Source: a virus | Reading direction: 5' to 3' (one strand) | Length of the DNA stretch: 35,654 nt | IMG/VR virus record: IMGVR_UViG_3300030060_006450 | Location: 1 to 35,654 of that record | In this document: positions 1 to 35,654 of the stretch, piece by piece | How positions within the stretch are numbered: position 1 is the stretch's first letter | Layout of the letters: every line of letters begins with the position of its first letter | The notes under the pieces: model-generated | Databases searched by the model: none | What the model was told of the DNA's origin: nothing | The model's input: the letters and a program-made list of their open reading frames with translations, nothing else | Program-made: the position numbers and the translations under genes

Positions 1-1740
1 TGAAACGCCACCTTCCAATTCTTGGCGCATTTCAGCGTCGGCAGCGGCAAATTCAGTGCGAATATCTGCGCGGTCACCTGCAGTTGCAGTTTGTTCAGCC
101 AAGAAGTTTGCATTATTGAGGTTGTCGCCTGCAGCGAGTGTTGTCAGAGTTTGGAGCATATCAGCATCGATTGTGTCGTGCAGATCTTGAACAGCTTGAA
201 TTCTATCAGCAATTTCTGTGTCTACCTTGGCATCAAGAACGTTTTCTGCGTTTTGTGCGCGGGTTTGTTCTGAAGTAACTGCTGTTCTTGCAAGAGCAGC
301 TTCAGCTATAATTTTGTCTTCGAGTTTGCCGAGTGTATCATAATCAGCAGCAACATCGCCACGGATAACTACAAATTCATCATCGAACTTGGTTTCAATG
401 CGACCTTCTTCGTCACTTGCACGATTAACTTCAGTAGCAAGGTCAGCGCGAATGTCATCCTCTTCTGATCTCGCAAGAGCGGCTTCTTCTTGAATCTTGT
501 CTTCCAATTTTCCAAGAGTGTCAAAGTCACCAGCGACATCACCTTTGAGAGCCGCAACAAGGTCGGCGTCTGCAGAGGTAGCAAATGCTTGCGCGTCAGC
601 TTGGGCCTTAGCGACAGAACCTGCTTGGCTTGAATCTCCTTCAAGTACATCTAAGCTGTTTTGTTGAGCTGTTTGGACTGAAAGGATCTGGGTGTCAGCG
701 AGCTTGTAAGCGTCGTTGATTTCTTTGAGTGTGTCAAAATCAACTTCAGCATTTTCAAGAATTGCGTCGAGTCTTGCTTCTTCCACCTGGATCTTATCTT
801 CAAGTTTTCCAAGAGTGTTATAATCAGCACTGACGTCGCCTTCGATTTCAACGAACGCATCATCGAATTTGGTTTCAATGCGAGATTCTTCACCTTGAGC
901 GCGTGATGCCTCTGCCTGCTCTGCGGCGCGTGCAGTAGCAGCTTCTGCTTGGATTTTATCTTCAAGTTTTCCAAGAGTATCGAATTCGCCGCTAACGTCG
1001 CCACGAATAACTACAAATTCATCATCGAACTTAGTTTCAATGCGGCCTTCTTCGGCTACTGCGCGGTCAGCTTCAGAACCGATTGCTGTAGCATTGGCTT
1101 GTTCCGCAGCGCGTGCAGTAACAGCTTCTGCTTGAATCTTGTCTTCTAGCTTACCAAGCGTGTTGAAGTCGGCAGCAACATCACCTCTGATTGCGGCGAA
1201 CTCATCATCGAATTTGGTTTCAATGCGACCTTCTTCGCCTACGGCGCGGTCGATTTCGGAACCGATTGCTGTAGCATTAGCTTGCTCTGCGGCGCGTGCA
1301 GTAGCGGCTTCAGCTTGAACAGCATCTTCCAATTTTCCAAGAGTGTCGAAGTCACCAGCGACGTCACCTTTCAGATCGGAAACTTCTTGAGCCAACTCAC
1401 CACGAAGGGCGGCGCGGTCGTCAGAAGCAACAAGTGCTTCGGCGTCAATATCAGATTCAAGAACAGATTTAACATCGTTCAATTTTCTCATATTGACAAG
1501 AGCGTCATCACTAATTGTCAAATATTCTGATAATGTATATGGTAATGCCATATATCTAAGGTCAGCGAAGTTTGACATGTCGATTGTACCGTATAGTTCA
1601 GAACTAAAACCAGCTGATTGAGCAAGCTCCGTCATAGAAGCAAATTTTGTTCCATCAGCCTTTTTAAGTTCGATATCGATATTATCGGGTCTTGCACGAG
1701 TACGTGCGACTCTAACTAAATTTTTATTTTGTTCAGACAT
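1..1740 (-). CDS. Tail-fibre-like repeat protein, 3' part cut by window edge
   Basis: The frame starts with ATG at 1738-1740 and stays open to base 1, so at least 580 residues are present and the C-terminus lies outside the window. A ribosome-binding sequence AAGGAG lies about 10 bases before the ATG. The first ~115 residues are non-repetitive. The rest is built from recurring blocks with the core DTLGKLEDKIQ, an Ala/Glu-rich helical stretch (AEAATARAAEQANATAI type), GRIETKFDDEF and IRGDV. Six cores are visible. Such heptad-like, Ala/Glu-rich repeats are usual in trimeric coiled-coil shafts of phage tail fibres. The adhesin gene ends 72 bases upstream, so the two form a host-recognition pair. 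The receptor-binding tip, if any, is not in view. Fibre identity is inferred from repeat style and position. Confidence 0.7.
   Translation of the reverse strand, partial: MSEQNKNLVRVARTRARPDNIDIELKKADGTKFASMTELAQSAGFSSELYGTIDMSNFADLRYMALPYTLSEYLTISDDALVNMRKLNDVKSVLESDIDAEALVASDDRAALRGELAQEVSDLKGDVAGDFDTLGKLEDAVQAEAATARAAEQANATAIGSEIDRAVGEEGRIETKFDDEFAAIRGDVAADFNTLGKLEDKIQAEAVTARAAEQANATAIGSEADRAVAEEGRIETKFDDEFVVIRGDVSGEFDTLGKLEDKIQAEAATARAAEQAEASRAQGEESRIETKFDDAFVEIEGDVSADYNTLGKLEDKIQVEEARLDAILENAEVDFDTLKEINDAYKLADTQILSVQTAQQNSLDVLEGDSSQAGSVAKAQADAQAFATSADADLVAALKGDVAGDFDTLGKLEDKIQEEAALARSEEDDIRADLATEVNRASDEEGRIETKFDDEFVVIRGDVAADYDTLGKLEDKIIAEAALARTAVTSEQTRAQNAENVLDAKVDTEIADRIQAVQDLHDTIDADMLQTLTTLAAGDNLNNANFLAEQTATAGDRADIRTEFAAADAEMRQELEGGVS
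319..1349 (-). repeat. Six degenerate in-frame repeats in the fibre gene
   Basis: The DNA encoding the core ELGK/DTLGKLED recurs with its reference codon at 319, 502, 799, 961, 1144 and 1327. Spacings are 183, 297, 162, 183 and 183 bases, so the regular unit is 61 codons, with one longer and one shorter interval. The repeats are similar at nucleotide level but not identical, which suggests old duplication with drift, or selection on the protein. Confidence 0.85.
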
Positions 1741-1812
1741 ATTATTTTTTCTCCTTGGGGGTTTTCCCATTTAATAATATATGTTGACGACTTAAGGCGT
1801 CGTCGTACCTTT
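1741..1812 (-). other. Short intergenic spacer with small hairpin
   Basis: The 72 bases between the adhesin stop and the fibre start hold a 6-bp stem GACGAC/GTCGTC with a 7-base loop at 1786-1804, then the fibre ribosome-binding site. No T-run follows the stem in the direction of transcription, so it is not a convincing terminator. It may be an RNA processing or stability element, or chance. Confidence 0.35.
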
Positions 1813-4800
1813 TTATAATAGCCAATTTGAAATATCATCTGTTGTGACGATAGTCCCATCGGCTGTTGATGCACACCAAAGATCAATATTATAAGCATAA
1901 TTAAAATCAAGTATGTCTAGTGAAGTTAATACTGCACTCATTTGCGACTCATTATGAACGGCTGACCAATCTGGCAGCGCGATGTAAGTTGCGAAAGTAA
2001 AGTCAGACTTCATGATGACAATAGAAAATGCATCGTTTGCTTCTGCGAAGTCAACAACAACTGATCCAGGTAAAACATTCATCTTTAAAGTAAGGGCTCC
2101 ACCGGCTGCTGGCATTGTATAAACGCCTTCGCCGTATTCGATGAGCCAATTATTTGAAGTTGTGCCGAAATGCACTTGATTAATTTTACCTGTGTCTCCA
2201 TTGTCATGGACCTTGGTGAAAGATAATGGAACTGAATATTCATCCAGGTCCACAAGATAGACACAACCCTCTTCGGTTCCAATCAGAACCTTGCCAGCGG
2301 GTCCATATGCGGCGCACACAGGCGGGCTATATATACCGTGATCGGCAGGTCCGTAAGAACTAAATGAGGCCCAAGTTTCAAGATCTTGAGTGAAATACAA
2401 AACTGTGTTTCCACTGTCGTTTTTCAAATACAAGTTGGATCTATTGGAGCCGGCGTCTAATCCATGAACATATTTTACAATGTTTGACAATTGACCTTCA
2501 TGGCTCCAATCATAAGCCCCTTCGTCACCGGCTGGTGCTTGTGCAGGAGCATTTGGATCGTAATCACCGTGGAATTGATCAACTCCCATTGTTAGTCCAT
2601 CTGGCATATAGTAAGTTGTACCAGCTGCTGCTCCGGGCAGCGCACCCATGAGTTCGACTATTTCTGCTTCAGAAAGGGCTCTTCCATGGACAACAAAATG
2701 TGAAAGCTCACCGTTAAATACTTGACTATTAGGTGCCTTTCCGCCGATACAGAAGAACCCTGCATTGACTAACTCATCAAGTCCATCGGCTCCGAGACCG
2801 CCCCAGCCACCTTGGTAGCCGCCCATGGTTTTAACACCATCAAAATAAACAGTTATATCTCCGGTGTCACCTCCATTAACAACAGTCTCATCATATACCA
2901 TTGATACGTGATGCCATTGTCCATGACTTAATGGGTCTCCTTGCATGCCAGCACCATTATGCTGAATACCGCCAGTTGCTGGATACCACACAGTCATAGC
3001 GCCTAAGCCCGGATTTACTCTTATCAATGATGAAAACCTTCCGTCGAGTGTAAGTCTAAATCTGGACTGCGTGCCGCCACCGATGCCGAACATGTCAGAA
3101 ACAATCCAGTCATCGTTGCCATTGTGCTTAAACCAAAAACTAATAGTCATCTGATCTGTACTTTGCCTGTTAGCAACATAATCTGCGACCATATTGTCTA
3201 CCAATAGCTGTCCGCCTGATACATCAATAGTGTTTCTTTGCTGACCGTTGATGGTTTGAACAGAGTAAGTTGGCGATCCATGTGATGAAACACCGGCCAT
3301 ACCAGCGGTGAAGTCTAGTTCAGCGATCATATTATCAATATAATCTGCAGATGATCCTCCCAGAGTATGACTATGGCTTGTACCTACGGACGAAATTTCG
3401 TTGGCGACGTCCTCTCCCAAGTACAGCGGATAATATCCCTCTACGTCTAATGCGTCTGGCGGGAAGTCTCCATGGAATTGCAAACCGCCGCCGACGCCGC
3501 CGGGGATGCCATTTGGCATGTAGTAATTAACTCCACTTAAGCCATGTGTGTGGCTGTTTCCAGCCGGTGATGCCATGTCGGATCCGACTTGGGTTGTATA
3601 GATAGGAAAATACCCCTCTACCGCCATTGGTCCTTGTTCTGGACCCGGCTCTGTCTCTCCGGGGGCAATAGTGCCCACGTAAGAACCTCCGTCTGGGCCG
3701 GAGATGACTCCAGTACCTGCAGGAACTTCAGAGATTGACATATCGCCCGAATTTGGAAAATGTGGCACCCATCTGATATCGTAATCGGCAGAAAAACCAC
3801 CTCCGGGATTCGATAGTAATACTGTATTAGTATCCTCTCCATCCCAAGCTAACAATTCAGCGGCTTGAATACCATTGGTGCCATCAACAATTGCTTGAAA
3901 AAATGCACCATCGGCTGCGTTATCTCCGCCTAGTTCGTTCAAGTCATACTTCTTAATAAGTTCTTTGACAAGAGCATCTACATCCAAAGTTCCGCCAGAG
4001 CCATCATCAAAAGTAACTATTGTCACTAGCTCATCGGGATCTTCTATTTCAGCTACCATTGTTTTGATAGTCAAATCACCAATGTAAAATGGACCATATA
4101 CAGGATCTCCTTCGGGATTGGTTATGTAAGGATTGCCATTTTCAACTGGACTTAAACTAGGGTGTGCAAGGTAAGTCATGACAACCATCTGATCTGAAAC
4201 GGCGAGTTTGGAAATAAAGACAGATGCGTCAACACTGCTTTTTGCCAAAATTACGCCCGCTGCATCTACAACTGCAACATAAACGGTATGTGAGCCACCA
4301 GTTGCCACTGTGAGTACTGCATCGACACCTAAGCCTGTTAGGGCTTTTGCGCCGTTAATTGTTGCGCCCACATCGCCGAATTCTGTCAAAGATGCTGACC
4401 AGTTGGCTGCACCGTCAGAAACTGCAGTTGCGTTAGCAGTTCCAGTAACAGTAATGTCTGCGCCGGATACCGAAGCACTGGCTGAAATACCAGCCGAAGG
4501 TGGCCCGACTACAAATGATCCGTTTGATGGAGAGTGAGCAGCACTGTGTGCCAAAACTGTTCCATCGGCATTTAACGAAATCGTTACTATCTGTTCTTCT
4601 GTGTATTGTCCACCGACCAAAGACCACGAATAGGTATCATACGGAGCATCTAGAGTGTATGTTATTGCCTGATTCGCCTGATTGGTAGCGGGCATCGAGG
4701 CATTATATACCTCAACGCCAGATGAATTAGTGATCACCAGGAAGGTTCCGTTCCAGCCGTCGCCATAAGTGTCATTTTTTATGATGTCAACCGAAATAGT

Positions 4801-5376
4801 AGGGGAATTGTCAATGCTTGCTGAATTTGCCACAACGACAAGTCCAGCATCATCGATTGCTGCCACATAGACAGTGTGGACTCCATGAGGAGTCGGAGTT
4901 TCTGTTGCGGACGCACCTACTGACATTGCTGTGCCACCATGTGCTTGTCCTTCGACAAAAATGTCAGTCAAGGCATATGCCCATCCTGTTGCGCCTGCTT
5001 CCGTTGCTGGTGTGTTTATATCAGCGGAAATAGTAATTACTCCATTACTTGAAGACAGGGTTGGTGAAATGTCCGGTGTTGCTGGTGTCAAATCGAAGGC
5101 ACCACTTAGAACACTACCAGCCGAACTGAATAGCAATTGTTCCGAAGTGTCATCTCTTGTTAGCGTAGCCGTGACCTCACTCATCCAAGCCTGATTTATG
5201 AAAGCCCAAGTATAAGGCTCTGCATCAAGAGTAAACTGTACAGTTTGCTCGTTTCCGCCTGCCAAAGTATGAGATTCGACAACATTGTTGTCTGCATCAT
5301 AAATTTGGAAAGTAGAGCCGTTCCATCCGTCACCGTAAGAGTCTTGCATTAAAAAAGTAACATTTACTGTAGACAT
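1813..5376 (-). CDS. Large modular adhesin / receptor-binding virion protein (LamG domain)
   Basis: This 1187-residue protein has no signal peptide, fitting a virion-borne adhesin. Two tandem ~190-residue modules open it: each begins with a (S/T)YGDGWNG motif (residues 12-20 and 202-210), followed by an Ig-like segment ending in HTVYVA (about 167-172 and 363-368). A linker region carries SHTH and SHSH motifs (608-611, 667-670), like the HxH metal-binding motifs of some phage fibre tips. Residues ~700-910 look like a LamG/concanavalin-type jelly roll (TISFWFK, GQWHHVSMVYD, YFDGV). YYMP...QFHGD occurs at 618-637 and 922-939, flanking LamG. The last ~230 residues resemble short propeller blades. 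The start follows a perfect AAGGAGGT with 6-base spacing. Carbohydrate binding is likely but the receptor is unknown. Confidence 0.75.
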   Translation of the reverse strand: MSTVNVTFLMQDSYGDGWNGSTFQIYDADNNVVESHTLAGGNEQTVQFTLDAEPYTWAFINQAWMSEVTATLTRDDTSEQLLFSSAGSVLSGAFDLTPATPDISPTLSSSNGVITISADINTPATEAGATGWAYALTDIFVEGQAHGGTAMSVGASATETPTPHGVHTVYVAAIDDAGLVVVANSASIDNSPTISVDIIKNDTYGDGWNGTFLVITNSSGVEVYNASMPATNQANQAITYTLDAPYDTYSWSLVGGQYTEEQIVTISLNADGTVLAHSAAHSPSNGSFVVGPPSAGISASASVSGADITVTGTANATAVSDGAANWSASLTEFGDVGATINGAKALTGLGVDAVLTVATGGSHTVYVAVVDAAGVILAKSSVDASVFISKLAVSDQMVVMTYLAHPSLSPVENGNPYITNPEGDPVYGPFYIGDLTIKTMVAEIEDPDELVTIVTFDDGSGGTLDVDALVKELIKKYDLNELGGDNAADGAFFQAIVDGTNGIQAAELLAWDGEDTNTVLLSNPGGGFSADYDIRWVPHFPNSGDMSISEVPAGTGVISGPDGGSYVGTIAPGETEPGPEQGPMAVEGYFPIYTTQVGSDMASPAGNSHTHGLSGVNYYMPNGIPGGVGGGLQFHGDFPPDALDVEGYYPLYLGEDVANEISSVGTSHSHTLGGSSADYIDNMIAELDFTAGMAGVSSHGSPTYSVQTINGQQRNTIDVSGGQLLVDNMVADYVANRQSTDQMTISFWFKHNGNDDWIVSDMFGIGGGTQSRFRLTLDGRFSSLIRVNPGLGAMTVWYPATGGIQHNGAGMQGDPLSHGQWHHVSMVYDETVVNGGDTGDITVYFDGVKTMGGYQGGWGGLGADGLDELVNAGFFCIGGKAPNSQVFNGELSHFVVHGRALSEAEIVELMGALPGAAAGTTYYMPDGLTMGVDQFHGDYDPNAPAQAPAGDEGAYDWSHEGQLSNIVKYVHGLDAGSNRSNLYLKNDSGNTVLYFTQDLETWASFSSYGPADHGIYSPPVCAAYGPAGKVLIGTEEGCVYLVDLDEYSVPLSFTKVHDNGDTGKINQVHFGTTSNNWLIEYGEGVYTMPAAGGALTLKMNVLPGSVVVDFAEANDAFSIVIMKSDFTFATYIALPDWSAVHNESQMSAVLTSLDILDFNYAYNIDLWCASTADGTIVTTDDISNWLL

Positions 5377-5414
5377 GATTGGACCTCCTTGTTATTTTTA
5401 TTATGTAATTTCAT
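5364..5414 (-). CDS. Possible 16-residue leader ORF overlapping the adhesin start
   Basis: An ATG at 5412-5414 is preceded by AAGGAG with 8-base spacing and opens a 16-codon frame, MKLHNKNNKEVQSCLQ, ending TAA at 5364-5366. The frame runs through the adhesin's ribosome-binding sequence (its AAG GAG GTC codons) and overlaps the adhesin's first codons in another frame. This could be a leader for translational coupling, or a chance frame made by two nearby purine-rich sites. No homologue is known to me. Confidence 0.35.
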   Translation of the reverse strand: MKLHNKNNKEVQSCLQ

Positions 5415-5554
5415 ATTAATTTCTCCTTTATTAATGTTAATAGAAATAATAGAAAATATTATTTTTTTAGGGTTTTCTAAACTTAATTTTAATTGCCTAC
5501 CGTTAGGTAAAAAAACCATTAAAAAAAACCCCTTTTAAGAAAACCGAAATTTTC

Positions 5555-5591
5555 AAAAAAACATGAACATAGTCTACGGGTAGACTTGTTC
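5555..5591 (-). terminator. Second hairpin plus T-run, terminator-like
   Basis: On the minus strand GAACA-AGTCTA pairs with TAGACT-TGTTC around a 4-base CCCG loop, with one bulged A. This gives 11 paired bases (5565-5591). A run of seven T follows about three bases later (5555-5561). It may be a back-up terminator behind the one at 5644-5681, or the 3' end of a short RNA starting between the two. Confidence 0.55.
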
Positions 5592-5643
5592 GCCCTAGAT
5601 ATGCCGAACTTTTCCGAAAAGCAAAAAAAGATTATTAATTTGA

Positions 5644-5681
5644 CAAAAAAAATAAGTCCCGTAAGAAAACTTACAAGACTT
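5644..5681 (-). terminator. Rho-independent terminator after the PrkA cassette
   Basis: On the minus strand AAGTCTTGTAAG (5670-5681) pairs with CTTACGGGACTT (5654-5665) across a TTTT loop. This is a 12-bp stem with two G:U pairs, followed by A and eight T. It starts 37 bases after the prkA stop codon, so it is well placed to end the transcript of the three-gene cassette. Confidence 0.85.
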
Positions 5682-5717
5682 TATTTGAAAACGTATATTT
5701 TAAAAAATTTAGCAGAC

Positions 5718-7658
5718 TTAGCTATCTCTCCAGAGATTGTTTGAAGCATATTTAATAACTTCATTTGCTGAAGACTCACTGTATCCGTATTCTTCCATTA
5801 AGGTTTGTACCATTTCGTTGTATTTGCCTTGTTGTTTTTTATCTCTAGACTTTGATTTTGTCACAATTCTTGAAATATCACGGACAGAGGCAAGAAGTTT
5901 ATTTTCAATTGCCTCTTTTAGCGGGCCGTAAGAAGTCCAATCAATCTGCTCACCTTTTCTTAATTTAGCGAACATATAAGCTGTAATATCGGCTCTAAAA
6001 TTTTCTCTTGCGGAGCCGATGATTCCAATCTGTTCTTCGATTGATTGTAAGAAATCTTCATCTGCATGCATTTCTTCATTGGTTACCTTGTCTTTGACCT
6101 TGAAGCCATTAACATAAGCCTCGGCGTGATCTAAATAATTGTCAAACAGTGATTCTGCTTGTTCTTGATAGGCGGAAACAAAGGCTTTTGTAATTTCTGT
6201 CTCTAATATCTTTAGATATTCGTCGTGCAACTCTTTCTGGAGGAATGAGAGGTATCTTTCCCTCAAGTCTTCGACAACAACCTGTTCCTTGACTTGCTTA
6301 ATAAGTGCTTCTCGGATTGAAATAGGGGTTACCATATTGTTTTCAGAGTCTGCGACAGCGGCGTCAATGGATTTCATAATAAATCTTGTCGATATGCCAG
6401 TCATCCCCTCATCTCTCACTTCTTCCCTAAGATCATTGATATCAATTTTTTTAATATATCCTTTTTCGACGACCTCTTGACCATTATAAATTTTCATTTT
6501 AGTCATTGGGTCAACCTTGTTGGATGGCTTTAGTCTTGTCAACACTGAAAACATCGCAGCCATTTCTAAAGTGTGAGGTGCAATGTGGGCATCAAAATCA
6601 GACTCATCTAGTAATTTTTTATAAATTTTCTGCTCTTCATTTACTTCAAGGCAATACGGCACATTGACCCTGACAATTCTGTCAAGAATCGCCTCGTTCG
6701 TGTTCTCTGATTTAAATTTAATCCACTCTGCTTCATTACAGTGTGCGAGGATAACACCATCAAAGTAAATCATGGCCCCTTTGCCGGGAGATGGGACTGC
6801 TTTTTCTTGTGTTGCTGTGATCATTGTGTGCAAGAATTCAATCTCGTTCTTGAAAACCTCAACAAATTCAACAATTCCACGATTTCCTACGTTGAATGCC
6901 CCGTTAAGGCTCAAGGCTCGTGGGTCGTCTTCCGGATAGAGATCTAATTTTGAAATGTCTTCTGACCCTATTAGAATGCTTGTGTCTTGAGTGTTTGCGT
7001 CCATAGGAGGAACTACACCGACCCCTCTTCTGCCACGAATTGAAAAACTGGTTTCTTTGACTGGGAATTTCATATAATCGCCACCATATTCCTCTAGTAG
7101 TTTGTGGCGACAGACTGGACAGAGATCACCTTCAACGCGGACGCCGTATAATTCCTGGAATTGATCTCTCAAGCTTCTAGGGATGAGGTGAATGGGTTCT
7201 TCGTTAATCGGGCACCCATCAAGTGCATAAAGTGGACCACTCTGTTCAAGTGCCCGCTTGATGTGTTCAACTAAAGCCGACTTACCCGCACCGACAGGTC
7301 CGAGCAACAAGAGGACTTGGCGGCTTTCTTCACCTTTCATAGCGGCTGAATGGAGGTATCTCATAACTTTTGCCAAAGATCTCTCCATTCCAAAAAATCT
7401 TGTCTGAAAATAGTCATAAGTCTTTACAGGTTCGCCATTAAAAAGAGTATTACAACGAGAGTCGTCCTCTGTCATTCTGGTGATACCTTTGTTTACGATT
7501 GTCTTGTAAAGTCTCTTGTGAGCTAACTGAGAAATTGTCTTGTTTTCCTCTAGTAGCTCAAGATAATCAGAAAAAGTGCCTTTAAACTTTTCTCTTTTAC
7601 TGTCATTCTTGTGCTTTTCAGCTAGTTCTAAAAATTTATTAGTTTTTGATTCTGTCAT
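5718..7658 (-). CDS. prkA: Serine protein kinase PrkA/YeaG family
   Basis: The product has 646 residues, about the length of cellular PrkA/YeaG, and appears complete. It has an N-terminal AAA-like ATPase domain with Walker A GPVGAGKS at about 120-127 and a Walker B-like stretch at about 296-309 (YFDGVILAHCNE), the family's VEFVE and LDRIVRVNVPYCL stretches, and the PrkA C-terminal kinase-like domain (ERYLSFL, ARENFR, QIDWTSY). A CPVC pair near 180-183 is absent from E. coli YeaG as I recall it. Cellular homologues phosphorylate serine/threonine and act in starvation and stationary-phase responses. The chosen ATG lies 2 bases after the spoVR stop with GGGAA in front; an in-frame ATG at 7671-7673 would add five residues. 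It is the third gene of a coupled cassette and is followed by a terminator. Its substrate here is unknown. Confidence 0.93.
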   Translation of the reverse strand: MTESKTNKFLELAEKHKNDSKREKFKGTFSDYLELLEENKTISQLAHKRLYKTIVNKGITRMTEDDSRCNTLFNGEPVKTYDYFQTRFFGMERSLAKVMRYLHSAAMKGEESRQVLLLLGPVGAGKSALVEHIKRALEQSGPLYALDGCPINEEPIHLIPRSLRDQFQELYGVRVEGDLCPVCRHKLLEEYGGDYMKFPVKETSFSIRGRRGVGVVPPMDANTQDTSILIGSEDISKLDLYPEDDPRALSLNGAFNVGNRGIVEFVEVFKNEIEFLHTMITATQEKAVPSPGKGAMIYFDGVILAHCNEAEWIKFKSENTNEAILDRIVRVNVPYCLEVNEEQKIYKKLLDESDFDAHIAPHTLEMAAMFSVLTRLKPSNKVDPMTKMKIYNGQEVVEKGYIKKIDINDLREEVRDEGMTGISTRFIMKSIDAAVADSENNMVTPISIREALIKQVKEQVVVEDLRERYLSFLQKELHDEYLKILETEITKAFVSAYQEQAESLFDNYLDHAEAYVNGFKVKDKVTNEEMHADEDFLQSIEEQIGIIGSARENFRADITAYMFAKLRKGEQIDWTSYGPLKEAIENKLLASVRDISRIVTKSKSRDKKQQGKYNEMVQTLMEEYGYSESSANEVIKYASNNLWRDS

Positions 7659-7660
7659 TT

Positions 7661-8962
7661 TTAAAATTCCCATATTTCATCTTCGATGATTGTTATAAAT
7701 TCCACATTGTCATTCCACAAATAACATATATTGTCGTATACTTTATTTGCGTAAGCTAAATCCAAATCTCGCCCGTCATGTTCATGCTTTAAAAAGAGAG
7801 TATTTGTCTTTCTTTCGTAGTCTTCGACATAAACAATCGGAACTCCATTCAGACCCACACTACTAATTAGAGCGTTCCTGACGCTTTTCCAACCTTCTTC
7901 ATCAGAAATTTCATTAATTGCATAATTTCCCGTATTTTTCTGATACGAATAAGAAAATAAATTCAATTCGTTACACATCTCTTCGTCCAAATATTTACGA
8001 ATAAAAGATTCATCATCATGGGTTTGTCTAACCAGCATACACTCGTCAAAGCCATGCTCTCTTTCTATTTTTTTAAATAAAGAATAACCCAAGTGGTAAG
8101 GATTAACTCTGCCAACTATTGGTCTGACAACTTGATTGTGAGTCTTTAAAAATGCCAAATGGTATTTGTCTGGCAAATTTAAGTCGTACATAATTTTTTC
8201 GTGAATAAGGACTGCCCAGCCTTCGTTCATAATTTTTGTTTGCCCTTGAGGGACAAAATACTTCGATCTTCTCTCGACCATTTCTACCAAGTCCTGTTGC
8301 CAGTCTTCTAAGTCTCTGGCATTTTGGCGAATGAACTCTAATAAATTATATTCTTTTCTAACGAGACCGACATCTAAATTAATTTTGCCTTTTGTCTTTT
8401 CGAAAAGATCTCTTTTCGCATCTTCTTGACTTATTCTATTAATACCTGGTGTTCTGGGTATTTGATACTGAATAGAATGACATGCGTCTAAAATTCTCTC
8501 AACTTTGTCAATTCCAATATTTGGATCTTCAATATATTGCTGTACACGCTTTCCGGCCGACTTAAATCTCGCGATTACATTGTCTGGGTCTGTATGTGCA
8601 AACATTCTGTTGTTCTTAAAGAAGTCAGAGTGTCCGACGCAGTGCGACATTGTTAATAAGTGAGTACTCATTGGGTTTTCGAGCATGAGATAGGCAATCG
8701 AGGGGTTTGAATTAATAATCATTTCGTATGGTAAGCCCTCCATACCCAAATTATATCTTGTTATAGTTCTTTCAAAAGATTTTCCAAATGACCAGTGGCG
8801 ATAGTGGGTTGGTAGCCCTGTATATGCCATGGCACCGATCATTTCATGGTAATTTAATATCTCATATTCTATTGGGAACCAGTCTAAGTTGTATTTTTCC
8901 TTTCCAATGGCACAAATCTCTTCATCCCACTTTTGTAATTCTTTTACTGTCCAGTCTTTCAT
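7661..8962 (-). CDS. spoVR: SpoVR/YcgB family protein
   Basis: The 434-residue product matches the SpoVR family over nearly its whole length. Visible landmarks are HYRHWSFGKSFE, YEMIINSNPSIAYLMLEN, FFKNNRMF, QTKIMNEGWAVL and the VNPYHLGY stretch. It is shorter than E. coli YcgB (about 510 residues), mainly by smaller loops. SpoVR was named for a role in the Bacillus spore cortex; in Gram-negative bacteria it is genetically linked to PrkA and YeaH, with unknown biochemistry. I chose ATG 8960-8962 because GGAGG lies 9 bases upstream and the ATG overlaps the stop of the DUF444 gene (ATGA). A longer frame to 9001 exists but lies within the upstream gene. The product is cytoplasmic, with no signal peptide or membrane segment. 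Confidence 0.93.
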   Translation of the reverse strand: MKDWTVKELQKWDEEICAIGKEKYNLDWFPIEYEILNYHEMIGAMAYTGLPTHYRHWSFGKSFERTITRYNLGMEGLPYEMIINSNPSIAYLMLENPMSTHLLTMSHCVGHSDFFKNNRMFAHTDPDNVIARFKSAGKRVQQYIEDPNIGIDKVERILDACHSIQYQIPRTPGINRISQEDAKRDLFEKTKGKINLDVGLVRKEYNLLEFIRQNARDLEDWQQDLVEMVERRSKYFVPQGQTKIMNEGWAVLIHEKIMYDLNLPDKYHLAFLKTHNQVVRPIVGRVNPYHLGYSLFKKIEREHGFDECMLVRQTHDDESFIRKYLDEEMCNELNLFSYSYQKNTGNYAINEISDEEGWKSVRNALISSVGLNGVPIVYVEDYERKTNTLFLKHEHDGRDLDLAYANKVYDNICYLWNDNVEFITIIEDEIWEF

Positions 8963-10170
8963 CGACTTTTTCCTCCAAATATGTGCTGAAATGATGGCCA
9001 AATATGATTTGGTTTTGATAACTTTACTTTTTTAAATGAATCGTCTGTTATTGGTGTTAGTTTTTTCCACAAATTTGTTGCTTCGCTCTGATTATATCTG
9101 AAAGATTTTGTTAATATTGATAAATCAGACTCCGGATGAGACATGGGGTCAATTTCTGCGTAGCAGATCATTTGGTTTATTTCTTTTAGTTCGGTAAAAA
9201 GAGCGACAGTCTTTGGGTCATCAAAAGACCAGTTTTCGCCGTCGCCAGAATAAAAAGTATATATATTCCAACTCGAAGGATGGTATCTTTTGTTTATGAT
9301 TTCTTTTGTCATTTCCAATGCGGAAGACATAATCGTCCCTCCCGTTGTGCCTCTCTTAAAAAAATCATCCTCATTTACTTCTCTGGCTTCGGTGCAGTGG
9401 GAGATAAAGACAACTTCAATATTGTCATATTTATATCTCAAAAATTGATATAATAAAAAGTAAAAACTTCTAGCAATATACTTTTTGTCTTTTGTCATGG
9501 AACCAGAAACATCCATCAGGAAGAAAATCACTGCCGAGTTGTTCTCTTGCGGTTTTGGCTTCATGTGTTTATATTTTAAATCATCCTCGTGAAATGGGAA
9601 CCTTTCACCGGACTCTGGATCATATGCTCCGGAAGCAATTGCCATTTTTTTACGACGAATTTTTCTTTTTATTGTTTCTTTCTTAGAAAGTTTGGATCTC
9701 ATGCCTTTTTTTCTAAAGCCGCTTCGTTTTAGCTTGTGATCTTTAATAAATTTAAATCTTTTTCTTTCTAAGTCTGGCAATTCTAAGTCTTGAAACAAGT
9801 ATTCTGCTAACTCATCTAATGTTATCTCCACGTCGTAGTATTCATCACCAGATTCATTTGATCCTTTTTTGCCCTGTGCTTTTTGTTTTTGCTTTCCGCC
9901 CTTTCTTAAAACTTGACCTCTTTTTATCTTTTTATCACCTGCCGAACCTGCCTTTTGGTTTTCGTTATTTTCTCCATAAATAAAGTGATATTCTTTAATA
10001 CCCTTGACGGGAATCTTTACTTTCTTTTTGCCATCTTGACCAATAATGGACTCGTCAGCTACCACATCTTTTATGCCCTCTCTAAGAGCTTTGTCTATTT
10101 TTTGTTTATGTCTTTGTCTATCTGCTGCCGAGCGGTCAGCAGATGTTTTATGTTCTCTAAAAATACTCAT
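8959..10170 (-). CDS. yeaH: DUF444 / YeaH (YhbH) family protein, von Willebrand A-like domain
   Basis: The product has 403 residues. The N-terminal ~200 are strongly basic and low in complexity (RKKGMRSKLSKKETIKRKIRRKK type). Residues ~212-390 form the vWA-like part, with a MIDAS metal site: DVSGSM at 220-225, TTGGT near 275-279 and the SGDGENW aspartate at about 310. MSIFREHKTSADRSAADRQRHKQ at the start and YNPxxWNIY-like sequence (YHPSSWNIY) are typical of YeaH/YhbH. In E. coli yeaH follows yeaG (prkA) and both belong to the general stress/nitrogen-starvation response. Its ATG overlaps the stop of the upstream neck-like gene by 4 bases, and its stop overlaps the spoVR start. The cassette is therefore translationally tied to phage structural genes. 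Confidence 0.93.
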   Translation of the reverse strand: MSIFREHKTSADRSAADRQRHKQKIDKALREGIKDVVADESIIGQDGKKKVKIPVKGIKEYHFIYGENNENQKAGSAGDKKIKRGQVLRKGGKQKQKAQGKKGSNESGDEYYDVEITLDELAEYLFQDLELPDLERKRFKFIKDHKLKRSGFRKKGMRSKLSKKETIKRKIRRKKMAIASGAYDPESGERFPFHEDDLKYKHMKPKPQENNSAVIFFLMDVSGSMTKDKKYIARSFYFLLYQFLRYKYDNIEVVFISHCTEAREVNEDDFFKRGTTGGTIMSSALEMTKEIINKRYHPSSWNIYTFYSGDGENWSFDDPKTVALFTELKEINQMICYAEIDPMSHPESDLSILTKSFRYNQSEATNLWKKLTPITDDSFKKVKLSKPNHIWPSFQHIFGGKSR

Positions 10171-10994
10171 ACTATTGTTAAAACCTCTAAAAGAATTCTG
10201 TTACCCGAAGCAATGGGGAAGGAATTAAAAAGAAAACCTTCTTGAACATAATATTCACCGCTGGAAGGGTCGGAACCAAGAGTCTGCCTTTGACCGTTTT
10301 GAAAAACTGCTGCTGCAGCTAGTGGAATTGCTCCAGTAACACTCAAAGTAGAGTTCAAGTTTGTATCTGCTACAATTGTAGAACCGGAAACGTCGTGAAA
10401 ATATATAACACGGACGATACTTTTTTCGTGGTCGTGATAAGGGCCCGACTCGGCATTTGTGAGACCATCGGCATCAACGAGAGAAGACTTTATTTCTTCG
10501 GACATGACAGACATATCCATAATACCACGTCGGGTCCTAATACACTTAGCAGATATCTGAAAAAGGTGGTCTATTTGTCCAAAGAGTTGTCTGTCTTCTG
10601 TCAAGGATACAATTTCATAAAATGAATCACCATATTGAACATAATCTCCCTCCCTTAGCATCAAATCTTGATCTTCGTGGAGCCTTCTTTCGTGAAATTT
10701 TACAGTGATTGATTTTTCTTTGTCTAAGCCATAATTTTCAGTGGTAGTTTTGATGCCGTCAAACTCGACAAGGGCATAAACCCTCACAGGAGGCAAAAAA
10801 GATTTCTCTATCGCTTCACCATATATTGGATGAAAGTTTGTATACTCCATAGAAACTGGCAAATAGACTATTTGTTGACCGACTACTCTCTCTAGGAGTT
10901 CGTCGTTTACTTGCTTTACTAAATTTCTTTCTTTTTCTCCCAAAAATAGCGGAGGAGGGGGATTACTTGGTTTTGACCATTTGTTATCAGACAT
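10167..10994 (-). CDS. Probable neck / head-completion protein
   Basis: The product has 275 residues, soluble, with no signal or membrane segment. A charged N-terminus (GEKERNLVKQVNDELLERVVGQ) is followed by YLPVSMEYTNFHPIYGEAIEKSFLPPVRVYALVEF and a beta-rich middle (REGDYVQYGDSFYEIVSLTED). The pattern 'YGE...K.F.PP..V.A.VE' followed by a 'GD.V.YGD..YEI' barrel resembles head-closure and neck proteins of tailed phages. Its place two genes after the capsid gene supports a connector role, like T4 gp13/gp14, though I cannot say which. It starts 2 bases after the preceding gene's stop, and its stop overlaps the yeaH start. Confidence 0.6.
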   Translation of the reverse strand: MSDNKWSKPSNPPPPLFLGEKERNLVKQVNDELLERVVGQQIVYLPVSMEYTNFHPIYGEAIEKSFLPPVRVYALVEFDGIKTTTENYGLDKEKSITVKFHERRLHEDQDLMLREGDYVQYGDSFYEIVSLTEDRQLFGQIDHLFQISAKCIRTRRGIMDMSVMSEEIKSSLVDADGLTNAESGPYHDHEKSIVRVIYFHDVSGSTIVADTNLNSTLSVTGAIPLAAAAVFQNGQRQTLGSDPSSGEYYVQEGFLFNSFPIASGNRILLEVLTIV

Positions 10995-10996
10995 AA

Positions 10997-11866
10997 TTAA
11001 TATTCCTTCTTATCGCCGACAATCACTCTTTCTCTACCAAATCTTATTTCAGCTGCGGATTCTCGTACTGTAACCTTTGGCTGGTTATCATTTTTATCAG
11101 AGCCCATTAGATATCCTAAAACTTTTAAATTTATTGTTGTTTTAAAGTTTCTTTCCTCTTCTGTAAGGTTTGAGATATTATTTTCTAAACCGAAGTCTCC
11201 TTGAACGAATCCTTCGAATCTATGCCCATCTTTATTTATAAAAAAGTTGTTAATTTGACCTGTAAATGCCATAAATGGAGTAACTATTTCATTCATCTGT
11301 TGCTGATATTCTGTATTTACCGTTAGTTTATAATTTATTACAACATAAGTCGGCAATGGCATTGTTATAGTTTCATATACTACCTTTTCATTCTTAAACG
11401 GAAAAGTTTTTTGTTTAAAAAGTCTTTCTGAATCGGCATTGGCAAAATTAGAAGTTTTTTCTTGCTGGATTCTTCTGGCGACCTTGATTGCGCCGCCCTT
11501 TGCATCGTTCTGGCGAGGGACATGTGACCAAGCAACGCCCTTCATGTTTGGGTCTTTTTCCATACTTGTCCGCTCTATGCTTAGGGCTGGTAATACAAAG
11601 ATATCTTTACTTCTTAAATCTTTATTGTTTTTTGTCTGAAACGACCTTTCGGGCATCGACCAAATTAAAGGAAGTTTCTTAAATCCTTCATTTGTGGTAC
11701 AAAAAATATTAAGTTCCTCGTCTAACCATTCATACAGGGCAAAGTCGATAGTTTCTATCGTAGATGGCATAAAAGTGACCTCTTTCAGTCCAGGAGTTTC
11801 TTCGCCCGGTTTTTTATCTTGAAAATAAGGTCTAAATCCATCATATTGTTTTTTTCTGCTGCTCAT
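10997..11866 (-). CDS. Probable tail-connector protein, possibly tail sheath stabiliser/terminator-like
   Basis: The product has 289 residues. A central stretch (ETITMPLPTYVVINYKLTVNTEYQQQMNEIVTPFMAF) reads 'beta strand, then a helix in which copies are counted toward a closed ring'. It resembles the core of T4 gp15/gp3-type tail completion proteins ('...LPY.l.f.l.i.t.n..d..qi.eqilPfF'). The gene lies between two neck-like genes with gaps of 2-3 bases. The N-terminus contains an aromatic, acidic DFALYEWLDEELNIF stretch. The exact T4 counterpart is unproven. Confidence 0.55.
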   Translation of the reverse strand: MSSRKKQYDGFRPYFQDKKPGEETPGLKEVTFMPSTIETIDFALYEWLDEELNIFCTTNEGFKKLPLIWSMPERSFQTKNNKDLRSKDIFVLPALSIERTSMEKDPNMKGVAWSHVPRQNDAKGGAIKVARRIQQEKTSNFANADSERLFKQKTFPFKNEKVVYETITMPLPTYVVINYKLTVNTEYQQQMNEIVTPFMAFTGQINNFFINKDGHRFEGFVQGDFGLENNISNLTEEERNFKTTINLKVLGYLMGSDKNDNQPKVTVRESAAEIRFGRERVIVGDKKEY

Positions 11867-11869
11867 TAT

Positions 11870-13138
11870 TTACCCTTGGAAAATTATCATTGGAATCTTT
11901 TTCTGAATTGTTTCTACTGCTTCTACTTTTTCAGCATCAACCTTGGCCAACTCAGCGTATGTTAATTGATCCATGATTTCTTTAAGTTCTTCTCTTAGTT
12001 TTTCTTGCTCATCCTTTGCCTGACTCAACAATGTATCAGAATTTAAATTAACAGATTCGCCAGGAATAGGTATTGTCTGAAATTTTCCTCTGATTTGTGC
12101 TAAAGTTTCTTTGGATAAGGCGAGCGCAAAGCGGCGGATCCATTGTTTACCAATTGCATTAATGTTCTCATATGGAATATTGTCAAACGGTAAAGTATTT
12201 AAATTATTTATTCCGTCTGCACCATTGTCATAATCGTCATTGTTTTCCCAAGCTAAGGGCATAACAGAAAAATCTACCCACATGTGATTATAATCTGAAA
12301 GAGTCTGGGGTGCTGGGAATATTCTAAGTTTATTATTCTTTAACTCGTAAGAATAATGAGATAGCCTTGTATAAATATGATCTTCATATGCCATGGCTTG
12401 TAATTTATTTTGCCATGCAGGAACTATTTCAAATGTTGAATCGTCTGTATATTGACCGTAATAGTTTAGATTGCCGACGACATTTAATCCGCCAAAGTAT
12501 CCGAAGAATCTCCACATGGCATTTGGTGTTTTATAATATACTTTCTTTACAATTACTCTCTTGTCTCCAACTACACCAGCATATGGTGCTCCACCGCCGG
12601 CTGGTTCATTTCCTGATGCTGATGATCCAGAAATAATTGCTTGTAAATCGTAGTCTTGTTGACCACGAACGAGATTAAATGATGCAGAATAAATAGGAAT
12701 AGTTCCACCAACATCTGCAGCGGAAGAGTACCTATCTGAAACTCTTTTTGCGTACTCAAACATCACTCTTGGGAATTTTAAGTTGACATTTTCTGGGCCG
12801 GATAATCTCTGACCTCTATGATCGAATGTCCCAGTTGTCTGACCTAAAACATCTGATAAAATATTCTTTGATTGGTGTAAATTTACCAAATAACTGTATT
12901 CCAATACAGCCTCTTGATAATTGGCGTATACGTTTTCTGCTTTTAATTCAATATCTAAGACATCTCCACCAATTTTTCTATATGTATATGCAACCTGATC
13001 AGAAGCTCCTGATAGGAATTGTGAAGAATCGGAATATACATCAAATGGCAGCGTATCTGCGACAGCGGATACAGTACCCGATGCTGGCAAGATTGATTTG
13101 CTCATCTGACTTGCCGGTGTTAATGTTGGAAAAGCCAT
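11870..13138 (-). CDS. Probable neck / virion structural protein
   Basis: The product has 422 residues. The body is rich in Tyr, Asn and Ser with many short beta-like stretches (VYANYQEAVLEYSYLVNLHQSKNILSDVLG; KKVYYKTPNAMWRFFGYFGG). The end has a charged helix (SQAKDEQEKLREELKEIMDQLTYAELAKVDAEKVEAVETIQKK). There is no signal peptide. It is the first gene after the capsid terminator and starts the connector block, so a head-to-tail joining role is likely. I do not recognise a specific family motif. The start is followed by MAFPTLTPASQMSKS, with a purine-rich GGGAGGAA sequence just upstream. Confidence 0.6.
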   Translation of the reverse strand: MAFPTLTPASQMSKSILPASGTVSAVADTLPFDVYSDSSQFLSGASDQVAYTYRKIGGDVLDIELKAENVYANYQEAVLEYSYLVNLHQSKNILSDVLGQTTGTFDHRGQRLSGPENVNLKFPRVMFEYAKRVSDRYSSAADVGGTIPIYSASFNLVRGQQDYDLQAIISGSSASGNEPAGGGAPYAGVVGDKRVIVKKVYYKTPNAMWRFFGYFGGLNVVGNLNYYGQYTDDSTFEIVPAWQNKLQAMAYEDHIYTRLSHYSYELKNNKLRIFPAPQTLSDYNHMWVDFSVMPLAWENNDDYDNGADGINNLNTLPFDNIPYENINAIGKQWIRRFALALSKETLAQIRGKFQTIPIPGESVNLNSDTLLSQAKDEQEKLREELKEIMDQLTYAELAKVDAEKVEAVETIQKKIPMIIFQG

Positions 13139-13165
13139 GCAAATTCCTCCCTAGCATTAAGTAGT

Positions 13166-13206
13166 TTCCAGAAACACAAAACCCCTCTACAAAATTGCAG
13201 AGGGGC
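13166..13206 (-). terminator. Rho-independent terminator after the major capsid gene
   Basis: On the minus strand CCCCTCT (13199-13205) pairs with AGAGGGG (13182-13188) across a 10-base loop, then TTTTGTGTTT follows. It begins 29 bases after the capsid stop codon. A strong GC stem in AT-rich surroundings is a typical end to the abundant capsid transcript, probably with partial read-through to the neck genes. Confidence 0.88.
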
Positions 13207-13234
13207 ATGTAAATTAGTGACTTATTGTTTAAGA

Positions 13235-14944
13235 CTATACTAGGTCAGCAATGATAACCAATCCGTACATATCTGGACGAACCATCTTCTTCGCATAACG
13301 AGTCATCACGCCCTTACGTGGCACGAAGTCCTCTGTTCCGAAGATTGTCGGTGTCATCTGGAGTGGTACATATGGTGCGTAAACGTATCCGCTTTCTAGG
13401 AAAGAAGAACCTTTGCGTCCACAAAGTACTACGTTTCTTGGGAAGTAAGGATCAACGTAAACGTCGAACTTCTTGCTCAAGGAACCAACTCTAACTGCTC
13501 CGACTTGACCACGATCATCATCGTGAGTGACGGAACCACGGAATCCAGCGGTGAACTCAAGAAGGTTTGCAACTTCTGGTGAAACCACGATGAAGTTTGC
13601 TCCGCCTCTTAAGGTCTTACGGTGAATTTGTGCTGAAACGTCGTTGATGGTCTCAACAAGGGTTTCGTACCATTCAGAGACATTACCAGTGAAGTCTGGG
13701 AATGATGCTCCGGTGATAGCTGCGCCAGTTGTTCTGTTTACGAACTTACCCGGCAGACGTGACCAGTAGAGTGTAGATGCGGTTGCACCTTTAACAAGGT
13801 CTTCCAAGATTTCTTGGTCGATCTCAAGAGCGATGTGCTCCGAAAGGATAGAAGTCAACTCAACTTCTGCATCCAAGTTATGGTATGCGTTCAAGTCTTG
13901 AGCCAATTCTGGTGTCCACTTAGCCTTAAGCTTCTTGGTCTTCGCTGTAACAGCAACAGAATCAACCTTGATGTCGATTTCTGGGATTGCTGCTTCCGCT
14001 TCGAGACCCCATTCGGTTGCACCTACAACTGCGCCAACAGTTGCTGCTGCGCCGATGTTGTCATCGATAACGTAGTCCCAGCTTCCAATACCGTCTAGAG
14101 AAGTACTTAGAGCTGCAAGGTCTTCAGAACCAGTAGCTGCCAAGACAACCAAAAGGTTACCAGCGTTTGTTTCGTCATCACGAGTCAAGCGACGTGTGAT
14201 ACGACCTGCACCGAGTGAACCAGAAGCAACTTCATTGATAATTGTTACATAATCTTTGATGTTGAACTGATCGCTAGTAAGGTCAGATAGAGCAATTCTA
14301 GCAACCGCTACATTGAGCCCTTCAAGATCTGGGTCGAAACGAACAAGCTTATCGACACCAGCTGATGAACTGTATGCAGTATCAAGCCAGAAAGTAGTAC
14401 CGGGGTTACCAACAGTACCTGATGCAATCATTGTGGTTGCAGCAGCTGAAGAACCGGTTGGGCTTGAGTAGCCGTTGTTTAGTGCATATGCGCTAAGTTC
14501 TGCGTTACGACCTGACAATGAAACACCGCCAGTAATCTGAGAAGCAACCTTTCCGCCACCGTATACTGATTCACCAGCAAGGTAGTCCAAACGAGTTGTT
14601 GTTTCTGAAGAATATGTGAAGTCCAAGAAGAAAATGAGGCCCGATGGCAAGCTCATTGGCTGAACTGATACAAGATCGTTAGCGATTAATCCGCCGAATA
14701 CACGGCGAACAATTGGGAATGCAACTGCAGAGAATCCTTCGACATCTCCGCCCTGCATTGAAGAAGCTTCGCGAAGAAGTTCCTTTGCTTGGTTTTCAAG
14801 AAGGCAAGCCATACCTTGTTTGGTACGCTCGTTAGTAAGTCCTTCCAAGAGACCTGTCTTTTCCCACTTATTGAGAAGAGCAGCTCCTTCCTTGGAGAGA
14901 TCACGTCTAACAATACCTTCGGTTAATTTGTTAATAATTGACAT
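13235..14944 (-). CDS. 23: Major capsid protein, T4 gp23-like
   Basis: The product has 569 residues, somewhat longer than T4 gp23. The N-terminus (MSIINKLTEGIVRRDLSKEGAALLNKWEKTGLLEG) and the FPIVRRVF.....N.LVSVQPMS.PSG.IFFLDF stretch are typical of gp23-type capsid proteins. So are the later KWTPELAQDLNAYHNLDAEVELTSILSEHIALEID segment and the C-terminal YAPYVPLQMTPTI and RYAKKMV parts. An LRE site before Ala60 fits the (L/I)xE cleavage rule of T4-type prohead proteases, so residues 1-59 are probably removed during maturation. The gene follows the scaffold gene by 16 bases, and GGAG lies just upstream of the start. It is less AT-rich than its neighbours, as expected for a highly expressed gene. 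A GC-rich terminator follows. Confidence 0.95.
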   Translation of the reverse strand: MSIINKLTEGIVRRDLSKEGAALLNKWEKTGLLEGLTNERTKQGMACLLENQAKELLREASSMQGGDVEGFSAVAFPIVRRVFGGLIANDLVSVQPMSLPSGLIFFLDFTYSSETTTRLDYLAGESVYGGGKVASQITGGVSLSGRNAELSAYALNNGYSSPTGSSAAATTMIASGTVGNPGTTFWLDTAYSSSAGVDKLVRFDPDLEGLNVAVARIALSDLTSDQFNIKDYVTIINEVASGSLGAGRITRRLTRDDETNAGNLLVVLAATGSEDLAALSTSLDGIGSWDYVIDDNIGAAATVGAVVGATEWGLEAEAAIPEIDIKVDSVAVTAKTKKLKAKWTPELAQDLNAYHNLDAEVELTSILSEHIALEIDQEILEDLVKGATASTLYWSRLPGKFVNRTTGAAITGASFPDFTGNVSEWYETLVETINDVSAQIHRKTLRGGANFIVVSPEVANLLEFTAGFRGSVTHDDDRGQVGAVRVGSLSKKFDVYVDPYFPRNVVLCGRKGSSFLESGYVYAPYVPLQMTPTIFGTEDFVPRKGVMTRYAKKMVRPDMYGLVIIADLV

Positions 14945-14960
14945 TTTAAAAATCTCCTTT

Positions 14961-15938
14961 TTATTTGTTTTCTTTAATGCCGGCTAGAATTTGCATTCTG
15001 CTTGAAAATTGCGGAATGTCCGTTCTAGCTTCTCTTCTGGGTAAAGTATTAGTCGGTCTTTCGATGGTCTCACGGAGCGATTTTGGCTGTGCTTTACCCT
15101 TCACACTGCCCACTGCGTTTTTAAGAGTTTCAAAAATAACCTTTGCTTCATTAATCGAATCGGCGTTTGACAGAGCTTCGACAACAGTGTTTCTTTGTCG
15201 CTCATTCAAGGAGTTGTCTGTTAAAACTTCGTTCGTGTATAAAAGTCGTGCGTTAGATAAACTTGCTTTTTCGACCTGCTCTTTTAAAACAGAAATGATA
15301 TTTTTCATTTTGCTGTTTTGTTCAGAAAGTCGATCTCTAGCGGCAACTAATTCTTTATTTTGTTCTTCAGCAGCTGTGGCTGAAAGTTGCGCGAGTCTAA
15401 GTTCTTCTTTATATTTCATAATATCTTCTGGAGTACCTGCCCAACCACTTTTTTGTGGTTCGATATCTACAACCAATTCTTCTAAAAGCTCTTCTACGTC
15501 AGAAATTTCTATTTCTTCTTCTAGTGTCGCTTGAATGTCGGCGGTTGGGACTTCCATTTCGGAACCCAAAGAAGGAGGTTCGGATGGTAAAGTATCCATC
15601 AACGACTCATGTGGTGCTGGATCTCCGACCAAATCTTCTTCGGCAGACGATAATGCATTAGCCATGTCCTTAAGGTCTTCCATGTTCAAAACAATTTCGG
15701 AATCATCATCGGCGATTTCGTCATCAAATGCATTTGGAATACTATCTTCTAGTGCATCCGACTCATCGTTTTGTTCTGGGGCCTCGGTGGGCTCTTCGTC
15801 TTCTTGTTCAAAAAGGTTTTCTACAACCTCTTTAATATCTGCAGAATATTTATTTAAAATTGCTGCTTCTGCATTTTTAATGGCTGCTTCTTTTAGTGCG
15901 GCGGCATCAATAATAGCTTGTTCTAATAATGAGGACAT
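14961..15938 (-). CDS. 22: Prohead core scaffold protein, T4 gp22-like
   Basis: The product has 325 residues, strongly acidic in the middle (EQEDEEPTEAPEQNDE and similar runs, about 45-160). A long predicted coiled coil (about 170-250: KEELRLAQLSATAAEEQNKELVAARDRLSEQNSKMKN...) is followed by a basic C-terminus (PRREARTDIPQFSSRMQILAGIKENK). Position directly before the capsid gene, acidic coiled-coil composition and a basic tail that could contact the capsid protein fit gp22 scaffold proteins, which fill the prohead and are then degraded by gp21 protease. Several (L/I)xE sites occur, including LLE at the N-terminus. GGGAG lies before the start. Confidence 0.85.
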   Translation of the reverse strand: MSSLLEQAIIDAAALKEAAIKNAEAAILNKYSADIKEVVENLFEQEDEEPTEAPEQNDESDALEDSIPNAFDDEIADDDSEIVLNMEDLKDMANALSSAEEDLVGDPAPHESLMDTLPSEPPSLGSEMEVPTADIQATLEEEIEISDVEELLEELVVDIEPQKSGWAGTPEDIMKYKEELRLAQLSATAAEEQNKELVAARDRLSEQNSKMKNIISVLKEQVEKASLSNARLLYTNEVLTDNSLNERQRNTVVEALSNADSINEAKVIFETLKNAVGSVKGKAQPKSLRETIERPTNTLPRREARTDIPQFSSRMQILAGIKENK

Positions 15939-15974
15939 AAAAGTACTCCCTTTAATAAAAAATTATCTCAAAAA

Positions 15975-15982
15975 TAAATAGT
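15975..15982 (-). promoter_or_regulatory. ACTATTTA element, candidate late promoter before the scaffold gene
   Basis: ACTATTTA is read on the minus strand 36 bases upstream of the scaffold start, embedded in AT-rich sequence (AATAATAAACTATTTATTTTTG). The same octamer precedes the genes at 16457 and 33671. It is a variant of the AT-rich -10-like boxes used by T4-type late promoters. This is a pattern call only. Confidence 0.35.
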
Positions 15983-15989
15983 TTATTAT

Positions 15990-16015
15990 TTTATAAAAAG
16001 ACAAATTTTTATAAA
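15990..16015 (-). repeat. Perfect AT-only inverted repeat upstream of the scaffold gene
   Basis: TTTATAAAAA (15990-15999) and TTTTTATAAA (16006-16015) form a perfect 10-bp stem around a 6-base loop. It lies in the 96-base spacer between the small virion gene and the scaffold gene. It could be a weak terminator for the upstream gene or a binding site. The stem contains no G or C. Confidence 0.6.
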
Positions 16016-16034
16016 GGTGATTATTCGTTGTTTA

Positions 16035-16457
16035 TTAGACCCCTGCGGATCCAGACCAATTGTCAACAATTTCTTTAGTTTCAATTCCCGTTAATCCAGC
16101 GTAAACAAAAGTCTTGGTAGAAGTTCCTTCGAGCCAAACCTGAGTTACTTTCCACCTATAGTCTGAATGTGTAATATTTGGCTCCGAAAGGCCAGCGGCT
16201 GGGATTTCAATATAGTTAGTGCCGCCTTGAGAGGGCAAGCCATCTCTTGAAAATGCAAATTTGATGCTCTTGCCGCCGCCATTATCATTATTTTTAATAG
16301 TAAGCCAACTTGTTACTGTCGGAAATTCAACTTTAAACGGCTCTGTGCCTCCATCCGAGGCTGCATTGAGATCTATAGAGCCAGTAATAAATGGCTTACC
16401 AGAAACCTGATATGATGCTGCGTTATTTAGACCTGATTTGTATTGATAAATTGACAT
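16035..16457 (-). CDS. Small virion-type protein, possible capsid decoration protein
   Basis: The product has 140 residues, beta-rich, without signal or membrane segment. It opens MSIYQYKSGLNNAASYQVSGKPFITGS and continues with paired strands (EFPTVTSWLTIKNND, IKFAFSRDGL, NYIEIPA) and ends KVTQVWLEG...TFVYAGLTGIETKEI. The fold looks like a compact beta sandwich, as in head decoration or small structural proteins. It sits between bS21 and the scaffold gene. The identity is inferred from composition and place. Confidence 0.5.
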   Translation of the reverse strand: MSIYQYKSGLNNAASYQVSGKPFITGSIDLNAASDGGTEPFKVEFPTVTSWLTIKNNDNGGGKSIKFAFSRDGLPSQGGTNYIEIPAAGLSEPNITHSDYRWKVTQVWLEGTSTKTFVYAGLTGIETKEIVDNWSGSAGV

Positions 16458-16481
16458 TTTTAAAATGCTCCATTTTTATTA

Positions 16482-16489
16482 TAAATAGT
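16482..16489 (-). promoter_or_regulatory. ACTATTTA element before the small virion gene
   Basis: The octamer lies 24 bases upstream of the ATG at 16457, in the 39-base gap after the bS21 stop (AACAATAACTATTTATAATAAAAATGGAG). It is the second of three intergenic copies. Confidence 0.35.
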
Positions 16490-16496
16490 TATTGTT

Positions 16497-16718
16497 TTAT
16501 GAATTCTGCTCTTTTATTTTAAGCTTTTCTAGAACCTTTCTTCTTTTTTTAGCCTCTTTTCTTCTAACAGTAGAAGGCTTTTCATAATATTGAAGTTCTC
16601 GGACTTTTTCTACGATTCTTTCTTTTTTGCATTTACGCAAAAATCTTCTGATCATTCTTTCTTGTGTATCTTTTTTGCCCCTTGGCCTAACTGATACATT
16701 AACTGGTCTTTTAGCCAT
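16497..16718 (-). CDS. rpsU: Ribosomal protein bS21
   Basis: The product has 73 residues, very basic. It matches bS21 in layout: an N-terminal VNVSVRPR strand, an ERMIRRFLRKCKKERIVEKVRE helix, then the signature YYEKPSTVRRKEAKKRRK. bS21 sits on the 30S subunit near the 3' end of 16S rRNA and helps translation initiation. The start at 16716-16718 is chosen because AGAGG lies 7 bases upstream and MAKRPVNVSV is the natural N-terminus; a longer frame to 16748 overlaps the preceding gene. bS21 is the ribosomal protein most often reported in phage genomes, where it may exchange into host ribosomes. It lies between the prohead protease and scaffold genes, so it is probably made with the virion proteins. 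Confidence 0.92.
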   Translation of the reverse strand: MAKRPVNVSVRPRGKKDTQERMIRRFLRKCKKERIVEKVRELQYYEKPSTVRRKEAKKRRKVLEKLKIKEQNS

Positions 16719-16729
16719 AATAAACCTCT

Positions 16730-17152
16730 CTAAATCATGTTTTTCCAATTATTTCCGCCGGCTAATGCCATAATTCCGGAAATATCCACCCCTTCATCGC
16801 CGGGGGCATAATTAGAAAGCGGAGAATTTGATACGCCTTCTGAAGATGGGTTTCCTGCTTTTGAGATTGGGTCCACATTCTCAAAAACTCCCTTAAATCT
16901 GCCACCCAATGTTTGCTCTAATTGTTTTTTTCTTTCTTCTAGTCTTGATTTTGACTCTTGTTGCAGTTCAACACTTCTTTGCCTAGAAAAGTCCTGCTGT
17001 GGTTTTGTATTTTCCACTATTGGTTGATGAGCTGATAAGCCTGACATTACTTCTTTTATCAAGCCAGATAAAACGCCCTCTTCAAAGATTGCTTCTTTAA
17101 TACACTCTTCTACAATGGGCTTTAATAATTTTTTAATTTCTTGCTTTTTCAT
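16730..17152 (-). CDS. Unrecognised small protein of the head gene cluster
   Basis: The product has 140 residues. It starts MKKQEIKKLLKPIVEECIKEAIFEEG, a charged amphipathic helix loosely like the MKITK-type N-termini of two other proteins here. A Gln/Glu/Arg-rich helix follows (RSVELQQESKSRLEERKKQLEQTLGG), then a flexible Ser/Gly/Asn-rich tail. Its ATG overlaps the protease stop by 4 bases. It could be a minor core or internal head protein that is cleaved by the neighbouring protease. No family is recognised. Confidence 0.6.
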   Translation of the reverse strand: MKKQEIKKLLKPIVEECIKEAIFEEGVLSGLIKEVMSGLSAHQPIVENTKPQQDFSRQRSVELQQESKSRLEERKKQLEQTLGGRFKGVFENVDPISKAGNPSSEGVSNSPLSNYAPGDEGVDISGIMALAGGNNWKNMI

Positions 17153-17766
17153 TTCTTCCTCAAAATATCATTTAGGGCGCGATTAATTTTGTCTGCTTTT
17201 GTGAAAATATTTGGCTCTTTGTATTGTTTACCTTCTTGCAAATTCATAAATGCATTAGGAGTTGAAGGATCGGATACAAAGTCAAAACAAATTAGCTGAA
17301 AATCGTCCTCAACAACAACAGAGCCATTCATATTTTCTCTGACTGACCCAAGACCTCTTGAGGAGATACCTAACTGGCACCCACTATCAACCAAAGATCT
17401 TAAAATTTGACCAGACGGTGTGCCTAGCACCTTTACTGTACCCATAACTTTTGGACCTTCCATCCAAATATTTGTTACCATGTGTGACGCATTCTTTAAA
17501 TTAATTACAGAATCATCAGGGTGATCTAGTTCACCTAGTGCGCGTTTTTCTTTAACTAACTTCTTATAAGTTTCAACTTCTCTCATCAAAACTTTTTCTG
17601 GATATACGCGACCATTGCCGTTTTGCACTTCGCATTGTTGCATAAGTCCCGTTAAATACATTGCATTATTTTCTTTAATATCTTTTTTTTCTGACTCTGT
17701 TAGTAGGTCTTGACAGACTCCACCCTCGCACAGAGCATAATATTCTCTTAATAAAACTTTTGACAT
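17149..17766 (-). CDS. 21: Prohead core protease, T4 gp21-like
   Basis: The product has 205 residues, the usual size. Landmarks are NGNGRVYPEKVL (about 49-60), the catalytic His in ALGELDHPDD (His82), the GTVKVLGTPSGQILRSLVDSG stretch, and the nucleophile region LGISSRGLGSV (Ser135/Ser136). A late DFVSDPSTPNA completes the T4-type prohead protease pattern (peptidase family S80). The enzyme is built into the prohead core, activates itself, and cuts scaffold, capsid and internal proteins after (L/I)xE. The position between portal and scaffold/capsid genes is the canonical one. Confidence 0.9.
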   Translation of the reverse strand: MSKVLLREYYALCEGGVCQDLLTESEKKDIKENNAMYLTGLMQQCEVQNGNGRVYPEKVLMREVETYKKLVKEKRALGELDHPDDSVINLKNASHMVTNIWMEGPKVMGTVKVLGTPSGQILRSLVDSGCQLGISSRGLGSVRENMNGSVVVEDDFQLICFDFVSDPSTPNAFMNLQEGKQYKEPNIFTKADKINRALNDILRKK

Positions 17767-17787
17767 TTTTTATTCCTCTTAAAGTAG

Positions 17788-17841
17788 TCAACAACCGCTT
17801 TTGCAGCGTCTTACGCCTCTTAGCATCCATCTTCTAAACAT
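17788..17841 (-). CDS. Possible tiny basic ORF, 17 residues
   Basis: ATG at 17839-17841 lies 5 bases after AGGAAGG and overlaps the end of the membrane protein gene. It encodes MFRRWMLRGVRRCKSGC, then TGA at 17788-17790. It is the only candidate in the 67-base spacer before the protease. Its composition (six Arg/Lys, two Cys, one Trp) is unusual. The spacer also contains a small GCGT/ACGC stem. It may be a chance frame. Confidence 0.25.
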   Translation of the reverse strand: MFRRWMLRGVRRCKSGC

Positions 17842-18133
17842 GTCTACCTTCCTTTATATCGAGTTTTAAACCCGAATCAGCAAAAATCATATTCAATATA
17901 TATGATGTTCCAGAACTTACACAACCGCAAATAAAAAAGTTTACAGGTGTAACCTCAAATATAAATAGTTCTGTCCATGGATTAATGCCACATAAAAATA
18001 CGCCCACCCAGAAGCCCACACACATAGGGCATGACCAAAAATACCCCATGGGTCTTATTCTGTTAAATATTCTTCCGTAACAAAGGAGTTGCGTCATTCC
18101 ATATGACGCCAAAATAAAATACAACAGAGGCAT
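17834..18133 (-). CDS. Small membrane protein, DUF1360-like
   Basis: The product has 99 residues with about three hydrophobic segments (MPLLYFILASYGMTQLL; CPMCVGFWVGVFLCGI; VNFFICGCVSSGTSYILNMIF). The SCPMCVGFWVG motif, with two cysteines at a membrane face, resembles the DUF1360 family of small membrane proteins. It overlaps the preceding gene by 1 base and is odd in a head-assembly cluster. It might recruit assembly to the inner membrane or alter the host membrane. Function unknown. Confidence 0.6.
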   Translation of the reverse strand: MPLLYFILASYGMTQLLCYGRIFNRIRPMGYFWSCPMCVGFWVGVFLCGINPWTELFIFEVTPVNFFICGCVSSGTSYILNMIFADSGLKLDIKEGRHV

Positions 18134-18444
18134 TATTTATTTTTCTTGTCTTTGGTGTCGTCTAATTCCGGGTGATACCCTAAATAAACATTTGTTATCG
18201 CATCGCCCACAAGTTTGCCGTCAGCTTTTAGTTCGGCTGGAACTGCTTTTTTTGGATCACCGTACCAATAATATACATCATAGCCACCATCTTTTTTCCA
18301 CTCCACAACGAGACCTCTCTGGTGTTTTTCAGTTTCCGCTTGAAGAATGACCTTTTTGCCAACTGGGAGCATTAGGTCTGCAGCTGCCTCTTTTGTTATT
18401 TCTTCTTTAATTAATTTGATTAATTCTTTTTTTGTTATTTTCAT
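18133..18444 (-). CDS. Small protein with MKITK-type N-terminal tag, unknown
   Basis: The product has 103 residues. The first 16, MKITKKELIKLIKEEI, nearly match the start of the 197-residue protein encoded at 23850-24443, after which the two are unrelated. The body has a beta-barrel-like, SH3-like pattern (LMLPVGKKVILQAE...RGLVVEWKKDGGYDVYYWYGDP) and a Lys/Asp-rich end. An IKE site in the tag fits the (L/I)xE prohead protease rule. It overlaps both neighbours. It may be an internal head protein; function unknown. Confidence 0.6.
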   Translation of the reverse strand: MKITKKELIKLIKEEITKEAAADLMLPVGKKVILQAETEKHQRGLVVEWKKDGGYDVYYWYGDPKKAVPAELKADGKLVGDAITNVYLGYHPELDDTKDKKNK

Positions 18445-18989
18445 TTTTCTTTTGCCTCAAGCATATAACTCATCCAGTACGGCTCTGCATTATATCCCGG
18501 CCTGATGGAGCCTTTTTCTGCTGCCTGTGGAACTTCGCCAAGCTCTGTTGAATCTTCTTGCGTCGGCTGGACAAAATAATTGTCTAGCATTTCCTCATAT
18601 TGATCAAGGTAATTATAATATGGTTTTTCTTCTTTCAAAAATTTATAAACACCATAGATTGCATAATCAATAGAATTTATGTTTTCGCTCTTGGGTCTGG
18701 GAATTGTTCCTTCTAAAGATCCATAGACGCTACCCCCTTGGATAGATTCATAATCCACCACACCTTTTCTCTTTAAAAACTCAAAAAGACGATTTTGGGC
18801 TGAATAAACAGTTTCCGAATAATCATCTTTGGCAAAAGTAACAATCTTGCTTTTTGCTGGCATCAGTACGATATCCATTTGTTGGTGGTCAAAGATCATA
18901 ATATTTCCATCCAGGGTTTTTCTAGCTTTAAGCTGCAAATTTACAACCTTGGACTCCTCGCCTTCGATAATTTTTAAAGATATTGGCAT
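18441..18989 (-). CDS. Unrecognised head-cluster protein
   Basis: The product has 182 residues, soluble. The first ~70 are beta-rich (MPISLKIIEGEESKVVNLQLKARKTLDGNIMIFDHQQMDIVLMP). The rest is acidic and Tyr-rich (KPYYNYLDQYEEMLDNYF, YNAEPYWMSYML). It overlaps the next gene by 4 bases and the preceding one by 1. Position between portal and protease is where T4 has small core proteins, but no similarity to gp67/gp68 can be read by eye. Confidence 0.6.
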   Translation of the reverse strand: MPISLKIIEGEESKVVNLQLKARKTLDGNIMIFDHQQMDIVLMPAKSKIVTFAKDDYSETVYSAQNRLFEFLKRKGVVDYESIQGGSVYGSLEGTIPRPKSENINSIDYAIYGVYKFLKEEKPYYNYLDQYEEMLDNYFVQPTQEDSTELGEVPQAAEKGSIRPGYNAEPYWMSYMLEAKEK

Positions 18990-19807
18990 TACTGAATCTC
19001 CTTGACGAGATTTTGAATTTTCAATATATCATAAACAAAATCTTTATCTATTTTTCGCTCTGATGTTTCTTTCAACATAGAAATTACTTGCTCTGTTTTA
19101 TCTAGCATGTCTTTATCTGCTTTTACCTCTGGTAAACTTTTTGATTCAGACACTGCTCTAAACAATCTTGGAATCTCCTCATTTAAGTATACTTTTAGAT
19201 CAATTCCGTTGTCAGAAAAAGAGCCAATAAATTTAGATAAAAGCTCTTTCTGCTCTTCTATCAAAGAATCTGTGTATTTTTCATTGAACTTTTTAACAAA
19301 AGTCTTATAAGTCAAGTTATCAATTGGCTTCATGGCTGCATTTTGTTTTTGTTCCGATATCAACATTCGACTAATAATTTGATTTTCCAATAACACTCTG
19401 TTTTTTGTTGTTGTTTTCGGGTGAAAAATCTGAAAAACAGTTGCCAAATCTTTATAATTTGGGACAAAATTAGAAAAAACATCTGGAGAAATTTCTTTAT
19501 TGATTTCTTCTATCAATTCACTTTGTTGTTGAAAAAGCTCTCTGTGATTGATTGTATTTTTTTGAATCCTTGATTGAAAGACGATTTTTTCTGCTGTGTA
19601 CTTATCAACGCCTCGTGTTTCAAGAATTGACTTGTAGAGTTCTAAATCTTTTTCAAGCAAAGTGTTTCCCTTGAAGTTTTGTCTGATAATTTTTATAATT
19701 TTGGATTTATTTTTGGCATCCCCTTCATGAATAGCTTTTGCAAGTTCACGAATGATTGCCTCATAAATAAAAGCGGTGTTACGCTTCTTGTTGTGTTTCA
19801 TCTTCAT
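18989..19807 (-). CDS. Unrecognised helical head-cluster protein
   Basis: The product has 272 residues, nearly all helical and Lys/Glu-rich, with no signal or membrane segment. The N-terminus is MKMKHNKKRNTAFIYEAIIRELAKAI; a second ATG two codons on (19801) could also be the start. GGAG lies 10 bases upstream of the first. The gene overlaps the portal's 3' end by 29 bases. Conserved-looking stretches are KYTAEKIVFQSRI and NFVPNYKDLATVFQIF. A core or portal-associated assembly role is possible from context only. Confidence 0.65.
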   Translation of the reverse strand: MKMKHNKKRNTAFIYEAIIRELAKAIHEGDAKNKSKIIKIIRQNFKGNTLLEKDLELYKSILETRGVDKYTAEKIVFQSRIQKNTINHRELFQQQSELIEEINKEISPDVFSNFVPNYKDLATVFQIFHPKTTTKNRVLLENQIISRMLISEQKQNAAMKPIDNLTYKTFVKKFNEKYTDSLIEEQKELLSKFIGSFSDNGIDLKVYLNEEIPRLFRAVSESKSLPEVKADKDMLDKTEQVISMLKETSERKIDKDFVYDILKIQNLVKEIQ

Positions 19808-21740
19808 TTGGTTGAATCTCCGTTCTTTCTAATTCTGAAATCAAAATTTTAACTTTTGCAGATGTGTCAAAAATATCTTTTTCTTCCTTTAGATAAGTAG
19901 GCTGTTTATTTTCGTAAATCCCGCGAGATAAGGACTTTAAGTCAGAAGAGCCTGGAATTACGTCTTTAGGTTTTGGAAGAGCAGTTGCTAAATAACTTTG
20001 TTGGCGGCCAGTTCTGTTATCGCCGCCGCGTTGTGTCTTGGGCGTGTAGTGACTTTTTGATTTTTTTGTTGTAGTCATTTTTCTACCTCTGTCATCGCGT
20101 TTTGAGGGAGCTGCCAATAATGGTTCGTCGTCTGCTGGGGCATCATCGGGCTCATCAATATCGAGGTCGGCAGGTTCTTCGGCGTCATCTCCAGCGTCTA
20201 GATCAATGCCGCCTGTGTCATCGGGAGGGTCCACATCCAAGCCATCGTCCGCATCTCCACCAAATTGTCCAGCTGCAGCTTCGCCTGCGGCTTCGGCGGC
20301 TGCATTTAATTCAGCTTCATATCTTCTATCGTGGAACATCTCTCTTTGATTTCTGACAAATTCTTCCTCTGATAAGCTAAAAATATGCTGCGCTATCCAG
20401 CGGCGTGAGAAGAAATTCTCTGTTGCACCACCTGCAATATCAAATTTTTGTTTCCAATGCTCTAATTCTTGAAGTTCCGCAATTTTAGAAGGATTGTTCA
20501 GTTTTAATCGGAAACTAACAAGATCGTCACCTCTAAATCCCAAAATATAGAGATGCACAATTCCTATCTTTTCTAATTCGGAAATCACCGCTCTCTGGAG
20601 GCGCTGAATTGTTCTTGCAAATCTCACATCCTTTTGGGCTAATGTTGTCTTATCTTCAGTTCCGCCTTCTTCGCCGTTAGACAAGTAAGCTGCAGGTATT
20701 TTAAGTGCTGAAAACATTTTGTCTCTAAGATATTTTACATCGTCAATATCGCCAGTAAATTGACCACCAGCCAAAGATTCAATCTTTGATGATTCTCCGC
20801 CGCGAACAGGAATAAAATAGTCCTCTTCTACAGAAAGGGGATTGTAGCGGAGATCAACTCGACCGGTGTTGGCATCAACAACCTGATTTCTTTTCATAGA
20901 TGTAATAGTTTTTTGAACATAACTTTCCACATCTTGTGGTGAAATATTGCCAACATCAATATAAAAAACTCTTCGCTCCGATGATCTTACGATTCTATAA
21001 GCCATCATTGCGTCTTCCATGAGAACTAACTGTCTCCAGATTCTTCGCCCTGGGTCAAGAACAGAAGTTCCGTATGGGGTATATTTATCGTTGCCCAAGA
21101 TTCTAAAATGTGCAATCTGCCAATTTTCAAATGTCATACCGGCAGAGTTCCACTGGTACTGGACATAATTTGGATTTGTTGGGTCTTCACCTTCTAGTCT
21201 TTCAACCTCTCTAAGAGGCACAGGTACAACATTTTTAATTCCAATTCTATCGTCAATGTCCAGATAAAGAACAAAGTCTCCAAATTTACACATTGATCTA
21301 CACCAGCCGAAGAGATTGTGGTCTAAATTTAAAACATTTTCATATAACGATCCTAGAACGGCCTTAATTTCTTCATTTGGGCAATCAATATGCATCATAG
21401 GAGATAGGGCAGAGTGAGTAGTCATCTCGTCCGCATAAATATCCAAAGCAGAGGCAATTTCTGGCATGTATTCCATTTGTTCATAATCCACATATCTCTC
21501 AGCGCGATTCTGTTGAGCCATAATTTTAGAATGCATTACGTCAAACGGACTGTATTCTGCTTTTCTAAATTGCTGACCTGATGCTGATTTAAACTGTGTT
21601 GCATATTTATCAAGAGCTGTTCTGCGAATCTTGCGATTCATTTGTGTTCGCCAGTTCACAATAGGTCCAGAAAATAGCCTTGTCAGCCTTCTAAATAACT
21701 CTGATTGTGGGTTGTTTGGATTTTTCTTTTGATCTGCCAT
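19779..21740 (-). CDS. 20: Portal vertex protein, T4 gp20-like
   Basis: The product has 653 residues. T4-type portal landmarks are EYMPEIASALDIYADEMT near the N-terminus, WCRSMCKFGDFVLYLDID, the YGTSVLDPGRRIWRQLVLMEDAMMAYRIVRSSERRVFYIDVGN stretch, and the clip/stem part KYLRDKMFSALKIPAAYL. The portal forms the dodecameric ring through which DNA enters and leaves and on which the prohead starts. Residues ~480-570 are a long low-complexity acidic tail (Asp/Ala/Glu-rich), which I do not expect in T4 gp20. The gene lies 5 bases after terL, so the sheath and tube genes that separate these in T4 are absent here. Confidence 0.93.
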   Translation of the reverse strand: MADQKKNPNNPQSELFRRLTRLFSGPIVNWRTQMNRKIRRTALDKYATQFKSASGQQFRKAEYSPFDVMHSKIMAQQNRAERYVDYEQMEYMPEIASALDIYADEMTTHSALSPMMHIDCPNEEIKAVLGSLYENVLNLDHNLFGWCRSMCKFGDFVLYLDIDDRIGIKNVVPVPLREVERLEGEDPTNPNYVQYQWNSAGMTFENWQIAHFRILGNDKYTPYGTSVLDPGRRIWRQLVLMEDAMMAYRIVRSSERRVFYIDVGNISPQDVESYVQKTITSMKRNQVVDANTGRVDLRYNPLSVEEDYFIPVRGGESSKIESLAGGQFTGDIDDVKYLRDKMFSALKIPAAYLSNGEEGGTEDKTTLAQKDVRFARTIQRLQRAVISELEKIGIVHLYILGFRGDDLVSFRLKLNNPSKIAELQELEHWKQKFDIAGGATENFFSRRWIAQHIFSLSEEEFVRNQREMFHDRRYEAELNAAAEAAGEAAAGQFGGDADDGLDVDPPDDTGGIDLDAGDDAEEPADLDIDEPDDAPADDEPLLAAPSKRDDRGRKMTTTKKSKSHYTPKTQRGGDNRTGRQQSYLATALPKPKDVIPGSSDLKSLSRGIYENKQPTYLKEEKDIFDTSAKVKILISELERTEIQPNEDETQQEA

Positions 21741-21745
21741 TTAAA

Positions 21746-23335
21746 TTATCCTTTAATTAACCATGAATATTTTTTATAATCTTCTTTTGCTTGAAACATT
21801 TTTTCGTCTAAAGTTTGCTTTTTGTCATAACCTTGCATACCGGGGATTGTTGTGTTTACTTTTGTATCTACCTTTATTATAGAACTTAAACAGGCTTTTT
21901 TATATTCTACCTCTCGCTTATTCACAGTCAGGGCTGTATCCCTTACCCAACAAGCGATTGCAAGTGCCATTGTTAAATCATCATTGTATCCCCTCATGGC
22001 TTGGGGTTTGCCATTTTGCCAAATAAAAGTTCGCAATTCATTAGAAAAACGAACTGAATATACTTTAATTAGTTTGTTTCTGATGAATTCTTCCAATTTT
22101 GCTACGATTAGTGGGCGAGTTTTTGAAGATGTGGTAAATCCAGGGACTGCGGAGTTGCTAGTTTCACCCTGGTGGCTCTCTACAAAATCGTGAGAACCTT
22201 TTACCGAGTAATATAAGTTAGGATATTGAAGATCGATTAATTTTTCTAAGACCGATATTCCAATACCTATATTTTCGACGACCAGTAGACAATTTCCATA
22301 CTCTTTTCCGGATTGTAGCAAAACATTTGCATACATATCCAGGCTTGGTTTTCCTTGGTATTCGGCGACCACTTCCATGGTATCCAGATTTAGAATGTGA
22401 AAGACCGAATAATCTGCGCCGTCGCCTCGCGCAACGTCTGCAACCAACAAATAGGAACACTCTGGATTATATTGCTCCCAAATCCACAAATTTCTATCAA
22501 AACCAGTTCTATATTTTGGATCTGTGACATTTTGCTCAATAAGTGCAATGTCATCTGGATGTATGACACTTTCACCAGAAGTATTAAAGTTACATTCAAG
22601 CTCTTGTGCTATCTCTCTACGAGACATATTTCTTGTTTCTTTGACAAACCACTCTTTATCCCTGTCGGGATGAACATCCCAAGGGAGATTTATGGGGTGG
22701 AAATCATTACTTCCCTCTATTGCCTCAACATAAGTTTTGTGAAACCAATTACCTACACCATTTGGGGTACTAAGTGCAATCACTCGACCACCTGTGGAGA
22801 TGGTTGGGTAGAGACCTGCCCACAATTCTGTTAAATTCTCGACATGAGCGGCCTCGTCAATTACCAAAAGAGAAAGAGCCTCCGAGCGACCGGCATCGCC
22901 AGAAGTTGAGGCAGCTTGTATTTGCGAGCCGTTTGTTAACTCGAAAGATGATCTATTGTCTATGGAAATATCTGCGAGTGTGATCCAGTCTGGCAAATTC
23001 TTCATAATTGCTTTGACTTTTTTAACAAGATTCGATGCAGTTTTAAATTTGGTTGCCATAACCAAAATATTTTTATCTCTATGGAATAGCATTAGCCAAA
23101 CTATGTATCCGGCTGCGATTGTAGAAATACCAAGCTGACGAGCCTTTAAAATCACGTTAAAACGATGATCATTAAAATCTTGAAGCAAGTCTGCCTGGTA
23201 TGGATACGTCTTAAAAGGTATCAAGCCGTCGATAGGATGAGATATTCTGGCGTAGTTGTCGATAAAATAAACGGGATCTTTGCCGCATTTTAAAATTTCA
23301 GCTACTATCTCTTTTTTAGATAGCGTGTATGACAT
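21746..23335 (-). CDS. 17: Terminase large subunit, T4 gp17-like
   Basis: The product has 529 residues. The ATPase domain shows PYQADLLQDF (adenine-binding region), a variant Walker A KARQLGIS at about 64-71, Walker B LLVIDEAAHV with catalytic Glu at 161, and the coupling motif ALSTPNG at about 187-193. The RNase H-like nuclease domain shows LLVADVARGDGADYSVF (Asp300), LVVENIGIG (Glu354) and GYNDDLTMALAIA near the C-terminus. It is the DNA packaging motor and headful nuclease, docking on the portal encoded just downstream. It is somewhat shorter than T4 gp17, at both ends. Confidence 0.96.
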   Translation of the reverse strand: MSYTLSKKEIVAEILKCGKDPVYFIDNYARISHPIDGLIPFKTYPYQADLLQDFNDHRFNVILKARQLGISTIAAGYIVWLMLFHRDKNILVMATKFKTASNLVKKVKAIMKNLPDWITLADISIDNRSSFELTNGSQIQAASTSGDAGRSEALSLLVIDEAAHVENLTELWAGLYPTISTGGRVIALSTPNGVGNWFHKTYVEAIEGSNDFHPINLPWDVHPDRDKEWFVKETRNMSRREIAQELECNFNTSGESVIHPDDIALIEQNVTDPKYRTGFDRNLWIWEQYNPECSYLLVADVARGDGADYSVFHILNLDTMEVVAEYQGKPSLDMYANVLLQSGKEYGNCLLVVENIGIGISVLEKLIDLQYPNLYYSVKGSHDFVESHQGETSNSAVPGFTTSSKTRPLIVAKLEEFIRNKLIKVYSVRFSNELRTFIWQNGKPQAMRGYNDDLTMALAIACWVRDTALTVNKREVEYKKACLSSIIKVDTKVNTTIPGMQGYDKKQTLDEKMFQAKEDYKKYSWLIKG

Positions 23336-23340
23336 TTTTT

Positions 23341-23850
23341 TTACTTGAAGGAGCCTTCTTTAAGAAATTTTTGATATTTAACATCCATTGGGTTAGTAAT
23401 TGCTTCTCCCAAAGTTTCAACACCTTGCATACCACCAATCTTAAATAATCGGTGTGCCATTACAAAAGTTCTAACTCTAGAGGTGTGCTGTACGATGGCT
23501 TTACACTCGCCCTCTGCTGTCAGTGAAAGATTCTTTCCTGTAATTACTTTGAATTCTTTTTTCAAAAAGTCTGCTATGGCAACAAGTTTGCGATCACACT
23601 CTTCTTCAAATCCACCAGAATAAACGTCCTTTAGTCTGATGTTCGCTTCATAGTTTATTTGCAATTTGTCACCAATGATCTTAATTCCAAAGCCGTCTGA
23701 TACGCGGCTATCGATAATGGGGTCGCCGGTTTCTCTATTGAGTCCGATTTTTTTTGCATCGCCAGTAACGAAACGCTCGTCATGGGCTCCATCATAGGCG
23801 TTGGCTGCTGCCTGACTGATTCCTTGGATGATTTCTAATGTTGTAGCCAT
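23341..23850 (-). CDS. Unknown protein next to the terminase; small-terminase role possible
   Basis: The product has 169 residues. An N-terminal helical part is followed by an alternating beta region (DGFGIKIIGDKLQINYEANIRLKDVY) and helix EEECDRKLVAIADFLKKEFKVITG, then CKAIVQHTSRVRTFVMAHRLFKIGG. It ends 5 bases before terL. Size and place match a small terminase, but no helix-turn-helix or coiled-coil oligomerisation region is obvious, so I only list that as a possibility. It overlaps the preceding gene by 1 base. Confidence 0.6.
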   Translation of the reverse strand: MATTLEIIQGISQAAANAYDGAHDERFVTGDAKKIGLNRETGDPIIDSRVSDGFGIKIIGDKLQINYEANIRLKDVYSGGFEEECDRKLVAIADFLKKEFKVITGKNLSLTAEGECKAIVQHTSRVRTFVMAHRLFKIGGMQGVETLGEAITNPMDVKYQKFLKEGSFK

Positions 23851-24443
23851 TATGAAAGACCCCCTTCAATATTTTTAAGACCCATTGAACCACCAACACC
23901 ATAATTTCCCTTACCTGCATCACCGGCAGTTTCTACTCGGTTAATGATAGTCTGGATTACATTATCTGCCAACCCTAAAGCGAGTTGAGAGCCCTCTGCT
24001 CTTTTTCTTAACATATAAAGTGCTTGGGTGAATGATGGCCAAGGTGTATCCCCAACATCAACACCCTGCTTAAGATTTCTGAAAGGTTCGGCGATTTGGG
24101 AAAGAACATTCATAACTTCCGCGTAAGTCTTTTCAGCCTTTTCTCCTGTCATTTTGTTTAACTTAACATACTGGTCTACCAAATCTTTCCCTTCGGGTGC
24201 GCCTGAGCCAGTAGAAACAGGAATCGATGTTGGATCTTTTAAATATCCGATGATATCAAGAATGGCTTGAGTTTCTGGCTCTTCCAACCTATCTAAGGCT
24301 TTTTCTTCACCATCAATAGTGGCTGATCCACCTGATAGACTTTGACCAAAAGCGTCTAGAGCATTTTCGGGTGGCATCTGCTCTTGGACTGCTTGCAATT
24401 CTTCTTTAATAATTTTTACTAATTGTGATTTAGTGATTTTCAT
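23850..24443 (-). CDS. Protein with MKITK-type N-terminal tag, unknown
   Basis: The product has 197 residues. It opens MKITKSQLVKIIKEEL, nearly the same as the start of the 103-residue protein at 18133-18444. The rest is an unrelated, soluble alpha-helical protein with a Gly/Ser-rich patch (GQSLSGGSATIDGEE) and TPWPSFTQALYMLRKRAEGS. AGGAG lies 7 bases upstream. IKE within the tag fits the (L/I)xE prohead protease rule. This could be an internal head protein addressed to the prohead by its tag, as T4's internal proteins are by their own targeting sequence; this is inference. Confidence 0.65.
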   Translation of the reverse strand: MKITKSQLVKIIKEELQAVQEQMPPENALDAFGQSLSGGSATIDGEEKALDRLEEPETQAILDIIGYLKDPTSIPVSTGSGAPEGKDLVDQYVKLNKMTGEKAEKTYAEVMNVLSQIAEPFRNLKQGVDVGDTPWPSFTQALYMLRKRAEGSQLALGLADNVIQTIINRVETAGDAGKGNYGVGGSMGLKNIEGGLS

Positions 24444-24823
24444 TTCTTATCTCCTGGTCGCCAGCCTTGGGACCATCTGAACTCCCGACCTTCGACCCAT
24501 TGTATGTAGCATTTAAAGCAACAATCAAATTTTGTCATGTAAACGTCATCTCGCAACTCAAAAGAATATACTTGACAAACAGGACAATTTCTATTGTCAT
24601 CTTTATTAAATAGTTTTTTAGAAATTAAAAAACCATCCATTTCAATTTTTTCGTTTTTTTCTTGTTGCTTTTTTTCTTTTTCGTATAAATCTTTAATTTG
24701 CTGTTGGTAATCCTTTTCTTTTTCATCATTCCAATCAGCCTTGGGGTGCTGAATAGCCTCTTTACCGTACTTTTTAGAAATAGCCACTTCGTATTTTGCT
24801 ATATCGTTTAAACTCTTTTTCAT
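24440..24823 (-). CDS. Small zinc-ribbon-type protein, unknown
   Basis: The product has 127 residues. The N-terminal ~65 are a charged helix (KADWNDEKEKDYQQQIKDLYEKEKKQQEKNEK). The C-terminal half has CPVC and, about 24 residues on, CCFKC, which would form a four-cysteine zinc site; QWVEGREFRWSQGWRP ends it. The start at 24821-24823 overlaps the preceding stop as ATGA; a longer frame to 24892 runs inside the upstream gene and is unlikely. It may bind nucleic acid or protein; function unknown. Confidence 0.7.
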   Translation of the reverse strand: MKKSLNDIAKYEVAISKKYGKEAIQHPKADWNDEKEKDYQQQIKDLYEKEKKQQEKNEKIEMDGFLISKKLFNKDDNRNCPVCQVYSFELRDDVYMTKFDCCFKCYIQWVEGREFRWSQGWRPGDKK

Positions 24824-25254
24824 TTGTTCACCGCATAGGTTATGCCGACAGTTGTTCCGATGCCGACTACAAAGCCGCCGACGATTCCCCACAATAAAGC
24901 ATTAGTACCGGGCTTCTTTGCTATAATTCTATTTAGTTGTTCGATCTCTTTATTTTTAACTTCAAGAGTTTTTTGAAAACCTTCTCGCTCCGTATCTAAG
25001 GTAATATTAAGTTGCGACAAGTCTAAATCAAATTGTTTTTGTTGTTTTTGTAATTCAAAGCCCAGCTTAAGCTCATATTCTTCTTTTAGGAACTTCCTAT
25101 TAGCCATGATTTTTGCAGTTGCTGCCGGGTCAAATAAAGTGCCCGTGAAGGGCGCTTGGCTATCTTTCTGGATGAAAGTAAATTTTCCTTCTGAAGCTTC
25201 GGCATTCGTGCAACAAATCATTACAAAAACTAATAAATATATTCTATTCAACAT
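24820..25254 (-). CDS. Secreted coiled-coil protein with C-terminal membrane segment, spanin-like
   Basis: The product has 144 residues. It starts with a signal-like MLNRIYLLVFVMICCTNAEA; cleavage after AEA would fit signal peptidase I, and the CC pair is only a poor lipobox. A charged coiled coil spans about 55-110 and a membrane segment (LLWGIVGGFVVGIGTTVGITYAV) lies at the C-terminus. An exported N-terminus, periplasmic coiled coil and C-terminal anchor resemble the layout of a unimolecular spanin, the protein that fuses inner and outer membranes at lysis. ATG at 25252-25254 is preferred over an in-frame TTG at 25264-25266. It overlaps the upstream gene by 11 bases. Confidence 0.55.
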   Translation of the reverse strand: MLNRIYLLVFVMICCTNAEASEGKFTFIQKDSQAPFTGTLFDPAATAKIMANRKFLKEEYELKLGFELQKQQKQFDLDLSQLNITLDTEREGFQKTLEVKNKEIEQLNRIIAKKPGTNALLWGIVGGFVVGIGTTVGITYAVNK

Positions 25255-25645
25255 AACTAAATCCAAATTGATTTTCTATTTCTTGAGCCAGCTGTTCGGG
25301 CTGTTCCTCGAAGTCCCTCTCTATTCTTTCAATATCTTTTTCTTTTGCTTGTTGGAGTTCTTCTAGGGTTTCATCGTATTTCTTTGTTAGATCTGCGATT
25401 TCTTTTTCATACTTCGCAATGGATTCTTCTCGCAACTTAAGCTCTTTTTGGTGGAGTCTTTCCATTGTTTCTAGTTGCTCTTGGTAACTAACTGTCATAA
25501 CTTCCATAGATTTTTTGAGTGCGCCATAATCATTTTTTGACAGAAAGAAAAAAACAATGAAGGCGATCAGAGCTAATGTTTGCCAGTTTTTGGCCACAAA
25601 AGCTCCGATTGCCTTGAATGCTTCGCCTAAATCGACGTTTATCAA
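25244..25645 (-). CDS. Membrane-anchored coiled-coil protein, inner-membrane spanin (Rz)-like, TTG start
   Basis: The product has 133 residues: a short N-terminus, one membrane segment (TLALIAFIVFFFLS, about 23-37), then ~85 residues of coiled coil rich in Glu, Lys and Gln, ending in NQFGFSYVE. This is the layout of Rz-type i-spanins. The start appears to be TTG at 25643-25645, 1 base after the preceding stop, with AAAGGG about 7 bases upstream; the next ATG would remove the membrane segment. It could also be a non-lysis membrane scaffold. Confidence 0.55.
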   Translation of the reverse strand: MINVDLGEAFKAIGAFVAKNWQTLALIAFIVFFFLSKNDYGALKKSMEVMTVSYQEQLETMERLHQKELKLREESIAKYEKEIADLTKKYDETLEELQQAKEKDIERIERDFEEQPEQLAQEIENQFGFSYVE

Positions 25646-25646
25646 T

Positions 25647-25841
25647 TTAGAGCCCTTTCAATTTTACAATGGCATCGATAACAGATTGACCGCCAATATA
25701 AAGCGCACTTAAAATAAGCCAATCTCCACTATCAATAGTCGCATTGAACATTAATGCTGTAGCTGTTGCCCATACAAGCAGTTTTCGAGAAACCATCTTT
25801 TCGAGCAATTTGTCAACAGCGCCTCTTGCTGCTTCAGTCAT
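25647..25841 (-). CDS. Small membrane protein, holin-like
   Basis: The product has 64 residues: a charged N-terminus (MTEAARGAVDKLLEKMVSRK), a hydrophobic segment (LLVWATATALMF), a short polar turn (NATIDSGDW) and a second hydrophobic stretch (LILSALYIGGQSVIDAIV), ending KLKGL. Two helices, small size and a basic tail are usual for class II-type holins. It precedes two spanin-like genes, which supports a lysis group. AAGGAG lies upstream of the ATG. No endolysin is in the window. Confidence 0.5.
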   Translation of the reverse strand: MTEAARGAVDKLLEKMVSRKLLVWATATALMFNATIDSGDWLILSALYIGGQSVIDAIVKLKGL

Positions 25842-25851
25842 TTTTTCTCCT

Positions 25852-28800
25852 TTATACTACTACGGAAGCATATCCGTCTATCTTATCAATTGTTATTTGC
25901 ATATCTACACAATCTTTTAGTGTGTCAAGATGCGAGATAAGCAATACTTTTTTGAAATAATTCTTAATAATTGCAAGTATGTCTACAAAGCCTTGCATGT
26001 TTTCTTCATCGAGGGAGGTTCCAGGCTCATCTAATATAAAAATGTCTCCCTTTGGCAAGCTGGATACACTTAGTAGAGCCAGCCTGATTGCCATGGCTGC
26101 GATTGTCTTCTCTGCGCCGGACCCCATTTCTAAAGGCCGTGGATCGTAAGATGGGTGCCTGATGAAAATATCTAATCTGTTTTCGTCGTCTTCAAAAAAT
26201 ACCTCAAAATCAACAATATTTGCCAAAATTTTTGCAATCTCCTCATTGATTATTGGCAATTTCTTACGAATTACTTCAAATGCGATGCCGTTTGACTTCA
26301 TACAGGTCATATATAAGTCATATGCTGATATCTCTGATTGCAAAGACTCAAAAGAATTTTTTTGCTCTTCTAAGTTTGTTAATTTCTGCTCTAATGATCC
26401 TACTGCCTTATAAAGTTCCATAACGTCGCTATTACAAGATTCACTTTTGTTCTTTGTTGATTGTTGTTTGACTTTTAAGTTTTTCAATTCAGAATTTAGA
26501 GTTTCTAAATTTTCAATTGCTTCTTTATTTTGCTCATATTCCGAAAGTTCATTTTCGAGCTTTTCTACCTCGTTTAATAAGTTGGTTATACAAGATTTAT
26601 TTTTGTCAATTTTTAATCCATAATTAATAATTTCGTTAGATAACCTATTTCTTTCACCTATAATCTCGTTATAGACTGAAATTTTCTTTTCGATCAAATC
26701 TGGATTTAACTCTACTATTTCTTCTTTCAGAGAAGAAATGGCTTTTTCAAAATTTAAAATCTTTTCCTTATTCATTGGAAGAAGCTCTTTAGATTTGTAG
26801 GCGTCTTTGACAAATGGATTTTCGCAGCAATAATCGCAATCTGGATCATATTCGTGATCGTCGAGCATTTTTATTTTTTTATTATTGTGCGCCAAATCTT
26901 TGTTTTCTTCATTCAATTTAAGATTCAAGACATCAATATCCCCAGACAAGCTATCAATTTTTGATTTTTTGGCAAATAATTGATCCCTATCATAAGAACC
27001 AAGAAAACTTTTAATGGTGTCATAATCTTTTTCTGACTTTTCTTTGTTTTTCTTTAAATTTCCTATTTCCTCATTGGCGCTTAAAAGTTGTTGTTTTTTA
27101 TCTTCCAAAAAGGTTTTGACTTTTACCACGTCAATAACTTCGGCAGGGATAGAATTAATTTTTTCTTCAATATTCTTAATATCTAAAAAATATTGCTCCA
27201 TTTCTTTTTTATATTCTTGACACTTTTCTTTCTTTTCCCTTAAATCAAGTTCAGATTCGGCTAAATCTTTTTGTGCGTCTGTGATTTCTTTATTGAAATC
27301 TTTGTCACTCATTTTTTTCAGTGCCCCTCTTGTGTCTGTAGAATCCTCTTTTGCTAATTTGTATTTTGTTTCGAAGAATTTAAGATCCAAAAAGTTTGCT
27401 AAAATTTCTTTTCTCTTTGTAGAACCCTCTTTAATAAAAGATAGGGAATCCATCTGGCTGGCCATAGAAGAATATAAAAAGTCGTCCAAGGTTCCAAAGA
27501 CCTTTCTTATGTTTTTATCCGTATCATTTCTGGACAATCCGTTGAGGCTTTCTGAATCTTGTTCTATTGCAGAATAGACTGAAAAATCTACGTTTGTTTT
27601 TGCTTCGGTTGTCTGTTTTCCTTTTGAATTCTTAATATATTTAGAGGCAGTCCTTTCAATTGTATAATCTAAATCTCCAATGGAAATAATTGCTTTTCCC
27701 AAGCAAGATTCTTTATTCTGGTTGATTACATTAAGATTTTTTCTATCATTCTTTGACGTAGAATTAAAAACCGTAAATAATAAAGAATCAATGATGCTTG
27801 ATTTTCCGGAATAGTTCTTTCCGAAAACTCCAATAATCCCATCAAGATTCTCAAAATTTACAGAATTAGATTCTCCGTAGTTAAAAAGATTATCAAACTC
27901 TAAAGACTTTAATTTCCAATTTACATTTCTGGCAATCTGTTCATTTTCTTCAGCTATTTTATTGTATTTTAAATTAAGATCCAGAACTTGCTTTTCTACA
28001 TCTTCGTCCAATTCATAATCTTTTAAATATTCCTTAATAAGTCTTTCTTGAACGTCGATGTCTCGAAGATTTTCAACCAACAAATTACCATTTTCATCAG
28101 TAACATTCCCCTTTTTTCCAGACGCTCGATTGAAAAAAGATATACTTTCTGGCTTAAAACGCCTTTTGGCAACGTCAATAGCCTTTCGCATGGTATGTAG
28201 CGGCAGATTATTATCTGAAATCAATCTCAAGCGAGCCTTGGGGGGAATGCTTGTATTTTTTGGCATTTTTCCCTTTGGCGTCAAAACAATCGTCACAAAG
28301 GGTCTGGGATTTTTAAGCTCGATGTGTCTGCATTTAAAGCTTTCTTTATCTTCAATTTCCCAAATTAAAAATCCCTTATCATTAGTTTCACCATGGTTCT
28401 GCTGAACAGTAGATCCGCAGTATCGAATGCGGCCTTCTTCATCAAGACACTGATTGGTTTTGTGAATATCTCCAAGAAAAGCATAATCGTGCCCCTCGAA
28501 GATATCAATTGGGTGCTCGCCGTGTTCCATTACCCATCCGGTATCAGTTTTTACACCGCTAATAGACCCATGATATAGGGCAATATTTATTTTATTATCA
28601 TCTGCTGGTTTAACCCAATTTTCTTCATCGAATACAGATAAAACATTTATTGCCACAGAATCGCCCAGGAGCGTTTCTCCAGAATTCTTAAGTAAATGAA
28701 GCCTTGGATGCTCTAAAGCTTCAGCAATGGGCGTTAGTGCGTCCTGGCGGCTAGAATTTTTTAGGTTCCCATCATGATTACCCAAAATAACGTATGTTGG

Positions 28801-29013
28801 GGCAATATCAGCCAGCGAGCGAAAGAACTTAGTACACATTTCTACAAATTCTGGTGAAATTTGTGTTTTTGTGTGTGCAATATCTCCGCAGTGAATAATA
28901 TAGTCTACCTTTTCTTCTTTCAAAACTTCATAAAGTTTATCAAAAACAGTTTTGTATTCATAATGGAATTTTAGATTTCTGATGTGAGTATCAGCAATAT
29001 GAGCAAACTTCAA
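25852..29013 (-). CDS. Fused Mre11-Rad50 (gp47-gp46 / SbcDC) recombination nuclease
   Basis: One 1053-residue frame holds both subunits. Residues ~1-345 are the Mre11/SbcD/gp47 phosphoesterase: ADTH (7-10), HCGDIAH (41-47), GNHDG (79-82), LYHG (147-150), LGDIHK (180-185). Residues ~365-1053 are the Rad50/SbcC/gp46 ATPase: Walker A GKNYSGKSS (398-406), a long coiled coil with the zinc-hook motif CDYC (726-729), signature GSGAEKT (964-970) and Walker B IFILDEPGTSLDE (991-1003), then the LLISHLD H-loop. In T4 these are two genes, 47 and 46. The complex resects DNA ends for recombination-dependent replication. No frameshift or stop lies in the joint. The start is 10 bases after the primase stop. 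Confidence 0.95.
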   Translation of the reverse strand: MKFAHIADTHIRNLKFHYEYKTVFDKLYEVLKEEKVDYIIHCGDIAHTKTQISPEFVEMCTKFFRSLADIAPTYVILGNHDGNLKNSSRQDALTPIAEALEHPRLHLLKNSGETLLGDSVAINVLSVFDEENWVKPADDNKINIALYHGSISGVKTDTGWVMEHGEHPIDIFEGHDYAFLGDIHKTNQCLDEEGRIRYCGSTVQQNHGETNDKGFLIWEIEDKESFKCRHIELKNPRPFVTIVLTPKGKMPKNTSIPPKARLRLISDNNLPLHTMRKAIDVAKRRFKPESISFFNRASGKKGNVTDENGNLLVENLRDIDVQERLIKEYLKDYELDEDVEKQVLDLNLKYNKIAEENEQIARNVNWKLKSLEFDNLFNYGESNSVNFENLDGIIGVFGKNYSGKSSIIDSLLFTVFNSTSKNDRKNLNVINQNKESCLGKAIISIGDLDYTIERTASKYIKNSKGKQTTEAKTNVDFSVYSAIEQDSESLNGLSRNDTDKNIRKVFGTLDDFLYSSMASQMDSLSFIKEGSTKRKEILANFLDLKFFETKYKLAKEDSTDTRGALKKMSDKDFNKEITDAQKDLAESELDLREKKEKCQEYKKEMEQYFLDIKNIEEKINSIPAEVIDVVKVKTFLEDKKQQLLSANEEIGNLKKNKEKSEKDYDTIKSFLGSYDRDQLFAKKSKIDSLSGDIDVLNLKLNEENKDLAHNNKKIKMLDDHEYDPDCDYCCENPFVKDAYKSKELLPMNKEKILNFEKAISSLKEEIVELNPDLIEKKISVYNEIIGERNRLSNEIINYGLKIDKNKSCITNLLNEVEKLENELSEYEQNKEAIENLETLNSELKNLKVKQQSTKNKSESCNSDVMELYKAVGSLEQKLTNLEEQKNSFESLQSEISAYDLYMTCMKSNGIAFEVIRKKLPIINEEIAKILANIVDFEVFFEDDENRLDIFIRHPSYDPRPLEMGSGAEKTIAAMAIRLALLSVSSLPKGDIFILDEPGTSLDEENMQGFVDILAIIKNYFKKVLLISHLDTLKDCVDMQITIDKIDGYASVVV

Positions 29014-29023
29014 ACTTATTCTC

Positions 29024-29959
29024 CTATAAAGAATTTATGGCTTCGTATAGCCCGTCAATGTCGTCCACATAGGGGGCATTATTTGATAATAATTGAACTT
29101 CCTGTTTTGTCATTTCTCCAAGATCTCTTTGATCTTGATATTTTATTTGTCTTACTTCTATTCCGTATTTTAAAATTAATTTTCTGATTGAATTTGTCTT
29201 TTTTGTGGCATCCGGATCTAGAGCTAAAAGAACTGGAGTATCATTTTGTAGAATTTTTTTAAAAACCTTAGAAGTTTCACGGACGGTAGACCCTAGAATT
29301 GGAACTGCATTATTGGCTTTTATGGCATCAAATACACCCTCTACAATTGTTATTTCCCTGTCGAAATCTAGATACAGCTCATTAAAAACTATATCTCGAC
29401 TAACTGAAGGATTTAAATATCTCTTATAGTTCTCTGCATATGTCCTGGCAATGTAATAATTTAAATTTCCTTCTAAATTAAATGACGGCACGATTATTCT
29501 GTCTTTAAATCTCCCAGAGTCACAATATCCAATCTTCCATCTTAATATATCAGAACGTCCGATGCCGCGTGTTGTCAAGTAGTTCATTGCAGCCTTATAA
29601 GATCTAGAATTAGATGGCCGCGTTAGTGTTTTAAAACCCTCTGGTATTTCTAATATGGTTTCCCTTTCTTCTTCCTTTTCCTCTTCTTGAAAAAGAAAAT
29701 TAATTTTACTTAAATCTTCAAAATTTCCAGTTAACTGCTTCCAGCGCTCTAACTGCCTAGAATCTCCAAACCTTTTAATTAAGCGAAATAAGCTCTTACC
29801 TCGCGCATCACATATCCAGCATTTATAAACATTTTTTTCAACATTAACAGAAAATTTATTTTTGTGATGACCACAGTATGGGCACGTAAAAAGATACTCA
29901 TCGTTTGATTTGTAACTTCTTCCAAGAATGTTATGAAGTATGGAAAGTTTTTCATTCAT
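29024..29959 (-). CDS. DNA primase (zinc finger plus Toprim)
   Basis: The product has 311 residues. An N-terminal zinc-binding domain has CPYC at 26-29, His31/32 and CWIC at 47-50. The Toprim part shows TIVEGVFDAI (Glu207) and LLALDPDA (DPD at about 248-250). It is the length of a free-standing primase such as T4 gp61, without a helicase domain, and would make RNA primers on the lagging strand. The ATG at 29957-29959 is chosen; a GTG at 29975-29977 would add six residues, and neither has a good ribosome-binding site. It follows the resolvase gene closely. Confidence 0.88.
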   Translation of the reverse strand: MNEKLSILHNILGRSYKSNDEYLFTCPYCGHHKNKFSVNVEKNVYKCWICDARGKSLFRLIKRFGDSRQLERWKQLTGNFEDLSKINFLFQEEEKEEERETILEIPEGFKTLTRPSNSRSYKAAMNYLTTRGIGRSDILRWKIGYCDSGRFKDRIIVPSFNLEGNLNYYIARTYAENYKRYLNPSVSRDIVFNELYLDFDREITIVEGVFDAIKANNAVPILGSTVRETSKVFKKILQNDTPVLLALDPDATKKTNSIRKLILKYGIEVRQIKYQDQRDLGEMTKQEVQLLSNNAPYVDDIDGLYEAINSL

Positions 29960-29983
29960 ATCCTTAATATAACACACTATTTT

Positions 29984-30496
29984 CTATGTGTCAAGGATTA
30001 TTTTTGATCCTGCTTTAGCTATCACCACAGCGTCTGCGATATCATAGCAATATTTTTGTACATTACCATATCTGGTATAGTCGATGGGAAATTCTTTGGT
30101 TTCTAAAAAGTGATCCATTACCACATCTTTAGCTTTTTTGCCTCTGGGAACCTTAATACCACATTTAGAGCGGGCAGATAGTGGTGTAATATATTGAGGC
30201 TCTAGCTCTAAGAGTTTAAAGCACAGCCAAGAAACCACGCCGTTAAAATTCTGTAAAATTGCCATGGTTTTAGCTGTTGATCCGCCTTGGCGGAAAAACG
30301 TAAAGGCTTGCTCAATAAAGATGTGCTTTATATTTTGTTCTTGTAGATTATGAATTATATAATCTTCCACTACTTTGGCTTTGTTTAAGAGACCCGTAAT
30401 CTTTCGTAAATCAATATAATCTGTTTTGACAATTTTATCGTCTTTCAGCAAACAAACACCGATGATGCTTGTGCTGACATCTAATCCTAGAATCAT
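29984..30496 (-). CDS. RuvC-like Holliday junction resolvase
   Basis: The product has 170 residues, RuvC size. RNase H-fold acidic residues are placed as in RuvC: Asp6 in ILGLDVSTSIIG, Glu62 in IFIEQAF, and Asp152/Asp155 in CYDIADAVVIA. A central GGSTAKTMAILQNFNGVVSW fits the helix behind the active site. It probably cuts branched DNA before packaging, doing the job of T4 gp49 with a different fold. It overlaps the upstream structural gene by 1 base and sits in a block with primase and Mre11-Rad50. Confidence 0.82.
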   Translation of the reverse strand: MILGLDVSTSIIGVCLLKDDKIVKTDYIDLRKITGLLNKAKVVEDYIIHNLQEQNIKHIFIEQAFTFFRQGGSTAKTMAILQNFNGVVSWLCFKLLELEPQYITPLSARSKCGIKVPRGKKAKDVVMDHFLETKEFPIDYTRYGNVQKYCYDIADAVVIAKAGSKIILDT

Positions 30497-31662
30497 TAAA
30501 TATCCATTTTTAATTTAAATGTGAAGTTTTGGTTTTCTTCTTTTTTGACTGGGTTGGCAACCGTTGCTATTCCAATCAGGTTTTTATTTTCATCATAAAT
30601 ACCGACCTTTGATATATATGTGGTTTTTTCAAAAGAAGCAGAAAAATTTGAATATGATGAGCTGACAATGTTTTTTATTTGTAGCTTATCATTTTGTTTA
30701 TATAAATAAGATGAGGTGTATGGGGTAATAGCTTGACCTTTTTGAATAAATGTTGGATTGTTTGAGTTATTCATCTCTCCCTTATCGGCATGAGCGAAAA
30801 GGGTCAATGTTGGTATTTTATTTACCCCTTCAAAGACCAAATCGTAGCTAGAAGAAGGCACAGTGCCGGGAGCGATTGAATCTTGAGCACCAACGCCAAA
30901 GTATAGCCAAGCCGGATTCTTTAGGTCACTGGGATCTGCGCGATAGTTTCTGGTTGTGGAGTCCAATGCCCATGAACCAGTTAAAATCAAAAACCCCTCG
31001 TTGTATAGTGCTACGCCAGCAACGGATCCAGAACCAGTTGAGCCAGCAGGCCCTGTTTGGATCAATTCACCGTTCTTATTGATGTCCTGAAGTGTCCCGA
31101 ACAAGGTTCCGGAAATATAAAAATCTAATTTTAAAGAGCCTTTATTTATCGAACTTCCATACATTATAGACGGAATTGATATCAAATTCAATTCTTGAGT
31201 TGCCTTATTTCCCAAAGAAGAATTAAATTCGTAATGACTGCTTAGTGGGATATAGTAATTTAAAGTATTTTTTAATGACTGGATTTCTGGTCTAGCTTGT
31301 CCCGTTTGATAAAAATCTCTTTTTATGCTCGAAGACAAAGGATAGCTTCCAGATATGGTATCTCCATATGAAAAGTCACTATTGAATGTTGTCGTCGAGA
31401 TCGTTTTTGTGCCAATTAGATTTCCGTCCTTTGTCACAAAAGGATAAATAAGTCCGGTCTTTGATTCGTTTCTGTCTACATTTAATTCAAATAGAGACAC
31501 GAAGCCTGTTGGTACACCCGGAATTGGGTCTGCGAATGAACCAGAGTTGTCCCTCTGGTCATTTAGGTACATTTTTGAATCACATATTTGTATTTTCTGC
31601 TTTGGATTTGCCTCCAAAACATTATACAATATATCTTTGCTTTCAAATTTTTTCAACGACAT
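30496..31662 (-). CDS. Virion structural protein, paralogue of the next upstream gene
   Basis: The product has 388 residues, beta-rich, Ser/Gly/Asn-rich, without signal or membrane segment. Stretches such as LNVDRNESKTGLIYPFVTKDGNLIGTKTIST, TLNYYIPLSSHYEF and EGFLILTGSWALD look like a baseplate- or fibre-associated protein. Its end (TYISKVGIYDENKNLIGIATVANPVKKEENQNFTFKLKMDI) lines up with the end of the 346-residue protein at 31689-32729. Function is inferred from style and neighbours. Confidence 0.6.
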   Translation of the reverse strand: MSLKKFESKDILYNVLEANPKQKIQICDSKMYLNDQRDNSGSFADPIPGVPTGFVSLFELNVDRNESKTGLIYPFVTKDGNLIGTKTISTTTFNSDFSYGDTISGSYPLSSSIKRDFYQTGQARPEIQSLKNTLNYYIPLSSHYEFNSSLGNKATQELNLISIPSIMYGSSINKGSLKLDFYISGTLFGTLQDINKNGELIQTGPAGSTGSGSVAGVALYNEGFLILTGSWALDSTTRNYRADPSDLKNPAWLYFGVGAQDSIAPGTVPSSSYDLVFEGVNKIPTLTLFAHADKGEMNNSNNPTFIQKGQAITPYTSSYLYKQNDKLQIKNIVSSSYSNFSASFEKTTYISKVGIYDENKNLIGIATVANPVKKEENQNFTFKLKMDI

Positions 31663-31688
31663 GGTATAATAATTAGTCTTAAAAAAAA

Positions 31689-32729
31689 TTAATAGTCTAA
31701 ACGAACGCGCAAAGTAATCTCATTAGTCGGATCCTTCTTGAGCGGTTCTGATAATTTTGCCACTGCAAGGAGTTCGTTGTCTGCGGAATATAGCCCCACA
31801 GTTGTGATATATGCGGTTGGAGAGTCTGATGAGATCTCCTTTACTCTGATTTGGCTTTCGCTCAAATAAGTGGGGTTTGAACTATAATTAAATTCACTGG
31901 TTGATGCGCGACAGAAGAAAATAGATGAATTAAGCTCTGTTGTGTTATTGAAATCATTATCGTACCACCTGTTTCTAATTCCGTCACAAGATGAAGAAAT
32001 TTCTGAACCTGTCAGTACGGCATCAATAGAGCTAGTATCATATGTTACTTCTGGTTTTCCGAATTCGCCGCTAAATATTGAAGCAGTAAGAACTGCAACA
32101 CCTGCTTGGTAATATAGCAACCCAACTGAAGATGAGGGGTTGACCGTTGCGGAGCTTGTGTATAAGAATCCGTAGTCGCCAACAGGAGAGTTTGTTCTGT
32201 AATCTGTTTGTGCATTTAGATCTTGAATTGTTATCAAACCTAGCCAGTCTGGACTTGCCGGGGTTCCGCCAGTAGCGAACTGAATGGTGAATGATTGTTT
32301 TTTGATTTCATCTTTGCCAAGTAATCGGGCAAAATTGATGAAAACACATTCTCTCATCTTATCATCGGATGTGGAAAAGCTGCCATCTCTATCAAATTCT
32401 CTAATATTGCCTTCTGTATCGTGCCCTACCAAGACTTGTGCCATTTGGTTGTAGATATTAATCTTTTTCGCATTTTGGACAGATGTTGAAGAAGAAAGGG
32501 TAGATGTAGAAGAATAACCAACTGTCAAGTCAAAAATGTGGTTTGCCGACGAAGACAAGTATGGATAATCGTATACAGACTGAAACATGCCGTGAGCATA
32601 ATTCTTTACGTTATTGTCTTCGTATGTTCCAGATACAATTGACCCAGTAATTGGAATAGCCTCGTTTAGCAGCGTTCTAGTTACTGCTATGTCCTTGTTG
32701 GGTATCAAATTTTTAAAAGTTGTAGCCAT
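31689..32729 (-). CDS. Virion structural protein
   Basis: The product has 346 residues, beta-rich. It begins MATTFKNLIPNKDIAVTRTLLNEAIPITGSIVSGTY. It shares with its downstream neighbour a Ser-rich middle, a 'GLLYYQAGVAVLTASIF' segment (neighbour: ALYNEGFLILTGSW) and a C-terminal 'YITTVGLYSADNELLAVAKLSEPLKKD...LRVRLDY' segment. A baseplate, wedge or fibre-attachment role is possible. No enzyme motif is seen. Confidence 0.6.
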   Translation of the reverse strand: MATTFKNLIPNKDIAVTRTLLNEAIPITGSIVSGTYEDNNVKNYAHGMFQSVYDYPYLSSSANHIFDLTVGYSSTSTLSSSTSVQNAKKINIYNQMAQVLVGHDTEGNIREFDRDGSFSTSDDKMRECVFINFARLLGKDEIKKQSFTIQFATGGTPASPDWLGLITIQDLNAQTDYRTNSPVGDYGFLYTSSATVNPSSSVGLLYYQAGVAVLTASIFSGEFGKPEVTYDTSSIDAVLTGSEISSSCDGIRNRWYDNDFNNTTELNSSIFFCRASTSEFNYSSNPTYLSESQIRVKEISSDSPTAYITTVGLYSADNELLAVAKLSEPLKKDPTNEITLRVRLDY

Positions 32730-32741
32730 GTTATTGTAATC

Positions 32742-33671
32742 CTATGTATTTTTAATTTTTAATATTCTCAAAGGTAAGTCAATTCTATAACCTGTTGTAA
32801 GTCCGGTTATTCTCACGTTTGTGTCAATATAATAATAAGTTTGCGGGGTAGTTCCCAAAGTAATTTCGCCGCCAAGACGAGTGAAAAGGTAAGTGCTTGT
32901 CATGACATCCGTAGAGGATTTAAATCCTAATGATAATCTAGAACCTCTTGGCCCAGCAATTACCGAATCCTCTGTTCCGTCTTCTGTGGAAATATCATCT
33001 ATCATTCCCGATGGAGAACTCACGTTATAAAGAGCGATATTATCATCATCGATGAAAGAAATATCGACATTCGCGCCTGTGCTGCTTCCATCTCTCAATG
33101 TCAATAGCCTGTTGTCTAGTTGAATTGAATAACTATCTTCGTACAAGTCGGCAGAAATAGTGTTCGAAGGAGGAATTGCACCAGTGTTTAAGCCCTGATC
33201 TACCACGACTGCTTTTGAATTTCCAGTTTCTGCAGAGTAAAATGTTCCCGTACCGGGTCCAGTGGTTGCTACTACAAGAGCATCTGCAGTTGCAGCATCG
33301 GATGAAAGAGGAATAGTACCCTCTAGATTGGTAACCGTGGACAAGCCAAATGCGCCGCTGGATGACTTCGTGTTTAAAAGAAGTACCGGCAAATAGAGAA
33401 TATCATTTCTGGCAATTGTTACCAGTTTTGACTTCATGGTAGCCGTATTGTTTGTAAAGGCTTCGAACACTGGAGATTGCAAGATCTCCAAATCATAGAA
33501 TGCCGAGCCTCTTGTGTCATTCTTGTCATATAATTCATAATTAATTTCATCATCGCCAAGAGCAAACTTGACAATCTTAAAAGATCCATCACCCTTTGCA
33601 AGTCTTTGGCGACCTGCATCTGTTAATACTGCATCAAGTATGATGTCTCCACTGTTATCTAAAAACGCCAT
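32742..33671 (-). CDS. Virion structural protein
   Basis: The product has 309 residues. The N-terminus is characteristic: MAFLDNSGDIILDAVLTDAG, then RQRLAKGDGSFKIVKFALGDDEINYELYD. I know this kind of opening from proteins annotated as structural in marine T4-like phages, where it occurs next to tail/baseplate genes. The rest is beta-rich with Ser/Thr/Gly. GGAAAA lies before the ATG, and an ACTATTTA element 38 bases upstream may drive it. Confidence 0.65.
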   Translation of the reverse strand: MAFLDNSGDIILDAVLTDAGRQRLAKGDGSFKIVKFALGDDEINYELYDKNDTRGSAFYDLEILQSPVFEAFTNNTATMKSKLVTIARNDILYLPVLLLNTKSSSGAFGLSTVTNLEGTIPLSSDAATADALVVATTGPGTGTFYSAETGNSKAVVVDQGLNTGAIPPSNTISADLYEDSYSIQLDNRLLTLRDGSSTGANVDISFIDDDNIALYNVSSPSGMIDDISTEDGTEDSVIAGPRGSRLSLGFKSSTDVMTSTYLFTRLGGEITLGTTPQTYYYIDTNVRITGLTTGYRIDLPLRILKIKNT

Positions 33672-33752
33672 TGAAAATTTTCCTTTTAAAAAAACGGTTT
33701 TTTATATATTAAATAGTTTGTTTTTAACGATTTTGCAAAAACATTTTTCTAT
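33672..33752 (-). other. Intergenic spacer with candidate promoter
   Basis: These 81 bases between two structural genes are over 80% A/T. They contain ACTATTTA at 33710-33717 and an A/T-run flanked CCG, but no strong hairpin. Confidence 0.4.
33710..33717 (-). promoter_or_regulatory. ACTATTTA element, third intergenic copy
   Basis: It lies 38 bases upstream of the ATG at 33671, in AAACAAACTATTTAATATA. Its spacing is close to that of the copy before the scaffold gene (36 bases). Other exact copies inside genes (24606, 33926, 17962) show the word also occurs by chance in this AT-rich genome. Confidence 0.35.
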
Positions 33753-34550
33753 TTATTTGCTCACTTCCTCTTTTACAAATTCTACATTAAAATCTACAAC
33801 TCTTCCAGTTGTCTTAGAAGTCATTCTAAGTTTGAAAGTTTTTCCAAAAACAGAAATATTCTCTGTTCCCAAATTGAGCGCATCCGAGGAGTCAGGCAGA
33901 ACCTGCTTTAATCTCGGAACTATATTAAATAGTCTTTTTAATGTTTTTGAAGCCATTTTGTCGCCTTCTTTAATTTCATACTCCTCTATCAAAGGATAGA
34001 CGGCACCAGAGTTCTCGACTATTTCTACTTGGAATATGGCTGTTGGGTTGGAAAACACGCCTCTCCTGTCTACTGCTCTAAAAATATAATAATACTTTCT
34101 ATTTGGCTCTACGTTGTCTAAAAAACTAGAAGACGAGGCAAAAGAATCTTTACCATAAGGTGTCTCAACAAAAGAAACCTTAGCATCCACAAAGTCTTGG
34201 TAAGAGGATGGCGGAGTTGCAAGTCTTCTTATTTCAAATCTGGTTGGAATGTTTGCAAAATCATCAGAAATGAAATCTATTTTTTCAAAATCATTCATCT
34301 TTCTTGATTCTCTAAACAGTTCGTAAAATTCTGCTTCCGCATCCGAAAATACAATTGGGGTGGCCTCTGTTGTTCCTTGTCCAGAGCGGAGCAAAACATT
34401 TATTTTGTCTTTTTTGCCCTTGTATGTCACAAACTCTGTATCTGGAAAATTTGGCGGATTATCCACAACTGCCCCAGAGTCTTCATAGAACGGTATTTTA
34501 ACTATCTTTAAATAATTTGTAGCTTTTACTAATATCTTTTTTTCTGCCAT
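33753..34550 (-). CDS. Virion structural protein with fibronectin III-like segment
   Basis: The product has 265 residues. The middle part (NVEPNRKYYYIFRAVDRRGVFSNPTAIFQVEIVE) reads like the last strands of a fibronectin type III domain ('Y.Y.fRa.D..G..S.pt'). The first part (MAEKKILVKATNYLKIVKIPFYEDSGAVVD) and the last (KTFKLRMTSKTTGRVVDFNVEFV) are beta-rich. AGGA lies 6 bases upstream of the ATG. Fibronectin-like folds are common in tail and baseplate proteins. No precise assignment. Confidence 0.6.
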   Translation of the reverse strand: MAEKKILVKATNYLKIVKIPFYEDSGAVVDNPPNFPDTEFVTYKGKKDKINVLLRSGQGTTEATPIVFSDAEAEFYELFRESRKMNDFEKIDFISDDFANIPTRFEIRRLATPPSSYQDFVDAKVSFVETPYGKDSFASSSSFLDNVEPNRKYYYIFRAVDRRGVFSNPTAIFQVEIVENSGAVYPLIEEYEIKEGDKMASKTLKRLFNIVPRLKQVLPDSSDALNLGTENISVFGKTFKLRMTSKTTGRVVDFNVEFVKEEVSK

Positions 34551-34560
34551 TGTAAATCCT

Positions 34561-35654
34561 TTATATTCCTATTCCGCCGCCGCCAGTACCGCCGGTAGGC
34601 GGGTCTTCGGGGGGCTCATCAGAGTCTCTGCTACTACTTCCGCCAAATTCGTCTTGTTTATCCTTGATTGTCCCGAACTCATCTTCGGGCAAATCACCTT
34701 TTTCTATAGCTGGAGCGCCAGTTTTTGTTGTTGGTGGCTCGTCATCTGGTGGATCATCGATCCTTTCTTCATCCCCAACTATCGTAAATGTGTATTCAAG
34801 TCTGGTGTCTAGTGTGATTTTGTAAGCAAAGACCTTGTATGTATATTTCTTTCCATATTTAACCTGTGAATCTATATAATCGAGACCTAGATAGATATAT
34901 ACTGCAGGAATCCAGAATGTTTGTATCGGACTCGATGATCCAAATTCATATTTTTCAATAGAATAGAAAAGAACATCCGAACAATAGGGCTTCTTGCCAG
35001 CAAGAATATCCTCAAAATTTCTAGAATATTTATCAATGATTGATTGAAAACTTGAGTCTAGTTTAAAAAGTTTTTCTGCTAATTCTATGTTGCCCAATTC
35101 ATCGTCTGGTTCTGGAAGAATGGTCTCGGCATTAAGTTCTTCTGTTCCATAAACCTTTCTTATTTTTTGTAATTCATTTTTTATATTTTCTATATCTTCT
35201 GGCTCGTCTGTCGGTGCAGACAGTCCGATTATAAAATTAATAAAGTATGCTAAGTCATATTTTTGTAAATTCGAATTAAACAAAGCATTATTCTCTCTGA
35301 ATTCTGTCTGATTTGAGCCCTCTCGGTAGGAGGATTCAATTTGTGTACCTGTGTATTGACTTTGCTCTAGGACATCCGATGACCCTATCAAGCCAAAAAA
35401 GCCTGATTGTACAAGATTTAAAATATCACAGAAAAGGGCAGACATGCCAACATCGATTACTTTATCGCTCAATTCTTCGGAATCTTTTTTGGAAGGATTA
35501 GAAAAAGAAATCATGTTAAAGAATGGCAAGTCTCCACTCAATTGTTGGAGTGCAGTAGTGTCATAATAATCAGCGTTTGAAATTATGTAATCAACTACGG
35601 TCTCTTTTCCAACTAAATGATCTAAATTTCTAGCCTTCAATGATCCAGTAGGAA
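34561..35654 (-). CDS. Structural-type protein, 5' end cut by window edge
   Basis: The frame is open through base 35654, so the true start is outside; a TTG at 35638-35640 is probably internal. At least 364 residues are visible. The N-terminal part is helical and acidic; the middle shows SSPIQTFWIPAVYIYLGLDYIDSQVKYGKKYTYKVFAYK, whose end is fibronectin III-like. The last ~70 residues are disordered, Asp/Pro/Glu-rich, closing with PTGGTGGGGIGI. It lies 10 bases before the next gene, in the same structural block. Function unknown. Confidence 0.55.
   Translation of the reverse strand, partial: PTGSLKARNLDHLVGKETVVDYIISNADYYDTTALQQLSGDLPFFNMISFSNPSKKDSEELSDKVIDVGMSALFCDILNLVQSGFFGLIGSSDVLEQSQYTGTQIESSYREGSNQTEFRENNALFNSNLQKYDLAYFINFIIGLSAPTDEPEDIENIKNELQKIRKVYGTEELNAETILPEPDDELGNIELAEKLFKLDSSFQSIIDKYSRNFEDILAGKKPYCSDVLFYSIEKYEFGSSSPIQTFWIPAVYIYLGLDYIDSQVKYGKKYTYKVFAYKITLDTRLEYTFTIVGDEERIDDPPDDEPPTTKTGAPAIEKGDLPEDEFGTIKDKQDEFGGSSSRDSDEPPEDPPTGGTGGGGIGI

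Follow-up and report, generated by a model that had tools for sequence, protein, structure and literature searches.

A PrkA-vWA-SpoVR gene trio maintained in T4-like phages and its possible role in altering host physiology

A complete and intact PrkA-vWA-SpoVR gene trio is carried by the T4-like phage represented in the 35,654-nucleotide stretch analyzed here (the window), and database searches recovered the trio in hundreds of phage contigs across at least four separately acquired lineages. The PrkA-YeaH-SpoVR triplet is common in bacteria, and kinase, protease and metabolic brake roles have all been claimed for it. In our preferred reading, to which we assign a probability of about one half, the phage trio is a host-derived operon long fixed in large marine T4-like phages, where it would act as an ATP-driven remodelling machine that alters host physiology.

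The trio genes are full length and overlap one another on the minus strand, listed here in order of transcription:

10170 to 8959, minus strand: DUF444/YeaH/YhbH-type vWA protein, 403 aa, first trio gene (Pfam DUF444, E 3e-107)
8962 to 7661, minus strand: SpoVR-like protein, 433 aa (Pfam SpoVR, E 3e-115)
7673 to 5718, minus strand: PrkA (YeaG) AAA+ protein, 651 aa (Pfam AAA_PrkA, E 1e-148, and PrkA_C, 4e-80)

A sequence-only reading had described three adjacent full-length frames with characteristic motifs, and the Pfam matches and the motifs themselves bore this out. The vWA protein scored 359.8 bits against DUF444 and carries DVSGSM at residue 220, TTGGT at 275 and SGDGENW at 308, with the MIDAS residues D220, S222, S224, T279 and D310 invariant across 13 sequences; its best NCBIfam match was spore_yhbH (376 bits, below the equivalog cut-off of 468). 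PrkA retains an intact Walker A motif (GPVGAGKS at residue 125) and both domains at full length (AAA_PrkA 495 bits, PrkA_C 270 bits; cut-off 25), and its 418.8 bits likewise fall below the NCBI equivalog cut-off of 576 for E. coli-type PrkA; an ATG at 7658 offers an alternative start. SpoVR matched positions 1-405 of the 407-position Pfam profile (385.6 bits), and its SpoVR_C domain is recognizable, if divergent, at 21.6 bits against a cut-off of 27.6. The TTG at 9001 listed as the SpoVR start is probably not the true one; starting from the ATG at 8962, the overlap is 4 bases of the ATGA type, as in many relatives.

Close relatives in the window's gene order were found on 107 further distinct IMG/VR contigs. 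PrkA and SpoVR are each present on 108/108 contigs (window included) and the vWA gene on 105, the three contigs that lack it beginning inside SpoVR, and wherever a viral locus in the window clade is untruncated, its PrkA AAA+ gene is paired with a vWA gene. Co-occurrence of all three genes in viral genomes, a question raised by the sequence-only reading, was therefore strongly positive (full trio in 105/108). The genes overlap or abut, and all three are retained in each independent viral group. Measured against nearest relatives, dN/dS for the trio was 0.014-0.022, compared with 0.04 for the capsid and 0.10 for the scaffold; the trio is under strong purifying selection, stronger than that on either structural gene. 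The suggestion that the module is intact and not decaying cargo is thus upheld by open frames and a trio dN/dS of about 0.02.

Gene trees of PrkA, vWA and SpoVR were concordant. The window viruses formed one clade in all three, and the trio genes belong to an old viral clade and do not fall within one host strain, the placement that would have spoken against the sequence-only reading. Nearest to this clade, as sister or near-sister in every tree, was a second, 'type-2' trio of some Bacillota (L138-L143 and L198-L202), in which PrkA is 55-61% identical to the viral protein. These trios keep the cellular gene order and lie on bacterial contigs of up to 491 kb, and some of the genomes encode a second, more ordinary PrkA elsewhere. 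Because a single viral clade lies near the Bacillota trio in all three trees, the marine-clade cassette probably entered in a single event as one unit and had its gene order rotated. As in the bacterial prkA-yeaH(yhbH)-spoVR(ycgB) group, co-conserved as the YcgB-YeaH-YeaG triplet (PMC2375023), all three families are full length, adjacent and intact in their motifs in the window. The window differs in its order (vWA-SpoVR-PrkA, where nearly all cellular loci seen have PrkA-vWA-SpoVR), and its proteins score under the NCBI equivalog cut-offs and form their own viral clade.

AU tests rejected a single common viral origin (p 0.0017) and also rejected pairing of the marine clade with Thermus, L006-like or L008-like phages (p under 1e-30). 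On these sequence comparisons, uptake by Thermus phages and by two groups that include ~600-kb phages is separate, giving at least four captures. The Thermus phages phiYS40, TMA, phiLo, Lalka8 and MN1 carry the complete trio in the same vWA-SpoVR-PrkA order as the window, with one gene inserted in phiYS40, but their PrkA is only ~33% identical to the window's and represents a separate capture. The LR745206/LR756504 and LR756511 groups (~600-kb uncultured phages and IMG/VR relatives) also have the complete trio, with a T4-type capsid gene on several contigs; unlike the window, they show the PrkA-vWA-SpoVR order, and their PrkA either nests with Pseudomonadota or groups with Bdellovibrionota. 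For the Ralstonia jumbo phage RsoM2USA, the part of the published description drawn on here (PMC8504454) annotates SpoVR (ORF28) and PrkA (ORF30) near each other and does not name DUF444. Single trio genes have been annotated in phages before, and recurrent capture of the trio appears unreported; literature searches, subscription journals not covered, found no description of it as a phage unit. Together, joint retention, repeated block capture and strong selection in phages suggest that the trio acts as one unit that matters during infection, and the cultured Thermus phages provide a route to test its role.

To consider how such a unit might work, we compared predicted structures. The AlphaFold2 model of PrkA (pLDDT 77.7, moderate confidence) found its best fold matches among AAA+ ATPases, namely NorQ (Z 12.7, some entries with the NorD vWA domain) and CbbQ2 (11.6). 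Since other AAA+ proteins, RuvBL and ClpB among them, tie with these, scoring within 1-2 Z units of NorQ, the modelled likeness to MoxR proteins is not decisive. The best matches listed were AAA+ only; the absence of a kinase row does not by itself exclude anything. The SpoVR model (pLDDT 90.5) aligned in VIA-align mostly with zinc peptidases, which filled nearly all top rows with Z up to 12.0, middling Z values being common for helical proteins; Foldseek returned nothing significant (best E 0.12), and sequence searches of solved structures gave no match for SpoVR or for the vWA protein, PrkA matching 9xip/9xiq/9xir (named 'Serine protein kinase'). SpoVR carries an HxxGH...NEGWA arrangement, with the glutamate motif NEG[WFC] present. 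The catalytic HExxH motif is replaced by the HxxGH type, the glutamate at position 2 occurring in none of the tabulated SpoVR sequences, so that SpoVR looks like a putative zinc-peptidase-type (gluzincin-like) fold without the catalytic glutamate.

In our preferred reading, a PrkA AAA+ ring would drive the machine with ATP, the YeaH/YhbH vWA (MIDAS) partner would couple the ring to its client, and SpoVR, as a putative metal-site protein of zinc-peptidase-like fold, would serve as effector or client. Such a mode of action would be nearer to the MoxR pairs NorQ-NorD and CbbQ-CbbO than to a signalling kinase. These pairs likewise set an AAA+ ATPase beside a vWA partner and supply the top PrkA fold matches, but they lack a SpoVR component, and PrkA belongs to a separate family with a large helical C-terminal domain of its own. 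A more specific version of the proposal, which we advance tentatively and consider less likely than not, is that the trio is a NorQD-like three-part machine with SpoVR as a metal-binding pseudo-peptidase. On this view its direct use in the infection cycle would be the reason why unrelated large phages have taken it up whole on at least four occasions, and it would be a general viral host-control device so far misread as a kinase or sporulation gene.

The likeliest use of the machine would be to change infected-cell physiology, for example through a metabolic brake and stress protection as with E. coli YeaG and YeaH, which cooperate to quiesce metabolism (PMC10954441); a nutrient-poor host might thereby stay productive until lysis. 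The proposal of the sequence-only reading, that the module alters the starvation or stationary-phase state or aids infection of slow-growing cells, may hold by analogy with E. coli yeaG/yeaH genetics (PMC4664914, PMC10954441). The link to RpoS is an E. coli fact and cannot be carried over to the window's host.

Next, we considered the genomic setting, which bears on a role in virion assembly. The window is a 35.7-kb piece of a T4-like phage, with Gp23 capsid, Gp20 portal and large terminase all detected. It covers the whole of its IMG/VR virus record, which is classed linear, and most likely represents part of a larger genome; relatives reach 120-293 kb. The sequence-only reading had placed structural genes on both sides of the trio. 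Upstream, this was confirmed by undoubted T4-type head genes at 10167-23335 (Gp23 capsid, protease, Gp20 portal, terminase and a head-tail adaptor-like protein). Downstream, it was not: a 1187-aa protein with a laminin-G/lectin domain (1813-5376) and a repeat-rich coiled-coil protein (1-1770) were not called structural at a convincing score in the PHROG search. The features surrounding the trio are:

13235 to 14944, minus strand: major capsid protein Gp23, T4 type (Pfam Gp23, E 2e-75)
13181 to 13206, minus strand: terminator-like hairpin beyond the major capsid gene (scan)
11870 to 13138, minus strand: 422-aa head-tail adaptor-like (neck) protein (PHROG 211, head-tail adaptor Ad2, E 2e-11)
10997 to 11866, minus strand: 289-aa phage protein, in the same operon and subclade as the 275-aa protein
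10167 to 10994, minus strand: 275-aa phage protein whose gene runs into the vWA start; 22 contigs from the window's subclade retain it, and it has no family match in Pfam or PHROGs
5654 to 5681, minus strand: terminator-like hairpin and T-run just past the prkA stop (scan and sequence)

The vWA ATG overlaps the stop of the 275-aa gene, and we infer an operon that begins with the 422-aa neck protein gene. The hairpin past prkA likely marks the transcript 3' end, and that beyond the capsid gene likely divides capsid transcription from the neck-plus-trio unit; as the number of terminator-like sites is near expectation (12 against 8.9 +/- 3.1), the argument rests on hairpin position and not on number. 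In the window, trio and neck genes are probably co-transcribed, which would make expression of the trio late. The T4 late promoter motif ATAAATA occurs 23 times against 11 expected, with none directly ahead of the operon, so late timing rests on operon position; a sigma-70 promoter scan was near chance.

This arrangement invites the view that the trio serves head-neck joining as a chaperone dedicated to assembly or maturation, which would explain its neighbours here and in Lalka8, where it lies between portal/minor head genes and TerL; in phiYS40 it is 1-2 kb from the terminase gene. We consider this unlikely as a general role, since the operon with neck genes is confined to 20-22 contigs of one subclade. 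Elsewhere the neighbours are PhoH, a helicase, a PLP enzyme or a 429-aa protein, so that expression timing may differ, and a distance of tens of kb or more separates trio and capsid gene in most of the long relatives checked from outside this subclade. Moreover, PrkA is absent from Flavobacterium phage immuto and Microcystis phage Mel-JY01, the nearest relatives in culture on terminase and portal comparison, which assemble without it; the trio is therefore not essential to this phage type. The cellular trio, for its part, functions in cells without phage.

Alternatively, the trio could remodel or disable a host defence or toxin-antitoxin complex, or shield the cell from other phages. In E. coli, YeaG has an effect on the toxin-antitoxin modules mqsRA and dinJ-yafQ (PMC4664914), taking complexes apart is a task for which AAA+/vWA pairs are suited, and repeated capture by unrelated phages fits a general benefit. 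However, PADLOC models gave only a noise-level match (E 0.006) and no defence or anti-defence genes were recognized beside the trio within the window, leaving counter-defence or superinfection control a rather improbable explanation.

We regard as more doubtful still a phage serine/threonine kinase that phosphorylates host proteins and mimics the RpoS-dependent starvation response. Several databases name PrkA a kinase, and the window protein keeps the lysine equivalent to YeaG K426, a mutant of which has been described as catalytically defective (PMC10954441). Against this, the purified B. anthracis homologue showed negligible kinase and protease activity (PMC13001217), the K426-equivalent position is Asp in PrkA of Thermus phages and of L008, and the C-terminal half (residues 389-651) is predicted all helical, without a kinase beta lobe. 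The conflicting literature and this prediction make a kinase role for PrkA doubtful, and the 'kinase' signalling assumed in the sequence-only reading does not stand up well.

Sporulation offers a very improbable explanation, in which viruses would trigger endospore formation or exploit it, an idea put forward for spoVR from viromes of oxygen-minimum zones, where it was the most abundant sporulation-annotated viral gene (PMC8940887). The nearest cellular relatives are Bacillota trios and the vWA protein is closest to YhbH, but non-sporulating phyla widely carry the trio, which means that sporulation cannot be read from the name SpoVR, and no other sporulation gene was recognized in the window. 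Viral spoVR in ocean surveys should accordingly not be read as evidence of sporulation.

Finally, an assembly chimera, contamination or recent, decaying host cargo, for which the membership of each gene in a bacterial family is the sole support, has a negligible probability given the same phage-trio junctions in more than 20 independent contigs, matching G+C, open frames throughout, strong purifying selection and the trio's own old viral clade, in keeping with the sequence-only reading's assumption that the segment is genuine.

Three bacterial MAG contigs with a viral trio (L134-L136) nest within the viral clade; Gp23 was not found for the genome of L135, but the L134 contig also bears it and the L136 genome has it on another contig, and all three are most plausibly misbinned phage. 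In the record of Enterobacter phage LAU1, YeaG-YeaH lies at the edge, probably in flanking host DNA, and LAU1 served only as a cellular reference.

The DUF444/YeaH vWA, SpoVR and PrkA genes of the window (the trio) form a viral version of an already known bacterial module that has been captured repeatedly. The cassette is real and intact, is under selection and occurs widely. All major genes of the window, a complete IMG/VR virus record 35,654 bases long, are on the minus strand, and the trio lies directly downstream of the neck genes.

Major genes of the window
29024-29977 (-), primase, T4-type
25852-29013 (-), SbcCD-like protein, T4-type
21746-23335 (-), large terminase, T4-type
19779-21740 (-), Gp20 portal, T4-type
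17149-17766 (-), head protease, T4-type
13235-14944 (-), Gp23 major capsid protein, T4-type
11870-13138 (-), head-tail adaptor-like protein, T4-type
10170-8959 (-), DUF444/YeaH vWA gene, Pfam
8962-7661 (-), SpoVR gene, Pfam
7673-5718 (-), PrkA gene, Pfam

The Pfam matches of the trio are nearly full length (E 1e-107 to 1e-148), and at 34-39% it has the same G+C as the phage backbone. The start of the vWA gene and the stop of the preceding phage gene overlap, and because terminator-like hairpins lie 3' of the capsid gene and 3' of prkA, the neck genes and the trio are likely a single unit. Across the window the T4 late promoter core ATAAATA occurs 23 times (11 expected), with obvious operon starts unmarked by sites.

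All three proteins (3/3) scored below the NCBI equivalog cut-offs, which marks them by sequence as divergent family members, the vWA protein being nearest to Bacillus YhbH among the NCBI models. The Walker A motif of PrkA is intact, and the vWA MIDAS residues (D220, S222, S224, T279 and D310) show no variation in 13 diverse sequences. The window PrkA keeps the lysine that corresponds to YeaG K426, a position occupied by Asp in the PrkA of Thermus phages and of L008, from a group that includes a ~600-kb phage. Against the nearest relative, L011, dN/dS was 0.014 for PrkA, 0.022 for SpoVR and 0.017 for vWA, compared with 0.040 for the capsid and 0.095 for the scaffold, values that are rough because synonymous sites are close to saturation. 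Even as rough values, those of the trio (0.014-0.022) exclude a decaying cassette and uphold the sequence-only reading on this point.

An IMG/VR search with the window PrkA protein returned 47 loci, and one with a broad alignment at least 256 relatives, the best 80 of which all share at least 61% identity with the window PrkA on contigs of up to 293 kb. After duplicate removal, 108 distinct contigs (the window counted) carried PrkA (108/108), SpoVR (108/108) and vWA (105/108), the remaining three beginning inside SpoVR; the joint occurrence in viral genomes that had been proposed as a check was thus found. The order vWA-SpoVR-PrkA holds without exception in these relatives, the genes in most of them overlapping or standing a few bases apart, and Gp23 was located for 11 of the 13 long contigs or genomes examined. 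In L023 and L024 the vWA gene (~7453-8659) is split into two overlapping frames, by frameshift or assembly error. Two further groups, retrieved with queries from ~600-kb phages, held the full trio in 63/80 and 75/80 loci, the incomplete ones being mostly cut by contig ends; Gp23 and terminase occur on several of their long contigs but not all, so some contigs may be non-viral. PHROGs already holds a phage family for each of the three genes. The viral trio was also seen on contigs in bacterial MAGs (L134, a 306-kb contig of Methylococcaceae MAG TMED69, L135 and L136); with Gp23 also on the contig of L134, these seem to be phage contigs misbinned in reference genomes.

The window's clade formed one group in three concordant trees (SH-aLRT 99 for PrkA, 100 for SpoVR and 100 for vWA), placing the genes in a viral clade of their own. 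Among cellular sequences, the trios of some Bacillota come closest to it (PrkA 55-61% identity), and Pseudomonadota and Bdellovibrionota copies share ~33-38%. The Thermus phages and the L006-like and L008-like phages, two groups that include the ~600-kb genomes, were placed outside this clade. A single viral clade was rejected by the AU test (p 0.0017), as were all pairings of viral groups tested. From these placements and rejections we conclude that the trio was captured at least four times, all three genes being kept each time, on quick trees with long Thermus-phage branches and ~60-150 genomes sampled per phylum. Cellular loci are ordered PrkA-vWA-SpoVR, and the rotated order is found in the window's clade and the Thermus phages; three Bacillota chromosomes (L203, L204 and L205) also have the 'viral' order, unlike the other cellular loci examined. 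The rotation therefore either had more than one origin or is older than capture in one case.

Co-conservation of the bacterial triplet was already established (PMC2375023), 'serine kinase' and 'SpoVR' genes were already annotated in Thermus phages, and work on an oxygen minimum zone counted spoVR among the abundant viral 'sporulation' genes (PMC8940887). SpoVR and PrkA are both annotated in Ralstonia phage RsoM2USA (PMC8504454). No description of the trio as a phage-borne unit was found in open-access papers.

The sequence-only reading had further proposed a signalling role by way of a kinase. The cassette itself stands; the kinase reading of PrkA is weak, its kinase activity being in dispute (PMC13001217). 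A role in host starvation state is plausible by analogy with YeaG and YeaH, which jointly put a brake on metabolism when E. coli is starved of nitrogen (PMC10954441, PMC4664914). The predicted PrkA structure (pLDDT 77.7) consists of one AAA+ half and a C-terminal half made up entirely of helices; its top VIA-align matches were NorQ and NorQ-NorD structures (Z 12.7, 235 residues, 4.2 A), with CbbQ2 (Z 11.6) level with RuvBL, ClpB and Lon. NorQ and CbbQ are MoxR AAA+ ATPases that activate enzymes with vWA partners. The window PrkA has a vWA gene nearby, which makes a similar AAA+/vWA logic attractive. The SpoVR model (pLDDT 90.5) had no significant Foldseek match, and gluzincin-type zinc peptidases filled nearly all top rows in VIA-align. 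SpoVR carries HxxGH and NEG[WFC] motifs with H107, H111 and E247 invariant, but the catalytic Glu of these peptidases is absent from every SpoVR sequence tabulated, which suggests a site that binds metal but lacks the usual chemistry of peptidases. In L007 (LR756504, a 636-kb phage), the 633-aa SpoVR (14459-16357) has an intein-like insert right after the NEG of NEG[WC].

Flavobacterium phage immuto and Microcystis phage Mel-JY01 are the nearest cultured relatives when judged by terminase (45-48%) and portal (40%), and neither of them carries PrkA. The neck/capsid neighbourhood of the trio is confined to 20-22 contigs; elsewhere PhoH lies 3' of the trio (40 contigs), and a conserved protein of 429 aa (~430 aa) follows closely in roughly every second marine contig (~54 IMG/VR contigs; for example L048 12307-13614 and L044 12742-14016), so that a purely structural role for the whole group is unlikely. 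One member of this protein family gave a weak GroEL-like PHROG match. Downstream of prkA, the window encodes a coiled-coil protein with ~60-aa repeats (GDVxxDFNTLGKLEDKIQAEA...), truncated at the contig end (1-1770, -), and a protein of 1187 aa (1813-5376, -) that has a laminin-G/lectin domain and, in its N-terminal part, a YGDGWNG segment present twice; this protein is little conserved in relatives and is a possible adhesin.

Follow-up and report, generated by a model that had tools for sequence, protein, structure and literature searches.

The stress module formed by PrkA, YeaH and SpoVR is widespread in bacteria, and its biochemistry is not yet settled. The module is encoded by yeaGH and ycgB in E. 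coli and by clusters of prkA, a yeaH-type gene and spoVR in Bacillota. The E. coli yeaGH operon is transcribed from sigma-54 and sigma-38 promoters (PMC6299236) rather than from a phage late element, and YeaG damps the transcription of costly pathways in starvation (PMC4664914, PMC6299236). Viral members have been described as single genes: spoVR as an auxiliary gene in viromes of the ETNP oxygen minimum zone (PMC8940887), and SpoVR/PrkA in the Ralstonia jumbo phage RsoM2USA (PMC8504454). In their sections on these genes, the two reports suggest sporulation or cell-cycle roles and leave gene order, operon and timing unaddressed. The cultivated Thermus phages Lalka8, MN1, phiLo and phiYS40 contain all three genes in the order yeaH-spoVR-prkA, with an extra gene before prkA in phiYS40, whose three cassette genes are YS40_056, 057 and 059. 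In Lalka8 the cassette directly follows the portal and minor head genes and has 4-nt overlaps within it; the immediate upstream neighbors in phiYS40, MN1 and phiLo carry no structural annotation. The main text of PMC5683454 gives no early and late classes for phiYS40. In T4, late transcription requires gp55 and the promoter TATAAATA (PMC3014915).

A stress cassette at the end of a neck operon

We analyzed a 35,654 bp contig from an uncultured virus (the window), a single fragment with nearly all of its genes on the minus strand. The phage is marine and T4-related, and its neck (head-tail connector) operon ends in three bacterial stress-response genes, yeaH, spoVR and prkA (Table 1). These host-type genes are probably produced late rather than for early takeover of the host, because the cassette is joined to the neck operon behind a conserved late-type promoter sequence.

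Table 1 Features of the neck-cassette region, in order of transcription
Feature	Position	Strand	Evidence
Rho-independent terminator after major capsid gene	13181..13206	-	Stem 13206-13181, covariation
AACTACTTA, candidate late promoter element (-10-type) of the neck-cassette unit	13158..13166	-	ACTAnTTA invariant in 15/15 relatives
neckC, head completion / head-tail adaptor protein	11870..13138	-	phrog_211 head-tail adaptor Ad2, E 2e-11
neckB, T4 gp15-like tail terminator	10997..11866	-	Low-confidence AlphaFold model (pLDDT 51); Foldseek best matches T4 gp15 4huh/4hud, E 3e-6
neckA, T4 gp14-like neck/stopper, variable C-terminal domain	10167..10994	-	AlphaFold pLDDT 65; Foldseek best matches in text
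yeaH (DUF444, von Willebrand A domain)	8959..10170	-	PF04285 3e-107; MIDAS DxSxS, T, D kept
spoVR / ycgB	7661..8962	-	PF04293 3e-115
prkA / yeaG (AAA+ ATPase, PrkA C-terminal domain)	5718..7658	-	PF08298 1e-148, PF06798 4e-80
Terminator-like stem-loop closing the unit after prkA	5654..5681	-	12-pair stem, then ATTTTTTTTG

The three protein families are those known from E. coli and Bacillota; here they adjoin one another at full length, with the MIDAS residues of YeaH and the Walker A motif of PrkA (GPVGAGKS) intact. A search of solved structures returned 9xip as a homologue of PrkA (E 7e-100) and no relatives for SpoVR or YeaH. Substitution patterns show the cassette to be under strong purifying selection: in the closest pair, dN/dS of its three genes is 0.013-0.022, below that of the capsid gene; dS is saturated in most other pairs.

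The neck assignments rest in part on AlphaFold models built from alignments of relatives, of moderate (neckA) and low (neckB) confidence. The 275-residue neckA product best matches the T4 portal-neck-tail structure 9mkb and the gp13-gp14 structure 9lu5 (E 8.5e-5 to 3e-4). The modeled neckA thus resembles T4 gp14 and the modeled neckB resembles gp15, and these best matches agree with the gene order. Alignment divides neckA into a conserved core of ~165 residues and an exchangeable C-terminal domain. Loci L024 and L025 have two tandem copies of the gp14-like gene, one short (~170 residues) and one long, the latter including the C-terminal domain. Where the cassette is missing from the neck site (L026-L035, G009 and G014), the order is neckC-neckA-neckB instead of neckC-neckB-neckA; attachment of the cassette therefore goes with a swap of neck genes.

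The original prediction that the cassette order is unusual was borne out. All 76 three-gene loci in a bacterial collection read prkA-yeaH-spoVR (79 loci in total, the others being two with prkA only and one prkA-yeaH). A scan of viral contigs returned 532 PrkA-encoding stretches, and every complete three-gene locus among the best 80, which were kept, reads yeaH-spoVR-prkA; one contig begins inside spoVR. The phage cassette is thus a variant in order that still belongs to the same protein families. Arrangements with prkA first were found in the huge phage LR745206 and in Enterobacter phage LAU1. The only apparent exception in the bacterial collection, L071, was set aside as a phage contig because its gene neighborhood matches that of the viral contig L012. 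L071 (NHDW01000006.1, 305,838 bp), which had been assigned to the bin ‘Methylococcaceae bacterium TMED69’, is probably a jumbo phage that was misbinned. A quick PrkA tree, in which the Thermus phages have long branches, places the window-type phages and L012/L071 in one clade and the Thermus phages (~34% identity) in another; both are reordered, and the tree is compatible with one or two origins of the reordering. About a quarter of the kept loci lie on the neck operon; the remaining ones are located elsewhere or are too short to show their position. Only one clade has the cassette linked to the neck operon.

A late-type element before the neck genes and before unlinked yeaH

The terminator that the original prediction had placed after the capsid gene is real: across 15 relatives 96.3% of cells in the stem are paired, 4 pairs are changed on both sides, and the covariation score was reached by 0/500 shuffles. 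The same prediction held that there is no promoter between this terminator and prkA. This was not right, as the late-type motif AACTACTTA lies directly after the terminator, 19 nt before neckC. Upstream-motif counting in a 167 kb relative (G001) had yielded two classes, CTTGACA/TATAAT and ACTATTTA. The exact octamer ACTATTTA is enriched in intergenic DNA, on the coding strand only, in the window, G001, G003 and G005 (p 1e-3 to 8e-9). The form ACTA(C/T)TTA, with C or T at position 5, is enriched in the same manner in the window and relatives (p 8e-5 to 8e-10) and in two further genomes (7e-8 and 7e-9), making six genomes or contigs in all. In relatives this short promoter-like element recurs ahead of the scaffold, neckC, tail sheath and tail tube genes, as expected of T4-type late operons. 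The window copy before neckC is the C variant (ACTACTTA), which is rarer than ACTATTTA. We infer that the motif acts as a promoter. Other intergenic copies of ACTATTTA in the window, at 33717, 16489 and 15982 (-), precede a gene of unknown family (32742-33671), a small gene (16035-16457) and a scaffold-like gene (14961-15938), respectively.

The resemblance to T4 extends to a gp23-type capsid, a gp55-family sigma factor and a short -10-like element before structural genes, but the element here is AACTA(C/T)TTA rather than TATAAATA. The T4 sequence was considered as the window element and rejected: it has 97 matches with at most one mismatch where 62.6 were expected, but each exact site is either intragenic or on the wrong strand, and the 13139-13235 gap upstream of neckC, where the sequence is AACTACTTA, holds no TATAAATA. 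A protein of G001, encoded at 31772-32491, matches the late sigma transcription factor family phrog_234 (E 5e-6, a weak match but the best in the library scan), and a match of this kind, weak but consistent, occurs in 10 of the 11 related genomes searched. The gp55-family factor is thus found in relatives, the window itself being only a 35.7 kb fragment, and by profiles only. With phmmer, searches of G001 for gp55 and T4 replication proteins gave no significant match except gp47; homologues of gp43/44/45/62, present in T4, were among those without a significant match. The late sigma factor would be the protein that reads the motif.

The best independent evidence for late control is the presence of the motif ahead of yeaH where cassette and neck genes are unlinked. 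Of 49 distinct non-neck loci, 10 have ACTA(C/T)TTA within the 75 nt upstream of yeaH, against a background of 0.0077 for such an interval (P about 5e-12, although related sequences are not fully independent), and the exact motif is absent there in the other 39. All ten loci belong to one clade with ~75% PrkA identity, in which the cassette lies far from the neck genes. G009 has the motif before neckC, tail sheath, tail tube and, ~70 kb away, yeaH; G014 has it before scaffold, neckC and sheath, with the variant ACTAATTA near yeaH. In L183, L188, L189 and L192 only 7 nt separate the end of the motif from the yeaH ATG, and no clear Shine-Dalgarno sequence is present; a promoter there would give a nearly leaderless message, which speaks against the promoter reading.

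Late-type control would therefore be seen in two arrangements, neck-attached and unlinked, which is much stronger than an overlap alone. The claim of late expression in the original prediction is supported on these grounds, and late transcription of the cassette is well supported by sequence, because the motif stands before structural genes, relatives encode a late sigma factor, and the motif recurs ahead of unlinked yeaH. Late timing is proposed for the window's clade and the clade with 75% PrkA identity. It may be clade-specific, because distant phages (L012/L071 and phiYS40) keep the cassette among non-structural genes, namely helicase, NUDIX, PhoH or nucleotide-metabolism genes.

This placement in distant phages would also suit a set of early or middle host-takeover genes residing in a late operon and expressed from an unrecognized internal promoter, which could be of a type other than sigma-70 or the late motif. 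We consider this unlikely. Between positions 5000 and 16000, 28 promoter-like sigma-70 sites were found against 28.2 in shuffles, so there is no excess and none stands out within the unit. Across 13 relatives, the stretch from neckC to prkA has no sigma-70-like site at a conserved position, and the unlinked relatives carry the late motif before yeaH, not a sigma-70 site. The spacing between neckA and yeaH, -4 to +12 nt, has no room for either a promoter or a terminator, and the same holds for the tighter junctions within the cassette. The strong sigma-70 promoters of G001 (CTTGACA/TATAAT) cluster at 1-31 kb and 114-167 kb, with a few outliers in the structural region. The window has a single strong sigma-70-like promoter (CTTGACA, TATATT), on the coding strand at 29994-29965 (-). 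It stands before a primase gene (29024-29977) and an SbcD/SbcC-like fusion gene (25852-29013), both of early type and both located inside the late head/tail module.

Gene junctions

The junctions lie where they had been predicted. The TGA stop of neckA lies inside the ATGA at 10170-10167 that starts yeaH, and the yeaH stop lies inside the ATGA at 8962-8959 that starts spoVR, so that both pairs overlap by 4 nt on the minus strand. The prkA ATG at 7658 is 2 nt past the end of spoVR (7661); starting instead at a second ATG in frame, at 7673, would give an overlap of 13 nt with spoVR. Among all cassette carriers of the clade that have these neck genes, neckA and yeaH are spaced as given above, yeaH and spoVR by -4 or -1 nt, and spoVR and prkA by +1 or +2 nt.

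Overlaps of 4 or 1 nt between stop and start, as in termination-reinitiation pairs, couple translation experimentally and are enriched among subunits of complexes (PMC10666635). The proposal that the cassette is translationally coupled to the neck gene is plausible at the -4 junctions. As a distinguishing feature it fares less well, since such spacing is ordinary (of the window's 32 same-strand pairs, 19 have a spacing of -8 to +12 nt) and yeaH of some relatives has a Shine-Dalgarno sequence of its own. With one type of neckA C-terminus, the ATGA junction comes with a distant yeaH Shine-Dalgarno sequence (11 nt in the window); with the other type, yeaH has its own, in relatives with a spacing of 0 to +12 nt. 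The spoVR gene has its own strong GGAGG. The conserved trait thus appears to be co-transcription rather than coupling.

Approximately 40-60% of adjacent same-strand gene pairs in these genomes are equally tight. Since tight junctions are this common, a single overlap says little, and the tight junction by itself was dropped as a sign of late timing once the base rate had been measured. This base rate would fit a reading in which placement and spacing are accidents of a compact genome that say nothing about regulation. Such a reading is quite improbable in our view: the junction is kept although the neckA C-terminus has been exchanged, and the late motif turns up again where the cassette is unlinked. 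The informative part of the junction is its conservation across all carriers, and the motif, the sigma factor and the unlinked yeaH are better evidence for lateness than the overlap. In L163 and L164, yeaH and neckC are each broken into two reading frames, perhaps through sequencing errors or decay.

A probable late unit and its possible role

We consider it likely that the cassette is the promoter-distal half of one late transcription unit. The unit would begin at AACTACTTA, continue through the gp13/Ad2-like, gp15-like and gp14-like neck genes, yeaH, spoVR and prkA, and end at the terminator. After the onset of replication, a gp55-family late sigma factor would steer host RNA polymerase to AACTA(C/T)TTA. 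Ribosomes would cross from neckA to yeaH and from yeaH to spoVR by way of the 4-nt overlaps, presumably by reinitiation, giving a linked supply of the VWA-AAA+-SpoVR set.

The original prediction also raised the possibility that the cassette products are packaged into the virion and enter the next host together with the DNA. The position behind a gp14-like gene, the late-type regulation, and the placement behind portal and minor head genes in Lalka8 would fit this, but we found no support for packaging and regard it as very improbable: neither terminus is extended in comparison with homologues of bacterial type or from non-neck phages (PrkA and YeaH align end to end, and the SpoVR Pfam domain starts at residue 3), other phages keep the cassette far from structural genes, and adjacency to a neck gene is not evidence of packaging.

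For the late unit, the balance is about even on a broader proposal, that phages have domesticated the AAA+/VWA/SpoVR module as a reordered late cassette, with a late promoter supplied by the neck operon or of its own, which acts at assembly and not in early takeover. Action in the assembly phase would, for example, keep the host energized but growth-arrested, or remodel protein complexes in virion assembly. If the cassette acts as YeaG does in E. coli, its most likely effect would be to keep the host tolerant of starvation while virions are assembled in nutrient-poor sea water. The whole module, in reordered form, is carried by many marine phages (the 532 PrkA-encoding stretches in viral contigs), and two clades have it behind a late-type promoter. 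Should the module act late, the use of auxiliary host genes would extend beyond early takeover, and the previous reading of viral spoVR as a ‘sporulation gene’ would need revision. For this uncultured group of phages, the late element also offers a simple sequence handle by which late genes can be told from early ones. At the far end of the window, positions 1-1739 (-) hold a long open frame with degenerate LGKLEDKIQAEA-like repeats, probably a coiled coil, which is probably a fiber gene running off the contig.

Follow-up and report, generated by a model that had tools for sequence, protein, structure and literature searches.

A fused Mre11-Rad50 gene in a tailed phage and its aquatic relatives, and the variable hook of its protein family

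The complexes formed by gp46/47 of phage T4 and by SbcCD resect DNA ends to 3' strands, which then serve strand invasion of the RecA type. End resection of this kind by such complexes is also told in the part of PMC3175470 drawn on here. In T4 the two proteins gp47 and gp46 are separate polypeptides with two small genes between them, and in E. coli the sbcD and sbcC genes overlap; both pairs are the same enzymes, with the same folds, CxxC hook and transcription order, as the fusion described below. Single-chain forms have been in print since 2011, when Yoshida, Claverie and Ogata reported Mimivirus R555 and twelve other Mre11/Rad50 fusions, which occur in Mimivirus, a Bacillus phage, plasmids, bacteria and eukaryotes, so that the novelty of the fusion implied in the initial annotation of our sequence fails (PMC3175470, sections cited). 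In those sections Bacillus phage 0305phi8-36 is named, homologues of R555 are inferred in aquatic phages from short metagenome reads, and R555-like metagenome genes are placed on phage scaffolds with primases. R555 is described there with a His in the GDxxH motif and an Asp replacing His206 of the P. furiosus enzyme, and the linker of a fusion in cis is estimated at 9-12 residues. The CxxC hook of Rad50, for its part, is characterized as highly conserved and essential in the cited part of PMC9569753.

The window analysed here is a whole stretch of 35,654 nucleotides from one IMG/VR virus record. Its fused Mre11-Rad50 (SbcD-SbcC) gene occupies 25852..29013 on the minus strand, on which the other features of the window given below also lie; it starts with TTG at 29013, ends with TAA at 25854-25852 and encodes 1053 amino acids in a single frame without interruption, while the plus strand of the same interval is full of stops. 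A Shine-Dalgarno-like AGGAG (29021..29025) lies 7 nt 5' of the TTG and is kept at the starts of many relatives. One relative of the gene, L001, is 90% identical. The chain runs from an SbcD/Mre11 phosphoesterase through a capping domain, a helix-loop-helix and a linker into a complete SbcC/Rad50 ATPase, whose coiled coils carry a hook of the CxxC type. PHROGs profiles cover both halves, an SbcD-like one over residues 1-477 (E 4e-34) and an SbcC-like one over residues 183-1052 (E 1e-51). By its published description R555 shares with this protein the order of Mre11 then Rad50, a short linker, GDxxH and the change of His206 to Asp, and the window gene adjoins a primase as R555-like metagenome genes share scaffolds with primases. 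R555 is, however, 1351 aa long with a longer coiled coil and belongs to a giant virus of amoebae, whereas the window protein is shorter and is found in a phage.

The Mre11/SbcD phosphoesterase comprises residues 1-240 (28294..29013), with D8, H10, D44, H47, N79, H80, H148, D182 and H184 as its motif residues, and is matched by Pfam Metallophos (PF00149) over residues 1-184 above the cut-off (E 8e-14). The metallophosphoesterase motifs are all present, namely D8/H10, G43-D44..H47, G78NHD, H148 and D182/H184. Among the matches listed, D8, D44, H47, N79, H80, H148, D182 and H184 are invariant in 126 of 126 proteins, and H10 is present in 125 of the 126 with one gap. The one departure from the canonical set is Asp182, which replaces the leading His of the final motif in all 126 proteins listed; T4 and E. 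coli proteins have His in this motif V. Both changes described for R555 are thus found in the window protein, as H47 and D182. Since Asp182 falls at the position of P. furiosus Mre11 His206, a residue of the Mn2 site, metal use or activity could differ. The Asp variant also occurs in T5-type split phage proteins (VibD239 and PSTCR5) and in the protein of RHph_TM61, and VibD239 and PSTCR5 show that proteins other than fusions have it too. The capping domain, at residues about 241-297 (28123..28293), was assigned from the secondary structure of a model, in which its elements span residues 239-295, and from a match with S. aureus SbcD, whose nuclease and capping domains align with model residues 1-296 at Z 24.1 and 3.4 A over 275 residues (VIA-align).

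On the Rad50 side, the N-terminal ATPase lobe spans residues 365-545 (27379..27921) and carries Q520, with the Walker A motif GKNYSGKS at residues 398-405 (27822-27799). It is followed by coiled-coil arms and hook at residues 546-905 (26299..27378), where the model has long helices and the SbcC-like PHROG match spans the region, and by the C-terminal lobe at residues 906-1053 (25855..26298) with SGAEK at 965-969, the Walker B ILDE ending at E996, D1002 and H1028; both lobes were placed by sequence and by structure match. The set of ATPase motifs in this head split by a coiled coil is therefore complete (G398KNYSGKS405, Q520, S965GAEK969, D995E996, D1002, H1028). Among the matches listed, K404, Q520, S965, G966, D995, E996, D1002 and H1028 are invariant in 126 proteins, and S405 varies once. 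Pfam is weak on this half, with SMC_N at 9e-4 below the cut-off, so the ATPase call rests on PHROGs, on NCBIfam matches which are also below their cut-off, on a PDB sequence match to an archaeal Rad50 (E 4e-11, residues 910-1051) and on structure. An AlphaFold2 monomer model made from a 38-row alignment (A1) has a mean pLDDT of 79.9 and a pTM of 0.48. Its best Foldseek matches in PDB are Mre11-Rad50 and SMC heads, and its Rad50 part aligns with the M. jannaschii Rad50 and E. coli SbcC heads at Z 30.7 (VIA-align). The best BFVD match is a Tupanvirus protein, 24% identical over 1318 columns; judged by names and lengths, the viral structural neighbours are mimivirus-like proteins (Tupanvirus, Harvfovirus, Yasminevirus, Terrestrivirus, Catovirus), and the next ones come from Tenacibaculum phages pT24 and PTm1 and Listeria phage LMTA-57. 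Sequence, conservation in the family and predicted structure together back the initial annotation of a Mre11-Rad50 fusion that unites a nuclease, a full ATPase and a zinc hook.

The junction between the halves is short. After the phosphoesterase and capping domain the model passes through a poor stretch (297-312) into helices 319-333 and 337-356, then the linker at residues 357-364 and the first Rad50 strand at 365-374, and hence the Mre11 C-terminus leads directly into the Rad50 head, as had been proposed. The two helices (residues 319-356, 27946..28059) probably make up the helix-loop-helix by which Mre11 binds Rad50, a name given by analogy with T. maritima Mre11 in the cited part of PMC3175470 and assigned from the helix pattern alone. 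The linker (27922..27945) has 8 residues, close to the 9-12 estimated in that paper, and contributes R362 and N363 to a conserved RNxxW that ends in W366; the region 337-366 is equal in length in 123 of the 126 proteins listed. The distance of 8 residues from the end of the helix-loop-helix to the Rad50 head would fit packing on the coil root within one chain, as well as an M2R2 homodimer, and fusion of the two halves in one chain fixes their stoichiometry at 1:1.

The neighbourhood of the gene shows its phage context. From upstream to downstream the order is a RuvC-like Holliday junction resolvase (29984..30496, PHROG E 3e-10), a primase-like gene directly upstream of the fusion (29024..29977, PHROG primase E 2e-46), the fused gene, a conserved 64-aa ORF directly downstream (25647..25841), and then terminase, portal, protease and major head protein, with the terminase large subunit at 21746..23335 (PHROG E 5e-55). 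Of 117 loci among the matches listed that have 1.1 kb or more of upstream sequence, 112 carry the primase there in the orientation of the fused gene, and the 64-aa ORF is found in 133 loci; its sequence looks like that of a small membrane protein, and holin-like would be a guess. Longer sequences were covered by 16 records of 140-204 kb, of stated length but without a statement of completeness, comprising 15 from IMG/VR and the Microcystis phage Mel-JY01. In each of the 16, no strong match of the SbcC type occurs other than the fused gene, with weak extras in G011 and Mel-JY01, and a further small separate phosphoesterase of 220-257 aa occurs in 3 of the 16. A RecA-family gene is present in all 16 long records, and none was found in the scanned parts of the 35.6-kb window. 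The fused protein is most likely the only Mre11-Rad50 complex of the phage.

We consider it quite probable that the gene encodes a single-chain Mre11-Rad50 (SbcCD-type) nuclease of the R555-like kind in a tailed phage, which would act in recombination-dependent replication. The Mre11 part would form a two-metal nuclease and its dimer, the helix-loop-helix would pack within its own chain at the base of the coiled coil, and the 8-residue linker would enter the Rad50 head. Two chains would dimerise through Mre11, through the ATP-bound heads and through the hook to give M2R2, and binding and hydrolysis of ATP would gate the nuclease, opening it to DNA ends and closing it again. The product would be 3' single strands for the RecA-type recombinase of the phage, and it is in this end resection that we infer the role of the protein to lie.

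Instead of resection for recombination-dependent replication, the same enzyme might have another main job: it might degrade host DNA, or it might cut hairpins, palindromes and blocked ends. The annotation of T4 gp46/47 makes it necessary for recombination and for host-DNA degradation, and SbcCD cuts hairpins and blocked ends according to the cited part of PMC6265447; however, the fused gene adjoins a primase and a RuvC-like resolvase and is accompanied by the RecA-family gene in the long relatives, and we regard such a main job as rather improbable, extra jobs being still compatible with a recombination nuclease. Far less likely is a fusion that exists in the DNA only, with two products in the cell arising from an internal Rad50 start or a protease cut. 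Among the matches listed, an in-frame ATG, GTG or TTG between window residues 345 and 395 is present in 90 of 126 relatives, 9 of those 90 with a Shine-Dalgarno-like 4-mer. But in the window gene no start codon lies in frame anywhere from residue 336 to residue 420, by which an internal start for a separate Rad50 was rejected there, and the linker is conserved in both length and sequence (R362, N363, W366), unlike a join to be discarded. A sequencing or assembly error fusing two adjacent genes is next to impossible: although the source is a metagenomic contig and one relative (L034) carries an in-frame stop elsewhere, the frame is open through the junction in 48 of 49 and 75 of 79 loci (the latter from the best 80 of at least 584), from many metagenomes and at 50-90% identity, as well as in the isolate Mel-JY01.

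These counts come from two scans of IMG/VR, with some contigs common to both. The first, with the window protein, gave 64 loci of 47-90% identity, 49 of which reach from residue 1 or 2 to at least residue 1051; 48 of them are one open frame, and the sole broken one, L034, has a TGA at codon 199, away from the junction. The remaining 15 are pieces, among them L039 and L061, neighbouring on one contig and parting near residue 775. The second scan, with an alignment, gave at least 584 relatives among 599 stretches, of which the best 80 were analysed and contributed 79 new loci (L081-L159): 73 with one full-length frame, 2 (L136 and L152) whose full-length frame is followed by a surplus C-terminal remnant, and 4 ending at contig ends. 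The remnants are a second copy of the last ~60 residues downstream of the full gene (L152 6959-7902, L136 7150-7359), and in L152 gene and remnant are separated by an ORF that reads as a GIY-YIG endonuclease, which resembles homing with a leftover old end. The junction is unbroken in all relatives and the fusion is thus no artefact; the missed stop or frameshift near residues 345-370 that had been raised as the way in which the single 1053-residue frame could prove false was not found, L001 and the other spanning relatives being open there, and an assembly join is ruled out by the same open frames. The domain order is widespread in aquatic phages. Outside phages little was seen: plasmids gave 1 weak match only (Haloferax, residues 2-242) among 72,556 records, and contigs of cellular genomes gave 10 loci, three of which (L071, L072, L073), at 52-62% identity, come from MAG contigs. 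These three were rejected as cellular genes and read as phage DNA in bins, with L071 matching an IMG/VR contig of equal length (L094) and the L073 gene lost in Ns at residue 627. L073 itself (CP070664.1, a WOR-3 MAG, 2.8-Mb bin chromosome) holds a 62% identical copy up to these Ns and is probably misjoined phage DNA.

Cultured phages with fused proteins are also in GenBank, under vague names. Mel-JY01, a freshwater cyanophage isolate, has a fused protein of 1066 aa (WWT39521.1, annotated as AAA domain containing protein) that is 31% identical over 99% of the query and has the same hook type as the window protein, with a primase-like gene two genes upstream. Xanthomonas phage XacN1 ORF305 (L167 3396-6695) and Rhizobium phage RHph_TM61 EVB64_239 (L172 3501-6380) are single chains of 1099 and 959 aa, both with Metallophos and SMC/AAA_23 matches and both annotated as recombination endonuclease.

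Trees were made for each half. In the Mre11 tree (35 rows, bactSTD1 excluded) the family of the window is supported at 99/99 and the other fused proteins, from Mel-JY01, LR756508, LR756501, a Nitrosopelagicus-bin contig and a deltaproteobacterial contig, at 97/94, the two together forming one side of a branch at 100/98; XacN1 goes with the T4-type split proteins at 99/96, and RHph_TM61 is a long and unsure branch beside the fused clade. For the Rad50 half a first tree, quickly searched, had long branches; the Rad50 tree used has 25 rows after dropping phageG, RHphTM61, 8 family rows and Yoloswag gp183, the last because its identity was guessed from position and its branch measured 9.84, and deltaOFTM was excluded from both Rad50 trees because it is cut by a contig end. 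Here the fused clade stands at 100/98, with Mel-JY01 again outside the immediate family of the window, and XacN1 joins the T4 type at 95/97. Both halves therefore share one history, with a single fusion behind the clade of the window. Placing all fused proteins in one clade of the Mre11 tree gave p-AU 0.058 with XacN1 and RHph_TM61, and 0.040 with XacN1 only. In view of these values and of its grouping with T4-type split proteins in both trees, XacN1 is likely, though not firmly shown, to be a second, separate fusion. In LR756508, a 484-kb phage (L067 3944-8169), a 305-aa ORF matching the TnsA-like N-terminal endonuclease interrupts the fused gene immediately past Mre11 motif V; this is perhaps a mobile intron or homing endonuclease.

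The hook differs in kind among members of the family. In the window protein it spans residues 711-740 (26794..26883) with the sequence DPDCDYCCENPF and has CDYC at 726-729 (26838-26827). The zinc hook of the initial annotation thus holds for this protein, but CxxC is found only in a minority of the family, 17 of 110 distinct proteins among the matches listed. The two scans yielded, among the matches listed, 126 full-length proteins, 112 of them distinct, of which 110 are the family of the window and two (L066, L074) lie outside. The hooks of these 110 are PC-x6/7-C in 87, DPxCxxC in 14, RGCxC in 5, another CxxC in 3 and other in 1. The PC-x6/7-C hook has two invariant cysteines 6 or 7 residues apart in PCGxxFPxCKF. 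On a quick tree of the heads alone (84 rows, coil and hook excluded), the hook label needs 12 changes against an average of 17.2 for shuffled labels, and is therefore clustered yet labile; at least 9 changes of the PC type are forced by starred branches. Hook type would then have changed repeatedly in the family, though recombination within the heads could make the changes look more numerous than they were.

In residues 1-240 the window protein shares 80-85% identity with L002, L003 and L004, against 21-40% in the hook, while with L005 and L018 the hook is 75-87% identical, most flanking coil blocks 23-33% and the heads 72-80%. At the DNA level the hook is 87% identical to that of L018, with third positions 73% alike in 26 same-residue codons as against 43-56% elsewhere in the gene; with L005 the value is 58%. 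The likeness to L018 is suggestive of cassette exchange, the signal being small, and strong selection on an old CxxC hook, present in Mel-JY01 too, would account for part of it. We tentatively entertain the possibility that the hook of the fused family is an exchangeable dimerisation cassette, mostly of the new PC type with a few RGCxC, that has switched many times, the window having CxxC while its nearest heads have the new form. No description of a PC-x6-C hook was found in the literature searched for hook variants, which is no proof of absence, and so far as that search reaches the polymorphism appears unreported and new here.

The window and its relatives supply full-length phage genes where the 2011 paper, in the sections cited (PMC3175470), inferred them from short metagenome reads. 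A single-chain Mre11-Rad50 is a handy construct, having a fixed stoichiometry and needing no co-expression, and is tractable for the study of cross-talk between the halves. What was unforeseen is that one orthologous family exchanges CxxC for another cysteine spacing with the rest of the machine kept. If the hook is indeed exchanged in this way, its switching could decide which phages' complexes pair during mixed infection.
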